The position numbers were made by a program, and so were the translations under genes. A model generated the notes under the pieces. It saw only the letters and a program-made list of their open reading frames with translations. It made no database searches and had not been told where the DNA came from. Shown piece after piece: positions 1 to 64,000 of a DNA stretch of 64,000 nucleotides. The number at the start of each line of letters is the position of its first letter. The stretch's first letter is position 1. This stretch comes from Allosphingosinicella vermicomposti (GTDB lineage Bacteria > Pseudomonadota > Alphaproteobacteria > Sphingomonadales > Sphingomonadaceae), in contig NZ_PXYJ01000001.1 of assembly GCF_003012815.1 (NCBI RefSeq), positions 620,001-684,000 of the forward strand, in the 5' to 3' direction.

Positions 1-391
1 CCGGTGGCACGGCGATGTAAAGCGTGCCGGAAATGATGCTGTGCGGATGAATATGCCCGCTATGCGTCGCGCCCGGCTTCATCACATTGACCCACAGACT
101 GTCGAGCTCGGGCTTCTTACCGCCAAGATCGAACGCGCATTCCGCCGCAAATGCCGCGACATGCCGGTTCAACAATTTGACAAGATCAGCAAAGCGCGGA
201 TCGCGCGCGGGCAAATCGTTTAGAGAGGCGTAGGAGGTATAGCCTCGATAGCCATGCGCCTTCGACCAGCGCCGCCCCGCTTCATCCTCCTGCGACAACG
301 CCAGACAGGCATCCTCCAATTCCTCCAAAAGACCGGGAGAGGCGAGGGCGCCTTCGTAAAAGCGGGTGGCGAAGAGAGATCGGGTAGTCAC
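1..391 (-). CDS. Putative 2OG-Fe(II) oxygenase (TIGR02466-like), 3' part missing
   Basis: The reading frame starts at a GTG (389-391) and runs off the left edge of the window, so only about 130 N-terminal residues are seen. The end of the visible part contains a stretch reading SLWVNVMKPG followed by HIHPHS and SGTLYIAVP, the hallmark of the TIGR02466 group of putative 2-oxoglutarate/Fe(II) dioxygenases, where the His-rich motif is expected to supply an iron ligand. The substrate is unknown for this group. The start is not certain: no strong ribosome site precedes the GTG. It is not in an obvious operon with the next gene, which ends in its own terminator. Confidence 0.7.
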   Translation of the reverse strand, partial: MTTRSLFATRFYEGALASPGLLEELEDACLALSQEDEAGRRWSKAHGYRGYTSYASLNDLPARDPRFADLVKLLNRHVAAFAAECAFDLGGKKPELDSLWVNVMKPGATHSGHIHPHSIISGTLYIAVPP

Positions 392-432
392 AGTGGCAGG
401 CGCTAAAGCACTTATTGCCGTCCGCAAATAAA

Positions 433-458
433 AAAGGAGGGGCAAAAGCCCCTCCTTT
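433..458 (-). terminator. Rho-independent terminator of the outer-membrane protein gene
   Basis: A 10-bp perfect stem (AAAGGAGGGG paired with CCCCTCCTTT) with a short loop is followed on the minus strand by a T-rich run (TTTTTTATTT). It sits about 20 bp past the stop codon of the beta-barrel gene at 479, which it should terminate. Confidence 0.85.
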
Positions 459-478
459 CCATCGATCTTGTAAAATGA

Positions 479-1075
479 TTAGAAGCGGAAGCCGAGCGAG
501 GCGGCCACCTGGTGGCGCGAAACGTCGGCTTCATAGTTCGAATAGCGATATTCGAGGCCGACATAGGTGTTGCCGGCAACTGCATATTGGCCGCCGACGC
601 CGACGCGGACGCCGTCAAGATTCGTGGATGCGCTGTCTGCTTCATCTTCGAAGTCATATGCGAACTTGATACGAGTATTGGTGTAGCCGATCTTGCCGTA
701 CAGGTTGAACTTGTCTGAAACGGCGGTGGTGACGCGGCCGCCGACATAGAGGTCGCGACCAAGAGACAGGCGCGCGAAATCGCCTTCTTCCTCGATTTCG
801 AAATCGGACGACGAGTCGGAGATTTCGGCGTCGACGCCAAGCGCGAGAGTGGGGCTGACTGCAAAGTCGTAGCCCAGGCCAACACCATAAACTATACCAT
901 CAAGCTTGATATCGAAATCGACCTCAACGTCTTCGCTGTCGAAAGTGCCCGTACCATCCTTCGGGCTGTCATAACCGATCACGCCTTCAACGCGAGCGCC
1001 AGTGATGTCGGCAGCAAAAGCGGAAGTGGAGGTGAGGGCTGCGACAGCAGCAGCAGTGATAAATGCGAATTTCAT
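479..1075 (-). CDS. Outer-membrane beta-barrel protein (opacity/OmpA-like barrel)
   Basis: A 198-residue secreted protein. The start chosen is the ATG at 1075, which begins a classic signal peptide (MKFAFITAAAVAAL, cleavage after SAFA) and has GGGGA about 8 bp upstream; the frame is open further upstream but without a better start. After the signal peptide come alternating short strands (for example FNLYGKIGYTNTRIKF and NTYVGLEYRYSNYEAD) and the last residue is Phe (ASLGFRF), as expected for an eight-stranded outer-membrane barrel inserted by the Bam machinery. Porin-like or adhesion roles are both possible. It is a single-gene unit with its own terminator. Confidence 0.8.
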   Translation of the reverse strand: MKFAFITAAAVAALTSTSAFAADITGARVEGVIGYDSPKDGTGTFDSEDVEVDFDIKLDGIVYGVGLGYDFAVSPTLALGVDAEISDSSSDFEIEEEGDFARLSLGRDLYVGGRVTTAVSDKFNLYGKIGYTNTRIKFAYDFEDEADSASTNLDGVRVGVGGQYAVAGNTYVGLEYRYSNYEADVSRHQVAASLGFRF

Positions 1076-1312
1076 AACAATATTCCCCATACTCTTCACG
1101 TGGCAAGATACATCCGGCCGGGAAATCTCCCGCCAGTTATGTTGTCTTGCCTGTGACCTTTGCAGGTTTAATTTAGGCACCGCTCAGTCGTGACTTGGCG
1201 ATGGCATGGCGGTTAACCATTGCGAGCTTGCTGTTAGCTGAACATTCTGGGCGCGCAACAACTTATTGTAACGAAGTCGCACCTGTTGCGTTTTTACAAC
1301 GGATCGACTTGG

Positions 1313-1882
1313 CTATCTCTGCTGGCGCGCCGCGACATTGCTCATGAAACGCGGATCGTCGCCTTGGGCCAGCCATTCGGCCTCTGCGGCGATCGCGCCA
1401 AGCATGTCGCTCAAATCATCCATTTCCGCCTTGGCATAATTGCCCAGTACGTGGCCTGTTACCCGATCCTTGTGCCCGGGATGACCAATGCCGATCCGCA
1501 CGCGGCGAAACGGATTGCCGATATGCTGTTCGGTGGAGCGCAGGCCGTTATGCCCTGCCGTGCCGGCGCCCGTCTTCACCTTCACCTTGAAGGGCGGGAG
1601 GTCGAGTTCGTCGTGGAAGACGGTGACGTCGCCCACCTCGGCCTTGAAGAAGCGCATCGCCTCGCCAACGGCCTGGCCGCTCTTGTTCATGAAGGTGGCG
1701 GGTTTCAGGAGCAGGATGCGTTGGCCCGCGATACGGCCTTGCTGGGCCCAGCCGTGGAAGGCGCGCTTGGGCGGCTCGAAGCCATGGACCTCGGCGATGG
1801 CGTCCATCACCATGAAGCCGACATTGTGCCGGTGGAGCGCATATTGCGCGCCGGGATTTCCGAGGCCGACCCAGATCTGCAT
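1313..1882 (-). CDS. pth: Peptidyl-tRNA hydrolase
   Basis: Releases peptides from peptidyl-tRNA dropped by ribosomes. The family signature WVGLGNPG is at the N-terminus, followed by HNVGFMVMD (catalytic His), FMNKSGQAV, VFHDELDLPP and GAGTAGHNGLRS, in the standard order. The ATG at 1882 gives 189 residues, the usual size; an in-frame ATG at 1924 would add 14 residues and cannot be excluded because neither has a well-spaced ribosome site. It lies directly downstream of rplY on the same strand, a pairing common in bacteria. Confidence 0.95.
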   Translation of the reverse strand: MQIWVGLGNPGAQYALHRHNVGFMVMDAIAEVHGFEPPKRAFHGWAQQGRIAGQRILLLKPATFMNKSGQAVGEAMRFFKAEVGDVTVFHDELDLPPFKVKVKTGAGTAGHNGLRSTEQHIGNPFRRVRIGIGHPGHKDRVTGHVLGNYAKAEMDDLSDMLGAIAAEAEWLAQGDDPRFMSNVAARQQR

Positions 1883-1977
1883 ATCTTTAACTGGCTCAAA
1901 CGGCAGTTCGGCGGAAGCGGGCATCTCCTCGCGAAGATCCCGCTCCCGCCGGAACGATGTCAGGAACCTGAAAAAGT

Positions 1978-2607
1978 TCAGGCTTCTTCGCCCGCCTCTT
2001 CGCCACCTTCGGCGGCTTCAGCGCCTTCGGCCGACTTGAGGCCGGACGGAGCAACGACCGTGGCGATCGTGAAATCGCGGTCGGTGATTGCGGGCGTCGC
2101 GCCCCTCGGCAGCTTCACCGCCGAAATATGGATCGAATCGCCAAGCTCGTAGCCGGACAGGTCGATAACCACATCGTCAGGGATCAAAGCCGCATCGACG
2201 ACGAGTTCGACATCGTGACGAACGATGTTCAGAACGCCGCCCTTCTTGAGGCCCGGCGACTTTTCTTCATTCTCGAAGCGCACGGGAACGGCGACCGTGA
2301 CGGTCGAATGTTCACCGATGCGGAAGAAGTCGACATGCAGGGGCCGGTCGGTGACCGGGTGGAACTGAACGTCCTTGGGAAGGGTGCGGATCGCCTTGCC
2401 GCCCACGTCGATCATCGCGACCGAGTTCATGAAGTGGCCGGTGTTCAACGCCTTGACCAGCACCTTCTCCTCGATGTGGATCGAGATCGGGTCTTCCTTG
2501 TTGCCGTAGATAACGGCGGGGACGCGGCCTTCACGACGCATGGCACGGGAGGCTCCCTTGCCAGCCCGTTCGCGCGTCTCGGCCGACAGCTGAAGCTGTT
2601 CGCTCAT
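1978..2607 (-). CDS. rplY: 50S ribosomal protein L25/general stress protein Ctc
   Basis: A 209-residue L25 of the long (Ctc) type: an N-terminal 5S rRNA-binding domain ([24 protein letters not shown]) and a C-terminal TL5 domain ending in an Ala/Glu/Gly-rich tail. The ATG at 2607 is preceded by AAAGG at good spacing; the frame is open 21 codons further upstream but without a convincing start. It is probably cotranscribed with pth, which begins about 95 bp downstream. Confidence 0.95.
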
Positions 2608-2739
2608 GTGCATGCCTTTCGAAACAGATTGATAAACTTCCCGCCACGCCTCCAGGGATGACCATGGCACAGGAAGCGGCGCCTATAGGGGAGAGGACGG
2701 GGGAAGGCAAGAAATAAGCCCTTTCGATCCACCCAATCC

Positions 2740-2820
2740 GTCACCCCGGCGAAAGCCGGGGTCTCAGGACGAAAGAGGCGCCTTATTCGCCACCAGATTC
2801 CGGCCTTCGCTGGAATGACG
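2740..2820. repeat. REP-like paired palindrome, family A (CCGGCGAAAGCCGG)
   Basis: Two inverted copies of a CCGGCGAAAGCCGG-type palindrome separated by about 45 bp and bounded by GTCA and TGAC. Similar units are at 39807-39886, 40871-40949 and 61021-61100, always intergenic. Here it fills the gap between rplY and the GumN-like gene. It may act as an mRNA-stabilising hairpin or a partial terminator. Confidence 0.8.
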
Positions 2821-2830
2821 CGGGCACAGT

Positions 2831-3733
2831 TTACTGAACCCGCTCTACCTTGATCCCCTTCGCCTCGAGCATGCCCTGAACGGAGTCAGCTCCCGCCAGA
2901 TGCCCCGCGCCCACGGCGACCATCACCGTGCCAGGCTCGTCCATCCTCTTTTCGAGCCACTCCGCCCACGCCGCATTGCGCTTCGTCATCAACGCGGCGC
3001 GAAGGTCCGGCGACAGCGCGGTTTCATCATCGAACGTCCGTGCGATCGCATCGACATCACCCGCCGCCCAAGCGTCGAGCATCGCCTTGAACTGGGCATT
3101 GGCCGTCGCGCTATCCTCGATCGCGCTGGCGAGGAGGAGGCGCTGCGCCTCCTCCGGAAGTGTGTCGAAAAAGGCCAATTGCTGCTCGGGCGTTTCCAAC
3201 GCCACGTGCTTCTTGCCTTTATAGTTCGCCGTCAGGCTCTTTTCCGCGCCGATTTCCGGATCGAGGCCGAGCTTCTGGAACGCCCCCTGGATCAACGCCA
3301 AAGCCGCGGCCCAGCTCTCAAGCCGGTCGAGTGCCGGCGCGGGCAATCCACTCGTCGCCACCGCCTTATCAAGTGCTTCCTTCTTCTCCGCCGGAACTCG
3401 CTCGGCGAGCGGTGGCAGGCCAGGAGACACCGCCATCTTGCTCATCACCTGCGCCATCGCGGCGGGATCCTCCGGCAATATGATTTCCGTCACCAACGTG
3501 TCTGACGAAGCGATTGCCCGCTCCAGCGCCGGGCTACGCCATGCCAGTCCTTTGGGCAGCAGGTGCACGGTGCCGAAGAGATAGATGGTCGTGTCCTCGT
3601 CCGCGATCTTCCACAACGCCGGCTTGGCAACAGCGGGCGCTTCCGGCGCCTCCGCACTCGCGCAGGCGGCAAGGCTCAGCGCTACGCCCGAAAGGAAAGC
3701 ACGGCCCTTGCTGTGAAAACGGCTGAAATCCAC
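2831..3733 (-). CDS. TraB/GumN-family lipoprotein
   Basis: About 300 residues. The start chosen is the GTG at 3733, which has AGGAGA five bases upstream; the frame is open upstream to 3835 but that part overlaps glyQ. The N-terminus is a lipoprotein signal ([12 protein letters not shown], lipobox LAAC). The mature part begins [20 protein letters not shown], with the GTVHLLP motif of the TraB/GumN fold, and ends with a GAGHLAG motif. Members are predicted metal-dependent hydrolases or proteases of the cell envelope; the function here is unknown. It is divergent from glyQ and shares its short upstream region. Confidence 0.8.
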
Positions 3734-3764
3734 GAATCTCTCCTGTCTGTTCCTTGACCGGACC

Positions 3765-4694
3765 ATGCCCCATGCGCCAAAGCGATGCGACCCACATTGT
3801 TGCAGATGCGAAGGCGAAAAATTGGGCGAGACCAAGCCACTCAGTTTCCAGGGCCTTATCCTGAAACTCCATGATTATTGGAGCGCGCAGGGCTGCGTGA
3901 TCCTCCAGCCTTATGACATGGAGATGGGCGCGGGCACTTTCCACCCCGCAACGACTCTGCGCGCGCTCGGCCCCAAACCGTGGAAGGCCGCCTACGTCCA
4001 GCCCTCGCGCCGCCCGACCGACGGCCGCTATGGCGAAAACCCGAACCGTCTCGGCCATTATTATCAATATCAGGTGGTGCTGAAGCCGAGCCCGCCCGAC
4101 CTGCAGCAACTCTATCTCGGCTCACTCGCCGCCATCGGCATCGATTTCACCAAGCACGATATCCGCTTCGTCGAGGACGATTGGGAAAGCCCGACGCTCG
4201 GTGCTTGGGGCCTTGGCTGGGAAGTCTGGTGCGACGGCATGGAAGTCACCCAATTCACCTATTTCCAGCAGGTTGGCGGCTATGATTGCAAGCCGGTGAC
4301 AGGCGAGCTCACCTACGGCCTCGAACGCCTGGCCATGTACATTCAGGGCGTCGACAACGTCTACGATCTCGCTTTCAATGATGAAGGCGTCACGTACGGC
4401 GACGTCTTCAAGGAAAACGAGGTCGAATTCAGCGGCTATCATTTCGAAGTCGCCGATACGGACAGCCTCTTCCGCCGCTTCAAGGACGCCGCCGAGGAAT
4501 GCACCCGCTGCATCGATGCGAAGCTGCCGCTCCCGGCCTATGACCAGGCGATCAAGGCCAGCCACATCTTCAACACGCTGCAGGCGAGGGGCGTCATCTC
4601 CGTCGCCGAACGCCAGGCCTATATCGGCCGCGTCCGCGATTTGGCGAAAGGCGCCTGTGCAGCGTGGATGGAAAAGAACGGATGGGACGCGTGA
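3765..4694 (+). CDS. glyQ: Glycine-tRNA ligase alpha subunit
   Basis: Catalytic subunit of the heterotetrameric (alpha2-beta2) glycyl-tRNA synthetase. It shows the diagnostic run [14 protein letters not shown], then [37 protein letters not shown] and [14 protein letters not shown] (class II motifs). The ATG at 3765 gives 309 residues; the first ~19 codons are unlike the family, and a TTG at 3822 with GAAGGCG upstream would give a more typical 290-residue protein. Its partner glyS follows after a 114-bp spacer that holds a REP element. Confidence 0.95.
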
Positions 4695-4708
4695 TGGTGT
4701 ATTCTAAC

Positions 4709-4790
4709 GTCACCCTGAACTTGTTTCAGGGTCCATCTATGGGCATCGAGATGTCACCGGCATGGATGCTGAAACAAGTTCAGCATGACG
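4709..4790. repeat. REP-like paired palindrome, family B (between glyQ and glyS)
   Basis: CCTGAACTTGTTTCAGG and, inverted about 50 bp later, GCTGAAACAAGTTCAGC, bounded by GTCA and TGACG. It occupies most of the glyQ-glyS spacer and would form stable hairpins in the glyQS mRNA. Confidence 0.8.
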
Positions 4791-4808
4791 TAGTGGGAGG
4801 AGTGGCAC

Positions 4809-7334
4809 ATGCCTGATTTCCTCCTCGAACTCCTCTCCGAAGAAATCCCCGCCCGCATGCAGGCGAAGGCGAAGAAGGATCTCGCATCCCTCTTCGAAGC
4901 CGAACTCGCCAAATCGGGCCTGAAGGCGGAGGGGATCGAGACCCTCTCCACCCCCCGCCGCCTGACGCTGATCGCGCGCAATCTTCCCACGGAAACCGCC
5001 GCCGTCAGCGAGGAACTGAAGGGGCCCCGCACCAGCGCCCCGCCGCAGGCGCTCGAAGGCTTCCTGCGCAAGACCGGCCTCACCCAGGACCAGCTCGTCG
5101 ACCGGGACGGCACTTACTTCGCCGTCATCGACAAGCCCGGCCAAGCCACGGAGGATGTTCTCGCTGAGGCTGTCCCCGCCATCATCCGCGCCTTCCCCTG
5201 GCCCAAATCGATGCGCTGGGGCGCCGCCTCGCTCTCGACCGAAAGCCCGCGCTGGGTGCGTCCGCTGCAGGGCATCGTCGCTTTGCTCGGTGAAGAAATC
5301 GTCGATTTCGAAGTCGCAGGGATAAGCGCGGGCGCCGCCACCGTCGGCCATCGCTTCCACCATCCGGGCCAGATCACCATCGGCAGCGCCAACGATTATG
5401 CCGAAAAGCTCCGCGCCTGCCATGTCATTGTCGATCCCAAGGAGCGCCAGCAGATCATCCGCGACGGCGCCGCCAAGGCCGCCAGCGATGCGGGCCTGAC
5501 CTTGGTTGAAGATGAAGGCTTGGTCGCCGAAAATGCCGGCCTCACCGAATGGCCGGTGCCTCTATTGGGGTCGTTCGATCCGAGCTTCCTCGAAGTTCCG
5601 CCAGAGGTGATTCAGCTCACCATGCGGACCAACCAGAAATATTTCGCGGTCGAAAATCCTCCCCGGCACGGGGAGGGGGACCAGCCGAAGGCTGGTGGAG
5701 GGGCTGGCACGGACCTCGCGCCCGCCTTCATCTGCACCGCCAATATCGACGCGGCAGACGGTGGTGCCTCCATCGTCGCAGGCAACGAAAAGGTGCTGGC
5801 CGCGCGCCTGTCGGACGCGAAGTTCTTCTGGGAACAGGATCTCAAGATCCCGCTGGAAAAGCAGGCGGAGAAACTCAGCCAGATCGTCTTCCACGAAAAG
5901 CTCGGCACCATCGCCGACAAAGTCGATCGCGTCGCCAAACTCGCCAGATGGCTGGTGGAAGAGGGGATCGTAAAGCCCTCTCCCCTTCAGGGGAGAGGGT
6001 TGGGAGAGGGGGAATCAAAGCCTTCTCCGCTGCCACCCAGCGAACCCACAGATCGCCCCCTCTCTCCAACTCTCTCCCCTGAAGGGGAGAGAGAGCTTTT
6101 GGCCCAACAAGCCGAAACCGCCGCCCGCCTCTGCAAGGCCGATCTCGTCACCGGCATGGTCGGCGAATTCCCCGAACTGCAGGGCCTGATCGGCGGCTAC
6201 CTCGCCCGCGCCCAGGGTCAGCCGCAAGCCGTCGCCGACGCCATCCGCGACCATTACAAGCCGGTCGGCCAAGGCGACGAAGTCCCCACCGCCCCGGTCA
6301 CGGTGGCGGTGAGCTTGGCGGATAAGTTAGATACGATCTTTGGATTCTTTGTGGTTAGAGAAAGCCCGTCTGGCTCCAGAGATCCCTACGCTCTCCGCCG
6401 GGCAGCGTTGGCGGTGGCTGCCCTAACCTTAAAAAATGATCTTCGTTACAATTTAAGTGCTGCCCTTGGAGAGCTTCATCAAGCCTATGCAGATATGATT
6501 GTAATGGCTTCCCGACTATATAGAGCGCCCGTTGAAGAGAATGTTGAATTTCTCGAGGAGCTGACACGGTTAGCGGAATTCGCAAAGAATGAAGGCCTGA
6601 ACACAGTTCTCAAGGCCTTAGAAGGACTTTCTCCCGAGCCAAGAAAGCCGTTTAGATTCACTGACCTTGAGAAGTTTTTGCTGGAAAATGCGACGAATGC
6701 TCAGCGAAGCGTGCCTGAGTTTGCAGCCGACCGTCTCAAAGTCCAGCAACGTGAGGCAGGCGTCCGCCACGATCTCATCGACGCGGTGTTCGCGCTCGGC
6801 GGCGAGGACGATCTCGTCCGGTTGCTCGCACGGGTGAAGGCGTTGCAATCCTTCGTCGAGACAGGCGAGGGGACCGACCTTCTCGCGGGCTACAAACGCG
6901 CGGCCAATATCCTGAAGAAGGAAGGCTGGACCGGCGCCGAGGCTCTGGTCGCCGCGGACAGCCAGGGCATCCCGCAGACGGGCGAGGAAGACCCGCTCGT
7001 GCTGGTCGAGGAACCGGGCGTCGCGGAAGCGATCGCCGAAATGGCGCACCACCATCCGAAAAAAGAGCTGTCCTACACGCCCGAAAAGGAAGAGGCTGAC
7101 CTCATCGCCGCACTCGACGCCGCCGAGCCCAAGGCCAAGGCCGCGATCGATGCGGAGGATTTCGAAGGCGCGATGGCGGCGCTGGCGAGCCTCCGCGCGC
7201 CGGTCGATGCGTTCTTTGACAAGGTCACGGTCAACGATCCCGACCCCGCGAAGCGCGAGGCGAGGCTGAACCTCCTCGCCCGGATGCGCGACGCGGTCCA
7301 CGCGGTCGCGGACTTCTCCAAAATAGAAGGCTGA
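4809..7334 (+). CDS. glyS: Glycine-tRNA ligase beta subunit, enlarged by in-frame REP insertions and an AT-rich segment
   Basis: Starts MPDFLLELLSEEIPARMQ as expected and ends in the C-terminal anticodon-binding part with LREP-like SLRAPVDAFFDKV. At 841 residues it is well over the usual ~690-720. Three regions explain the excess. Residues ~283-299 are encoded by a palindrome (5657-5704). Residues ~390-430, rich in Pro/Ser/Gly/Glu, are encoded by a pair of CTCCCCTTCAGGGGAG palindromes (5976-6095). Residues ~504-647 (6318-6750) are encoded by visibly AT-richer DNA with different codon use and include roughly 60 residues more than the family normally has there. The frame stays open throughout, so the protein is probably made and active; flanking conserved blocks (DKLDTIFGFF, GSRDPYALRRAAL, RHDLIDAVFALG, YKRAANIL) are intact. 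Confidence 0.93.
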   Translation: MPDFLLELLSEEIPARMQAKAKKDLASLFEAELAKSGLKAEGIETLSTPRRLTLIARNLPTETAAVSEELKGPRTSAPPQALEGFLRKTGLTQDQLVDRDGTYFAVIDKPGQATEDVLAEAVPAIIRAFPWPKSMRWGAASLSTESPRWVRPLQGIVALLGEEIVDFEVAGISAGAATVGHRFHHPGQITIGSANDYAEKLRACHVIVDPKERQQIIRDGAAKAASDAGLTLVEDEGLVAENAGLTEWPVPLLGSFDPSFLEVPPEVIQLTMRTNQKYFAVENPPRHGEGDQPKAGGGAGTDLAPAFICTANIDAADGGASIVAGNEKVLAARLSDAKFFWEQDLKIPLEKQAEKLSQIVFHEKLGTIADKVDRVAKLARWLVEEGIVKPSPLQGRGLGEGESKPSPLPPSEPTDRPLSPTLSPEGERELLAQQAETAARLCKADLVTGMVGEFPELQGLIGGYLARAQGQPQAVADAIRDHYKPVGQGDEVPTAPVTVAVSLADKLDTIFGFFVVRESPSGSRDPYALRRAALAVAALTLKNDLRYNLSAALGELHQAYADMIVMASRLYRAPVEENVEFLEELTRLAEFAKNEGLNTVLKALEGLSPEPRKPFRFTDLEKFLLENATNAQRSVPEFAADRLKVQQREAGVRHDLIDAVFALGGEDDLVRLLARVKALQSFVETGEGTDLLAGYKRAANILKKEGWTGAEALVAADSQGIPQTGEEDPLVLVEEPGVAEAIAEMAHHHPKKELSYTPEKEEADLIAALDAAEPKAKAAIDAEDFEGAMAALASLRAPVDAFFDKVTVNDPDPAKREARLNLLARMRDAVHAVADFSKIEG
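5657..5704. repeat. Palindromic element inside glyS, family G
   Basis: CCTCCCCGGCACGGGGAGG followed by ACCAGCCGAAGGCTGGT and GGAGGGG: nested palindromes typical of intergenic alphaproteobacterial repeats. Here it is read in frame as NPPRHGEGDQPKAGGGAG within GlyS, just after the conserved TNQKYFAV motif. Confidence 0.75.
5976..6095. repeat. Pair of REP palindromes inside glyS, family E
   Basis: CCTCTCCCCTTCAGGGGAGAGG and, inverted about 60 bp on, CTCTCCCCTGAAGGGGAGAG. The same palindrome type is intergenic at 7401-7424 and 7486-7507. The element is translated in frame into a Pro/Ser/Gly/Glu-rich linker of about 40 residues. Confidence 0.8.
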
Positions 7335-7400
7335 GGAGCGAGGTTGATGAAATGTTGCCAGAGCATCAATTTCATCAACTTCTCCTCGATGGCATCCCAC

Positions 7401-7585
7401 CTCCCCTCCCTTTCAAGGGAGGGGATCGAGGAGTGGGTGCGCGGTGTCAGCCGCGCCTTTCTTTCTACCACCGCCCCACCCCCAGCCCCTCCCCTGAAGG
7501 GGAGGAGAGTCCAATCCCAGTGCTCCTGCGAAAGCAGGAGCCCAGCGGCTCAGTCGGTGCGGCTGGACTCCTGCTTTCGCAGGGG
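7401..7585. repeat. Cluster of REP palindromes (families E and F) filling the glyS-ppdK spacer
   Basis: This 322-bp spacer holds no gene that I can support. It contains CTCCCCTCCCTTTCAAGGGAGGGG at its left, CCCCTCCCCTGAAGGGGAGG in the middle, and a paired palindrome CTCCTGCGAAAGCAGGAG ... CTCCTGCTTTCGCAGG at 7521-7585. The last arms probably form a cruciform or hairpin between glyS and ppdK transcripts. Confidence 0.75.
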
Positions 7586-7656
7586 AACAATAAAGAAGCG
7601 TCCGCATTCCGCCTTCGCCGTCCGGCCCGCAACCTTCCCATCGGAGAAACCCTGAA

Positions 7657-10331
<2,675 letters not shown>

Positions 10332-10335
<4 letters not shown>

Positions 10336-10577
10336 AGCCTGCGATCCTCATCGTGGCGGGGCGGGGGAGCCTTGGCCGCACTGTGCCGTAGCGAGTCCAG
10401 CTCGCGGGCCTCACGGTGGAGCCGGGCATTCTCCTGCTCCGCTGCCTCCCGCCGCGCCACCTCATCGCGATAGCGCCGTTTCCACTTACCCCCTGCCAGG
10501 AAGGCCATGCCGATGAACAGGCCGAGCAGGAAGACAAGGATCAGGATGACCCACTCGGTAATCGTGAAGGCGATCAT
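10332..10577 (-). CDS. Small single-pass membrane protein with coiled-coil tail
   Basis: An 81-residue protein. The ATG at 10577 has GGAGA at proper spacing. One N-terminal transmembrane helix (EWVILILVFLLGLFIGMAFL) is followed by a basic stretch (KWKRRYRDEV) and an Arg/Glu-rich helix likely to form a coiled coil in the cytoplasm. No family is recognised. It is convergent with ppdK, the stop codons overlapping by three bases, and lies just upstream of tadC's stop on the other side, so it could be the last or an independent gene near the pilus operon. Confidence 0.6.
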
Positions 10578-10636
10578 GGCGCATCTCCGGGGTAGCTTAC
10601 GTGCCCGGAACAATCATCAAATCTGCGCTCGGTTCC

Positions 10637-11629
10637 CTATTTGTTGAGGAAGCCGTCGGAGATGGCGCAGGCCGCCGGGCCCAGGATCACGATGAACAGC
10701 ACCGGCAGGATGAACAGGATCAGCGGCACCGTCATGATCGCGGGAAGCCGCGCAGCCTTTTCTTCCGCCCGCATCATGCGTTCGTTGCGGAATTCGGCCG
10801 ATAGCACGCGTAAAGCCGACGCGAGGGGCGTGCCGTATTTCTCGGTCTGGATCATCGTCGTAACGACGCCGCGAATGGCGTCGAGATCGATACGGTTGGC
10901 GAGGTTTTCGAATGCCTGACGCCGCTCGGTCAGGAAGCCCAGCTCGATCGAAGTCAATCCGAACTCGTCGCCTAGCTCCGGATAAGCTTTGCCAAGTTCG
11001 CGGGCGACGCGGGCAAAAGCCGCATCGACGGTCAACCCGGCTTCCGCGCAGATGACGAGGAGGTCGAGCGCGTCGGGAAGGCCTTTGCGGATCGCTTCGC
11101 TACGCTTGGTGATCTTGTTTTTGAGGAAGATGTCCGGCGCCTTGTAGCTGCCGACGAGCGATCCGGCGACCAGCGCATATTTCTTGAGGCCGCTCCAGTC
11201 CGGAAACCAGTCCAGCAAATAGACGCCGATCACTGCCGTGCCGCCGATCACGATCGGCAGAACGAGGCGCGCAAAGATGACGACAAAGGCAAGATCCTTG
11301 GAACGGATGCCCGCCTGAAGCAGGCTGCGCTGCGCCTTTTCGACTTGCTCGTCCTGAAGCACTTTCAGGGAAGAGAGGAGGGTGCGAACCTTGTCGGCCG
11401 CTTCGTTGCGATTGGTGATCTTCTTGCGGCGCTTGGAGGTGGAGGCAATGATGCCCGCCTTCAGCTGCTCGCGGCGCTCGTTCAGCGCCTTGACGCGCTT
11501 CGCCATCGGATCGCGCACCGTTGTCGCGGCATAGACGGCGACGAGCACGGCGAATGTGGCCACGGCGGACAATGCCGTGGCGATCATCATGACATCGACG
11601 CCTAAAACTGTCGGGTTAGCCGGTGCCAT
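10637..11629 (-). CDS. tadC: Tight adherence pilus inner-membrane protein TadC
   Basis: Second of the two GspF-like platform proteins of the Tad/Flp pilus. 330 residues with transmembrane helices near the N-terminus, at about residues 115-150 and at the C-terminus (IMTVPLILFILPVLFIVILGP). The T2SSF domain is seen as LPDALDLLVICAEAGLTVDAAFARVARELG and LANRIDLDAIRGVVTTMIQTEKYGTPLA. It starts 1 bp after the tadB stop, indicating tight coupling, and is the last gene of the seven-gene pilus operon. Confidence 0.9.
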   Translation of the reverse strand: MAPANPTVLGVDVMMIATALSAVATFAVLVAVYAATTVRDPMAKRVKALNERREQLKAGIIASTSKRRKKITNRNEAADKVRTLLSSLKVLQDEQVEKAQRSLLQAGIRSKDLAFVVIFARLVLPIVIGGTAVIGVYLLDWFPDWSGLKKYALVAGSLVGSYKAPDIFLKNKITKRSEAIRKGLPDALDLLVICAEAGLTVDAAFARVARELGKAYPELGDEFGLTSIELGFLTERRQAFENLANRIDLDAIRGVVTTMIQTEKYGTPLASALRVLSAEFRNERMMRAEEKAARLPAIMTVPLILFILPVLFIVILGPAACAISDGFLNK

Positions 11630-11630
11630 A

Positions 11631-12608
11631 TCAAATCTCGAAATTGACCATCTTGGCCATGATGAACACGCCGATCGCCATCCAGAGGAGTCCGCCGCCG
11701 CCCGCGATCATCAGCCGCGGTTCGCTGAAGAAGCCACCCATATATTCGGGGTTCATCATGAAGATGAGGCCGAAGACGATGAAGGGAAGGGCGCCGATGA
11801 TCATCGCGGACGCCTTCGCTTCCGATGACATGGCACGGATCTTGAGTTTCATCTGCGAACGTTTGCGCAGGACGTCGGCCAGGTTCGCCAGCGTTTCGGC
11901 GAGGTTGCCGCCGGTTTCGCGCTGAATGGAAAGGGTGATGACGAAGAATTGGAATTCAGGCGTCCCCAGGCGATCCGCCACTTCCTGCAACGCCTGCTCC
12001 ATCGTACGGCCAATCCGCATCTTGTCCGCGACCGTCTGGAATTCGCTACCAACCGGACCAGGCACTTCTCCCGCCACGATGCCAAGTGTTTCCGAAATGG
12101 GAAGACCCGAGCGAAGGCCACGGACCATGAGCTCGATCGCGTCCGGAAAGCGGGCGGTGAACTGTGCCACGCGCTTGGTGATAAGCTTGCCGATCACAAA
12201 GTGCGGGATGCCGATACCGACACCCAGCCCAATCAGAAGCGACAGGAAGACCGGCGCGCCGCGCGACATCAGGAGAATAGAGACCACCAGAATGATGGCG
12301 GCGCAGGTCGTCGCATATTGGCCGAGCGACCAAGTCTTTCCCGTGCGCTGAATGCGCTGGCGAAGCAAAGCCGGATTGGGAATGAGGCTCGTCGCCAGCC
12401 CGTCTATCGCGGAAGAATTGCGCGCCGCGACGAGCTTTTTCATCTGCGCCTGTGCCGCGACATCCATCGAGCGGCTGTGCCGTTCGCGCAAGTCTTCAAG
12501 CCGGCGCGCTTGCGCTTTCGCGGCCGACGGGCCGCTGAGCGCGACCGCAAGCAAAGCGATCGTGCCGATCAGGCCAAGAGCAAAGATGACGATCGGAAAT
12601 GTCGGCAT
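11631..12608 (-). CDS. tadB: Tight adherence pilus inner-membrane protein TadB
   Basis: GspF-like platform protein of the Tad pilus, 325 residues. An N-terminal helix (MPTFPIVIFALGLIGTIALL), a pair of central helices, the T2SSF domain (FPDAIELMVRGLRSGLPISETLGIVAGEVPGP and TLSIQRETGGNLAETLANLADVLR) and a C-terminal helix pair are visible. In most loci the ATPase gene cpaF/tadA lies between cpaE and this gene; here only 19 bp separate the cpaE stop from the tadB start. Confidence 0.92.
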   Translation of the reverse strand: MPTFPIVIFALGLIGTIALLAVALSGPSAAKAQARRLEDLRERHSRSMDVAAQAQMKKLVAARNSSAIDGLATSLIPNPALLRQRIQRTGKTWSLGQYATTCAAIILVVSILLMSRGAPVFLSLLIGLGVGIGIPHFVIGKLITKRVAQFTARFPDAIELMVRGLRSGLPISETLGIVAGEVPGPVGSEFQTVADKMRIGRTMEQALQEVADRLGTPEFQFFVITLSIQRETGGNLAETLANLADVLRKRSQMKLKIRAMSSEAKASAMIIGALPFIVFGLIFMMNPEYMGGFFSEPRLMIAGGGGLLWMAIGVFIMAKMVNFEI

Positions 12609-12627
12609 GGCGCGGTTCGTTTCGTCC

Positions 12628-13884
12628 TTATGCCGCCTGCTTCGTCTTCTTGGCCATCAGGCCCTTCAGATTTCCGATCAGGGATTTGGAAGTCGTGCTT
12701 TCGGCTTCCCCGCCATCATCCATGGTGCTGACGGTGAGGGCAAGGAGGCGGCTGAGCGCCTGCGTAACCTTGGCCGCGCCTTTGGCTTGGGCCAACGGCT
12801 GGCCGAGCTTTGCCGAATTGGACGCAGCCTTGGCATCCAAGGGGACGAGTATGTCGATCTTGCGCTCGATCGATTGCTCGAAATCTTTGCGGCTGATTTC
12901 CTGCATGGCGGGCGCCGCGACGCGGTTCGCTACGACGATCACGCGCGCTTGCGGCGCATTGGCCTTGAGCCAGGACAATATGCGGATGGCGTCACGCGTT
13001 GCGGCCAGTGTCAGCTCGACGACCACGACGGCAACATGCGCGTCGTTCATCAGGTGCGGGTGCTGGATCATCATCGCGCGCGGCAGATCGAGAACCGTCG
13101 TCTCGAACGCATTCTTCATTTCTTCCTGGAGCTGGAAGAAAGCAGACCCGTCGGTCAGCACCGGCTGGTTGATCGGCGCTTCGGCGGACAGCACGGCGAG
13201 CCGTTCATTGGCACGGACCATGGCACGTTCGATGAACAGGCCGTCGATGCGGCTCGGGTTCTCGATTGCGTCCGTCAAGCCCCGACCGGGCTCGAGATCG
13301 AGGGCCAGAGCACCCGTTCCGAAATGGATGTCGAGATCGAGAAGAGCTGTGGAGCGGCCCAGGGAATCGCCCATCAGCCATGCGAGCGATGTCGCCAGCG
13401 TCGACGCACCGACACCGCCGCGCACGCCCGTTACCGCAACAACGACATGTGGCCGCTCAGCCGTCGTTTCATTCACGCGTGGGCCGGCCAGTGTCAGCTG
13501 TGCGTGCGCAAGTGCGTCGCGAAGCTGATCGGCTGTAAAGGGGGTGAGGAGATAATCCTGAATGCCGCTGGCGACGAGGTCGCGATAGAGGCGCACGTCG
13601 TTGATCTGTCCTGCCGCGATCACCACGGTGCCGGGTTCGCAGACTTCAGCCAGTGCGTTGATGTCATTCAGTGGATCGGCCGACTCAGACAGATCAACGA
13701 ACAGAATGCTCGGGCTTGCCGACACGGATAGAGATTGGACGGCGTTACGCAGCCCGCCCCGGTTCACCTTTTCCGGCTGCCAGCCATGTTCGACGGCGAC
13801 GGACCGGACAAGTTCAGCCGTTGCTTCGTCGCCGACAAAAGCGGTGAACGGATCGCGAAGACCGCGGGAGAATGGCGCGTTCAT
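12628..13884 (-). CDS. cpaE: Pilus assembly ATPase CpaE/TadZ
   Basis: 418 residues. The N-terminal third resembles a receiver-like fold (SILFVDLSES, GTVVIAAG), followed by a MinD/ParA-type ATPase with a deviant Walker A (VTGVRGGVGASTLATSLAWLM) and a TALLDLDIHFGTGALAL segment. TadZ/CpaE proteins localise the Tad pilus machine, usually to a cell pole. The ATG overlaps the cpaD stop by one base, so translation is coupled. Confidence 0.92.
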   Translation of the reverse strand: MNAPFSRGLRDPFTAFVGDEATAELVRSVAVEHGWQPEKVNRGGLRNAVQSLSVSASPSILFVDLSESADPLNDINALAEVCEPGTVVIAAGQINDVRLYRDLVASGIQDYLLTPFTADQLRDALAHAQLTLAGPRVNETTAERPHVVVAVTGVRGGVGASTLATSLAWLMGDSLGRSTALLDLDIHFGTGALALDLEPGRGLTDAIENPSRIDGLFIERAMVRANERLAVLSAEAPINQPVLTDGSAFFQLQEEMKNAFETTVLDLPRAMMIQHPHLMNDAHVAVVVVELTLAATRDAIRILSWLKANAPQARVIVVANRVAAPAMQEISRKDFEQSIERKIDILVPLDAKAASNSAKLGQPLAQAKGAAKVTQALSRLLALTVSTMDDGGEAESTTSKSLIGNLKGLMAKKTKQAA

Positions 13885-14543
13885 CAGTTCGATCCTCCGC
13901 TCGTCGCTTCAGCCTTCAGCTTTTCAGTCCCGGTCGGAATACGATCGCGATAGACCTTGATAACCTTCACCGCATCTTGCGCGTCGCTGCCACCTTGCGC
14001 GGCCTTGCCCTGCACAAGATCATTGGGATCGGCGATCATCGCGGCGAGATTGGAGTTGGTTGCGCACCCATAATTGGGCGGCGTCTTGGCGGTGCGGGAA
14101 TTGATCTCGCCCTTTTCCCAATTGGGGCAGCCGGGCACCGAAGCGGTACTGCGCGTAACGATGATGCGCATCGATCCGGGCTGGACGTTACCGGACATGA
14201 CAGGCGCTCCCTCAGTGAGGCCGAGGCCATAGCGGCCCAGCAGTGCCGCGATATCCGCGCGGGCGCCCGCGTCTTCATAGCCTGATTCCTGTGCGTAGAT
14301 CCGGTCGCCATAGCCCAGCGCGAGCGATTCAAACCAGCCGCGCAGACGATCCGCCTCACCCGAAGCCAAGCCGCTGCCGGTTGCTGCAACGTCCAGGACA
14401 TAATCCGTCCGCTGCACGACAGGCTGATTTGCCGAATTCAGGCCCGGATTATTATAGGGCGTGATCTTGTTGTCGCCTGCATGAGCGGCAAACGGCGCGG
14501 CCAAGATCAGGAGAGCGGAAAGCTTCGAGCTGTTCATCATCAT
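13884..14543 (-). CDS. cpaD: Pilus assembly protein CpaD
   Basis: 219 residues with an N-terminal signal peptide (LSALLILAAPFAAHAG). Many CpaD proteins are lipoproteins, but no lipobox cysteine is present here. The mature part matches the CpaD pattern: RTDYVLDV, GYGDRIYAQ, VIVTRSTASVPGCPNWE-like (IIVTRSTASVPGCPNW) and YGCATNSNLAAMIADPNDLVQG. It helps the secretin CpaC in the outer membrane. Three consecutive ATG codons make the precise start uncertain by two codons. Confidence 0.88.
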   Translation of the reverse strand: MMMNSSKLSALLILAAPFAAHAGDNKITPYNNPGLNSANQPVVQRTDYVLDVAATGSGLASGEADRLRGWFESLALGYGDRIYAQESGYEDAGARADIAALLGRYGLGLTEGAPVMSGNVQPGSMRIIVTRSTASVPGCPNWEKGEINSRTAKTPPNYGCATNSNLAAMIADPNDLVQGKAAQGGSDAQDAVKVIKVYRDRIPTGTEKLKAEATSGGSN

Positions 14544-14560
14544 ATGTTCCTGTCGCCCGG

Positions 14561-16168
14561 TCAGAATGAAAAGCCGGGGGCGGCGTTGGATTTGGGTGCG
14601 GGTCCGCTGGAATTTGCCGGAGTGGCCCCTGCAGGAAGTACGGTTTGCGGTGTCGCGACGGACGGCTTCGGGCGTTGCTCGCCCGGCTGGCTGTGGTGCG
14701 CGCGATCGAGCAATGTGCGTTCGGCGTCGTTCGAATTACGATAGCCGTCGGTCGGCAGCGCGATCTGGTTCGCGCTCACCGGTTTTACGAGATACGGCGT
14801 CACGACGATGACGAGTTCAGTCTCGTTACGCTGGAACGAGGTTGACCGGAATAGGGCACCGATGATCGGAAGGTCGCCGAGGAACGGCGCCTTGGTGACC
14901 CGGTTATTCCCGTTATTGCGGAGAAGACCGCCGATCATGAAGCTTTGGCCCGAACCCAGTTCCACGGTCGTTTCCGTGCGACGGGTGGTGAGGGCGGGGA
15001 TCGTGTAATCGTTAAGTGTGATCGCGCCGACTTCGGTCAGTTCCGACACTTCGGGGCGAACGCGCATGGAAATCCTGCCGCCGTCCAAAACCGTCGGCGT
15101 GAAGGCCAAACTGACCCCATATTCCTTGAATTCCACCGTATTGCCGTTGAGGCCGGTGGAAATGATAATGGGGAACTCTCCGCCCGCAAGGAAGCTCGCC
15201 GTTTCGCCGGACAAGGCGACCAACGTTGGTTCGGCGAGCGTCTGAACCCGGCCGTCATCCTGATGGAGGTCGAGTGCCGAGAGAATGTCGACGCCCAGCA
15301 GATTGCCCGCGAAGTTCAGCGTCGTGTTAACCCCGAGATCGCGGTTCGTTGTGTAGGACGGCACATTCGATGTCGGGCCGGTGATGAACTGGCCCGTCGC
15401 CGGATTGAACGGGAGTTGAAGGCTGCCGGCGGGCAGGCCGTAGAGCGATGAGGCGTCGAGCTTCGGAAAGTCGGTCAGGGGAACCTGACCGATCGATCCG
15501 ATATTCCGTCCGCCCGATCCGATGCCGAACAGGAAGCCGCTTGTACGGTCGCGGCTCAGCAGATTGAAGCCGATTTCCTTGACCAGCGAACGGCTGACTT
15601 CGGCGATCTTGACTTGCAGCATGACCTGAAGCGGCGTCGCTGTCCGCAACCGGTTGATGACCTGCATGCCTTCGCCGACAAAAGCTTGGGTCAGGCGGGT
15701 GGCGTCTTCGACGTCCGCCGGCGCCGCGACGGTGCCGGTCAGCAATACGAAGCCGTTCATCGGCATTGCCTGGATCTGCGCGTCGGGCATAGCGGCGCGG
15801 AGCATGTCATCGATCGAATCGATATTCTTGCCGACGCGGACATTGGCCGAATAAACGATTTTGCCCGCCTTGTTCGTGGCATAGACGGTGGTCTCGCCTG
15901 CGGCCTTGCCGAAGATATAGATCTGGTTGGCGGAGCGGACCTGAACGTCTGCCACGGTATCGTTGGCAACGAAAAGGTCGCTCATCGCGCCGTCCAGTTG
16001 CACCATGCGTCCGGTGCCGACCGAAATAGCGACATCGTTCGCGGGTTGGACGGCGGCAGATTGGGCTTGCGCAGCAGCCGGAAGGATGACGACACCCGAC
16101 GCCATCAGTGCGGCGACGGCGAAGCCGATGCGGCCCTTGGCCATGAAAGACTTGCTCTTCATACTCAC
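14561..16168 (-). CDS. cpaC: Tad pilus secretin CpaC/RcpA
   Basis: Outer-membrane channel of the Tad pilus, 535 residues. Signal peptide at residues ~9-36, then BON-like and N1 domains (QIYIFGKAAGETTVYATN, GFVLLTGTVAAPADVEDATRL) and the C-terminal secretin domain with VQTLAEPTLVALSGETASFLAGGEFPI and VTKAPFLGDLPIIGALFRS. The last ~60 residues are Pro/Ala-rich and probably disordered. It overlaps the cpaB stop by 4 bp. Confidence 0.93.
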   Translation of the reverse strand: MSMKSKSFMAKGRIGFAVAALMASGVVILPAAAQAQSAAVQPANDVAISVGTGRMVQLDGAMSDLFVANDTVADVQVRSANQIYIFGKAAGETTVYATNKAGKIVYSANVRVGKNIDSIDDMLRAAMPDAQIQAMPMNGFVLLTGTVAAPADVEDATRLTQAFVGEGMQVINRLRTATPLQVMLQVKIAEVSRSLVKEIGFNLLSRDRTSGFLFGIGSGGRNIGSIGQVPLTDFPKLDASSLYGLPAGSLQLPFNPATGQFITGPTSNVPSYTTNRDLGVNTTLNFAGNLLGVDILSALDLHQDDGRVQTLAEPTLVALSGETASFLAGGEFPIIISTGLNGNTVEFKEYGVSLAFTPTVLDGGRISMRVRPEVSELTEVGAITLNDYTIPALTTRRTETTVELGSGQSFMIGGLLRNNGNNRVTKAPFLGDLPIIGALFRSTSFQRNETELVIVVTPYLVKPVSANQIALPTDGYRNSNDAERTLLDRAHHSQPGEQRPKPSVATPQTVLPAGATPANSSGPAPKSNAAPGFSF

Positions 16169-17181
16169 TTAACCCCCACCGCGACTTCGGTGACCGTGTT
16201 GCCACGGGCGACGCGGACCACTGGACCGGCGGGTTTAGCCGATGCCTGCGGACGGCTGTCTTCCGAAGCGCCCCCTTGCGATACAGTTTGCGCCGCGGGC
16301 TTTGCCGGAACCGTGCGGCGCTGATAGCGCGACACGTCCGCGCCAACCGTGACGGTCGAACCCGTGTCGATCGGCCGGCTTGCAATGCTGATCAGCATCT
16401 TGCGTTCGGCCTTCGGATCATTGTTGTCCGGAACATCCACTTCGCCTGCGGCGATGGCGCGCTCCAGCTCGGCCGTATTGTCGGCGATCGAGCGCAGGGA
16501 GAGCGAGAGTTCGCCGATCTTCTGCGCGACCGCGACCTTTTCCGCCATTTGCGGCGTCGCTTCCAGCGTCACCGTGGACACCGTCTTTGCGACGTTGTTG
16601 CCGCTTTCATCCTGCGCCGTCAGGCTCTGATCGACCGCAAGGACTCGCACATTGCGGAGCACGGTTTCGGCGACCTTCAGCGCTTCGCCCTCGCCGCCGC
16701 CCTCGACTTCCTGGGTCAGGACGATATCCACCCGATCGCCCGGAAAGACGAACCCCGCAACCCCGCTGGTCGGTGATACGCCGACGGTGATCGCGCGCAT
16801 GCCCGGGCCGAGAGCCGCGGCAAGGAAGCCGCGCTCGCCCGGTTTCACCAGTGAGCCTTGGGTGATCGGCTGCCCCGCCGTAATTTCGTTGCGGACGACG
16901 GTGCCGATCAAGCTCGCCGGATCGCCGCCATTTTCCTTCGTGTAATAAGCCGGCTGGATCAGCCCCTTCGGCCACGGCTGGAAGCGCAGAGCTTCCGCGT
17001 CGATGATCGTGCCGACGGGGAGCGCGCGGGTCGCAACCAGCACTTCCGGTCCTGCCTGCACCATCGGAGTTGCCTGCGCTTGCGGCGCGCTTGCCCCGGT
17101 GAACATGTTTTTGGCCATAACGGCGGTGACCGCTGCAACGATCAACGCGCCCACCAAAAGCACGATCTTTTTCACATCCAT
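16165..17181 (-). CDS. cpaB: Pilus assembly protein CpaB/RcpC
   Basis: Periplasmic Tad pilus protein, about 338 residues. It begins with a membrane anchor (MDVKKIVLLVGALIVAAVTAVM), then an SAF domain (VLVATRALPVGTIIDAEALRFQPWP, ITQGSLVKPGERGFLAAALGPGMRAI) and the RcpC region (FVFPGDRVDIVLTQ). The start chosen at 17181 gives the usual N-terminus and has GGAGG 11 bp upstream. An ATG at 17226 overlapping the cpaA stop (TGATG) would add 15 residues and would be translationally coupled; I cannot decide between them. Confidence 0.9.
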   Translation of the reverse strand: MDVKKIVLLVGALIVAAVTAVMAKNMFTGASAPQAQATPMVQAGPEVLVATRALPVGTIIDAEALRFQPWPKGLIQPAYYTKENGGDPASLIGTVVRNEITAGQPITQGSLVKPGERGFLAAALGPGMRAITVGVSPTSGVAGFVFPGDRVDIVLTQEVEGGGEGEALKVAETVLRNVRVLAVDQSLTAQDESGNNVAKTVSTVTLEATPQMAEKVAVAQKIGELSLSLRSIADNTAELERAIAAGEVDVPDNNDPKAERKMLISIASRPIDTGSTVTVGADVSRYQRRTVPAKPAAQTVSQGGASEDSRPQASAKPAGPVVRVARGNTVTEVAVGVK

Positions 17182-17225
17182 GACGCCTACTGCCTCCCCA
17201 CGGGAACCTGGTTCGGCGTCATTCA

Positions 17226-17693
17226 TCAACTAAAGTGGTTAAGAAACCGTTCGCCAAGCATTAAAACACCTGCAATCGCGATCGCGACGCCATAGGGAAT
17301 TTCCAACGGCTTCGAAGATCGAATCACTTTGTGCCAGATGAGCATGACCAGTGTCAGCGCGCCGCCCGCAATCGACATGATGACGATCATCGTCAGCACC
17401 TGATTTGGTGGAAGCCATAGCGCGAGCGCCGCGACCATCTTCACATCTCCTCCGCCCATCGCGCCGATGGCGAAGACGGCGGCAAAGACGGCGAACACAA
17501 GCAGGCCGATGCCGAATTGAAGCGCCATATCCGGCCAGATCGGCAAACCAATGGCGATCCAATAGGGGATCGCGGCGAACGCGATCGCCGCATTGAGACT
17601 GTTTGGGATCGTCCGGCTCTTCACGTCCCAGATCGCCGCAGCCAGCAGCATCGCGATGAGGAGGCCGAGGAGGTAGTAGGAGATTTCGCTCAT
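17226..17693 (-). CDS. cpaA: Prepilin peptidase CpaA (A24 family)
   Basis: Inner-membrane aspartic protease that cleaves the Flp prepilin leader. 155 residues with about five transmembrane helices. Both catalytic aspartates are visible: IWDVKSRTIPN near residue 24 and MGGGDVKMVAALALWL (GxGD motif). It is the first gene of the operon as read here; no flp/pilA pilin gene is found next to it or anywhere else in the window, so the pilin must be encoded elsewhere or be too short to recognise. Confidence 0.92.
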   Translation of the reverse strand: MSEISYYLLGLLIAMLLAAAIWDVKSRTIPNSLNAAIAFAAIPYWIAIGLPIWPDMALQFGIGLLVFAVFAAVFAIGAMGGGDVKMVAALALWLPPNQVLTMIVIMSIAGGALTLVMLIWHKVIRSSKPLEIPYGVAIAIAGVLMLGERFLNHFS

Positions 17694-17743
17694 GTAGGCC
17701 TCATGCCCTAGACGAGGCGCCTTTCAAAACCGTAACTGGGCAG

Positions 17744-18682
17744 GTGAAGACAGGCGAGATCGACCGGCGCGCCAAGCCGCAAGGCGCACTTTTTTCCGAT
17801 TGGACGGCTGCCGACGGCTGGCGTCTGCGGGTAATGGATTGGCCCGCAGAGGGGGACGTGCCGTCGCGCGGCAGCTTACTCTTTCTTGGTGGCCGCGGCG
17901 ATTTCATCGAAAAATATCTCGAGGCGATGGATTATTGGCGCCGAACGGGCTGGCGCGTAGCTGCTTTCGATTGGCGCGGGCAAGGTGGGTCGGAGGGCGA
18001 ACGCGGTGCACCGGATCCGCAGGCTGGATTCGATCCGCTGATCGACGATCTCGCGGCCTTCGTTCGGGAATGGCGGGAAGGGTCACCCGGGCCTCATGTC
18101 GTGATCGCCCATTCGATGGGCGGGCATTTGCTGCTGCGGGCTCTGGCGGAAAAAGCGGTGAAGGCCGACGCGGTCGTGCTCGTTGCGCCGATGGTTGGGA
18201 TTAATAGCGGACCGGTTCCCGCTTCTATTGCGCCTCGGCTGGCTCGCCTGCTGGTCGCGCTGGGTCGAGGCGGGGCGCCCGTGGTGAGCGACTATCAGGC
18301 ACGGATCGCGGGCAAGGATGCACGCCGTAACCGGCTGACATCCTGTCCCGATCGCTACGCCGACGAGCTTTGGTGGCAGAAGCGGGAGCCTGCCTACGAT
18401 CTCGGTATTCCGACCTGGAACTGGGTTGTCGCGGCATATCGTTCGATTGCGCGGCTGACCGCTGGCGCATTGGCCTCGATTCAAGTGCCGATGCTGATCC
18501 TGGCGGCGGAAAAAGACGGGTTGGTGAGTACTTCCGCCATCCGAAAGGCTGCGGTCCAAATACGGGGGGCGGAATTAATCGTCTATCCGGATGCCGCCCA
18601 TGAGATTCTGCGCGAATCCGATAGAGTGCGGCTCGATGCCTTTGCCCGCATCGACGTCTTTTTCGATCGGCAGACCGGATGA
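17744..18682 (+). CDS. Alpha/beta hydrolase, lysophospholipase/monoacylglycerol lipase type
   Basis: 312 residues from a GTG start. The alpha/beta-hydrolase core is clear: oxyanion strand LLFLGGRGDFIEKY, the AFDWRGQGGSEG turn that typifies monoglyceride-lipase-like enzymes, nucleophile elbow AHSMGGHLLLRAL (Ser), an acid region LILAAEKDGLVS and a His in YPDAAHEILRE. No signal peptide. It overlaps the following FAD oxidoreductase by 4 bp (ATGA), so the two are one operon. Confidence 0.85.
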   Translation: MKTGEIDRRAKPQGALFSDWTAADGWRLRVMDWPAEGDVPSRGSLLFLGGRGDFIEKYLEAMDYWRRTGWRVAAFDWRGQGGSEGERGAPDPQAGFDPLIDDLAAFVREWREGSPGPHVVIAHSMGGHLLLRALAEKAVKADAVVLVAPMVGINSGPVPASIAPRLARLLVALGRGGAPVVSDYQARIAGKDARRNRLTSCPDRYADELWWQKREPAYDLGIPTWNWVVAAYRSIARLTAGALASIQVPMLILAAEKDGLVSTSAIRKAAVQIRGAELIVYPDAAHEILRESDRVRLDAFARIDVFFDRQTG

Positions 18683-19791
18683 CGCAGCGTTACGATATCG
18701 CCATTGTCGGGGCGGGCATTGCGGGCGCCAGCCTTGCCGCCGAAGTGGCGCCTCATGCTTCCGTCCTCCTCATCGAGGCCGAGGATCAGCCCGGCTATCA
18801 TGCGACCGGTCGTTCGGCGGCTTTCTGGTCGGAAACCTATGGCGGGCCGATCATCCAGCCGCTGACGACGGCCTCCGAAGGCTTTCTATCCAATCCGCCT
18901 GCGGCCTTCCATGACCGGTCTTTTCTTCATCCGCGCGGCTCCCTGACCCTTGCCGACGCGGAGGGTGAGGCGGCACTGGACGCCATGGTCGGGCAATTCT
19001 CGGACACGCCGGTGGATCTCAGTCTGGCTGACCGATCGGCGATCGAAGCGGCCATCCCAGGGGTGAGGCCCGGGTGGGATAAGGCACTGTGGGAGCCTTC
19101 CTGCCGCGACATCGACGTTGCCGCCCTGCACGGCGCTTACCTCCGCGCGGCGCGGCAAAGTGGCGCACACCTTAAAACGGATGCCGCGCTTCGATCCGCT
19201 TCTCGGCAATCGCGCTTATGGACTCTGGATTACGGGGAGCGCGCCGAAGCGGCGCTGCTTGTGAACGCTGCGGGTGCGTGGGCAGATGAGGTCGCGGCAC
19301 GCGCCGGAATGCGTATGCTCGGAATTCAGCCTTATCGCCGCACCATGATCCAACTGCGCGTCGATCCGCCTGCGCTGGCCATTCTGCCATTGGTGATGGA
19401 CGCGCGCGGGCGCTTTTACTTCAAGCCTGAAGCAGGCGGACGGCTCTGGCTCAGCCCGCATGATGAGGCGCCTTGTCCGCCCTGCGATTGCGCGCCCGAT
19501 GAAATGGATGTCGCCCGCGCGATCGCGACGCTTGAAACGGTCGTCGATTGGAAGGTCGAGGCGGTGGAACGCAAATGGGCCGGGCTCCGGACCTTCGCGC
19601 CGGATCGGCTTCCAGTCTACGGCTTTGCGGAGCCGGGCTTTTTCTGGTTTGCAGGGCAGGGGGGCTTCGGTATTCAGACGGCGCCTGCGGCCGCGAAGCT
19701 TGCTGCGTCCCTGCTTTTTGAGCTTTCACCCGATCCAATGGTCGCCGCGATCGACCCCGCGCCTTATGCCGCTCAGCGCTTCATGAATTGA
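18679..19791 (+). CDS. FAD-dependent oxidoreductase of the DAO (D-amino-acid dehydrogenase/glycine oxidase) family
   Basis: 370 residues. The N-terminus has a Rossmann dinucleotide motif [20 protein letters not shown] with the acidic end of strand 2 ([20 protein letters not shown]), and a second FAD-contact region near the C-terminus ([21 protein letters not shown]). This layout is the DAO fold, oxidising amine substrates; the exact substrate cannot be read from sequence. Its 3' end overlaps the convergent rnhA by 19 bp. Confidence 0.85.
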
Positions 19792-20213
19792 AGGGCGGCG
19801 TCGCAGGCAAGTTGGTCAGCCCGCTCATTTTCCGGGTGTCCGGCGTGACCCTTCACCCATTCCCATGTGATCTGATGCGCGCCACAGGCTTCGAGTAATT
19901 CCTGCCAAAGCTCGGCATTTTTGACGGGCTTCCTGTCGGCGGTCCTCCAGCCGTTACGCCGCCAGCCATGGATCCATTTGGTAATGCCGTCGCGCACATA
20001 AACGCTGTCCGTACTGACGGTGACAACGCAGGGCCGCTTCAGCGCCTGAAGCCCGCGGATCGCCGCGGTTAGCTCCATTCGATTGTTGGTGGTGAGCGCT
20101 TCGCCGCCGCTCAATTCCTTTTCGTGCTCACCGGAACGGATGATCGTGCCCCAACCGCCGGGCCCGGGATTGCCCTTGCAGGCGCCATCGGTGAAAATTT
20201 CGACTTCTGTCAC
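19773..20213 (-). CDS. rnhA: Ribonuclease HI
   Basis: Degrades RNA in RNA-DNA hybrids. 146 residues, standard length. Catalytic residues are all visible: [16 protein letters not shown] (Asp), NRMELTAAI (Glu), [11 protein letters not shown] (Asp) and [11 protein letters not shown] (Asp). It starts 7 bp after the ispH stop on the same strand and is probably cotranscribed with ispH. Confidence 0.97.
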
Positions 20214-20219
20214 GATGGC

Positions 20220-21170
20220 TCAAGCGGCGCGGAGAGCAGCGGGAAGCTTGAAGGTCATGTTTTCGACGGCTGTTTCGACCACTTCCTCGGTAATTTCGAA
20301 ATGTGCGGCCACGCGTTCCACAACTTCCCGCACCAAGATTTCCGGCGCTGATGCACCTGCGGTAATGCCAAGGGTACGAACCCCTTCAAGCCAGCCGAAA
20401 TCGATCTCGGCGGCGCGCGCAATGAGGCGGCCTGGCGTTCCCTCACGCTCCGCGACTTCCAGCAAACGAACGGAATTTGAGCTGTTCGTCGCGCCGATCA
20501 CCAGCACGAAATCGCATTGTGCGGCCATCGTCTTGACCGCCGTCTGCCGGTTCGACGTCGCGTAGCAGATATCCTCGCCCTTGGGGCCGCGGATCGTCGG
20601 AAAGCGCCGCTCGAGCGCAGCGATTAGATCGCGCGTGTCGTCCACCGAAAGCGTGGTCTGCGTGAGATAGGCGAGATTGTCCGGATCGGCGGCCTGGTAG
20701 GATTCCGCATCCGCCATCGTCTCGATGAGCGTCATCTGGTCTTCGGGTACCTGACCGAACGTGCCGATAACCTCCGGATGCCCGGCATGGCCGATGAAGA
20801 GAATGTGCTTTCCCGCCTCGACGAGCCGCTCAGCCTGGCGATGAACCTTCGATACGAGCGGGCAGGTGGCGTCGAGATATTCAAGACCGCGTTCCTCCGC
20901 CTTGGCAGGGACGGCTTTTGGCACGCCATGGGCGGAAAAGACGACGGGTACGCCGTCGGGAACTTCGTCCAATTCCTTGACGAAGATGGCGCCCTTTTCC
21001 TTCAGCGAATCCACGACATATTTGTTGTGGACGATTTCGTGCCTCACATAGACGGGAGCGCCGTAACGCTCGATCGCCAGCTCCACGATGCGGATGGCGC
21101 GGTCGACGCCCGCGCAGAAGCCGCGCGGGGCGGCGATGAGGAGCTTTAAGGGCGGCTTTGATGCGGACAT
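20220..21170 (-). CDS. ispH: 4-hydroxy-3-methylbut-2-enyl diphosphate reductase
   Basis: Last enzyme of the MEP isoprenoid pathway, an Fe-S protein. 316 residues. The three cluster cysteines are in [27 protein letters not shown] and [11 protein letters not shown]; the conserved [20 protein letters not shown] and [11 protein letters not shown] motifs are present. First gene of the ispH-rnhA unit. Confidence 0.97.
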
Positions 21171-21271
21171 GGGTGTTCGTCTACGCCTTTACTTGCAGCC
21201 TTGAAAGCCGCTTCCTATGATCGCGCGCGAATGGGCAGCGTTCGTGCCCCGCAGGTAAGGATATCCATCTC

Positions 21272-21913
21272 GTGATCAAGGCCAAGGTTGCTGTTTCCGC
21301 TCTTCTCTCCCTGGCGCTGCTCGGTTGCAGCTCGGACGGCCTGATCACCAATACGGGCGGAATTCTTGTTACCCGCACGGCCTGCACTGCGGTGGCGATT
21401 CCCGCCGGAACGGGCGATGTCACTTTCTTCTCGCCGGAAAATGCGCGGACCGCCGATGCGATCGACGTGGTCGCGACGATGACTAACCTCACCTCAACCT
21501 GCGACGAGACGGGTGAGTATGTGAACACGGCCGCCAATTTCGAAGTGCAGGGCCAGCGCCGCGACAATCGCGGCGCGCGCGAGGTGGTGATTCCCTATTT
21601 CGCGACGGTCGTACACGCCGGAACCAACGTGGTGTCGAAGCGGGTTAACCGCGTGACGCTCCGCTTCGAAGACGGCTCTTACCGCGCGACGACGACGGGC
21701 CAGGCGAGTTCGCGGGTGCTGCGCTCGGCAGCGACCCTGCCGGAAGATATTCGCCGTGAGGTGACGCGCGAGCGTAAGCCTGGCGACGCAGACGCGGCGG
21801 TCGATCCGCTGAGCAATCCGAACGTCCGCACCGCGGTACAGCGGGCGAGCTTCGAGCTGCTGGTGGGCTTCCAGCTGACCCAGGAACAGCTTGCCTATAA
21901 CGCCACCAAATAA
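21272..21913 (+). CDS. Conserved hypothetical lipoprotein
   Basis: 213 residues from a GTG start with an AGGA-type ribosome site about 10 bp upstream. The N-terminus is a lipoprotein signal (VSALLSLALLGC, lipobox LLGC, next residue Ser-Ser, so outer-membrane retention is likely). The mature protein is beta-rich with a conserved-looking pair of cysteines (TRTACTAVAIP and TSTCDETG). No known domain is recognised. It precedes the glycine riboswitch but that RNA belongs to gcvT. Confidence 0.7.
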   Translation: MIKAKVAVSALLSLALLGCSSDGLITNTGGILVTRTACTAVAIPAGTGDVTFFSPENARTADAIDVVATMTNLTSTCDETGEYVNTAANFEVQGQRRDNRGAREVVIPYFATVVHAGTNVVSKRVNRVTLRFEDGSYRATTTGQASSRVLRSAATLPEDIRREVTRERKPGDADAAVDPLSNPNVRTAVQRASFELLVGFQLTQEQLAYNATK

Positions 21914-21980
21914 GGTGCGTTGACTCTGGCTCTGGCTCCGGCCAGAGCTTCGAGGGTCGCTGGCGGGAAGCTGCCGGGGA

Positions 21981-22190
21981 CTCGCGCGGGAGAGCGCGGC
22001 GGGACTTCAAACCCGCCGCCGCCGAAGGAGCAACCACCCCGGAATCTCTCAGGTCTCAAGGACCGCGCGGGTCAGACACTCTGGAAAGCGGATGTTGGCG
22101 AAAGTGCCTCGGCACGTCACATCCCACCGAAGGGGTAAGCGGTCGCAAAGCGGCTGGCGAAAGCTCTCAGGTCTCGGGACAGAGGGGGTA
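21981..22190 (+). promoter_or_regulatory. Tandem glycine riboswitch upstream of gcvT
   Basis: Two glycine aptamers in a row. The first spans about 21981-22091 (GCGCGGGAGAGCG, CCGAAGGAGCAA, AATCTCTCAGGTCTCAAGGACC) and the second about 22092-22190 (TTGGCGAAAGTG, CCGAAGGGGTAAGC, GCGAAAGCTCTCAGGTCT). These conserved blocks are the defining ones of the gcvT RNA motif. In known cases glycine binding turns on the glycine-cleavage operon. The expression platform would lie in 22190-22250 next to the gcvT ribosome site. Confidence 0.95.
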
Positions 22191-22249
22191 TTGGAAGTTG
22201 ACGCTTTGTACGCGGAGCGTGACGCCATGCGCCTTTGAAGGAGACGGAA

Positions 22250-23362
22250 GTGAGCGATACCGGGGAAAAGACGTTACCTTTGGACGCGTGGCATCGCGCC
22301 AAGGGCGCGCGGATGGTGCCGTTCGCGGGCTACCAGATGCCGATCCAATATGAAGGCATCATGGCCGAGCATAAGTGGACGCGGGAGAGCGCCGGCTTGT
22401 TCGACGTCAGCCATATGGGCCAGTTGGTCATCACCGGTCCCAATCTCGATAAGGCGCTGGAAAGCGTGCTCCCGGCCGACCTTGGCCTGCTGAAAGACGG
22501 ACGGCTGCGCTATTCGCTGCTGCTGACCGAGGACGGCGCGATCATCGACGATCTGATGGTGACGCGGCGCGGCGATCATTTCTACCTGGTGGTGAACGGC
22601 GCCACCAAGGACGGCGACATCGCGCATCTGGAGCGGATGCTGCCTGGCCTGGTCATCGACCATATGAAGGAGCAGGCGCTGCTCGCGCTGCAGGGGCAGA
22701 AAGCGGTGGACGCGCTGTCGCGTGTCGCGCCGGGTGTCGAAGAGCTTACCTTCATGACCGGCGGCATGTTCGAAATCGACGGCGTTCCCGCCTGGATCAG
22801 CCGTTCGGGTTATACCGGCGAGGACGGGTTCGAGATTTCGGTGCAGGCGAAAGATGTTGAGAAGGTCGCCGATCTGCTCGCAAGCCAGCCGGAGGTGAAG
22901 CCGATCGGCCTTGGCGCGCGCGATTCGCTGCGGCTTGAGGCGGGGCTGCCGCTCTATGGGCACGATCTCGATACGACGACGACTCCGGTCGAGGCTGACC
23001 TGACCTTCGCTTTGTCCAAGCGCCGCCGCGAGGAAGGCGGCTTTCCGGGCTGGCATCGCATCGCGTCCGAGCTGCAGAACGGCACCATCACCAAGCGTGT
23101 CGGCCTGGCCGTCGAAGGCCGTCAGCCGGTGCGCGAAGGCGCCATGGTGGTGGATGGTGAGGGCAATGAGGTTGGCCGCGTGACGAGCGGGGGCTTTTCC
23201 CCGACGCTCGAGGCCGCGATCGCCATGGCCTATGTGCCGCTCGCGTCCGCGCAGGAAGGCACCGCGATCACGCTCGCCCAGCGCGGCAAGATTTTCCAGG
23301 CACGGGTCGTCCCGATGCCCTTCGTTCCGCACAAATATCACCGCAAGGGAGCCGGTAAATGA
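22250..23362 (+). CDS. gcvT: Aminomethyltransferase (glycine cleavage T protein)
   Basis: 370 residues. The start is the GTG at 22250, set by AAGGAG 8 bp upstream; the frame is open 5 codons further. Conserved parts include [44 protein letters not shown] and [18 protein letters not shown] (tetrahydrofolate-binding region). Transfers the aminomethyl carbon to tetrahydrofolate. First gene of gcvT-H-PA-PB and controlled by the glycine riboswitch. Confidence 0.97.
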
Positions 23363-23730
23363 GCCTCTATTTCACCAAGGAACATGAGTGGATCCAGGTC
23401 GAGGGTGACATCGCCACCGTCGGCATCACCGATTTCGCGCAGGGCCAGCTTGGCGACATCGTGTTCGTCGAAGTGCCTTCTGCTGGTACGCAAGTCAGCC
23501 AAGGCGGCGATGCTGCGGTCGTGGAATCGGTGAAGGCGGCTTCGGACGTCTATGCGCCGGTTTCGGGCGAGGTTGTTGAGGGCAATGCCGCGCTTGAAGC
23601 CGATCCGTCGCTGGTCAACACCGCACCGGAAGGCGAGGGCTGGTTCTTCAAGCTGAAGCTTTCGGACGAGGGCCAGCTTGAGGGGCTGATGAACGCCGAC
23701 GAGTATAAGGCTTTCGTGGATAGTCAGTGA
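23359..23730 (+). CDS. gcvH: Glycine cleavage H protein
   Basis: Lipoyl carrier of the glycine cleavage complex, 123 residues. The lipoylation site is the Lys in [19 protein letters not shown]; the N-terminus FTKEHEWI is typical. It overlaps gcvT by 4 bp (ATGA), so translation is coupled. Confidence 0.98.
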
Positions 23731-23741
23731 TCCCGTCAAAA

Positions 23742-23854
23742 GCCGTTCGTGCTGAGTAGGGGCTGAGCGCAGCCGAAGACCGTATCGAAGCATTCCCTGG
23801 GGAACCCTTCGATACGCCGTTTCGACAGGCTCAACGGCTACTCAGGGCGAACGG
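23742..23854. repeat. REP-like element, family D, between gcvH and gcvPA
   Basis: Inverted arms: CCGTTCGTGCTGAGTAG near the left and CTACTCAGGGCGAACGG at the right, with CCCTTCGATACGCCGTTTCG and GACAGGCTCAACGG between. The same unit occurs twice at 25276-25491. It fills the spacer inside the gcv operon and could set different mRNA levels for gcvTH and gcvPA/PB. Confidence 0.8.
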
Positions 23855-23885
23855 ATAACTGGGAACAGGTTTAGGAATTCGACCC

Positions 23886-25244
23886 ATGCGTTACCTTCCC
23901 CTTGCCGATACCGACCGCCAGGAAATGCTGCGGACCATCGGCGCCAAGTCGATCGACGATCTGTTCGTGGATGTGCCGGAGGCGGCGCGGCTTTCGGGCA
24001 AGATCGAGGGGCTGGCGGACCATGCCAGCGAGATGAGCGTCGAGCGGCAAATGGGCGCGATGGCGCGGCAGAATATGGTTGCGGGGGAAGTGCCCTTCTT
24101 CCTGGGGGCGGGCGCCTACAAGCATCATGTGCCGGCGAGCGTCGATCACATTATTCAGCGCGGCGAGTTCCTGACCAGCTACACGCCCTATCAGCCGGAA
24201 ATCGCGCAGGGGACGTTGCAGGTCTTGTTCGAATTCCAGACGCAGGTGGCGCGCCTTTATGGCTGCGACGTCGCGAATGCCTCCATGTATGACGGATCGA
24301 CCGCCTGCTGGGAGGCGATCACCATGGCGCGGCGCGTGACCAAGCGCGGCAAGGCGATCCTGTCGGGCGGGCTGCATCCCCATTATGTGTCGCTGGCGCA
24401 GACGATGGCGCGCTTCACCGGCGACCGGCTTGACGTGGCACTGCCGGAGCTGACGGCAGAGACGGATGCGGAGCGGCTGCTCGCGTCCATCGACGGCGAG
24501 ACGAGCTGCGTCGTCGTGCAATATCCCGACATTTTGGGTCGTATCACGGACCTGACGCCGATCGCGGAGAAGGCGCATGCCAATGGCGCGTTGCTGATCG
24601 CGGTGGTGACGGAGCCCGTGGCCTTGGGCGCGATCGAGGCGCCGGGGCATATGGGCGCGGACATCGTGGTCGGCGAAGGTCAGTCGATCGGCGTCGGCCT
24701 CAATTTCGGCGGGCCCTATGTCGGCCTGTTCGCCTGCAAGGAAAAGTTCGTCCGCCAGATGCCGGGGCGTCTGTGCGGCGAGACGGTGGACGCGGAAGGC
24801 AAGCGCGGCTTTGTGTTGACGCTGTCGACCCGCGAGCAGCATATTCGCCGCGAGAAGGCGACGTCGAATATCTGCACCAATTCAGGGCTTTGCGCGCTTG
24901 CTTTCTCAATCCACATGACCTTGCTGGGTGAGCGGGGGCTGCGGGATTTGGCGGTGCTGAACCACGCCCGCGCGGTGCTGGCGGCGGAGCGGCTGGCCAA
25001 GGTGCCGGGCGTGGAACTGGTCAACGACACCTTCTTCAACGAATTCACGCTGAAGCTACCAAAGGAAGCGCGGCCTGCCGTGCGGGCGCTGGCGGACAAG
25101 GGCATTTTGGGCGGGGTGTCGCTCGGGCGACTCTATCCGGAGGCCGAGGCGCTTGAGAACGGACTGGTCGTGGCGGTTACGGAAGTGGTGACGGACGAGG
25201 ATATCGAAGCGCTGGCTAGTGCGCTTCAGGAGGTGTTGGCGTGA
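23886..25244 (+). CDS. gcvPA: Glycine dehydrogenase (decarboxylating) subunit 1
   Basis: N-terminal half of the P protein as a separate 452-residue subunit, as in Bacillus and many alphaproteobacteria. It begins [19 protein letters not shown] and has [36 protein letters not shown] and [15 protein letters not shown]. It forms the PLP-dependent glycine decarboxylase with GcvPB and hands the aminomethyl group to GcvH. Confidence 0.97.
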
Positions 25245-25275
25245 TGGGCGGGGTTAATTCTCCGTCACCGGCGCG

Positions 25276-25491
25276 GAGCCCTTCGATACGCCGTTTCGAC
25301 AGGCTCAACGGCTACTCAGGGCGAACGGAGAGGGTAGGGCGCTTTGATTGTGGCGTGATCACAGAACCGTTCGTGCTGAGTAGAGACCGAGCCTGTCGAG
25401 GGCTCGTATCGAAGCATCTGCGCGGAGCCCTTCGATACGCGTCTTCGCCCTTCGGCCAGCTCAGGGTCAGACGCTACTCAGGGCGAACGGG
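25276..25491. repeat. Double REP-like element, family D, between gcvPA and gcvPB
   Basis: Two consecutive units: a half element at 25276-25328 (GAGCCCTTCGATACGCCG ... TACTCAGGGCGAACGG) and a full inverted pair at 25365-25491 (CCGTTCGTGCTGAGTAG ... CTACTCAGGGCGAACGG). They account for nearly all of the 274-bp gcvPA-gcvPB spacer; no gene is seen in it. Confidence 0.8.
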
Positions 25492-25518
25492 AAATCTGGT
25501 TGGTAAGGAGTGCCGCGC

Positions 25519-27084
25519 ATGAGCATCAACGCGAGCGGATGGAAGCCTGAAATGGGATCGGGCGAGGGCATGGAGGTGCAGACCTTCACCGGCAACAGGG
25601 CGCTGATGCTGGAAGAGCCTTTGATCTTCGAAATGGATGAGGCGGGCGGCTGCGGCGTCGACATCGCCCCGGCACCCAAGGTGACGAGCCGCCTTGGCGG
25701 GCTGGAGCGCAAGCGCGACATCGGTATTCCGGGGCTCTCCGAGCCGCAGACGGTGCGCCACTATACGCGCCTTAGCCGCCAGAATTATGCCATCGACCTT
25801 GGCCTTTTTCCGCTCGGTTCGTGCACGATGAAGCATAATCCGCGCCTGAATGAGAAGATGGCGCGGCTTCCGGGTTTTGCCGACATTCATCCCTTGCAGC
25901 CGATCGACACGGTGCAAGGCGCGCTGAAGGTTATAGCGGACCTTGGCGAGTGGCTGGTGAAGCTCACCGGCATGCATAGTGTCGCGATGAGCCCGAAGGC
26001 GGGCGCGCATGGCGAGCTGTGCGGCCTTCTCGCCATCCGTTCGGCGTTGGAAGCGCGGGGCGATGCGCGCGAGGTGATCCTGGTGCCGGAAAGCGCGCAC
26101 GGGACCAACCCGGCGACGGCGGCCTTCTGCGGCTATCGGGTCGAGAATATTCCGGCGACGGAGCGCGGGCGCGTGGACCTTGCGGCATTGAAGGCGCGGC
26201 TTGGCCCGGACGTTGCGGGCGTGATGATCACCAATCCCAATACGTGCGGCCTGTTCGAGCCGGACATGATCGAGATTTCCAAGGCCGTGCATGAAGCGGG
26301 CGGCCTGGTTTATTGTGACGGCGCGAATTTCAACGCCATCGTCGGGCGCGTGCGTCCGGGCGACCTTGGCATCGACGCGATGCACATCAACCTGCACAAG
26401 ACCTTCTCCACCCCGCATGGCGGTGGCGGGCCGGGGTCTGGGCCGGTGGTTTTCTCGGAGGCTTTGACGCCGTTCGCGCCCTTGCCGTTCGTCGAGAAGC
26501 AGGGCGACCGCTATGTCCTCATCGAAGAGGAAACGGCGGAGGAGCATCACGGGCGGACTTTTGGCCGGATGACCGCCTTCCATGGCCAGATGGGCATGTT
26601 TACCCGCGCGCTGACCTATATCCTGAGCCACGGCGCGGATGGGCTGCGCCAGGTTTCGGAGGATGCGGTGCTGAACGCCAATTACATCCTGCGCAGCCTG
26701 GACGATGTGCTCGATGCGCCGTTCGGGAATAGCGGGCCGTGCATGCACGAAGCCCTGTTCAGCGACAAGGATTTCGGCGGCGGGCTTTCGACCCTCGACG
26801 TGGCGAAGGGCCTGATCGACGAGGGCTTCCACCCGATGACCATGTATTTCCCCCTGGTCGTCCATGGCGCGATGCTGATCGAACCGACCGAGACGGAATC
26901 GAAGGCGGCGCTGGATCAGTTCATCGGCGCGCTAAGGAGCGTTGCGGAGCGGGCGAAGGCTGGCGATGCGTCGTTGAAGGCCGCGCCCATCTACGCACCC
27001 CGGCGGCGGCTCGACGAAACGCTGGCGGCGCGCAAGCCCGTGCTGGCGTGGAAGGAGCCAACGCAAGGGGTTGCGGCGGAATAA
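25519..27084 (+). CDS. gcvPB: Glycine dehydrogenase (decarboxylating) subunit 2
   Basis: C-terminal half of the P protein, 521 residues. The ATG at 25519 is preceded by AAGGAG 8 bp upstream. The PLP lysine is in HINLHKTFSTPHGGGGPG; other family blocks are LGLFPLGSCTMKHNP, SPKAGAHGELCGL and ESAHGTNPATAAFCGY. Last gene of the riboswitch-controlled gcv operon. Confidence 0.97.
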   Translation: MSINASGWKPEMGSGEGMEVQTFTGNRALMLEEPLIFEMDEAGGCGVDIAPAPKVTSRLGGLERKRDIGIPGLSEPQTVRHYTRLSRQNYAIDLGLFPLGSCTMKHNPRLNEKMARLPGFADIHPLQPIDTVQGALKVIADLGEWLVKLTGMHSVAMSPKAGAHGELCGLLAIRSALEARGDAREVILVPESAHGTNPATAAFCGYRVENIPATERGRVDLAALKARLGPDVAGVMITNPNTCGLFEPDMIEISKAVHEAGGLVYCDGANFNAIVGRVRPGDLGIDAMHINLHKTFSTPHGGGGPGSGPVVFSEALTPFAPLPFVEKQGDRYVLIEEETAEEHHGRTFGRMTAFHGQMGMFTRALTYILSHGADGLRQVSEDAVLNANYILRSLDDVLDAPFGNSGPCMHEALFSDKDFGGGLSTLDVAKGLIDEGFHPMTMYFPLVVHGAMLIEPTETESKAALDQFIGALRSVAERAKAGDASLKAAPIYAPRRRLDETLAARKPVLAWKEPTQGVAAE

Positions 27085-27187
27085 GCGGTCGCTTCCGGCG
27101 CAAGGGCTGCACCGCTCGGCTGCCTATCGCCGCTTGAAGCGCTCGCCCGGGCAGTCCACACCGCCATTGGCATCGAGGGAGATGAAG

Positions 27188-28189
27188 ATGGCGGTGGATC
27201 GGCGGACGTTGCTCGGCGGCGCGATTGGCGCAGGGGTCGCGGCGATGAGCGCGGCGAGCGCTGCTGCCGCCCAAGGCGAGTGGCTGGGGCCGACACCGGC
27301 GCTTGGCGACCCGAGCATGCCGCTCTGGCCGGCGCGGGAGCGTTATCCGCTCTGGCCGCAAGGCATTCCGGGGGCGGGCGCAACGCCGCCGGTTTATAAT
27401 CCGACGATGAACGGCCCGGCAGCTGCTCGCCAATTGTGGGTGCGGGGCATCGCGGTGCCGGAGCTGCACGTCTATCGGCCCGCGCGGCCCGATGGATCGG
27501 CTTTGCTGTCGATCCCGGGTGGCGGCTATCAATTCGTGTCGGTGCAGAATGAAGGCATGGCGGTGGCGCAGCGTTTCAATGCGTCGCGGACCACGGTGTT
27601 CGTACTCGCCTATCGCCTGCCGGGCGAGGGGTGGGCGAACCGGCACGTCGTTCCCCTGCAGGACGCGCAGCGGGCGATGCGGATCATCCGCGCCCACGCC
27701 GCCGACTTTGCCATCGATCCAAAGAGGCTTGGCGTTATCGGCTTTTCAGCTGGCGGACATCTCGCCGCCGATCTGGCCGTTGCGCATGACGAGGCGGTTT
27801 ATGCGCCGGTGGACGATGCGGACCGGCAATCGGCGAAACCCGCTTTCGTGGGGCTGGTTTATCCGGTGACGACCCTCGTCGACTTCCGGCTCGACGAGGC
27901 GTTGTTGGGGCCGAAGCCCGGCGCGGCGGCGGCGCGGGCGCGCTCGCCGATCCTGCGCGTCGATGCGAAGATGCCGCCCTGCTTCCTGGTCCACGCGATC
28001 GACGATGAGCTCGTGCCGTTGGAGCATACGACGGCGATGATCGCGGCTTGCCGGACCGCCAAGGTGCCGGTCGAAGCGCATATCTTTTCGGAAGGGGGGC
28101 ACGGCTTTGGCCTGACGCTGCCGGACACCATGCCCGGGTCGGCATGGCCCGATGCCTTTGCGCGCTGGATGCCGCGCAATGGCGGGTAG
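27188..28189 (+). CDS. Secreted alpha/beta hydrolase (acetyl esterase/xylanase-like), probable Tat substrate
   Basis: About 333 residues. The ATG at 27188 (an in-frame ATG two codons earlier is also possible) is preceded by GAGGGAG and starts a twin-arginine-like signal (DRRTLLGGAIGAGVAAMSAASAAAA). The mature protein has an HGGGF-like SIPGGGYQ oxyanion region, nucleophile elbow GFSAGGHLAADLAV (Ser), an Asp in HAIDDELVPLEH and a His in SEGGHGFG, the pattern of BD-FAE/acetylxylan esterase-type hydrolases. Its 5' flank overlaps the last 14 bp of gcvPB only if the upstream open frame is used. Confidence 0.85.
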   Translation: MAVDRRTLLGGAIGAGVAAMSAASAAAAQGEWLGPTPALGDPSMPLWPARERYPLWPQGIPGAGATPPVYNPTMNGPAAARQLWVRGIAVPELHVYRPARPDGSALLSIPGGGYQFVSVQNEGMAVAQRFNASRTTVFVLAYRLPGEGWANRHVVPLQDAQRAMRIIRAHAADFAIDPKRLGVIGFSAGGHLAADLAVAHDEAVYAPVDDADRQSAKPAFVGLVYPVTTLVDFRLDEALLGPKPGAAAARARSPILRVDAKMPPCFLVHAIDDELVPLEHTTAMIAACRTAKVPVEAHIFSEGGHGFGLTLPDTMPGSAWPDAFARWMPRNGG

Positions 28190-28195
28190 GGCGCA

Positions 28196-28924
28196 GTGCA
28201 CCTTTCGACATCCGCCATCGTCCTGTCGCTGCGTTCGCATGGCGAGCATGGCGCGATCGCGCGGCTGCTGACGCCGGAGGCGGGGATGCAGGCGGGCTAT
28301 GTGCGGGGCGGGCGTTCGCGGCGGCTGAAGCCGGTGCTGATCCCCGGCAATATCGTACAGGCCGAATATCGGGCGCGGACGGAGGAGCAGCTTGCCCAAT
28401 TGAGCGTCGAATTGATCGCCAGCCGCGCGCCTTTGTTTAGCGAAGCCTTGCCCGCGGCGGCCATCGATTGGGCGGCGGCGCTGTCCGCGACCGCCTTGCC
28501 GGAGGGACAGCCCTATCCCCGCCTTTACGATGCGCTGGACGGGCTGTTGGCGGCGATCGAGGCGGCGCCGTCGGCCAAGGGGTGGGCGGCGGCGCTGGTG
28601 CGGTATGAATTGCTGGTGCTGGCGGAATTGGGGTTCGGGCTCGACCTTACCGAATGTGCGGCGACGGGGCGGCGGGACGGCCTGGTTTTCGTCAGCCCGA
28701 AGAGCGGGCGGGCGGTGAGTGGTGAGGGGGCGGGGGAGTATCGCGACAGGCTGCTGCCGTTACCCGCCTTTCTGACCGGCGGAGAGGCGGATTGGGACGG
28801 GATTTTCGATGGATTGCGGCTCACCGGGCACTTTCTGTCGCGCGACGTGTTGATCGATCGCCAGTCCGAAGCGCTGGCCGCCCGCGACCGGCTGATCGAT
28901 CGCTTGAAGCGCGTGGTGTGTTGA
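28196..28924 (+). CDS. recO: DNA repair protein RecO
   Basis: RecF-pathway recombination mediator, 242 residues from a GTG start. N-terminal OB fold ([34 protein letters not shown]) and a helical C-terminal region ([38 protein letters not shown]). The zinc-finger cysteines of some RecO proteins are reduced to one here (TECAATG). It starts six bases after the esterase stop and is followed at once by apaG. Confidence 0.93.
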
Positions 28925-28932
28925 CGGGAGCC

Positions 28933-29355
28933 ATGGAACAAGGAAAGCTCATCTCCGTGAGATCGTTCTTCCCGCATAGCGCGACGACGCGCGGCGTCAC
29001 CGTGCTGGTGTCCGCCAGCTTCCTTGCTGATCAATCGGAGCCGGACAGGAGCCGCTGGTTCTGGGCCTATCATGTGCGACTTGAAAATGAGAGCGGGCAG
29101 ACTGTGCAGCTCATCAGCCGCGAATGGAAGATCAGCGACGGCAATGGCGTCATTCACGACGTGCGCGGCGAAGGCGTGGTGGGCGAACAGCCGGTGATCG
29201 AACCGGGCGGATCGTTCGACTATGTCTCCGGCTGCCCGCTGGGCACGGCGAGCGGCGCGATGGAAGGCTGCTACCACATGATCGGCGCGGATGGATCCTC
29301 ATTCGCGGTGGCGATTCCGCGTTTCCCGCTGGTTGCGACCGCATTGGCGGATTGA
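28933..29355 (+). CDS. apaG: ApaG-domain protein (Co2+/Mg2+ efflux protein ApaG)
   Basis: 140 residues. The ATG at 28933 has GGGAG close upstream; an in-frame open stretch before it overlaps recO and is not used. The ApaG/F-box-like beta sandwich is seen as GVTVLVSASFLADQSEPD, WFWAYHVRLENESGQTVQL, REWKISDGNGVIHDVRGEGVVGEQPVIEPGGSFDYVSGCPLGTASG and a C-terminal FAVAIPRFPL. Its biochemical role is not settled; name follows the family. Confidence 0.93.
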   Translation: MEQGKLISVRSFFPHSATTRGVTVLVSASFLADQSEPDRSRWFWAYHVRLENESGQTVQLISREWKISDGNGVIHDVRGEGVVGEQPVIEPGGSFDYVSGCPLGTASGAMEGCYHMIGADGSSFAVAIPRFPLVATALAD

Positions 29356-29361
29356 CCAGCG

Positions 29362-31425
<2,064 letters not shown>

Positions 31426-31468
31426 TCAACCAGGGAACGGACTGGTTACCAAAAGGTTAAGAATCGGC

Positions 31469-31672
31469 ATGGACGTGATCAAATCCGATATGGCCAAGAA
31501 CGCCGCACGCGTGATCTGGCCATCGCTGGACGGAGAAGCTTCTCCGCGCGGCGTTGCGCGTCCATTTCGCCGTTTTGAAACTGTTCAACGCCCTGAAGGG
31601 TTGATCCTGATCGCCAATGGCGTTTGCGGTTTCCTCAGGCCGCTTGCGACACCGCTGGTTCGTCCGCGCTAA
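31469..31672 (+). CDS. Possible small basic protein (doubtful)
   Basis: A 67-codon frame beginning MDVIKSDMAKNAARVIWPSL. It has no recognised domain and no convincing ribosome site, and its 3' end overlaps the better-supported small gene on the opposite strand. I list it only because the 31348-31634 interval otherwise holds no gene; it may equally be the untranslated upstream region of parE. Confidence 0.2.
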   Translation: MDVIKSDMAKNAARVIWPSLDGEASPRGVARPFRRFETVQRPEGLILIANGVCGFLRPLATPLVRPR

Positions 31673-31814
31673 TATCCTGCCCGTAGACGAGGTCGAGATA
31701 GGCCGAGGCGAGGTCGTAATGGGCCTGAACCGCCTTTCCCGTCTTCGCCTTTTGCGCAAGCGCGAGCTGCGCTTCCGCACGCTTTTCGTAGTAAATTGCG
31801 TCGTGGCTCGACAT
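31635..31814 (-). CDS. Small conserved-looking protein of unknown function
   Basis: 59 residues from the ATG at 31814. The sequence (SSHDAIYYEKRAEAQLALAQKA, then KAVQAHYDLASAYLDLVYGQ) is highly helical with repeated Ala/Leu spacing like a single TPR-type helical hairpin. No signal peptide. Function unknown. A further 13 codons upstream are open but lack a typical start context. Confidence 0.6.
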   Translation of the reverse strand: MSSHDAIYYEKRAEAQLALAQKAKTGKAVQAHYDLASAYLDLVYGQDISADEPAVSQAA

Positions 31815-31959
31815 GGCGGCTATTCTTGCTCCGATATTGGGGCGCCTGTGCATGACAGGCGGTGAGGCGGACGCTTAACGGCCGGAATTCCGGGCGGTTC
31901 CGGGGATTTTAGGGGCCCGGATTAGATTTTTTCAGCCTTCGGTTTGATTGGCATTGATG

Positions 31960-32362
31960 TGTGCCGGACCGTCCTTCGACAGGCTCTATTGTTTTTTATC
32001 ACCGCCAGGGCTGAGCTTGTCGAAGCCCGTGGGCATCGTGCCCTTCCCACGCCCTTCGACAGGCTCAGGGCTAGCGGGGTGGGGTAACTGCTGGGGGGGG
32101 GGGCTAAAAAGGGCATTGGGGCCCCGGAAGAGGGCTGCGAGCCTTGTCATACCGCTACGGCTGAGTTTGTCGAAGTCCGTGAGTCACGTACCCTTCACAC
32201 GCCCTTCGACAGGCTCAGCCCTAGCGGGGTGGGGTGATTGAGCTGGTGCCTTGCCGTTGCTCCCAACTGTTTCCAATCCCGCCAGGGCTGAACTATCGAA
32301 GTCCGTGGGGATCGTGCGTTTCACACGCCCTTCGACAAGCTCAGGATTAGCGGCGGTGGAAT
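31960..32362. repeat. Cluster of family-C REP elements (three tandem-like pairs)
   Basis: The 557-bp gap between the small gene and gcrA has no credible coding region. It contains three copies of a ~80-bp unit at about 32003-32083, 32151-32231 and 32280-32360. Each unit has a left arm like CCAGGGCTGAGCTTGTCGAAG and an inverted right arm like CCCTTCGACAGGCTCAGGGC followed by TAGCGG. A partial copy is at 31972-31985. Between the first two copies is a run of 11 G (32093-32103). Other copies are at 36782-36857 and, in frame, inside valS. Confidence 0.85.
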
Positions 32363-32371
32363 AGGTTAGGC

Positions 32372-33058
32372 TTAGCGGATGCGCGGGCCGCCGAAGGGTA
32401 GAGGCGGCGGCGGGCGGCGGTCGCGGCGGGGCATTTGGGCCTGATAGGCTACGCCGCAATGCTGGACGCAATAAGGGAAGCCCGGATTGGACGGTGCGCC
32501 GCAGAAATGGAAGTCCGGCTCACCCGGATGGCCCATCGGCCATTTGCAGATCTTTTCGTTGAGATCGAGCAGGCTCGTTTTGTCGGCGACCTCGGCGCTC
32601 GGCTTGGCGGGCACAAGGCGACGCGGCGGGGCGGGCGGGATCGGGGTCTGCTGCTCGCTCGGCGTCTGGCGGATGAAGCCGCCCGGGCCGATCGAGCGGA
32701 TGATGGGCTGCGACTCAGGCGCGGCGTTCGATCCTGCCTGGGGCGATGCAGCGGGGCGCGGGGCCGGAGCGGAAGCGACGGGTGCGGGCGCAGGCTTGGG
32801 CGTCGGAGTCGCGGCAATGGCGGGCTTGGGGGCAGGCGCTGCCGGAGCGGCGGCAGGTGCCTTCGCCTTCTTCGCCTTGGCTGCGGCCGGTTCGTTCGCC
32901 TTCACCGGCGAGGGGCGCGACTGGAGGCCGAGGCGATGCGCCTTGCCGATCACCGCGTTGCGGGAAACCCCGCCCAATTCCTCGGCGATCTGGCTCGCGG
33001 TCATTCCTTTTGACCACAATTCCTTCAGGCGATCGATCCGTTCATCGGTCCAAGACAT
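32372..33058 (-). CDS. gcrA: Cell-cycle regulator GcrA
   Basis: 228 residues. N-terminal helix-turn-helix typical of GcrA (WTDERIDRLKELWSKGMTASQIAEELGGVSRNAVIGKAHRLGL), a long Pro/Ala-rich linker (residues ~55-165) and a conserved C-terminal Cys-containing domain (CKWPMGHPGEPDFHFCG and YCVQHCGVAYQ). GcrA binds RNA polymerase sigma70 and acts at promoters with methylated GANTC sites in alphaproteobacteria. Divergent from the ABC permease with 64 bp between starts. Confidence 0.96.
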   Translation of the reverse strand: MSWTDERIDRLKELWSKGMTASQIAEELGGVSRNAVIGKAHRLGLQSRPSPVKANEPAAAKAKKAKAPAAAPAAPAPKPAIAATPTPKPAPAPVASAPAPRPAASPQAGSNAAPESQPIIRSIGPGGFIRQTPSEQQTPIPPAPPRRLVPAKPSAEVADKTSLLDLNEKICKWPMGHPGEPDFHFCGAPSNPGFPYCVQHCGVAYQAQMPRRDRRPPPPLPFGGPRIR

Positions 33059-33122
33059 TCTGTTTCCTTATAATCCGCTTCACGGCTTGCGGCCCACTGC
33101 GTCCCGTATTAGCCACGGCGCC

Positions 33123-33950
33123 ATGAACGACCAACCTTCAAATTGGGTCAGGACCGCCCCCGGCGTCCCCGTTATCCGGAACGTGAACTGGGGTGGCCTC
33201 AAGACCCTCTATGTGAAGGAGGTGAGGCGTTTCTTCAAGGTCCAGCTTCAAACCGTATGGGCGCCAGCGGTTACAACCATGCTGTTCCTGGTGATTTTCA
33301 CCGTTGCCCTGGGCGGAAGCGGGCGGCGGATCATGGGTGTGCCCTTTGCAGATTTCATCGCGCCGGGCCTCATCATCATGGCGATGCTGCAAAATGCGTT
33401 CGCCAATGCGAGCTTTTCCCTGCTGGTCGGTAAAATCCAGGGGACGATCGTCGATTATCTGATGCCCCCGCTGTCGACAGGCGAACTGATCGCGGCATTG
33501 ATCGGCGCGGCGGTGACGCGCGCGATTCTCGTCGGCTGCGCGGTGTGGCTCGCCATGGCGTTATGGCCGGGCGTTCACGTGACGCCGCTCCATCCGCTTG
33601 CCATGATCTGGTTCGGCCTGATGGGCGCGATGATGCTGGGTTTCTTCGGTCTCCTTACCTCCATCTGGGGAGAGAAGTTCGATCATGCCGCCGCGGTCAC
33701 CAATTTCGTGGTCGCGCCGTTGTCGCTGCTGTCCGGCACATTCTATTCGATCGAGAGCCTTGCGCCTACTTTCCAGGCAGTGAGCCACGCCAATCCGTTC
33801 TTCTACGTGATATCAGGCTTCCGGTACGGGTTTTTGAAGGAGGCGGATTCGCCTGTTCTCTTCGGCGGCATCCTGCTGCTCGCCATCAATATCGCGCTTT
33901 GTGCCGCGTGCTACGCCTTGCTGCGGAGCGGGTGGAAGCTGAAAAATTAG
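33123..33950 (+). CDS. ABC-2 type transporter permease
   Basis: 275 residues; the ATG at 33123 begins a typical ABC-2 permease while the long open frame before it is antisense to gcrA. About six transmembrane helices are visible (TVWAPAVTTMLFLVIFTVAL, FIAPGLIIMAMLQNAF, the ALIGAAVTRAILVGCAVWLA pair, MGAMMLGFFGLLTSI, FVVAPLSLLSGTFYS and a C-terminal one). The FYSIESLAPTFQAVSHANPFFYVISGFRYG stretch matches the NodJ/YadH group. The partner ATPase is not in this window, so the substrate is unknown. Confidence 0.88.
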   Translation: MNDQPSNWVRTAPGVPVIRNVNWGGLKTLYVKEVRRFFKVQLQTVWAPAVTTMLFLVIFTVALGGSGRRIMGVPFADFIAPGLIIMAMLQNAFANASFSLLVGKIQGTIVDYLMPPLSTGELIAALIGAAVTRAILVGCAVWLAMALWPGVHVTPLHPLAMIWFGLMGAMMLGFFGLLTSIWGEKFDHAAAVTNFVVAPLSLLSGTFYSIESLAPTFQAVSHANPFFYVISGFRYGFLKEADSPVLFGGILLLAINIALCAACYALLRSGWKLKN

Positions 33951-33958
33951 GAGACGGC

Positions 33959-34032
33959 TGGAGGCCCGAGCCGGAATCGAACCGGCGTGCAAGGATTTGC
34001 AGTCCTCTGCGTAACCACTCCGCCATCGGGCC
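33959..34032 (-). tRNA. tRNA-Cys (GCA)
   Basis: On the minus strand the 74-nt gene begins GGCCCGATGGCGGAGTGG and ends in an encoded CCA. The 7-bp acceptor stem (GGCCCGA/TCGGGCC), the CTGCAAA anticodon loop giving GCA, and the GGTTCGATTCC T-arm all fit. Confidence 0.95.
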
Positions 34033-34221
34033 GCCGTCGGCGCATGTGCGGGCCTTTCAAGGCCAAGTCAACCCGGCAGTTGACGGCTCAACCCCGGTTC
34101 GGGCCCTATTCATCCTGACGCTGCATGAAACGCGCTTGGCCTGCGATTGGCGAGCGGGTAGAAGCCGAAAACCATCTCAGTGTATTGCACTTGTAAAACA
34201 GTTGTGCGAATAGGGCTTTCG

Positions 34222-34872
34222 ATGACCGAACAGAATTTCGAGCAGATGCGCCGTTCTATGGTGGCGAGCCAGCTAAGGACGACCGGGGTGAGCGATGCGC
34301 GCGTGGTTGCCGCGATGGGCGAGGTTCCGCGCGAACGGTTCGTTCCGGTTGCGCGCCAGGCATTGGCTTATGCCGATGCGCTGACCGATCTTGGCGGCGG
34401 GCGCCAGCTCAATACGCCGATGGCCTTGGGGCGCCTGCTTTCCGAAAGCGCGCCCCGACCGGCCGACCGGGCGCTCGTGATCGGCGCGGCGACGGGTTAT
34501 GCTGCGGCCGTGCTCGACCAGTTGGTGCCCTCCGTCGTGGCGGTTGAAGAGGATCCGGCGCTCGCATCGTTCGCGTCCAAGGCGCTGGCGGGGACGAACG
34601 TCAAGCTGATCGAAGGGCCGTTGAGCGCAGGCCATAAGAAAGGCGCTCCTTACGACATCATTCTGATCGACGGCGCGGTGGAAACGATCCCGCAGGCCAT
34701 CATCGATCAGCTTGCCGATGGCGGGCGGATTGCAGTCGCGATGCTGGAAGACGGCGTTGCGCGCCTGTCGATCGGCCGCAAGGGCGGCGAAGGCTTCGGG
34801 CTGACCGCTTATTCGGACGCGGCGGCGGCTATTCTTCCGGGCTTTGAAAAAGCGCGGGCATTCAGTTTCTAA
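34222..34872 (+). CDS. Protein-L-isoaspartate O-methyltransferase-like protein
   Basis: 216 residues; ATG at 34222 with AGGG 7 bp upstream. It has the Pcm family start (RRSMVASQLRTTGVSDARVVAAMGEVPRERFVP) and layout, but the SAM motif reads VIGAATGYAAAVLDQL rather than the usual GTGSGYQAA, and the usual catalytic-region Ser-Gln/Pro motif is altered to NTPMALGRLL. It may be a diverged or non-canonical member, as often found just upstream of tolC in alphaproteobacteria. Confidence 0.82.
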   Translation: MTEQNFEQMRRSMVASQLRTTGVSDARVVAAMGEVPRERFVPVARQALAYADALTDLGGGRQLNTPMALGRLLSESAPRPADRALVIGAATGYAAAVLDQLVPSVVAVEEDPALASFASKALAGTNVKLIEGPLSAGHKKGAPYDIILIDGAVETIPQAIIDQLADGGRIAVAMLEDGVARLSIGRKGGEGFGLTAYSDAAAAILPGFEKARAFSF

Positions 34873-34887
34873 TTACGCGGAGTGCGA

Positions 34888-36345
34888 ATGATGCGGGCTG
34901 GTTTCTTGATGGCGGCGAGCGCGATGGCGCTGGTGGTGGGCGGCGGAGCCCAGGCCGAAACGCTCCGCGAGGCACTCGTCCGGACCTATAACAGCAACCC
35001 GACGCTGACCGGCGCACGCGCGCAGCTGCGCGGGCTCGACGAAGATGTTGCGATCGCCCGTGCGGCGGGCCGCCCCGGCGTCAGCGCGACCGGAGGCTTC
35101 AACCAGGATCTGACCCAGACCGGCGGTGGGACCGGGCGCAACTTGAGCGCGACGGTGAACCTTGAATACCCGCTCTTCGCGGGCGGGGCGGTGCGCAACA
35201 ATATCCGTGCGGCGGATGAACGCGTGCTTGCGGGCCGCGCCAATCTGCGCGCGACCGAAGGCGATGTGTTCACCGACGCGGTGAGTGTGTACATGGACGT
35301 TATCCGCGACCGGTCGATCGTCGAACTCAATCGGAATCAGGTTCGCGTTCTGGAAACCGATCTGCAAGCCTCGCGCGACCGGTTCGAGGTGGGCGATCTT
35401 ACGCGTACCGACGTCGCGCAATCCGAAGCCCGGCTGGCGCTGGCGCGGAGCAATCTGGAACTTGCGCAGGGTCGGTTGACGACCAGCGAAGAAAATTACC
35501 GGCGGGTCACGGGCGCCCTTCCGGGCGACCTGCAGCCGCCGCCGCCTTTGCCGCAGCTGCCGCAGACCGCCGATCATGCGGTTGACGTCGCGCTTGCCAA
35601 CAATGCCAATCTGGTCGCCATCGCGGCGCAGATTCGCGCTGCGGACCGTCAGGTTGCCGTGGCGCGGGCGGGGCGTTTGCCGACCGTGTCTGCGGTGGGC
35701 ACGGGGCAGGCCGTCAATTACCTCGGCACGGCCGACGATCAGTTCGGATCGGGCAGCACGGTTTCGAACACGCAAACATCGACGGGCGTCGGCGTCCAAG
35801 CGCGCCTTCCTTTGTATCAGGGCGGGGCCGTCAGCGCCCGCGTGCGGCAGGCGCAGGCGTTACAGAGCGAGCTTCTGGAACAGGGCGTCGAGATTGAGCG
35901 CGGCATTGTGGCGCAGACTCGCGCGGCGTTCGCAACCTATCGCGCTGCATTGGATGCCATCGAATCGAACGAGGTTGCGGTGTCGGCGAACAGCCTGGCG
36001 CTGGAAGGCACCCGCGCCGAGCAGACGGTCGGCACACGCAACGTGCTCGACGTACTGAACGCCGAACAGGAATTGCTGAACAGCCAGGTGCAGCTGGTTA
36101 CCGCGCGCCGCGATGCCTATGTCGCCGGCTTCGGCCTCCTCAATGCGATGGGGCAGGCGGAGATCGAGGATCTGAACCTCGACGGTGGCACGGCGCTCTA
36201 CGATCCGGTCGCGAATTACGATCGCGTGTCGCGCCGCTGGTCGGATTGGTCGGACGATGAAACGCCGCAGCCGGTGGCAACCCGCACGGTTGTGGTGGGG
36301 CCGGCCGATCAGGCAACAAGCCCCGTGACTCCGCCCGCGCAATAA
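34888..36345 (+). CDS. tolC: TolC-family outer-membrane efflux protein
   Basis: 485 residues; the ATG at 34888 has GGAG at good spacing. Signal peptide ends at GGGAQA. The mature protein shows the two-fold OEP repeat: LREALVRTYNSNPTLTGARAQLRGLDEDV ... RFEVGDLTRTDVAQSEARLALA in the first half and GVQARLPLYQGGAVSARVRQAQ ... EQTVGTRNVLDVLNAEQELLNSQVQLVTARRD in the second. It should form the trimeric channel for type I secretion or RND efflux. It starts 15 bp after the pcm-like gene and precedes the popZ-like gene, suggesting one operon. Confidence 0.95.
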   Translation: MMRAGFLMAASAMALVVGGGAQAETLREALVRTYNSNPTLTGARAQLRGLDEDVAIARAAGRPGVSATGGFNQDLTQTGGGTGRNLSATVNLEYPLFAGGAVRNNIRAADERVLAGRANLRATEGDVFTDAVSVYMDVIRDRSIVELNRNQVRVLETDLQASRDRFEVGDLTRTDVAQSEARLALARSNLELAQGRLTTSEENYRRVTGALPGDLQPPPPLPQLPQTADHAVDVALANNANLVAIAAQIRAADRQVAVARAGRLPTVSAVGTGQAVNYLGTADDQFGSGSTVSNTQTSTGVGVQARLPLYQGGAVSARVRQAQALQSELLEQGVEIERGIVAQTRAAFATYRAALDAIESNEVAVSANSLALEGTRAEQTVGTRNVLDVLNAEQELLNSQVQLVTARRDAYVAGFGLLNAMGQAEIEDLNLDGGTALYDPVANYDRVSRRWSDWSDDETPQPVATRTVVVGPADQATSPVTPPAQ

Positions 36346-36359
36346 GCGATAAGCCCGCC

Positions 36360-36761
36360 ATGGCTGACACTTATGATCCGTCCATGGAAGAAATCCTCGC
36401 CTCGATCAAAAAGGTGATCGCGGAAGACGTGCCGCCGCCTGTGCCGCGCAATCGTGGGGGGCGGGCCGCGGATGCGGAGGATGAAGGCGAGGACGATGTG
36501 CTGGAGCTGAACCAGCCCGTGATCACTGGCGAACCAATGCTGTCGGAAAGCGCCGCGCAATCGAGCCGCCAGGCGTTGGCCGCATTATCCGAAGTCAGCC
36601 AACAGAACCCGCTCGCTGCCGCGGGCGAGGGGCCGCTGGAGGCGGTGGTGCGCGAGATGCTGCGTCCGCTGCTGAAGCAGTGGCTGGACGAGCGGCTCCC
36701 CGACATGGTCGAGGAACTCGTCCGCCGCGAGATCGCGCGGATTACCGGGCGCGATCTTTAG
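36360..36761 (+). CDS. popZ: DUF2497 protein, PopZ-like pole organiser
   Basis: 133 residues. The N-terminal helix SMEEILASIKKVIAED and the C-terminal helical pair (LEAVVREMLRPLLKQWLDERLPDMVEELVRREIARI) are the two conserved ends of the DUF2497/PopZ family; the middle is acidic and low complexity (DAEDEGEDDVLEL), as in Caulobacter PopZ. Such proteins form polar networks that anchor chromosome origins. The short central region makes this a small member. It lies 14 bp after tolC and just before valS. Confidence 0.88.
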   Translation: MADTYDPSMEEILASIKKVIAEDVPPPVPRNRGGRAADAEDEGEDDVLELNQPVITGEPMLSESAAQSSRQALAALSEVSQQNPLAAAGEGPLEAVVREMLRPLLKQWLDERLPDMVEELVRREIARITGRDL

Positions 36762-36781
36762 CCTCCTTAAGCTATTCTAAG

Positions 36782-36857
36782 CCGCTAGCCCTGAGCCTGT
36801 CGAAGGGCGAGGGAATCGCGGGTTGCACACGCCCTTCGACAGGCTCAGGGCTAGCGG
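36782..36857. repeat. Family-C REP pair between popZ-like gene and valS
   Basis: CCGCTAGCCCTGAGCCTGTC and its near-perfect inverted copy GACAGGCTCAGGGCTAGCGG, 35 bp apart. Only part of the 168-bp spacer is left for a valS promoter. Confidence 0.85.
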
Positions 36858-36929
36858 TTATGTGGAGGGGCGAGTGGGCCGGGCATGAGGATGGTTGCGA
36901 TTAGCCCCGGCAAAATCTAACGCCATATC

Positions 36930-39797
36930 ATGACCGACCTTCCAAAGACGTTCGACCCGGCCGAGATCGAGGCCCGCTGGTATCCTTATTGGGAAGAAAA
37001 GGGGCTGTTCGCGCCCGAACGACCCGGCGCCGAGCCCTGGACGCTGGTCAATCCGCCGCCCAATGTCACGGGCAGCCTCCATATCGGCCACGCGCTCGAC
37101 AATACGCTGCAGGACATCCTGGTCCGCCACGCGCGGTTGAAGGGCAAGGATGCGCGCTGGGTGGTCGGCACCGATCATGCCGGTATCGCGACGCAGATGG
37201 TGGTCGAGCGGCAGCTGAATGCAAAGGGGCAGAAACGCACCGACTTCAGCCGCGACGAATTCATCGGAAAGGTGTGGGAGTGGAAGGAGGAAAGCGGGGG
37301 CGAGATTACGCGTCAGCTTCGCCGTCTCGGCTGCTCGATGGATTGGGCGAATGAACGCTTCACGATGGACGAGGGCTTTTCGAAAGCGGTCCTCAAGGTG
37401 TTCGTCGAGCTTTACCGCCAGAACCTCCTTTATCGCGACAAGCGCCTGGTCAATTGGGATCCGGGCCTTGGCACCGCGATCAGTGACCTTGAGGTCGAAA
37501 CGCGCGAGGTCGCGGGCAAATTCTACCGGCTGCGCTATCCGCTTGAGGATGGCAGCGGCTTTATCGAGGTGGCGACGACGCGGCCCGAAACGATGCTCGC
37601 CGACATGGCGGTTGCCGTCCACCCCGATGACGAGCGCTACAAGGCGCTGATCGGGAAGCAGGTGCGGCTGCCCATCACCGGCCGCCTGATCCCGATCGTC
37701 GCCGACGAACATGCCGATCCGGAGCTCGGGAGCGGTGCGGTGAAGATCACGCCGGGGCATGATTTCAACGACTTCGAAGTCGGTAAGCGCGCAGGCATCA
37801 AGCCCGCCGACATGCTCAACATGCTGGATGCCAAGGCGCGCGTGATCCAGTGTGGGAACATTCCCGACGATCTCATCGGCCTGCCCGCAAACGATCCGAA
37901 GGCCGATCAGGACGCTCGCCGCCTGGTGGTAGCGCGTTTGAAGGAGGGCGGTTTCCTCGTCCCGCATGTCGACAAGGACGGCGTCGAGCATGACGCCGAA
38001 CCGCGCACGATCCAGACCCCGTTCGGCGACCGTTCGGGCGTGGTGATCGAGCCGTGGCTGACCGACCAATGGTATGTCGACGCCGCAACGCTCGCCAAGC
38101 CCGCAATTGAGGCGGTGACGAGCGGCAAGACCAAGATCGTGCCCAAGAGCTGGGAAAAGACCTATTTCCACTGGATGGAGAATATCCAGCCCTGGTGCGT
38201 CTCCCGCCAGCTTTGGTGGGGGCATCAGATCCCGGCCTGGTATGACGATCAGGGGAAGGTCTATGTCGCCGAGACGGAGGCCGAAGCGCAGGCTGAGGCA
38301 GGCGAGGGCGCCACGCTTCGCCGCGACCCGGACGTGCTCGACACCTGGTTCTCCTCCGCCCTCTGGCCGTTTGCGACGCTCGGCTGGCCGGACCCACAAT
38401 CCACCCCGTTCGCTTCGAGCGAAGTCGAGAAGCGTCTGGCGGGCGATGAACAAGGTTTCTCGACTTCGCTCGAAACGAACGGCGGGGGGAGGCAGCTCGG
38501 CGGACGCTATCCGAACGATGTGCTGATTTCCGGCTTCGACATCCTGTTCTTCTGGGATGCGCGGATGATGATGCAGGGCTTGCACTTCATGAAAGAAGTG
38601 CCGTTCAAGACCCTGTATCTCCACGGACTTGTTCGCGCGGCTGATGGCGCGAAGATGTCGAAATCGAAGGGCAATACGGTCGATCCGCTCGGCCTCATCG
38701 ACAAATATGGCGCGGACGCCTTGCGCTTCTTCATGGCGGCGATGGAAAGTCAGGGCCGCGACATCAAGATGGATGAGAAGCGCATCGAGGGCTATCGCAA
38801 CTTCGCGACGAAGCTGTGGAATGCCGCGCGCTTCTGCCAATCGAACGGCATCGGCGCGAGCGCCCATCTTGAGCCGCCTGCGGCGACATTGGCCGTCAAT
38901 CGCTGGATTGTCGCGGAAGTCGTGGCGACCGTCCAGGCGCTCGATATTGCGCTCGCTGAGCTTCGTTTCGATGAGGCAGCGAACACCATTTACCAGTTCG
39001 TGTGGAGCCGCTTCTGCGACTGGTATCTGGAGCTCATCAAGCCGGTGCTTTCTACAGAGAAGGACACCGTTCGGGCTGAGCCTGTCGAAGCCCTGTCCTC
39101 TTCTCCAAGTGATGGGGAAGGAAAGGCAGCCCTTCGACAGGCTCAGGGCGAACGGAGCGAGGTGGACGAAACGCGAGCCGTGGCGGGCTGGGTGCTCGAT
39201 CAGATCTTGGTCATGCTCCACCCGTTCATGCCCTTTATCACCGAGGAACTCTGGTCGAAGATGGGGCAGCGCGATCATGAATTGATCGTCGCGAAATGGC
39301 CGATGGCCGATGCGCGCGCGATTGATCCGGATGCGGCGCAGGAAATCGACTGGTTGATCCGGCTGGTGAGCGAAATCCGCGCGGCGCGGACGGAACTCAA
39401 CGTACCTCCGGGTGCGCGTTTGCCCGTTTATGCGCGCGATCCGTCTGCGCAAACTGCCGCGCGGCTGTCGCAGCAGGGGGCTGTTCTGGCGCGTCTTGCG
39501 CGTGTCGATCAGGCGGGAGGCGATGCGCCCTCGGGCGGCGCGCTGCAGATCGTGGTCGATGAGGCCACCTTTGTCCTGCCGCTTGGCGATGTCGTCGACC
39601 TTGAGGCCGAGCGTGCACGCCTCGCCAAGGCGATTGCGGCGGCGGAGAAGGAGCGGGACAGTCTTGCTGGACGCCTCAACAATCCGTCCTTCGTAGAGAA
39701 AGCAAAGCCGGAAGCGGTGGAAAAGGCGCGGGCCGATCATGCGGAGAAGGCGGCCGAGGCTGAACGGCTCGGTGCTGCGCTGGCGCGATTGGGATGA
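36930..39797 (+). CDS. valS: Valine-tRNA ligase with two in-frame palindromic insertions
   Basis: Class I synthetase of 955 residues. HIGH motif at residues 51-54 (GSLHIGHAL), editing domain ([17 protein letters not shown]), KMSKS at about 575-579, anticodon-binding helices and a C-terminal coiled coil ([21 protein letters not shown]). Two stretches do not belong to the family. Residues ~492-517 interrupt the catalytic domain between GWPDPQ and [16 protein letters not shown] and come from a palindrome at 38406-38482. Residues ~708-745 in the anticodon-binding domain come from a family-C REP pair at 39067-39156. Frame is kept in both, so the protein is presumably functional. Confidence 0.96.
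38406..38482. repeat. Palindromic element inside valS, family H
   Basis: Arms CGTTCGCTTCGAGCGAAGTC-GAGAA and the inverted TTCTC-GACTTCGCTCGAAACGAACG, about 27 bp apart. Read in frame as [20 protein letters not shown] and following residues in the ValS catalytic domain. Confidence 0.8.
39067..39156. repeat. Family-C REP pair inside valS
   Basis: Left arm CCGTTCGGGCTGAGCCTGTC-GAAGCCCTG and inverted right arm CAGCCCTTCGACAGGCTCAG-GGCGAACGG, 32 bp apart. This is the same unit that is intergenic at 31960-32362 and 36782-36857; here it is translated in frame as part of [31 protein letters not shown]. Confidence 0.85.
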
Positions 39798-39806
39798 GGC
39801 CTTGTC

Positions 39807-39886
39807 GTCACCCCGGCGAAAGCCGGGGCCTCGGGACGAATAAAGCGTGTTTTCGTCATGATATTCCGGCTTTCGCCGGAATGACG
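39807..39886. repeat. Family-A REP pair after valS
   Basis: GTCACCCCGGCGAAAGCCGG and the inverted CCGGCTTTCGCCGGAATGAC. It separates valS from the convergent lipid-kinase gene and could act as a bidirectional mRNA 3' structure. Confidence 0.8.
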
Positions 39887-39929
39887 GATGGTGTTGGAAT
39901 CACGTGTGGCTTGGGAACGACGTTAGGGG

Positions 39930-40865
39930 TCAGGTGCGTGGGACGACCACTTCGATCGCCCGATGCGCGACCTCCGCGACGGCGGGGGTTTTCGCCAGCA
40001 CTTCGCCGTCGATCGAGATTTTCTGGCGGGGGCGGGTATCGATTTCAATGCGCGCTCCGTGAAATTCTTCGGCCACGGCCTCTCGGCGGGGCAGCTTGAA
40101 ATATTTGGCGAACCAATCCCAGGCGAGGCGCAGGCTGCTGCGGCCCGTGACGGCCTGAACGACGATTTCGCCGCTTTCGATATCCGCCCCCTCGATCAGT
40201 TCGACGCCGCCATGATAGCGGCCATTGGCGATGCGCACTTCGGTGACCCAAAGCTGCCGCTTCTTCTCGCCGTCATTCACCGTCAGGCGGAAGGGGCGGA
40301 AGCGGATGAAACACCAGAGCGCCCACATGAGATAGCCGACACGGCCAAGATAGCGCTTTAATTTGTGCGGGATGCCCTCGCCGATCATGGGGGAGAGGCC
40401 CATGGCCGCGCAATTCGCGAAATAGTCGCCGTTGATGATGCCGAGGTCGATCCGTCGACGCTGACCGGTCGCGATCACATTGATTGCGCCGTCAAGGTCG
40501 AGCGGGATGCCGAGCGTGCGCGCAAAGCTGTTGGCAGTGCCCAAGGGAAGGAGCGCGAACACGCAATCGCGCCCGACGACGTCGTCCACGGTTGACGAAA
40601 GCGATCCATCACCTCCGCCGACGATCACCATCGGCGCGCCTTCGAGCACCGCCCGTTTGACAGTGCCGTTCAAGTCGCGCGGCTTCTTAACAGGGTGCGC
40701 GGCGATGAGGCGGATGCCTGCTTCCTCAAGCTTTGTCTTGGCATCATGAAATAAAGCTTCGCCGCGCCGGCTATGGGCGTTGACGATGAGCACGGCTTCA
40801 CGGGGGACGGGGCGGTTCGTTTCCACAGCGGCACAACTGACTGAAAGGGTTTTGGTGCCCCACAT
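39930..40865 (-). CDS. Diacylglycerol kinase-family lipid kinase (YegS-like)
   Basis: 311 residues. The DAGK catalytic domain is clear: VLIVNAHSRRG near residue 25, VIVGGGDGSLSSTVDD (nucleotide-binding GGDG), LLPLGTANSFARTLGIPLD and a C-terminal FHGARIEIDTRPRQKISIDGE beta part. It phosphorylates a lipid alcohol; the exact lipid is unknown. The first ~20 residues are not conserved, so an internal start such as a GTG near residue 14 is possible. Confidence 0.88.
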   Translation of the reverse strand: MWGTKTLSVSCAAVETNRPVPREAVLIVNAHSRRGEALFHDAKTKLEEAGIRLIAAHPVKKPRDLNGTVKRAVLEGAPMVIVGGGDGSLSSTVDDVVGRDCVFALLPLGTANSFARTLGIPLDLDGAINVIATGQRRRIDLGIINGDYFANCAAMGLSPMIGEGIPHKLKRYLGRVGYLMWALWCFIRFRPFRLTVNDGEKKRQLWVTEVRIANGRYHGGVELIEGADIESGEIVVQAVTGRSSLRLAWDWFAKYFKLPRREAVAEEFHGARIEIDTRPRQKISIDGEVLAKTPAVAEVAHRAIEVVVPRT

Positions 40866-40870
40866 ATTCC

Positions 40871-40949
40871 GTCATTCCGGCGAAAGCTGGAATTTGGTGA
40901 CGAAAACGCGCCTTACTCGTCCCGAGACCCCGGCTTTCGCCGGGGACGG
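40871..40949. repeat. Family-A REP pair upstream of the lipid-kinase gene and hemB
   Basis: GTCATTCCGGCGAAAGCTGG and inverted CCCCGGCTTTCGCCGGGG. It fills the divergent intergenic region between the lipid-kinase gene and hemB, leaving about 55 bp for the hemB promoter. Confidence 0.8.
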
Positions 40950-40970
40950 GGTGGGAGATGGGGCGGCTAG

Positions 40971-44208
<3,238 letters not shown>

Positions 44209-44210
44209 GG

Positions 44211-44774
44211 ATGGAGAGGACGCCCGGCGCTGTCGCGATCGAAACGGAGCGCCTTGTCCTCCGCAACTGGCGGGAGGGGGATGCCGACGCCTTTCACATT
44301 CATTGCAACACCGAAGCGGTGATGCGCTGGCTGGGCGGGGTGCAAAGCCGGGCCTTTTATGACGAGGTCGCGGCACGTCTTGCCCGCTGGCAGGAGGATC
44401 GCGGCTTCACCTTCTGGGTCGTCGAACGGCGGGAAGACGGCGCCTTCCTCGGTTTCTGCGGGCTGAAGATTGCCGACGGCGCGGGCAGCAGCGTGACGGG
44501 TGAGGTCGAAGCAGGCTGGCGGTTCCGGGAAGATGCCTGGGGCCAAGGCTATGCCAAGGAAGCCGCCACGGCCACCTTGAGTTTCGCCTTCGATACGCTT
44601 CATGCAGAGCGGGTGGTCGCCATCACCTTTCAGAAGAATGAAGCGAGCTGGGGGCTGATGAAGCGGCTGGGCATGCGGCGCCGGGCCGATCTCGATTACG
44701 ACGATCCCCGCTTCGGCCCCGATCTCAACCCCACGATCATCTACGAAATCGGCAGGAACGAATGGACGGCGTGA
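44211..44774 (+). CDS. GNAT-family N-acetyltransferase (RimJ/RimL type)
   Basis: 187 residues; the ATG at 44211 has GGAGG 7 bp upstream. The fold is recognisable from IETERLVLRNWREGDADAF at the N-terminus, then FTFWVVERREDGAFLGFCGL, the acetyl-CoA region EAGWRFREDAWGQGYAKEAATATLSFAF and NEASWGLMKRLGMRRR. It probably acetylates an N-terminus or a small amine; specificity cannot be told. It overlaps the next gene by 13 bp. Confidence 0.88.
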   Translation: MERTPGAVAIETERLVLRNWREGDADAFHIHCNTEAVMRWLGGVQSRAFYDEVAARLARWQEDRGFTFWVVERREDGAFLGFCGLKIADGAGSSVTGEVEAGWRFREDAWGQGYAKEAATATLSFAFDTLHAERVVAITFQKNEASWGLMKRLGMRRRADLDYDDPRFGPDLNPTIIYEIGRNEWTA

Positions 44775-45313
44775 CGATCATTCCCTTCGGCGGCAAAACG
44801 CCGGTGATCCATCCTACGGCCTTCGTCGCGCCGGGCGCGCGGATTATCGGCGATGTGGAGATCGGGCCGGAGGCGTCGATCTGGTACAATGTGGTGATCC
44901 GCGCCGATGTGAACCGCATCCGGATCGGCGCGCGCACCAATGTGCAGGATGGCACGATCATCCATTGCGATTCGCCAAAGCCCGGTCTGCCGGAGGGCAA
45001 TCCCACGATCATCGGCGATGATGTGCTGATCGGCCATATGGCGATGGTCCATGGCTGCACGCTTCACGATCGTGCTTTCGTGGGATTGGGATCGATCGTC
45101 ATGGACGGCTGCACGGTCGAAAGCGGCGGCATGCTGGCGGCGGGCGCGATGCTGACGCCCGGCAAGACGATACCCGCGCGGCAGCTCTGGGCGGGGCGCC
45201 CGGCCCGGCAGCTACGCGAAATTCCGCACGAGGGGCTGGCGGCGCAGCAGGCGGGCGTCGCGCACTATGTGGAGCTCGCCAAGGCTCATGCCCAGGCGAT
45301 CAGGCGCCGCTAA
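44762..45313 (+). CDS. Gamma-carbonic anhydrase family protein
   Basis: 183 residues with a left-handed beta-helix made of hexapeptide repeats (ARIIGDVEIGPEASIWYNVVIRADV ...). Metal-ligand histidines are visible in GTIIHCDSP and DVLIGHMAMVHGC. Members are carbonic anhydrases or related acyltransferase-like proteins (YrdA, PaaY, CaiE). Convergent 3' overlap of 14 bp with the following minus-strand gene. Confidence 0.9.
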   Translation: MDGVTIIPFGGKTPVIHPTAFVAPGARIIGDVEIGPEASIWYNVVIRADVNRIRIGARTNVQDGTIIHCDSPKPGLPEGNPTIIGDDVLIGHMAMVHGCTLHDRAFVGLGSIVMDGCTVESGGMLAAGAMLTPGKTIPARQLWAGRPARQLREIPHEGLAAQQAGVAHYVELAKAHAQAIRRR

Positions 45314-45806
45314 GCGCGCCCGTCAGCCGTTCGATTTCCGCTTTCTGTGCGTCCGCGAGCGCCCGCGCGGTTTCGAGCGCCGCCATCAACGCCTCATAAT
45401 CATCCGGGTTGGTCGGGCGGCTGGCGCGCTCAATCGCGATTCGATCCAGCTCCGTCAGTGCTGTCGTCGTCAGGCTCCGCGCGGCTTCGAGCCTCGACAC
45501 CGATTGCTGCGCGACCGTCCAGCTTTCGCTGCCGCTCGCACCGGCCTTTGCCACGGCGGCGCGCGCTGCGGGCGCTTCAGCAGCGAAGGCACCCTGTCCC
45601 GCCTCAGCCTCGGCGCGCAATTGGGCAATCCGCGCGGCGAGCGCGGGTTCGGCGGGGGCGGGCGGGGGAGGGGGCACGGGCTGGCCTGCCCCTTCGCTTT
45701 CTACCGCGCGGGGGGCGAGTGACGGGAAGTCGCCTGGCTTGGCGCAGCCGGAAAGCGTGAGAGCGGCGATGGCGGCGCTAAGCGCGGCAACAGGGCGATG
45801 GATCAT
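45300..45806 (-). CDS. Hypothetical lipoprotein with coiled-coil region
   Basis: 168 residues. Lipoprotein signal (AALSAAIAALTLSGC, lipobox LSGC). A Pro-rich stretch (PPPPPAPAEP) leads into an Ala/Glu/Arg-rich helical domain ending AQKAEIERLTGALSGA that should form a coiled coil. No family is recognised. It is transcribed toward the carbonic anhydrase gene. Confidence 0.65.
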   Translation of the reverse strand: MIHRPVAALSAAIAALTLSGCAKPGDFPSLAPRAVESEGAGQPVPPPPPAPAEPALAARIAQLRAEAEAGQGAFAAEAPAARAAVAKAGASGSESWTVAQQSVSRLEAARSLTTTALTELDRIAIERASRPTNPDDYEALMAALETARALADAQKAEIERLTGALSGA

Positions 45807-45887
45807 GGCTTTTTACTAAAGCCGCGCGCTTTTATCAGCAACGGGGTTGCGCCCCTCAAATCTTCGCCCTATGGCCCCTCTCACCGC

Positions 45888-45964
45888 GCGCCCGTAGCTC
45901 AGCTGGATAGAGCACCAGACTACGAATCTGGGGGTCAGAGGTTCGAATCCTTTCGGGCGCGCCA
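45888..45964 (+). tRNA. tRNA-Arg (ACG)
   Basis: 77 nt starting GCGCCCGTAGCTCAGCTGG with acceptor stem GCGCCCG/CGGGCGC, anticodon loop CTACGAA (anticodon ACG), T-arm GGTTCGAATCC and an encoded CCA. ACG is read after modification to ICG by TadA. A mobile element begins 6 bp after its last base. Confidence 0.95.
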
Positions 45965-45970
45965 TTTTCC
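45963..45970. repeat. Left copy of 8-bp target-site duplication
   Basis: CATTTTCC, overlapping the last two bases (CA) of the tRNA-Arg gene. An identical copy is at 51479-51486 on the other side of the element. Confidence 0.75.
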
Positions 45971-45996
45971 CGGTATTATGGCGCAAACGCACCAAG
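45971..45996 (+). repeat. Left terminal inverted repeat of the transposon
   Basis: 26 bp; first 16 bp CGGTATTATGGCGCAA perfectly matched by the right end, then AC in place of CA, then GCACCAAG matched again. Confidence 0.85.
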
Positions 45997-45999
45997 TCC

Positions 46000-48222
46000 T
46001 TAAGCGGGCATGGTTATCGGCCCCGCCTCACTGCTCCGCATCATCATGTCGTAGTGTGCCTTGTGGTCGGTCTTCTCAAAGACATGCTTGAAGACATCTA
46101 GGTAGCGCTCGACCACGCCCTCATCGACCGAGACGTAGAGATCGTCGTGCGCGCTGTGCGATCCATCATTCACCCACGAGAAGAGCGACGCGCAGACCTG
46201 CTGATCCTTACCCTCAAATCGAGCGATGATGTCGTCAGTGTCCACGCTCCCGAGAATCTTGAAGTAGTTCTCGACGATTCTCCGCAAGGTGTTCTGGATG
46301 GTCAAACTGGACCTGTTGGGGTTGCGGACTTCTTCCCAAAGCAGCTCATAGGAGGTCTTGATGGGGTTGGTGTTGAAGCTCGTCACCTCTGACTGTCCTT
46401 GCGATTTCCGGACGATCCAAAAGGTCTCATGAGCCCGACATTCGACACCTCGCTTGGAGTCGAACGACACCTCCTTATGGAAGTAGATGTTGTGAGTGAG
46501 GACGAACACCTGCTTGATTTGCCCGCTGTTCTCGCACGCTTCCTTAAGGACCCGCTTGATGAGCGCACTGACAATAAAGAGAACGTCGCTGTCGAGGCTG
46601 GATACGGGATCATCGAACACTACCACGCGCTCGGCGCTCATGCCGAACTCAGAGGTGCTGCCGCGTAGGAGGTGGTAGAAGTAGAGGAAAGTGACGAAGC
46701 CTCGCTCGCCCTCGCTGAGCGTGTCAGTGGCATTTTCACCATCGTCCCGAACGATCTCGTAGAGGTGATTGCGTTCACCGGTGGTCCTGAGCCTAAAGCC
46801 CGTAAAGCCGAAGGACGAAAGCAGTGCATTGATCCCATCCACTGTTGGCTGGACGCTCGTTATGCTCTTTTCGAGGGTGCGAAGTTCGCCTTTGGCGGTA
46901 TCTAGGTCCTGCCTCCTGCTTGTGATCTGCGAGGTGAGTGACTGAATCGCGCTCTCCACGCCGTTTTTTGCGGTCGTATAGGCCGTAAGCAACGCGTCGT
47001 TCTCGTGGAGGAGGTACTTCCAGATTTCGTCGATCAGCTTGGAGCGTTCGGTCGCAAGATTATCAACCAGCGCGTTGTGCGTCGCGATCACTGCGTTGGC
47101 GGTGTCGATCTGACCAACGAGCGCAGCAACCGCCCCACCGATCGGCTCCAAAGTCACTGGCGTGCTGGGCTCCCTTTTCTTGGCCGCGATAAGGCGCTTG
47201 TTCGACTCCAGTCGAGTGACAAGCCGATCAATGTCGGCCCGGAGACGCGTTGCGTCGATATGCCGGCTGTCCAGTGAAACGATCGCTTCTAGGCTTTCTA
47301 TGAGAGTAGACGCGACCGAGCCGTAAGACTGCTCGATGCGCTCGATCTGGCGGGTGTCGGCAAGGAAGGTTTCGTCAAAATAGGCGTTCAGCCGCTCCGC
47401 GAGATCACTTTCGATAGCCTGCTGACAGAACGGGCACTGCTCCGCTCCATCAAGATAGGCCAACCCTTGCCTCACCCAATCGCTATTTCCAAGGCGGGTG
47501 ATAAGCGCGGCAACATCGACATCCTCCTTCCCGAGGACTTTCTTTGCTAGGACGGGCTCGACTTCCGCCTCGATCAATGCGGTGGCATCAATATTCTGAA
47601 TTGCGGCATAACGCTCCATGCCCTGCTCAAAAAGGCTGGAAGCCCGCTCCTTTAACGTGTTGATGTCCTCCAGCGCCGCGCCATTTTGGGCAAGCTCCTG
47701 TAGCACTCGATCGCAGAACCGCGACTGCGAGTTCCTGAGACCCGAAAAGGCATCTTTGAAATGGGCGTCGTGCTTCCCTTTGATCTTTGTCCAGCAGTCG
47801 GCTTCCAACTTTTCGCGCAGCGCCTTCTTCTCGGCCCGTTTGCCAGTGGACTGATCCGGAAGACCCAACGTGTTCTCTAGCTGGTTGATTGTATCCTCAG
47901 CCTTCTTCACATCAGCCTTAGCTCGGTCGATCCTTTCCAGCGTGTCTTTCTCGGCTTCGCCGAGCGTGAAAATTCCGCGAAGTTGCGGAGCGAAATTGCG
48001 AGCGACGAAGTCGCGGTTATAGACCAGCCGCTCAAGCGGCTTCCCGTTTACCCAACTGAGGCTGCACGTTGGATGCCCATCGGGATCGTCAACCACACGT
48101 GAGATTGTAGTCTTGCCAGTCCCGTTCGTGCCGAAAATAAAATTGATAGCCTTGAGGCCATCAAGGCGCGCACCTGCTGTCGTATAGCTCGCTGTGCTAG
48201 CAACTTTGATTTCTGTAAGCAC
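46000..48222 (-). CDS. ABC-type ATPase with zinc-hook CxxC and putative anticodon-nuclease domain (RloC/PrrC-like)
   Basis: 740 residues, intact. Walker A FGTNGTGKTT at 30-39; long helical/coiled-coil arms at ~95-450 interrupted by CPFC (Cys263/Cys266), which could dimerise as a zinc hook; ABC signature LSEGE at 502-506; Walker B RVVVFDDPVSSLD at 532-544; H-loop FVLTHNIYFHKE. After the ATPase core (from ~590) is a C-terminal domain with R647-x3-E651 and H689 (VNDGSHSAHDD). PrrC's catalytic triad has the same R-x3-E...H order, and RloC is described as combining this with a CxxC hook at a similar size. The predicted role is tRNA cleavage on phage-induced DNA damage. An alternative is a generic AAA_13/SMC-like defence ATPase without nuclease activity. 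Stop codon 29 bp from the element's left end. Confidence 0.65.
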   Translation of the reverse strand: MLTEIKVASTASYTTAGARLDGLKAINFIFGTNGTGKTTISRVVDDPDGHPTCSLSWVNGKPLERLVYNRDFVARNFAPQLRGIFTLGEAEKDTLERIDRAKADVKKAEDTINQLENTLGLPDQSTGKRAEKKALREKLEADCWTKIKGKHDAHFKDAFSGLRNSQSRFCDRVLQELAQNGAALEDINTLKERASSLFEQGMERYAAIQNIDATALIEAEVEPVLAKKVLGKEDVDVAALITRLGNSDWVRQGLAYLDGAEQCPFCQQAIESDLAERLNAYFDETFLADTRQIERIEQSYGSVASTLIESLEAIVSLDSRHIDATRLRADIDRLVTRLESNKRLIAAKKREPSTPVTLEPIGGAVAALVGQIDTANAVIATHNALVDNLATERSKLIDEIWKYLLHENDALLTAYTTAKNGVESAIQSLTSQITSRRQDLDTAKGELRTLEKSITSVQPTVDGINALLSSFGFTGFRLRTTGERNHLYEIVRDDGENATDTLSEGERGFVTFLYFYHLLRGSTSEFGMSAERVVVFDDPVSSLDSDVLFIVSALIKRVLKEACENSGQIKQVFVLTHNIYFHKEVSFDSKRGVECRAHETFWIVRKSQGQSEVTSFNTNPIKTSYELLWEEVRNPNRSSLTIQNTLRRIVENYFKILGSVDTDDIIARFEGKDQQVCASLFSWVNDGSHSAHDDLYVSVDEGVVERYLDVFKHVFEKTDHKAHYDMMMRSSEAGPITMPA

Positions 48223-48424
48223 CTTAGCCCCCAGACCCGTGCGCCTGATTAAGTCATGTTGCTAAGCCATTAGCAGCATACCCGTTCTCTGACGAATCTG
48301 AGAATTGAGCGCTCTTGTCTATGACACGCGCCTAAACCGTTTCAGCCTTACTCATCCATTTCGGACACTGGCGTGATAGGAACCCGGAAGTTAGAGTGCC
48401 CTGCTAAACCTATAGGGGCTCAGA

Positions 48425-48730
48425 ATGTCTCGAAGAGAATCGGAAAGACTGTCGGTCATAGACGTATTTTATCCGGACCATGATACTGTGATCCCACCCC
48501 GCCATGCGGACTCCGAAGGGGTAGGCTACAGCGCCTGCGACCTACGCTGCGGCCAAGATGGCGAACTCCTCCTCCGAAACTTCTCCATACAGGAGGCGCA
48601 ACACTTCTTCCGGATGGAGAACAAGCGCGTAGTCATCAAGTGCCCTGAGTGCGGCGGCTACAATCTCCTCGCGGCGGCGGTCGAGAAAAAGTCGGATGGC
48701 AGCATCGGCACTCTCCCCGGCGGGGAGTGA
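48425..48730 (+). CDS. Possible small zinc-ribbon-like protein (opposite-strand rival to 48542-48808)
   Basis: 101 codons with AGGGG about 7 bp before the ATG. Four cysteines are arranged as SACDLRCG and IKCPECGG, a zinc-ribbon-like pattern, and third codon positions in the second half are strongly G/C. It overlaps the minus-strand frame at 48542-48808 by 189 bp, and normally only one of the two would be a gene. I cannot settle which. Confidence 0.35.
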   Translation: MSRRESERLSVIDVFYPDHDTVIPPRHADSEGVGYSACDLRCGQDGELLLRNFSIQEAQHFFRMENKRVVIKCPECGGYNLLAAAVEKKSDGSIGTLPGGE

Positions 48731-48808
48731 CGATATAAATGTAGCGTTACTGACTGCCTCACGCGCTATCCGTTGTAGGGCCAACAACGGCACCTTCCGA
48801 TCCGCCAT
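48542..48808 (-). CDS. Possible small helical protein of the transposon
   Basis: 88 codons with AAAGGA about 8 bp before the ATG at 48808. The predicted protein is helical and acidic at its end (PEEVLRLLYGEVSEEEFAILAAA) with no known domain. It points the same way as the RloC-like gene, 319 bp upstream of its start, so it could be a cotranscribed partner. It competes with the plus-strand frame at 48425-48730. Confidence 0.4.
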   Translation of the reverse strand: MADRKVPLLALQRIAREAVSNATFISSLPAGESADAAIRLFLDRRREEIVAAALRALDDYALVLHPEEVLRLLYGEVSEEEFAILAAA

Positions 48809-48969
48809 GGTCGGTTCCTTTGTGTATGCTGATTGAAGCTGATCAAGGTCCGGCGCAAATCAATTTACAGAACCTCACAAGCGATGCCTATGAGGTTTAA
48901 CAAAAAACGCCTCCCTTGTCAAGGGCCTTGCGCTTAGCGTCATCCTCGTCCAGTCTACTCTCGCCTCAC

Positions 48970-49135
48970 AACGGCTTAGTCACCGGCGTGGGGTGTGCAT
49001 TCGCGCACTGAACACGGGTCCGCTCATGTCGGGCGGCCCGCCAAATACAATACCCTTCGGGGCAATAAGCGGGGCGTGCTTACCGTGTTCGCGCGTGACT
49101 AACCGTCCCGGCACCAGCCGGGCGAACGCGGGAAT
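48970..49135 (+). promoter_or_regulatory. Possible structured leader before the exported passenger gene
   Basis: The interval 48809-49135 has no supported gene. Its right part is GC-rich and has short inverted arms, such as GGGCGGCCCGCC, CCTTCGGGG and CCCGGC-ACCA-GCCGGG (about 49108-49123), the last within 15 bp of the ATG at 49136 where it could mask or expose the ribosome site. This reading is tentative; nothing here matches a riboswitch I know. Confidence 0.3.
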
Positions 49136-49619
49136 ATGTCTATGAAAATAATGAAGCGGGTTTTCGCCGGTGCCCTCCTATTAGGCAGCGGGATCGCCCT
49201 CGCGCAAACTGTTGAAGGCATGGCTGCCTCAGCCAAGAAGGTGTTAGCAGCCCGTTTGGTGGAGCCATCCAGCCTCCAGCTTCGGAATATCCATACCAAG
49301 CAGGTAGCGGTCGGCGGTTCCTTGCAGATGATCTTGTGCGGGGAATACAACGCCAAAAACCGCATGGGCGGCTACAATGGGTTCAAGGCTTTCGCGTATG
49401 ATCCGACTACTTACAAAAGCTGTCGTGACGCTTTCGATGGGCGGCCGAAAGGATCTCGAAATAGGCTACTATAGCGAGGATGGGAGTGGCGACTTCGATA
49501 GTAGCGACGACCCTGCGGCTGTACTGAAAGCCGGCGTTTCATCGGAGCGTCTGAATGCAATCTCAGATCGCGCTTTCAAAGCTGCCTCAGAAACGGTGGC
49601 TCACTGCGCTGCGGCCTAA
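49136..49619 (+). pseudogene. Frameshifted small exported protein
   Basis: The first frame (49136-49474) encodes a signal peptide (MKRVFAGALLLGSGIALAQ) and about 70 mature residues, then turns into an unlikely C-terminus after FAYDPTTYK. The next frame carries a natural continuation (AVVTLSMGGRKDLEIGYYSEDG ... ASETVAHCAAA, to 49619). One extra A in the AAAA run at 49415-49418 explains the switch. Removing it gives a protein of about 160 residues. It may be a real mutation, a slippery site or a sequencing error. Function unknown. Confidence 0.55.
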
Positions 49620-49819
49620 TCTGCCTCTATAACGCATTGGACGCGCGATGTGGCAATCAGCACACCAGCGAGAACTCCATCGCCGTCCGGCTGCGTCAGC
49701 CGCCCTTCTACGAACCGTTGGCACGACATCATCTGGCTCAGGTCGTTGATCGACGTTGCGGCGACCTCAACTTCTACAGGTTGATTGGAGCCGATAAGGT
49801 GGAAACGAAAGGTTGCCAT
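49616..49819 (-). CDS. Small protein coupled to the transposase gene
   Basis: 66-67 residues (MATFRFHLIGSNQPVEVEVAA ... VQCVIEAD). Its ATG at 49819 overlaps the transposase stop as TGATG, so it would be translated by coupling. The start is beta-rich, and no domain is recognised. A longer frame starting at 49855 exists but would overlap the transposase end. It ends convergently with the exported passenger gene. Confidence 0.6.
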   Translation of the reverse strand: MATFRFHLIGSNQPVEVEVAATSINDLSQMMSCQRFVEGRLTQPDGDGVLAGVLIATSRVQCVIEAD

Positions 49820-50792
49820 CACGCGGCCCTTCGCCTCTGCCAATACCCACTCCACTTTCGGGACACGGGATGATGCGTCGCGGCGAAGAGTAGAGCGTCG
49901 AAGTTCTCCTTGTTATCGTATCGACGCCGGTCTTCGCGCCAAGACATTTCGTTTGCGTATTCGGCTATGTGGGGACCGGCGATGTGATGATAGGTTCCCA
50001 TCTCGGCACGCCGCAGGCGAGCGAAGTAAGATTCAGCCCAGTTGGTACATTTATCACCATCCGAATAGAGCTCGCTGTGATTGACCTTATGTAAATCATA
50101 GCGTGATGCCAGACGGTTCCAGTGTGTCGCATCGTCCGTGTAGACTGCGCTCCCTCGTTCGATAACTTCATACGCTATTCGTGCAGCATCACTTTCCGAC
50201 ATGATGAAGGGCCGGCTGCGTCCGTGCCGCTCCCTCATGATCACTACGCATTGTCGCTTGCCTGTTCGATGGGGAAGACGCCGGCGATCGACCCGACTGG
50301 GGCGATTGTTTTTAGGTCGGGCATGACCTCCAAAATACCCCCGTCGATCTCCACCTTTCCGCGAAGAGGGTTCTCCTGCTGAACCGATAGCACTTCGCGG
50401 AGCTTGTGTAGGCGGACGAAGGCGGTCTTGTAACTGACCTCAAGCTCGTGGCTGAGGCGGATGGCACTGATGCCCTTTAGCGCATTGATGAAGTGGGCGA
50501 CTAAGAGGAGCAGATCGCGGAAGGGGAGCTTACGGCTCGCGAAGTTGGTGCGTGATGTAGCTGAAAATTGTCGGCGGCAGGCGGCGGCGGCACACTTCCA
50601 CTTCTTGCGGGTAGTGATTGCGTAAACCTCCCGATGGCCGCACCACGGGCAGAACGGCGCTCCACCGTTTTCGGAAAAGCGAATGGCTACGAACTCGGCA
50701 AATGCCTCCTCGTCAGACAAGCGATGGATGCGCTTAGTACTAAGCGCCCTCGCTTCGGCCGAGAGTAGGAAATGCTGCGACTTTGCCTCCAT
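49819..50792 (-). pseudogene. IS1595-family transposase, frameshifted
   Basis: The first part (50792 down) has the family's start (SQHFLLSAEARALSTKRIHRL), a zinc-ribbon (CPWCGHREVYAI ... CAAAACRRQFSATS), a helix-turn-helix region (LPFRDLLLLVAHFINALKGISA) and the first catalytic Asp in KVEIDGG. The frame then goes astray. The neighbouring frame supplies the natural continuation: GYFGGHARPKNNRPSRVDRR, KRQCVVIMRERHG, YTDDATHW (second Asp), VNHSELYSDGDKCTNWAESYFARLRRAE (Asn-type third position) and WREDRRRYDNKE. The switch is at the GGGGG run read at 50338-50342, where one G is missing. Either the transposase is dead, or it is made by frameshifting, or the base is a sequencing error. Confidence 0.85.
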
Positions 50793-50938
50793 TGCATGAG
50801 TTGCAGCGGAGTAAAGATGCAGATTATCTAACTAAATCAACACTTTTATTTTCGGACATAGGTTTTGGCAGATATGCAAAATCCGTATGGTTAACGCTCC
50901 AGTGTTTCTGGACATACCTTTTTAGACATGGATGATAT

Positions 50939-51420
50939 TTAGCGAATCACCCGCCATTCTTTGGCGAAACTGCCGCGTGATTCGACCAGATCACCTTCAT
51001 GTGATTTGAAATATCCACCTACGGAATTGGTGAGTTTTCTACGCGCAACGAGGTCTTCCGGATCGTGCCCGATCTGGTCGAGCATGATAGAAGCAATTTC
51101 AAGAGGCCGATCCAGCCACCATTTTCGCGAAGAACGGTTAATGCCCGAAGGCCAATCTCACCAGACTTGAAAAGACCTCTCCACTTCCTTGGCGGACGGG
51201 GCTTAAGGTAAGTTGGTTGCTGCCAATCAGGGTAATCGCGCTTGATCAGCTTCTTGGCGCACGCCACGAGGTCTTCAAGCTCTCGGACTTGATGGTAGAG
51301 CGTCGGCAGGCGATCCGCTGCCGTCTGAATGCTCCGCAATTCCTTGCGAGTAGCGTCAAGCTCTCCCTGCAAAACGCAGAGTTTCTCCTCTAGCCCCTTT
51401 CTAAGGTTCGAATTCCCCAT
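50939..51420 (-). pseudogene. Frameshifted coiled-coil passenger protein
   Basis: From the ATG at 51420 the frame encodes a coiled coil (EEKLCVLQGELDATRKELRSI) and a basic middle part, then after ALTVLRENGGWI reads into unlikely sequence ending at 51019. The adjacent frame continues sensibly: PLEIASIMLDQIGHDPEDLV, ARRKLTNSVGGYFKSHEGD and FAKEWRVIR, stopping at 50939. One base is missing near 51103-51115. Restored, it would be about 160 residues with a coiled-coil N-terminus and a helix-turn-helix-like C-terminus. It begins 33 bp from the right terminal repeat. Confidence 0.6.
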
Positions 51421-51452
51421 ACCCGCTACATAGGGCGTCAGGTGGCATCATG

Positions 51453-51478
51453 CTTGGTGCTGTTGCGCCATAATACCG
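51453..51478 (-). repeat. Right terminal inverted repeat of the transposon
   Basis: CTTGGTGC, TG, TTGCGCCATAATACCG: the inverted counterpart of the left end with two mismatches in 26 bp. Confidence 0.85.
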
Positions 51479-51486
51479 CATTTTCC
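51479..51486. repeat. Right copy of 8-bp target-site duplication
   Basis: CATTTTCC, identical to 45963-45970. It is followed by CACCAGCTTG and the end of gcd. Confidence 0.75.
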
Positions 51487-51501
51487 CACCAGCTTGAAAA
51501 A

Positions 51502-53976
51502 TCATCGTTGCGGCAGCGCGTAGGCGATGACTGCGTCGCCTACGGGCGTTTCCATGAAGTGATGGCCGCCCGCCATGATGACCACATATTGGCGTCCGCC
51601 TGCCTCATAGGTGACCGGGGTTGCCTGGCCGCCTGCAGGGAGCACGTCTTGCCACAGGGTCTTGCCGGTATTGACGTCGATCGCGCGGATGAGATTGTCG
51701 GTGGTGGCGGCGATGAACATGAGACCGCCTGCCGTCACGACGCCGCCGCCATTGTTCGGCGTGCCGATGTCGAAGGGAATACCGGTCGGGATGTTGAACG
51801 GGCCGTTGCGACGGGCCGAGCCGAACGGGCGATCCCAGATGGTCTTGCCGGTCATCATATCGATTGCCCGGATGCCGCCATAAGGCGGCTCCTTGCAGAG
51901 GAGGTTGGTGAAGGGCAGCCGCCAGCCCGCATTGACGTCGATCGCATAGGGCGTTCCGGCCTGGGGATCGCCTTTGCCTTCCGGCTTTCCAGTCAGCGAA
52001 CCGCCACGCGCCGCAATTTGGGCACGCGTTTCCCAACCCTTCGCATCGGCCTCCGCCCGCGGGACGAGCCGGTTGTAGTTCGGCATGTCGTTATAATTGG
52101 CGATGATGACGCCGCGCTGCGGATCGATCGCGATACCGCCCCAATCCGAACCGCCATTATAGCCTGGATATTGGATCCAGCGGCGGTCCGCGGTCGGCGG
52201 CGTGTAGAAGCCGTCATAATGGGCACGGCGGAACTGGATGCGGCAGATCATCTGGTCGATCGGCGACATGCCCCACATGTCGCGTTCCTGAAGATCCGCC
52301 TTACGCAGCGTATGGTACAGGGATACTGGCTGCGTCGGCGAACGCTGCGCAGGCTCCACCCCGCCGCCCGGCACCGTCATATTCGCGACGGGCGTCAGCG
52401 GGCGTCCGGTGCGCCGGTCCAGAATATAGATGTCGCCCTGCTTGCTCGGCAGGATAAGCGCGGGCACGGCGCCATTGCCGGCGGGGAGATCGACGAGCGT
52501 GGCTTGCGAGCCGAGGTCATAATCCCAAACATCGTTGCGGACGGTCTGGAAGGACCAGGCGGGCCGCCCGGTCGCAACGTCGATCGCGACGAGCGATGTC
52601 GAGAAGCGCTTTTCCTGTGGGCTGCGTGTGCCGCTCCAATAATCGACGGCGCTGTTGCCCATGGGCAGGTAGACGAGGCCGAGCGCTTCGTCGCCCGACG
52701 CGGTCGTCCACATATTGGGCGTGCCGCGTGCATATTCCTGGCCTTCGGGCGGCATGCCTGTCCATTGCGGATTGACCATGTCCCAGGCCCAGCGGAGCGC
52801 GCCCGTCGTTACGTCATAGCCGCGGATGACGCCGGACGGTGCGTTGCGCTGCTGACCGTCGAGTACCTGATGGCCGACGACGATCACGCCGCGCACGATC
52901 GTGGGCGCGGAGGTGACCGAAACCATGCCGGGGTCGACCTGGCCGAGGCCCACCTTCAGATCGACCTGTCCATTCGTGCCGAAATCCCGGCAGGGCTGCC
53001 CGGTTGCGGCATCGACGGCGATGAGGCGCGCATCGAGCGTCCCTTCGATGATCCGGGTGCGGCAGGCCGTGGTGGTTGGAGACGGAGAAGCCAGCGGCGG
53101 CGCCGGTCGCGGTGCGGTTGCCGGAGCGGCGGTCGCGCTCGCATCGTGATACGCGACGCCCCGGCAGGCGGCGGTATAGGGAATCCAGGCGTCGGGCACG
53201 CCCGGATCGAAGCGCCATTTTTGCTGGCCGCTCGCCGCATCCAAAGCGATCAGTATGTTCTTGGCCGAACAGAGATAGACGGTGTCGCCAATCTTCAGCG
53301 GCGTGGTTTCCGCGCCATATTTATTGTTCTTCATGTCGGTGGGAAGGTCGCCGGTATGATAAACCCAGGCGCGCTCCAGCCGTGCAACATTGCCCGGCGT
53401 GATTTGGGCGAGCGTCGAGTAACGCTGGGCGCCATAGGTGCCGCCATAAGCGGTCCAGTCGCTTCCCGACGCCTGTGTTGCCACGCTCAAGGGAACCACG
53501 CCGCGCGCGGGAGGTATGCCGCCGATCACCGCGTCGGGCGCCATGCGCCCGGCTATCACGCCGCCGCCGATCAATATGACCAGTGCGGCGAGGAAGGCGG
53601 CGCCTGCGCCCTTCCAGTTGACCCGCGCGCTGAGCAGGGGTGTGACCAGAATAACGAGCAAGAGAAGGACCGCCGGGCCGACTACGCGCGGCACGAGCGC
53701 CCAGGGGTTCGTCCCGCTTTCCCAAAATGCCCAGATGACGGTCGCGATGAATATCACGCCGTAGAGCAAGGCGCCTGCCAGCCGCCGTGTCATGATGAGC
53801 CAGCCCGACAGGACGAGCCCCGCGCCCGCCGCCGCATAATAAGGCGAACCGCCGAGCGCGAGGAGCCAGATGCCGCCGATCAGCAAGACCGCGCCGAGGA
53901 GGGCGAGCAGGATGCCGACGGCCGTCGCGGCCCAGGATCGGCGGCGAATAAGGGGCGGGGCGGTCGATGCCATCAT
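51502..53976 (-). CDS. gcd: Membrane-bound PQQ-dependent glucose dehydrogenase
   Basis: About 824 residues. Five N-terminal transmembrane helices (residues ~15-150) and then an eight-bladed PQQ beta-propeller beginning WTAYGGTYGAQRYSTLAQITP, with the typical ACRGVAYHD, WAWDMVNPQWTGMPPEGQEY, GNSAVDYWSGTRSPQEKRFS and GAMFIAATTDN-like (GGLMFIAATTDNLIRA) blocks. It oxidises glucose to gluconolactone in the periplasm and passes electrons to ubiquinone. Start ambiguous among ATGs at 53985, 53976 and 53973. It is divergent from ctaG with 83 bp between. No pqq genes are in the window. Confidence 0.93.
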   Translation of the reverse strand: MMASTAPPLIRRRSWAATAVGILLALLGAVLLIGGIWLLALGGSPYYAAAGAGLVLSGWLIMTRRLAGALLYGVIFIATVIWAFWESGTNPWALVPRVVGPAVLLLLVILVTPLLSARVNWKGAGAAFLAALVILIGGGVIAGRMAPDAVIGGIPPARGVVPLSVATQASGSDWTAYGGTYGAQRYSTLAQITPGNVARLERAWVYHTGDLPTDMKNNKYGAETTPLKIGDTVYLCSAKNILIALDAASGQQKWRFDPGVPDAWIPYTAACRGVAYHDASATAAPATAPRPAPPLASPSPTTTACRTRIIEGTLDARLIAVDAATGQPCRDFGTNGQVDLKVGLGQVDPGMVSVTSAPTIVRGVIVVGHQVLDGQQRNAPSGVIRGYDVTTGALRWAWDMVNPQWTGMPPEGQEYARGTPNMWTTASGDEALGLVYLPMGNSAVDYWSGTRSPQEKRFSTSLVAIDVATGRPAWSFQTVRNDVWDYDLGSQATLVDLPAGNGAVPALILPSKQGDIYILDRRTGRPLTPVANMTVPGGGVEPAQRSPTQPVSLYHTLRKADLQERDMWGMSPIDQMICRIQFRRAHYDGFYTPPTADRRWIQYPGYNGGSDWGGIAIDPQRGVIIANYNDMPNYNRLVPRAEADAKGWETRAQIAARGGSLTGKPEGKGDPQAGTPYAIDVNAGWRLPFTNLLCKEPPYGGIRAIDMMTGKTIWDRPFGSARRNGPFNIPTGIPFDIGTPNNGGGVVTAGGLMFIAATTDNLIRAIDVNTGKTLWQDVLPAGGQATPVTYEAGGRQYVVIMAGGHHFMETPVGDAVIAYALPQR

Positions 53977-54059
53977 GCTCTCCATCTCGCGGATGCGAAC
54001 GGAACCAGCCGCCGGGCGGTTGGTTCCGGTTCGTAACCGTTCCAATCCGCAAGGCGCCA

Positions 54060-54788
54060 ATGATCGAGCCTTTCTTCCCCTATTGCGGACCTGCGCCTTT
54101 GCCTTCCGAGCTTCTGTCGCGCTGGAATTTCGACCCTTTTTTGATGGGTGGATTTGGGTTGGCGGTCTTGGGCTATGCCCGATTCCGATATGCAGTCGAT
54201 AGACAAGGTCTCTGCTTTGCGGCGGCGATCTTTCTGTGCGTCCTGCTCTTCATCTCTCCGCTCTGTGCGCTGAGTTCGGCATTGTTTTCAGCCCGGGTCG
54301 CGCATCACATTCTGCTGTCGGCGGCGGTTGCGCCGTTGCTCGCCTTCGCCTGGCCCGCGCCGACGGGGTATAGCCGGATCGCAGCGTGGACCATCGCTCA
54401 GGCCGTGTTGTTCTGGGCGTGGCACGCACCGCCGCTTTATGCCTGGGCGCTGTCCAGCGATCTTGCCTATTGGCTGATGCAGGCGTCGATCCTGTTGCCG
54501 TCGATCTTCTTCTGGCGGGCATTGCGGGCGGCATCCGGCCCGGCGGGCGTGGTGGCGCTTTTGGCGACGATGGTGCTGATGGGATTGCTCGGCGCGCTCA
54601 TCACGTTCAGCGGAAATCCGCTTTATGCGCCTCATGCGCTGACCACACTGCCATGGGGCTATACGCAGATGGACGACCAGCAGCTTGCCGGGCTCATTAT
54701 GTGGGCGCCGTCCGCCGGCTTCTATCTTGGCGCGGCGTTGCTGCTGCTTGGCCGTTGGTTGTCGCGCGAAGAGGCGGCGCGCGCATGA
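54060..54788 (+). CDS. ctaG: Cytochrome c oxidase assembly protein, CtaG (caa3) family
   Basis: 242 residues from the ATG at 54060. Seven transmembrane helices are suggested; family features include WNFDPFLMGGFGL, FISPLCALSSALFSARVAHHILLSAAVAPLLAF and FWAWHAPPLYAWAL. Bacillus-type CtaG is needed for copper insertion in caa3 oxidase. It overlaps the next gene by 4 bp and heads the oxidase cluster. Confidence 0.9.
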   Translation: MIEPFFPYCGPAPLPSELLSRWNFDPFLMGGFGLAVLGYARFRYAVDRQGLCFAAAIFLCVLLFISPLCALSSALFSARVAHHILLSAAVAPLLAFAWPAPTGYSRIAAWTIAQAVLFWAWHAPPLYAWALSSDLAYWLMQASILLPSIFFWRALRAASGPAGVVALLATMVLMGLLGALITFSGNPLYAPHALTTLPWGYTQMDDQQLAGLIMWAPSAGFYLGAALLLLGRWLSREEAARA

Positions 54789-55459
54789 TTGGGGCGCGGC
54801 TCCGCGAATGGGCGCGGCGGCATAGCGACAAGGGGCGCTATACGCCGGTCGGGATCATCTTCCACTGGGTGATGGCGGCGCTCGTCATCCTGCAGCTCGC
54901 GCTCGGCTGGTACACGACGCGCATGTATGCGGGCGGCGATCGGCTGACCGCTTATCAATGGCATAGCGACCTTGGCCTTCTCATCCTCTTCCTCGCCTTC
55001 TTGCGCTTTGCATGGCGGATGATGGTGCCGGGGCCGATCAACGACGCGGATAAAGGCGGGTGGCAGACCAATATCGCTTATGCGACGCATGTGGTCTTCT
55101 ATCTCTGCTTCTTCGGCCTGCCGATTACGGGATGGATGATGTGGTCGGCTCTCGGCGACGGGAGGCCACTTTATGTCGCGGGATTGGTGCCGTGGCCGCA
55201 AATGCCGTTCGGTGGGCTTGACCCGCAATGGCAATGGGCGATCCTCGATTGGGCGGAGGATCTGCACCAGATGTTCATCCTCATCCTCATCATCCTCATT
55301 CCGCTCCACGTGGGCGCGGCGCTGAAACATCATTGGTGGGATCGGGACGACGTTCTGGAAGGGATGCTTCCGGACGTGAAGGACGCGGACGATCACCGGG
55401 AAGGCTTGACGCATAAGCCGAAACGGCCTCGATCTCCGCGGGTGACAGGCGCTGGCTGA
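54785..55459 (+). CDS. Cytochrome b561-family di-haem protein
   Basis: 224 residues with four transmembrane helices. Haem-ligand histidines fit the family: PVGIIFHWVMAALVI, YQWHSDLGLLILF, YATHVVFYLCFFGLPITGW and IPLHVGAALKHHWWDRDDVLEGML. After the last helix the protein carries a basic tail of ~25 residues (HKPKRPRSPRVTG) whose coding DNA overlaps the convergent cytochrome c gene. It may pass quinol electrons to the cytochromes c nearby. Confidence 0.88.
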   Translation: MIGARLREWARRHSDKGRYTPVGIIFHWVMAALVILQLALGWYTTRMYAGGDRLTAYQWHSDLGLLILFLAFLRFAWRMMVPGPINDADKGGWQTNIAYATHVVFYLCFFGLPITGWMMWSALGDGRPLYVAGLVPWPQMPFGGLDPQWQWAILDWAEDLHQMFILILIILIPLHVGAALKHHWWDRDDVLEGMLPDVKDADDHREGLTHKPKRPRSPRVTGAG

Positions 55460-56051
55460 TAACGAGCATGAGGTTGCCCGGATCGCCGCGCCTTTCCCCT
55501 TGTCGCCACTGGCGCAGCTGATCGGCGAGGTAGGATGCGGGCTGTCCGGCGAGCGGCGGATTGCCTTCGCCTTGTCCTTCGCCATTCGCGCCGTGACAAG
55601 CGGCGCAGGCGGTGAGTCCGCGCGACGAATCCCCTTCGATATAAAGACGCGATGGCGCGGTTGCCTTCTGCTGGATCGCAGGCGCGGGGAGGGCGGCATA
55701 ATAAGCGGCGACATCCTGCCGCTGCTGCTGGGAGAGGCGGCGCGCGAGGTGTTGCATGTCCGGATTGCGGCGTAGGCCCGCTGCGTAAAATTCCATCTGG
55801 CGGGACAGGTAACCAGCCCCAAACCCTGCAATGCGCGGCACGCCCGCGCCATTGCCTTCGCCTTTCAGGCCGTGGCAGGCGATGCACGCATTTTGCGGGC
55901 CCGCATCGCCGCCGGACAAGGCAATGAGCTCGCCACTCGCCGAATAGGGATCGTGCGCGCGGGTTTCGGGCGGATTACAGGCCGCTGCCCCGAACGCGGC
56001 GCTGGCGAGGATCAAAGCGCGCACCGGCCAAGGTTTCAAGCTTTTGAGCAC
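55296..56051 (-). CDS. Di-haem cytochrome c (c4-like)
   Basis: 251 residues. The start is the GTG at 56051 with GGAGG 9 bp upstream; the longer open frame to 56777 is antisense to other genes. Lipoprotein-like leader (LILASAAFGAAAC). Two haem-binding sites, CIACHG and CAACHG, each followed by a distal Met region (NPDMQHLA, GNLMLV). Its Pro/Arg-rich C-terminal tail of ~32 residues overlaps the end of the cytochrome b561 gene over 164 bp. It runs against the rest of the oxidase cluster. Confidence 0.85.
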   Translation of the reverse strand: MLKSLKPWPVRALILASAAFGAAACNPPETRAHDPYSASGELIALSGGDAGPQNACIACHGLKGEGNGAGVPRIAGFGAGYLSRQMEFYAAGLRRNPDMQHLARRLSQQQRQDVAAYYAALPAPAIQQKATAPSRLYIEGDSSRGLTACAACHGANGEGQGEGNPPLAGQPASYLADQLRQWRQGERRGDPGNLMLVISQRLSPAEIEAVSAYASSLPGDRPRPSRPEASLPERRPDPTNDVSAPRPRGAE

Positions 56052-56099
56052 GAGCGAGGAACCTCCGCGCCGCCCCAACGGTTCCGGGGGTGTAACTGA

Positions 56100-56486
56100 A
56101 TGCGGGCTGCCGTGGCGAAGCGAATGATTTCCATGACGATCTGCTCTCTTGCCTTGGCCGCGTGCAAGGCTCCGCCCGAAGAGCGGCATCAGATGCCCGG
56201 AGCGGACCCGATGCGCGGAAAGGCCGTGATCGAGAAAGCGGCCTGTGCGGCCTGCCACGCCATCCCCGGCATCAAGTGGCCTCAAGGCGAACTTGGCCCC
56301 TCGCTCGACGGCTTTGCCGATCAGGGGATGATCGCGGGCCGCTTCTCCAACCGTCCGGATCTGCTGGTCCGCTACATTCGCAACGCGCCGTCCATGACGC
56401 CCGGCACCGCCATGCCCGCCATGCCGATCAGCGAGGGCGAAGCGCGCGATGCAGCCGCTTATCTTTACACGCTTCATGACCGTTGA
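56100..56486 (+). CDS. Mono-haem cytochrome c lipoprotein
   Basis: 128 residues. Lipoprotein signal (TICSLALAAC) and one haem site CAACHAIPG with GTAMPAMPISEGEARDAAAYLYTL as the Met-ligand and C-terminal helix. Probably an electron donor to the oxidase encoded next; its end overlaps the coxB start by 11 bp. Confidence 0.88.
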   Translation: MRAAVAKRMISMTICSLALAACKAPPEERHQMPGADPMRGKAVIEKAACAACHAIPGIKWPQGELGPSLDGFADQGMIAGRFSNRPDLLVRYIRNAPSMTPGTAMPAMPISEGEARDAAAYLYTLHDR

Positions 56487-57429
56487 AGGCCTAGCCGGAT
56501 GGCCGCCGCCGGTGTTCGACCCGGCGGGCCCTTTCGCGGGATCGATCACGACGCTCGCCTGGGTGCTGACGGGCATGGCGGTCGCGGTGCTCGCCATTGT
56601 CCTACTCGCCATCTGGACGGCGCTGAAAGGGCGCCCCGCGCTGCGCAAGCGGCTGGGCGGCGAGCGGATGATCTGGATCGGCGGCGTCGCCTTCCCCGTC
56701 GTGGTGCTCACCCTCCTCCTCATCTGGGGGCTTAGTCTTACCAGCGGCATATCGAAGCCGATCGCGGGCACGGACATGCGGATCCGCGTCAGCGGGGAAA
56801 TGTGGTGGTGGCGGGTGTCCTATCTCGACGGGCAGGGGCGCGAAATCCTGCGCGACGCCAACGAAATCCACATACCCGCCGGGCAGACCGTCGCGCTGGA
56901 ACTGACATCGGCGGACGTCATCCACAGCTTTTGGGTGCCGCGCCTGTCGGGCAAGCTCGACATGATCCCCGGCCGCACCAATGTGATGCGCATCCAGGCC
57001 GACAAACCGGGCGTCTATGGCGGGCAATGCGCCGAATATTGCGGCGGGCCCCACGCTTTGATGGGCTTCGTCGTCGTCGCTCATACGCCGGAGGATTTCG
57101 GGCGGTGGATGGCGTCCCGGCAAGCGCCGCCACCGGCACCCGCAACCAACGAAGCGCGGCGCGGCGCGGCTCTGTTCGCGTCGGCGGGATGTGCGGCCTG
57201 TCACGCGGTGGCCGGAACGTCCGCCAACGGCCTTGCGGGGCCGGACCTCTCTTATGTTGGCGCACGCCGCACTTTGGGCGCTGGCATCCTACCCAATAAT
57301 CGCGGCGCGATGATCGGATGGATCGGCAATAGCCAGGCGATCAAGCCCGCCAACCGTATGCCCGCCTACACCATGCTCCCGGCCGAGGATTTGAAGGCCA
57401 TCGCCGTCTATCTCGAGGGGCTGAAGTGA
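56476..57429 (+). CDS. coxB: Cytochrome c oxidase subunit II with fused cytochrome c domain
   Basis: 317 residues from the ATG at 56476. Two transmembrane helices (~26-52 and ~73-93), a CuA cupredoxin domain (GEMWWWRVSY, DVIHSFWVPRLSGKLDMIPG, GQCAEYCGGPHALMGF with both Cys, His and Met ligands), and a C-terminal haem-c domain (CAACHAVAGTSANG ... MPAYTMLPAEDL). This is the caa3-type arrangement. The stop overlaps the next start as GTGA. Confidence 0.95.
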   Translation: MTVEGLAGWPPPVFDPAGPFAGSITTLAWVLTGMAVAVLAIVLLAIWTALKGRPALRKRLGGERMIWIGGVAFPVVVLTLLLIWGLSLTSGISKPIAGTDMRIRVSGEMWWWRVSYLDGQGREILRDANEIHIPAGQTVALELTSADVIHSFWVPRLSGKLDMIPGRTNVMRIQADKPGVYGGQCAEYCGGPHALMGFVVVAHTPEDFGRWMASRQAPPPAPATNEARRGAALFASAGCAACHAVAGTSANGLAGPDLSYVGARRTLGAGILPNNRGAMIGWIGNSQAIKPANRMPAYTMLPAEDLKAIAVYLEGLK

Positions 57430-59966
57430 CGTCGGAAACCGGCTTCGACCCGAAGCTCTACGATCGTTTCCCGACGTCCGGCGCCCGCCCGCGCGGCGAG
57501 TTGGAGGAATTGGAGCGCATCTGGTGCGCGCCCAAGGGCTGGCAATATCTGACCGTCGTCAACAACAATTATGTCGGCATTTATTATGTCGGCGCGGCCT
57601 TTCTGTTCTTCCTGCTCGCCGGAATCCTCGCCCTCGTCATGCGGGTGCAACTCGCCGCGCCGCTGATGGGCGTGCTGCCGCAGGAAACCTACAATCAGTT
57701 CTTCACCATGCACGGCACGGTGATGATGTTCCTCTTCGCCGTGCCGATGGTGGAGGCGCTGGGCATCATGCTGCTGCCGCAAATGCTGTCGGCCCGCGAT
57801 CTGCCTTTTCCCCGCCTCTCGGCCTACGCCTTCTGGGCGTATCTGGTCGGCGGGCTCGCATTCTTCTCCTCGCTTTTCGTCGGCCTCGCGCCCAATGGCG
57901 GCTGGTTCATGTATCCGCCGCTCACCAGCACGGCCTATTCGCCGGGGATCAACACCGATTTCTGGCTGCTCGGCATCGGCTTCATCGAGATTTCCGCCAT
58001 TGCCGGGGCGATCGAGATCGTGGTGGGCGTGCTGCGCACCCGGGCGCCGGGCATGACGCTGGACAAGATGCCGATCTTCGCCTGGGCGATGCTCGTCTTC
58101 GCGATCATGATCATCATCGCCTTTCCGGCGGTGATCCTCGGCACATTGCTGCTGGAGTTTGAGCGGGCGTTCAACTGGCCGTTTTTCGATCCGACGCGGG
58201 GCGGCGATCCGCTCTTGTGGCAGCACCTCTTCTGGTTCTTCGGCCACCCGGAAGTCTACATCATCTTCCTGCCCGCAGCAGGTCTTGTCTCGATGATGGT
58301 CGCGATGGTCGCGCGCACCGATCTCGTCGGCTACCGCCTTGTCGTCCTCGCTTTGCTGGCTACCGGTTTCATCAGCTTCGGCGTCTGGGCCCATCATATG
58401 TTCACGACCGGGATGCCGACCCTTTCCGTCGGCTTCTTTTCGGCGGCGAGCATGGCGGTGAGCGTTCCGGCGGGCATCCAGGTTTTTGCCTGGATCGCGA
58501 CGCTGGCAGTTGGAAAGGTGCGCTACAATACGCTCGCTTTATTCATCATCGGCACGCTTATCATCTTCACGATGGGCGGCCTGACCGGCGTGATGGTCGC
58601 GCTCGTGCCCTTCGATTGGCAGGCGCATGACAGTTATTTCATCGTCGCCCACCTTCACTACGTGCTGATCGGCGGAATGGTCTTCCCGATGTTCGCGGCT
58701 TTTTATCATTGGGCGCCGATGGTGAGCCGCCGCGCGCTGTCCGAACGGCTCGGCAAATGGGTGTTCGGCCTGATGTTCGCAGGTATGCACATCGCCTTTC
58801 TGCCCATGCATCTGACCGGCATGATGGGGATGCCGCGCCGGGTTTATACCTATTTGCCGGATCGCGGCTGGGATCTGCCGAACCTTATCTCGACCGTCGG
58901 CGCTTTCGTGCTCGCGGCGGGTATCGCTCTGTTCGTGATCGACCTCATACGCAACGTCCGCCTCGCGCCGGGCGGCGGCAATGCGGGCAATATCTATGGC
59001 GCCGGCACGCTCGAATGGCTGCCGACCGAGCTTTATTCGACGCGTTCCATTCCAGTCGTGAAGAGCCGCCAGCCTTTGTGGGACGATCCCGATCTTTCGA
59101 AAGATGTGGAGGAGGGTCGCTATTTCTTGCCCGGCAGCGTGACGGGCAATCGCGAGACGATCGTCACCAGCCCGCTTATGGCCGAGCCGCAATATCTGCA
59201 GATCATGCCGGGGCCGTCCGTCTGGCCGCTTTTGTCGGCGGTGTTCACGGCGGGCTTCTTCCTGCTGCTGACCGTCCAGGCTTATGGGGCGGGGCTGGTG
59301 AGCGGCGTATTGGCGATCCTCGCGGTGCTGCGCTGGATGTGGGAAACCGACCGGCCGGTGAAGCAGCCGTTCGTCGATATTGGAGCCGGCATCAACGTGC
59401 CGACCTATGTCACCGGCACCAGCACCCATGGCTGGTGGGCGATGGTGGTGCTGATGATCGTCATCGGCATGATCTTCTTGATGACGGTCTTCTCCTACCT
59501 CTATCTTTACGGGCGGAGCACGCGGTTCTGGATCGATCCGCCGGACGCCGTCTCCCTCGCGCTGATCGTGGGTGGCGCGGCTCTGTCAGCGCTCCTCGCC
59601 GCTGGATCGCGGCGGGCGTTGCTGAAGGGCGATGGCCGCAAGCGCCTTGCCATCTGGCTACTTATCCTCGCCTCGATCGTCATCAGCGCCGTCACATTCA
59701 TCGATTATCGCAGCTGGCTGGCAGCGGGTCTCGATCCCGAAGCGAGCGGGCAGGGGGCGGTGATCCACGCCTTTATCGGCCTGCAGGCCTGCCTCAGCGG
59801 GATCGCGCTGCTGATGGCGGCGTTCGTCGCGGCGCGGGGCGCCCGGAACTTCATTCCCGTACCGCGCAGCAATGTGATCGATCTGCCCGCGATCTTCATT
59901 ATCTTCACCGCCGCATTGGGTGCCGCCGGTCCCGGCTTGGTCCGGCTGTTTCCCGGAACGCTGTGA
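57426..59966 (+). CDS. ctaD: Fused cytochrome c oxidase subunit I + III
   Basis: 846 residues from a GTG. Residues ~45-560 are subunit I with haem/copper ligands: TMHGTVMMFLF (haem a His), WQHLFWFFGHPEVYI (CuB His and the crosslinked Tyr context), WAHHMFTTG (CuB His pair) and FIVAHLHYVLIGG (haem His pair). From ~590 on, seven more helices resemble subunit III (GWWAMVVLMIVIGMIFLMTVFSYLYLYGRS). Fused CoxA-CoxC is known in caa3 enzymes such as that of Thermus. It ends where the next small gene begins (shared base). Confidence 0.95.
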   Translation: MTSETGFDPKLYDRFPTSGARPRGELEELERIWCAPKGWQYLTVVNNNYVGIYYVGAAFLFFLLAGILALVMRVQLAAPLMGVLPQETYNQFFTMHGTVMMFLFAVPMVEALGIMLLPQMLSARDLPFPRLSAYAFWAYLVGGLAFFSSLFVGLAPNGGWFMYPPLTSTAYSPGINTDFWLLGIGFIEISAIAGAIEIVVGVLRTRAPGMTLDKMPIFAWAMLVFAIMIIIAFPAVILGTLLLEFERAFNWPFFDPTRGGDPLLWQHLFWFFGHPEVYIIFLPAAGLVSMMVAMVARTDLVGYRLVVLALLATGFISFGVWAHHMFTTGMPTLSVGFFSAASMAVSVPAGIQVFAWIATLAVGKVRYNTLALFIIGTLIIFTMGGLTGVMVALVPFDWQAHDSYFIVAHLHYVLIGGMVFPMFAAFYHWAPMVSRRALSERLGKWVFGLMFAGMHIAFLPMHLTGMMGMPRRVYTYLPDRGWDLPNLISTVGAFVLAAGIALFVIDLIRNVRLAPGGGNAGNIYGAGTLEWLPTELYSTRSIPVVKSRQPLWDDPDLSKDVEEGRYFLPGSVTGNRETIVTSPLMAEPQYLQIMPGPSVWPLLSAVFTAGFFLLLTVQAYGAGLVSGVLAILAVLRWMWETDRPVKQPFVDIGAGINVPTYVTGTSTHGWWAMVVLMIVIGMIFLMTVFSYLYLYGRSTRFWIDPPDAVSLALIVGGAALSALLAAGSRRALLKGDGRKRLAIWLLILASIVISAVTFIDYRSWLAAGLDPEASGQGAVIHAFIGLQACLSGIALLMAAFVAARGARNFIPVPRSNVIDLPAIFIIFTAALGAAGPGLVRLFPGTL

Positions 59967-60244
59967 TGCGCAGCTGGATCATCCTGCTCGGCGGCCTGGC
60001 GCTTTGGGCGGTACACTTCTTTGGCCTCTATTTTACGGGCAGCATCTTTCTGTCTTCGGGAACGGCGCGGTCGATTGCGGGATTGTTCACCCTGGCCTGC
60101 GCAGCCGCGACGCTTCTCCTCATGGCGTGGATCAACAGGCAAAGCGAAGCCGTTCTTGCAGGCTGGGTCAGCCCAGCCGGGCGCGCCGGAGCGGTCCTCG
60201 CGCTCATCGCCATCATCTGGCAGGGGCTGCCGGTTCTTTTCTAA
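59966..60244 (+). CDS. Small membrane protein of the oxidase operon
   Basis: 92 residues with three predicted transmembrane helices (SWIILLGGLALWAVHFFGLYF, SIAGLFTLACAAATLLLMAW, GRAGAVLALIAIIWQGLPVLF). It shares one base with the coxAC stop. It may be an accessory subunit or assembly factor of the caa3 oxidase; no named family is recognised. Confidence 0.75.
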   Translation: MRSWIILLGGLALWAVHFFGLYFTGSIFLSSGTARSIAGLFTLACAAATLLLMAWINRQSEAVLAGWVSPAGRAGAVLALIAIIWQGLPVLF

Positions 60245-60293
60245 CGCGGTCCGCTCTGTCATAGGGCGCGGCGTATAGGAAAAGAGGGAAGAC

Positions 60294-61004
60294 ATGACCG
60301 AGATCGAATGGTGGGAATTCGAGAAGGCGAACGAGCTGGCCGAACAGGCCGCCGGCGACATCGCCTTCGTGATCGAAAGCGCGACCGAGGCTCATGGCGG
60401 CGCGCGGCTTGCGGTGCCCGGCGGCTCCACGCCCGACGCAATCTACAAGGCGTTGCTTGAAAAGAATATCGACTGGGAAAAGGTGACCCTGATCCCCACC
60501 GACGATCGCCTTGTCGGCCTCGACGATCCGTCCAGCAATTATGCCAAGCTCGAAAACTTTTTCGGCGCAAAGGGCGCGAACATCATCTCGCTGGTCGATG
60601 AAACGGCGCTGGGCGATTATCGGCAGGCCGGACAGCTGGGCGATGCGCGCCTCGCCATCGTCGATTGGCCGCTCGACCTCGTCTGCCTCGGCATGGGCGC
60701 GGACGGGCATACCGCATCGATCTTCCCCGGCCCCGACATGGATCGCGCACTCACCGGCCCGCGCGAACGCCGCGCCGTTGGCGTGCGCCCTGATCCGATG
60801 CCGGATAATGCGCCTTATGATCGCGTCACGCTGACCGCGGCAGCGCTCACGTCGGCGCGCACGATGATGGTCGTCATCACGGGTGATGAGAAGAAAGAGG
60901 TGCTGGAAAAGGCGATCGAAGACGGCCCGCTGTCGTCCAAGCCGATCGGCCGCCTGCTCGCCGAACTCGACACGCCCGTCGATATCTTCTGGGCGGCGGA
61001 GTAG
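60294..61004 (+). CDS. pgl: 6-phosphogluconolactonase
   Basis: 236 residues; hydrolyses 6-phosphogluconolactone in the pentose phosphate/Entner-Doudoroff entry. Conserved GGSTPDAIYKALLE, TLIPTDDRLV, VCLGMGADGHTASIFPG (active-site His) and RVTLTAAALTSARTMMVVITGDEK. RBS GGGAAG precedes the ATG. It stands alone; zwf and edd are not in the window. Confidence 0.94.
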   Translation: MTEIEWWEFEKANELAEQAAGDIAFVIESATEAHGGARLAVPGGSTPDAIYKALLEKNIDWEKVTLIPTDDRLVGLDDPSSNYAKLENFFGAKGANIISLVDETALGDYRQAGQLGDARLAIVDWPLDLVCLGMGADGHTASIFPGPDMDRALTGPRERRAVGVRPDPMPDNAPYDRVTLTAAALTSARTMMVVITGDEKKEVLEKAIEDGPLSSKPIGRLLAELDTPVDIFWAAE

Positions 61005-61020
61005 TCCCTCACGCCTATCA

Positions 61021-61100
61021 CGTCATACCGGCGAAAGCCGGTATCTCGGGGCGAGAGGGCGCGGTCTGGTCCCGAGACCCCGGCTTTCGCCGGGGTGACG
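61021..61100. repeat. Family-A REP pair between pgl and astB
   Basis: GTCATACCGGCGAAAGCCGG and inverted CCCCGGCTTTCGCCGGGGTG. It fills the convergent gap of pgl and astB. Confidence 0.8.
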
Positions 61101-61104
61101 GGTA

Positions 61105-62358
61105 CTAGAGGAGCTCGTTGAGCCTCAATTCCCGAAACAGCGCCTCGCGCGCTTGCTCCATCTGCCGCCAAAGCGCAGGATCGCGCAGATCCTCCGGCGC
61201 GATCTGCTCCGGCCAGTGGGAGGCGATGACGCCCGCGACGCGATCGAGCTTGGCTTCGTCCATCATGAACCGCTGATCCACCGAGGACGGATCAGCGACG
61301 ACGCGCAAGCGCAGGCAAGCCGGGCCACCGCCATTCGACATGGATTGGCGCACGTCGACGATGAGCAATTGCCGGATCGGGCCATTGCCCGCGACCATGT
61401 CCTGCAGCCAGCTCCAGACCGCGGGCGTCTCCCGCGCTTCTTCCGGCAGGATCAGGGCCATTCCGCCTTCGGGCAGCGAAACCAGTTGCGCGTTGAAAAG
61501 ATAGCTCGCCACCGCATCGGCGAGGCTCACCGCGCTCGCCGGAACTTCGACAATCTCCACCTCGGGCATCAGGCGGCGGAGGTCGGCGTAAAGCGCACCC
61601 TTGTCCGCAAAGGCCAGTTCGTGCGCGAACAGCACATTCTCGTTCGCCACCGCGACAACGTCATTGTGGAAAGCGCCCGCCGCGATCGCCTCTTCCGACT
61701 GGGCGGCGAACAACGTGCGATCGGCATCGAGGCCGTGGAGGCGGGCGATGGCACGGCTCGCCTCGACATGCTGGCGGGCGGGAAAGGCGCCGCCGCGTTC
61801 GCCATAGACGAAGACTTCGACGCCGGGCGCGCCATGGCTTGCGCACAGGCGCATATGGTTGGCCGCCCCTTCATCGCCAAAGGTGCCGGGCACCGGCGCA
61901 TGGACGGCAAACGCGCTCTCATCCGCAAAGGCGAGACGCAACTGGGCAAGCGTGTCCGGCCATTCGTGGCTGCGGTGCGGCATCGTCCGCAGGTTGGCGA
62001 CGGTCAGATGGCATCGCCCGTCCGCCGTGTCCGGCGCGGGCGACACGGTGGCGGCATTGGCGGCCCACATGGCCGACGCTGAAAAGGCCGCGGGACGGAT
62101 GCTGTCCGGCGCGTTCTCCACATCAGTGCCGAGCGCGGCCAGCCAGCCGCGATTGGGGCGGGGCAGGGGCATAAAGGCGCCTTGCGCAAGGCCGAGGCGC
62201 AGATTGTGCCGCATCTTTTCGACGCCCTGCAGCGCGGCGGCACGCGGCTGCGACACCAAACGGGCGTTGCGCGCAGAGGCAAGGTTGCCCTGGCTCAGCC
62301 CGGCATAATTGTGGCTTGGCCCGATAATGCCGTCGAAATTGATCTCGCGCAGCGTCAT
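61105..62358 (-). CDS. astB: N-succinylarginine dihydrolase
   Basis: 417 residues from the ATG at 62358 (open upstream frame overlaps astA and is unlikely). Second step of the arginine succinyltransferase pathway, releasing ammonia and CO2. Family blocks: [40 protein letters not shown]-like [16 protein letters not shown], and near the end [14 protein letters not shown] with the catalytic Cys. It starts 4 bp after the astA stop. Confidence 0.96.
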
Positions 62359-62362
62359 GGCA

Positions 62363-63379
62363 TCAGCGCCCGATTGCGAGGAAGGGGGCGCCTGGTTTGA
62401 TTTCAAGCAGTTCGGCCGCTTTCGGATCCAGCATGGCCGTGCCGTCGCGGGTGCTGACATAGCCATAGCAGGCGCGGAACTTGCCGAGCCGCCCGGTCGA
62501 GATCATGCGCTGTTCGCCGTCCCAATCCTCGCTCGTGCCGGCAAAGACATACTCCGCGGCGTCGCGCACCGTCCGCACCTTGTCGACCTGCGCGATCATC
62601 GTCGGGCCACCGTCGAAAATGTCGATATAGGATTCAAAGGCGAAGCCCTCGCGCTCCAGCATCTTCATCGCGGCGCGGCCTGACGGGTGGGGGAGGCCCA
62701 TGACGCCGCGCGCGCTTTCGGGCAGCATGGCGGTATAGACCGGCGTCTTGGGCATCAGGTCCGCGATGAACTGCGTGCCGTGCGTGCCGTTGAATTCGTC
62801 GGCTTCCTGGAATCCCATGCCGAAGAAGCGGCCCGCAATCGCATCCCAGAAAGCCGATCCGCCCGCTTCGTCGATCACACCGCGAAGCTCGGCGATCAGC
62901 CGGTTGCCGAAACGCTGCCGGTGCTGACGAATGAACAAATAGCGGCTCCGCGCAAGGAGGAGGCCAAGGCCGCCTGCCCGTTCGCCGGGATGGAGGAACA
63001 GTCCGCCCACCTCGGACGAACCCTCCATGTCTGTCACAAGGGTCAGCATCTCGGCGCGGAAGGTGCGGCCGAGTTCCTTCGACGTCTGGGTCAGCGTGCT
63101 GATGCGGTAACTGTAGAAAGGCTGCTGCGTGCCCACCATGCCGAACATCTGGCAGGTGCCGCGAATCTGCCCGGTTTCGGCATTTTCCAGCACCATCATG
63201 AAGCAGTCGTTCGTCTGTAATTCTTCGGTCCGCGCAAAGGCCTCTTCGGACCGGATGATCTTTTCGACCAAAGCGCCGCGATCGGGCGGCAGGTTGGTAA
63301 ACCCCCCTCCGGTCAGCTTGGCCATTTCATAAATGGCTTTGAAATCTTCATTGGTGACGGGACGAATGCGAAAGCTCAC
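62363..63379 (-). CDS. astA: Arginine N-succinyltransferase
   Basis: 338 residues; first step of the AST arginine-degradation pathway. Acetyltransferase-like fold with [74 protein letters not shown] and [20 protein letters not shown]. Overlaps the upstream M20 hydrolase by 4 bp. Confidence 0.96.
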
Positions 63380-64000
63380 GCAAGGGCTCCGGTAACGAGG
63401 CGCAGGATAGAAAGGGCGGACAGCTGGGCGCGCTCGGCCAGGCTGTCCACGATCAGATATTCCTGATCGGAATGAATGGCGCCGCCGCGCACGCCCATCG
63501 TGTCAACGACGGGGACGCCGCAGGCCGCGATATTATTGCCGTCGCACACGCCTCCGGACGGCTGCCAACGAATATCCTGGCCAAGGTCGAGGCCGCAGCG
63601 GCGGACAAGGCCGAACAGTTTCTCGGCTTCGGGATCGAGCGGCTTGGGCGGGCGCCCGAAACCGCCATGAACATGGATCGTCACGTCATGTTCGGCCGCG
63701 ACCATCGCAACCGCTGCATCGAGCTGGGCGCGGGCGCGGTCCTGATCCTCGGTCGTGAAAGGGCGCATGTTGACGCGCAAAATAGCGTGGTCGGGCACGA
63801 CATTGTTGGGGCTTCCCCCCTCGATCCGTGCCGGGTTGACGGACAGGCGCGGCCCCTTGGCCTTGGCAAGGCGCAGGGCGAGGTCGGCGGCGGCGACGAC
63901 GGCGTTGCGGCCATCCTCCGGATTGCGTCCGGCATGGGCGCTCTTGCCCTTGATCAGGATCGAGAAATTGCCGCTGCCCGGACGCGCTCCCGCGAGCGTG
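63376..64000 (-). CDS. M20-family metallohydrolase (carboxypeptidase G2-like), 5' part missing
   Basis: The visible ~207 C-terminal residues contain the dimerisation domain ([52 protein letters not shown]) and the end of the catalytic domain ([33 protein letters not shown], with the metal-binding His). Located at the head of astA-astB, it may deacylate an intermediate or product of arginine catabolism, but the substrate is not proven. Confidence 0.88.

Follow-up and report, generated by a model that had tools for sequence, protein, structure and literature searches.

How does a gene for a candidate anticodon nuclease come to lie within an IS-type transposon exactly at the 3' end of a tRNA-Arg gene, and what led the transposon there? 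In the window (the whole stretch of 64,000 nucleotides that was analysed), a 5508-bp element occupies positions 45971-51478 and is flanked by an exact 8-bp duplication, CATTTTCC, whose copies at 45963-45970 and 51479-51486 lie immediately outside both ends, as the earlier note had reported. Its 26-nt inverted ends match at 24 of 26 positions (92% complementary) with the first 16 bp perfect, which agrees with the terminal repeats described there (16 bp perfect, 26 bp with two mismatches). This end pair is the first-listed inverted repeat in a repeat search of 45700-51800. In an end-pair search around the transposase, in which an exact 8-bp repeat was required, the 45971/51478 pair reached 18/20 and the runner-up pairs 12/20, the floor of that search. 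ARAGORN places the tRNA-Arg(acg) at 45888-45964, and the duplication starts with the CA that closes its CCA tail. The G+C content is 54-57% in the five 1-kb intervals wholly within the element (46000-50999), versus 61-68% outside. The features of the locus are as follows:

45888-45964, plus strand: tRNA-Arg(acg), the target, kept whole, with CCA encoded (ARAGORN and sequence)
45963-45970, no strand: left target duplication CATTTTCC, the CA of the tRNA's CCA plus 6 bp
45971-45996, plus strand: left inverted end (inverted-repeat search)
46000-48222, minus strand: RloC-like ABC-ATPase cargo of 740 aa, with a CPFC motif and C-terminal R647/E651/H689
48425-48730, plus strand: small candidate ORF, 101 aa (no match above curated cut-off)
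49136-49474, plus strand: small candidate ORF, 112 aa
49616-49855, minus strand: orf79, a small recurrent gene directly 3' of the transposase in relatives of the window clade
49819-50792, minus strand: IS1595-type transposase in two pieces, about 50334-50792 and 49825-50340 (domain and profile matches)
50930-51420, minus strand: orf133, candidate target selector, in two pieces, 51094-51420 and 50930-51124 (frame broken)
51453-51478, minus strand: right inverted end (inverted-repeat search)
51479-51486, no strand: right target duplication CATTTTCC

The two transposase pieces carry Zn_ribbon_IS1595 (PF12760, 1.9e-10) and DDE_Tnp_IS1595 (PF12762, 1.5e-26); with the exact CATTTTCC flanks, these domains bear out the assignment to an IS1595-type transposon that makes 8-bp duplications. 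The transposase no longer has a single frame, since profile residues 1-152 fall in one and 151-323 in another; two relatives, L180 and L181, have it unbroken. Because both the transposase and orf133 are frame-broken, the window copy is probably immobile now. The claim that defence is moved here by an IS-type transposon thus holds for past movement, but that mobility has probably gone. Both frame breaks could be sequencing errors. Two of the small genes previously described as uncharacterised passengers turned out to be recurrent element genes, namely orf133, which is probably central to the element, and orf79, found by tblastn with 39-46% identity at the same place in L180, L181, L203, L204 and L206.

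The large cargo gene is intact and encodes an RloC-like ABC-ATPase, a candidate anticodon nuclease. A Pfam scan of the protein gives AAA_13 (1.6e-182), its best PADLOC label is PDC-S06 (944 bits), and residues 500-728 match the PrrC profile (4.5e-13). Residues R647, E651 (+4) and H689 (+42) are invariant in 34 of 34 aligned sequences, as are both cysteines of CPFC, a CxxC zinc-hook motif at 263-266 within the ATPase insert. Published RloC proteins have a catalytic R, an E at +4 and an H at about +45, and measure 658-897 aa. The window protein resembles them in its ABC motifs, CxxC hook, RloC-like spacing of R/E/H and size; it differs in that its gene rides on an IS1595 transposon and is known from its sequence alone. 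It is possible, though doubtful, that the protein is instead a different AAA_13-group ABC-ATPase, such as a DNA-acting or an unrelated defence protein: a sequence search for a relative of solved structure found none, and PDC-S06 is a candidate family. However, that reading leaves aside the PrrC match and the R-x3-E with a downstream H, whose spacing (+4, +42) lies close to the published one (+4, +45) in every aligned sequence, and it is on these motif residues and this profile match that the earlier RloC-like reading has stood up. Such a nuclease, with an ABC sensor, a zinc-hook motif and a C-terminal anticodon-nuclease domain, would cut host tRNA and halt phage growth, a function suggested by its motifs alone.

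The cargo gene is present in one of the 26 genomes of the genus, the source genome itself. We searched 80 RloC-like loci from other species (some of them short stretches) for transposons, using the window element's own proteins as queries; one locus (L061) has a transposase relative, and its nuclease gene lies outside that element. RloC-like genes are thus unsupported as standard cargo, and since the nuclease was outside the element in the one locus of 80 with such a transposase, the gene's presence on a transposon looks like one capture rather than the nuclease's usual vehicle.

Other copies with the same kind of ends, which the earlier note had proposed to look for, do exist: 39 relatives with exact 8-bp duplications make up a family of cargo-carrying IS1595 elements. 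Left out of this count, for want of ends with an exact duplication, are 8 stretches from the initial set of 30 (L198, L201, L202, L205, L206, L207, L208 and L209), among which L198 and L207 have near-duplications of 7/8 and L208 one of 6/8, as well as 7 of 20 later stretches (L274, L277, L279, L283, L285, L288 and L291). In L288, which reaches a contig end, and in L303, a tRNA-type orf133 is present and the second end was not found. A profile search with the tRNA-type orf133 in 385 genomes of the class gave four besides the source genome, each with partial profile coverage. Cargo across the family includes restriction-modification genes, toxin-antitoxin-type genes and many unassigned genes. 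After core genes had been dropped by BLAST (75 of 146 ORFs), the 71 remaining cargo ORFs of at least 120 aa, from 32 elements, matched 81 PADLOC families, of which the 25 listed are methylase-type models with two ORFs each; the flank ORFs (147 of 169) matched three, a rough contrast. An Rfam search of L181 and L206 gave no match.

Elements with the window type of orf133 insert at tRNA 3' ends; sister elements with other orf133 types lie at two sites in comM or at a GTCATTCC-type repeat. Counted over 28 labelled elements (those with no shared target being unlabelled), the targets require 4 changes, the fewest possible, on the orf133 tree, several inner branches of which have low support, versus 12 on the transposase tree and 10 on that of a third element gene, DUF6471. 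Three elements with a comM-type orf133 located elsewhere (L196, L207 and L208) were left unlabelled. Because target follows the orf133 tree in this way, orf133 is a candidate for a target selector of modular kind that lies outside Tn7. It is made up of a coiled coil and a predicted winged helix; the predicted structure (mean pLDDT 89, pTM 0.56) has a helix at residues 2-62 followed by winged-helix order, and its Foldseek matches are weak (best E 0.016). DUF6471 was rejected as the chooser, with its 10 changes and with no copy found in the window element, L180 or L181, all of which are at tRNA ends. It seems improbable that the transposase picks the target while orf133, otherwise employed in regulation or end binding, travels with the target by history. 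Many IS transposases do show a degree of intrinsic target preference, and in the window element, L180 and L181, and in L203, L204 and L206, transposase and orf133 agree, so that the two are indistinguishable there. However, the transposase tree conflicts with the targets, which disfavours the transposase as sole chooser: its neighbours L189 and L200, L195 and L188, and L192 and L183 differ in target. L189, for instance, lies at a tRNA-Gln and has a tRNA-type orf133, and its transposase shares 80% identity with the one in L200, which targets the repeat.

If orf133 selects the site, how exact is the choice? In all ten insertions at intact tRNAs for which both duplications were seen, the duplication starts with the CA of CCA, across seven anticodons and ten different duplications. 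Fourteen elements have a tRNA-type orf133 and could be placed by one end or both; 13 of these lie at the 3' end of a tRNA. In the case of L290 and of L272/L301, a TG-ending duplication was noted first and the tRNA was then found at the far end. The known exception, L289, interrupts what by eye looks like a PIN/VapC-like gene, and L291, whose right end was not found, would be one base off register under the end placement used for the other elements. The single register rules out chance adjacency, and insertion at this tRNA position is the rule in the window clade, not a coincidence. It is very improbable that this position reflects a preference for open or terminator-like intergenic spots, or selection against harmful insertions, since the register holds to the base despite differing 6-bp sequences and none of the 29 other-type elements scanned (all of the 30 except L285) has a tRNA at its boundary, even though tRNA 3' ends are safe sites for mobile elements and T-rich sequence is frequent in the 6 bp that follow CCA.

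The earlier note proposed to look for an empty site in which tRNA-Arg is joined to gcd. Among the 20 congeners examined (of 25), two do have an unoccupied target (the tRNA, then TTTTCC) where the syntenic tRNA-Arg lies, but the complete tRNA-Arg/gcd site was not found among congeners because gcd was not seen beside tRNA-Arg in them. Relatives of gcd in four congeners (L032-L035) lie on stretches without a tRNA, far from the tRNA-Arg matches, and in 9 of the 20 loci from congeners the tRNA is followed downstream by astB (61105-62466 in the window). An uninterrupted ancestral locus with the element's genes and no terminal repeats was not seen.

From sequence comparison we therefore consider it likely that the window element, an IS1595-family transposon with a probable RloC-type cargo, belongs to a clade whose members home to tRNA 3' ends through orf133. 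The orf133 protein, a long helix followed by a predicted winged helix, would bind DNA at the target, in tRNA genes probably at the conserved T-arm/acceptor part, and recruit the transposase; sister orf133 types would direct sister elements to the two comM sites and the GTCATTCC-type repeat. An insertion that leaves the tRNA whole should do no harm, and there are many sites of equal kind. Mobility may have been lost after arrival and the cargo retained, which fits a broken transposase and orf133 beside an open nuclease frame. Somewhat less assured, though still probable in our judgement, is the broader model that in IS1595 a modular, exchangeable helix/winged-helix selector guides a simple DDE transposase to safe or conserved sites, namely the CCA ends of many different tRNA genes, the Walker A or Walker B region of comM or a palindromic repeat, and that these elements carry single defence or toxin-antitoxin modules in Alphaproteobacteria.

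What is newly recognised, as far as the sequences indicate, is the family of 39 relatives, the tRNA register and the way target follows orf133. To our knowledge, DDE transposons that leave the choice of site to a separate selector protein are found chiefly among Tn7 relatives. Here a compact IS-type element, with a transposase and a protein of about 160 residues, appears to target many tRNA genes with base-pair precision; if true, this would be a new integrase-free route for defence genes to tRNA sites and a small targeted DNA-insertion system.

Members of the ISNha5 group are several kb long and end in CGGnnTT; the window element can be set beside them with its CGGTATT ends and cargo. IS1595 family features, including the zinc ribbon and DDE_Tnp_IS1595, are given in part of one account (PMC8101967), and ISNha5 appears in a section of another as an IS1595 member with passenger genes (PMC11891212). 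ISNha5-type transporter IS (tIS) share with the window family the Zn-ribbon and DDE_Tnp_IS1595 transposase, the 8-bp duplications and passenger genes, but the window family differs in its precise tRNA 3'-end/comM targeting and exchangeable selector-like protein; a literature search found no description of such targeting or selector for ISNha5-type/IS1595 elements. Among Tn7-like systems, the Walker B region of comM is the target of TnsF from Tn6022, and the same source describes a CAST that homes near a tRNA gene (PMC10293859). The candidate selector of the window family would work like TnsD/TniQ and TnsF, in that target choice is modular and lies with a separate DNA-binding protein, but it differs in make-up (helix plus winged helix); insertion in the window family overlaps the tRNA end and does not lie 30-33 nt downstream, and no TnsB, TnsC or TniQ was among the Pfam matches of the eight window proteins scanned. 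The A. boonei casposon likewise integrates at a tRNA gene 3' end with partial overlap, according to a portion of its description (PMC6614799), but it uses a Cas1-type casposase where the window family uses a DDE transposase.

The transposon at positions 45971-51478 of the window, next to the 3' end of a tRNA-Arg(acg) gene (45888-45964), measures 5508 bp. The earlier note had described terminal inverted repeats, identical 8-bp flanks and an IS1595 transposase, and these are borne out: the inverted ends span 26 bp (24/26 matching), with an exact repeat, CATTTTCC, on both sides. When the surroundings of the transposase were searched for end pairs bearing exact 8-bp repeats, this pair scored 18/20 and the next one 12/20. 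The G+C content of the element is ~9 points below that of its flanks. The same genome encodes two more distant IS1595-type transposases (G000:C1:111494-112327 and 174453-175322).

Genes of the window element, in order from its right end
orf133, a small gene and candidate target selector, frame-broken
IS1595 transposase gene, frame-broken
orf79, a small recurrent gene downstream of the transposase
small ORFs of unknown status
gene of a 740-aa cargo protein

The search for transposase relatives covered 396 genomes of the order, where 108 had a match at 1e-5, and 385 genomes of the class, where 37 matched at 1e-40. Inverted ends with an exact 8-bp repeat were recognized in 22 of the 30 stretches first fetched (L-numbers below) and, among the next 20, in 10 at first pass and three later (L292, L293, L290). 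Other copies with like ends, which the earlier note had suggested looking for, do exist: 39 in total, including L270, L301, and L308 and L309, two elements from the genome behind L061. Sizes range from 1.8 to 10.3 kb, and typical ends read CGG(C/T)ATTA(T/G)GTAGCAAA or CGGTATTATGGCGCAAA. A 1.8-kb derivative (L270:154-1947) combines perfect ends and an exact duplication with the lack of an open transposase gene, and was perhaps mobilised in trans. At L285:7179-10484 the inverted ends match at 19/20 and one flanking 8-mer (ACTTGCAT) is the reverse complement of the other (ATGCAAGT), as an inversion of one flank would produce.

The duplication of the window element begins on the CA of the tRNA-Arg CCA, and this register is found in 10/10 insertions for which the tRNA is intact and both duplications were identified. 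All ten targets have GTTCGAATCC at the same distance. No two of the ten duplications are alike, an indication of independent insertions, and elements at tRNA sites occur in either orientation.

Intact tRNA targets
Arg(acg): window element
Pro(cgg): L180, L292
Gln(ctg): L189, L203, L204
Gln(ttg): L293
Arg(ccg): L270
Trp(cca): L301
Ser(tga): L290/L302

For L290 and L272/L301, duplications ending in TG had been noted beforehand, and both far ends then turned out to be tRNAs. By eye, the same register recurs at tRNA 3'-end remnants of ~18 nt in L181 (both duplications) and ~16 nt in L206 (one end, the other adjoining different sequence); L291 (one end) adjoins tRNA-Met and, with its end set as in the other elements, is shifted by one base.

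Of 25 congener stretches, 20 were fetched, and in 17 of these the gene upstream of tRNA-Arg (window 44762-45313) lies near that tRNA. The earlier note had envisaged an empty site joining this tRNA to the end of gcd, the gene beyond the right end of the element. Its left half stood, the tRNA being followed by an uninterrupted TTTTCC target in 2/20 congeners (L210, L221), but gcd was not seen next to the tRNA in congeners, so the full empty site could not be demonstrated. Downstream of tRNA-Arg, 9/20 congener loci carry astB (window 61105-62466), which suggests that the stretch from gcd to 60 kb (51502-61104) was inserted or rearranged in this lineage.

A further ten elements interrupt a single gene, which encodes Mg-chelatase (ChlI) domains and which we call comM; six lie at its Walker A region, the remaining four at the Walker B motif. 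Across the junction, the longest joined frame belongs to comM in 7/10; it is another frame in L195, L198 and L278, which were assigned from the similarity of their flanks and from the target sequence. Repeats of the GTCATTCC type are the site of L188, L194 and L200. L183, L187 and L191 have a neighbourhood in common, though not demonstrably the same insertion point. Most comM- and repeat-type elements (L182-L200 and others) also have, next to the transposase, a DUF6471 gene and a ~300-aa protein that begins with a membrane-like segment.

Besides the insertion register, the family displays covariation of target and orf133. An orf133-family protein occurs in 43/43 elements examined, 30 sequences of this same set having built the profile, and profile comparison unites the tRNA-type and other types in one family (E 1.1e-17). 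On the careful trees, built from 29 elements of which 28 bear one of five target labels, the target changes 4 times for orf133, the least possible, versus 12 for the transposase; quick trees of 27 elements gave identical counts. On these quick trees, when L289 was included as a one-off target, 0/200 label shuffles reached as low a count for orf133 and 12/200 for the transposase. Among the 25 elements also carrying DUF6471, changes number 10 for DUF6471, 12 for the transposase and 4 for orf133. L189 is the clearest case: it pairs a tRNA-type orf133 and a tRNA-Gln target with a transposase sharing 80% identity with the one in L200. L270, an internal-deletion derivative at tRNA-Arg, has a tRNA-type orf133 and a transposase remnant resembling, by eye, comM-group elements. 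Among the exceptions, L289 has a tRNA-type orf133 yet lies in a PIN/VapC-like gene; L196, L207 and L208 combine comM-type orf133 with other sites.

The structural model of L180 orf133 (mean pLDDT 89, pTM 0.56) has a helix (2-62), then a winged-helix order of helices and strands. Foldseek with this model gave weak matches (best E 0.016; none at 0.001), the best of which are largely winged-helix DNA-binding proteins. On the best reading, orf133 probably binds the conserved 3' part of tRNA genes and recruits the transposase, which would cut 8 bp apart starting at the CA of CCA. The tRNA is rebuilt exactly on insertion, and the host should therefore be unharmed.

The 740-aa cargo protein, whose reading frame is open, matches AAA_13 (1.6e-182), PADLOC PDC-S06 (944 bits) and, at residues 500-728, PrrC (4.5e-13). 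In an alignment with 33 of its 80 relatives, both cysteines of CPFC 263-266, R647, E651 and H689 are invariant (34/34 sequences). For RloC of G. kaustophilus the published residues are R692, E696 and H737, with hook cysteines C288 and C291, and published RloC lengths are 658-897 aa (PMC2610378); the RloC nuclease domain has been placed in the HEPN superfamily (PMC3710099). The motifs suggest a candidate anti-phage anticodon nuclease. A sequence search found no solved relative. Among 26 genomes of the genus, the gene is present in one, that of the window.

Cargo of the family
RloC-like gene: window element
type I R-M: L290
McrC and D12 methyltransferase: L292
LlaJI-type R-M: L289
cytosine methylase with Vsr, two HATPase proteins, Methyltransf_35: L186
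SLFN_AlbA_2: L203, L204
Fic: L188, L203
SocA/Panacea: L180, L185, L190, L276; also L207 (inexact duplication)
PemK: L278
NYN: L187
IrrE-like peptidase: L281, L282
ParA-like ATPase: L184

Many further cargo ORFs had no match in the same searches. As a rough control, 71 cargo ORFs matched 81 PADLOC families, versus 3 for 147 of the 169 flank ORFs; 25 PADLOC families listed for cargo are methylase-type models, with two ORFs matching each. The commonest Pfam families in the flanks (25 of 89 listed) are housekeeping. Two distant elements, both at tRNA ends, encode a very similar (by eye) uncharacterised cargo protein, at L180:11150-11953 (267 aa) and L301:11642-12472 (276 aa), a sign of cargo exchange.

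The literature searched yielded no account of IS1595 elements that target tRNA genes or comM or that use a selector, though an earlier mention, for example in ISfinder, is possible. IS1595 elements carrying passenger genes are known as tIS (PMC11891212; PMC8101967). Tn7-like elements and Tsy provide known examples of modular selectors, of targeting to comM Walker B (by TnsF) and of tRNA homing (PMC10293859), and a casposon is known to target a tRNA 3' end (PMC6614799).
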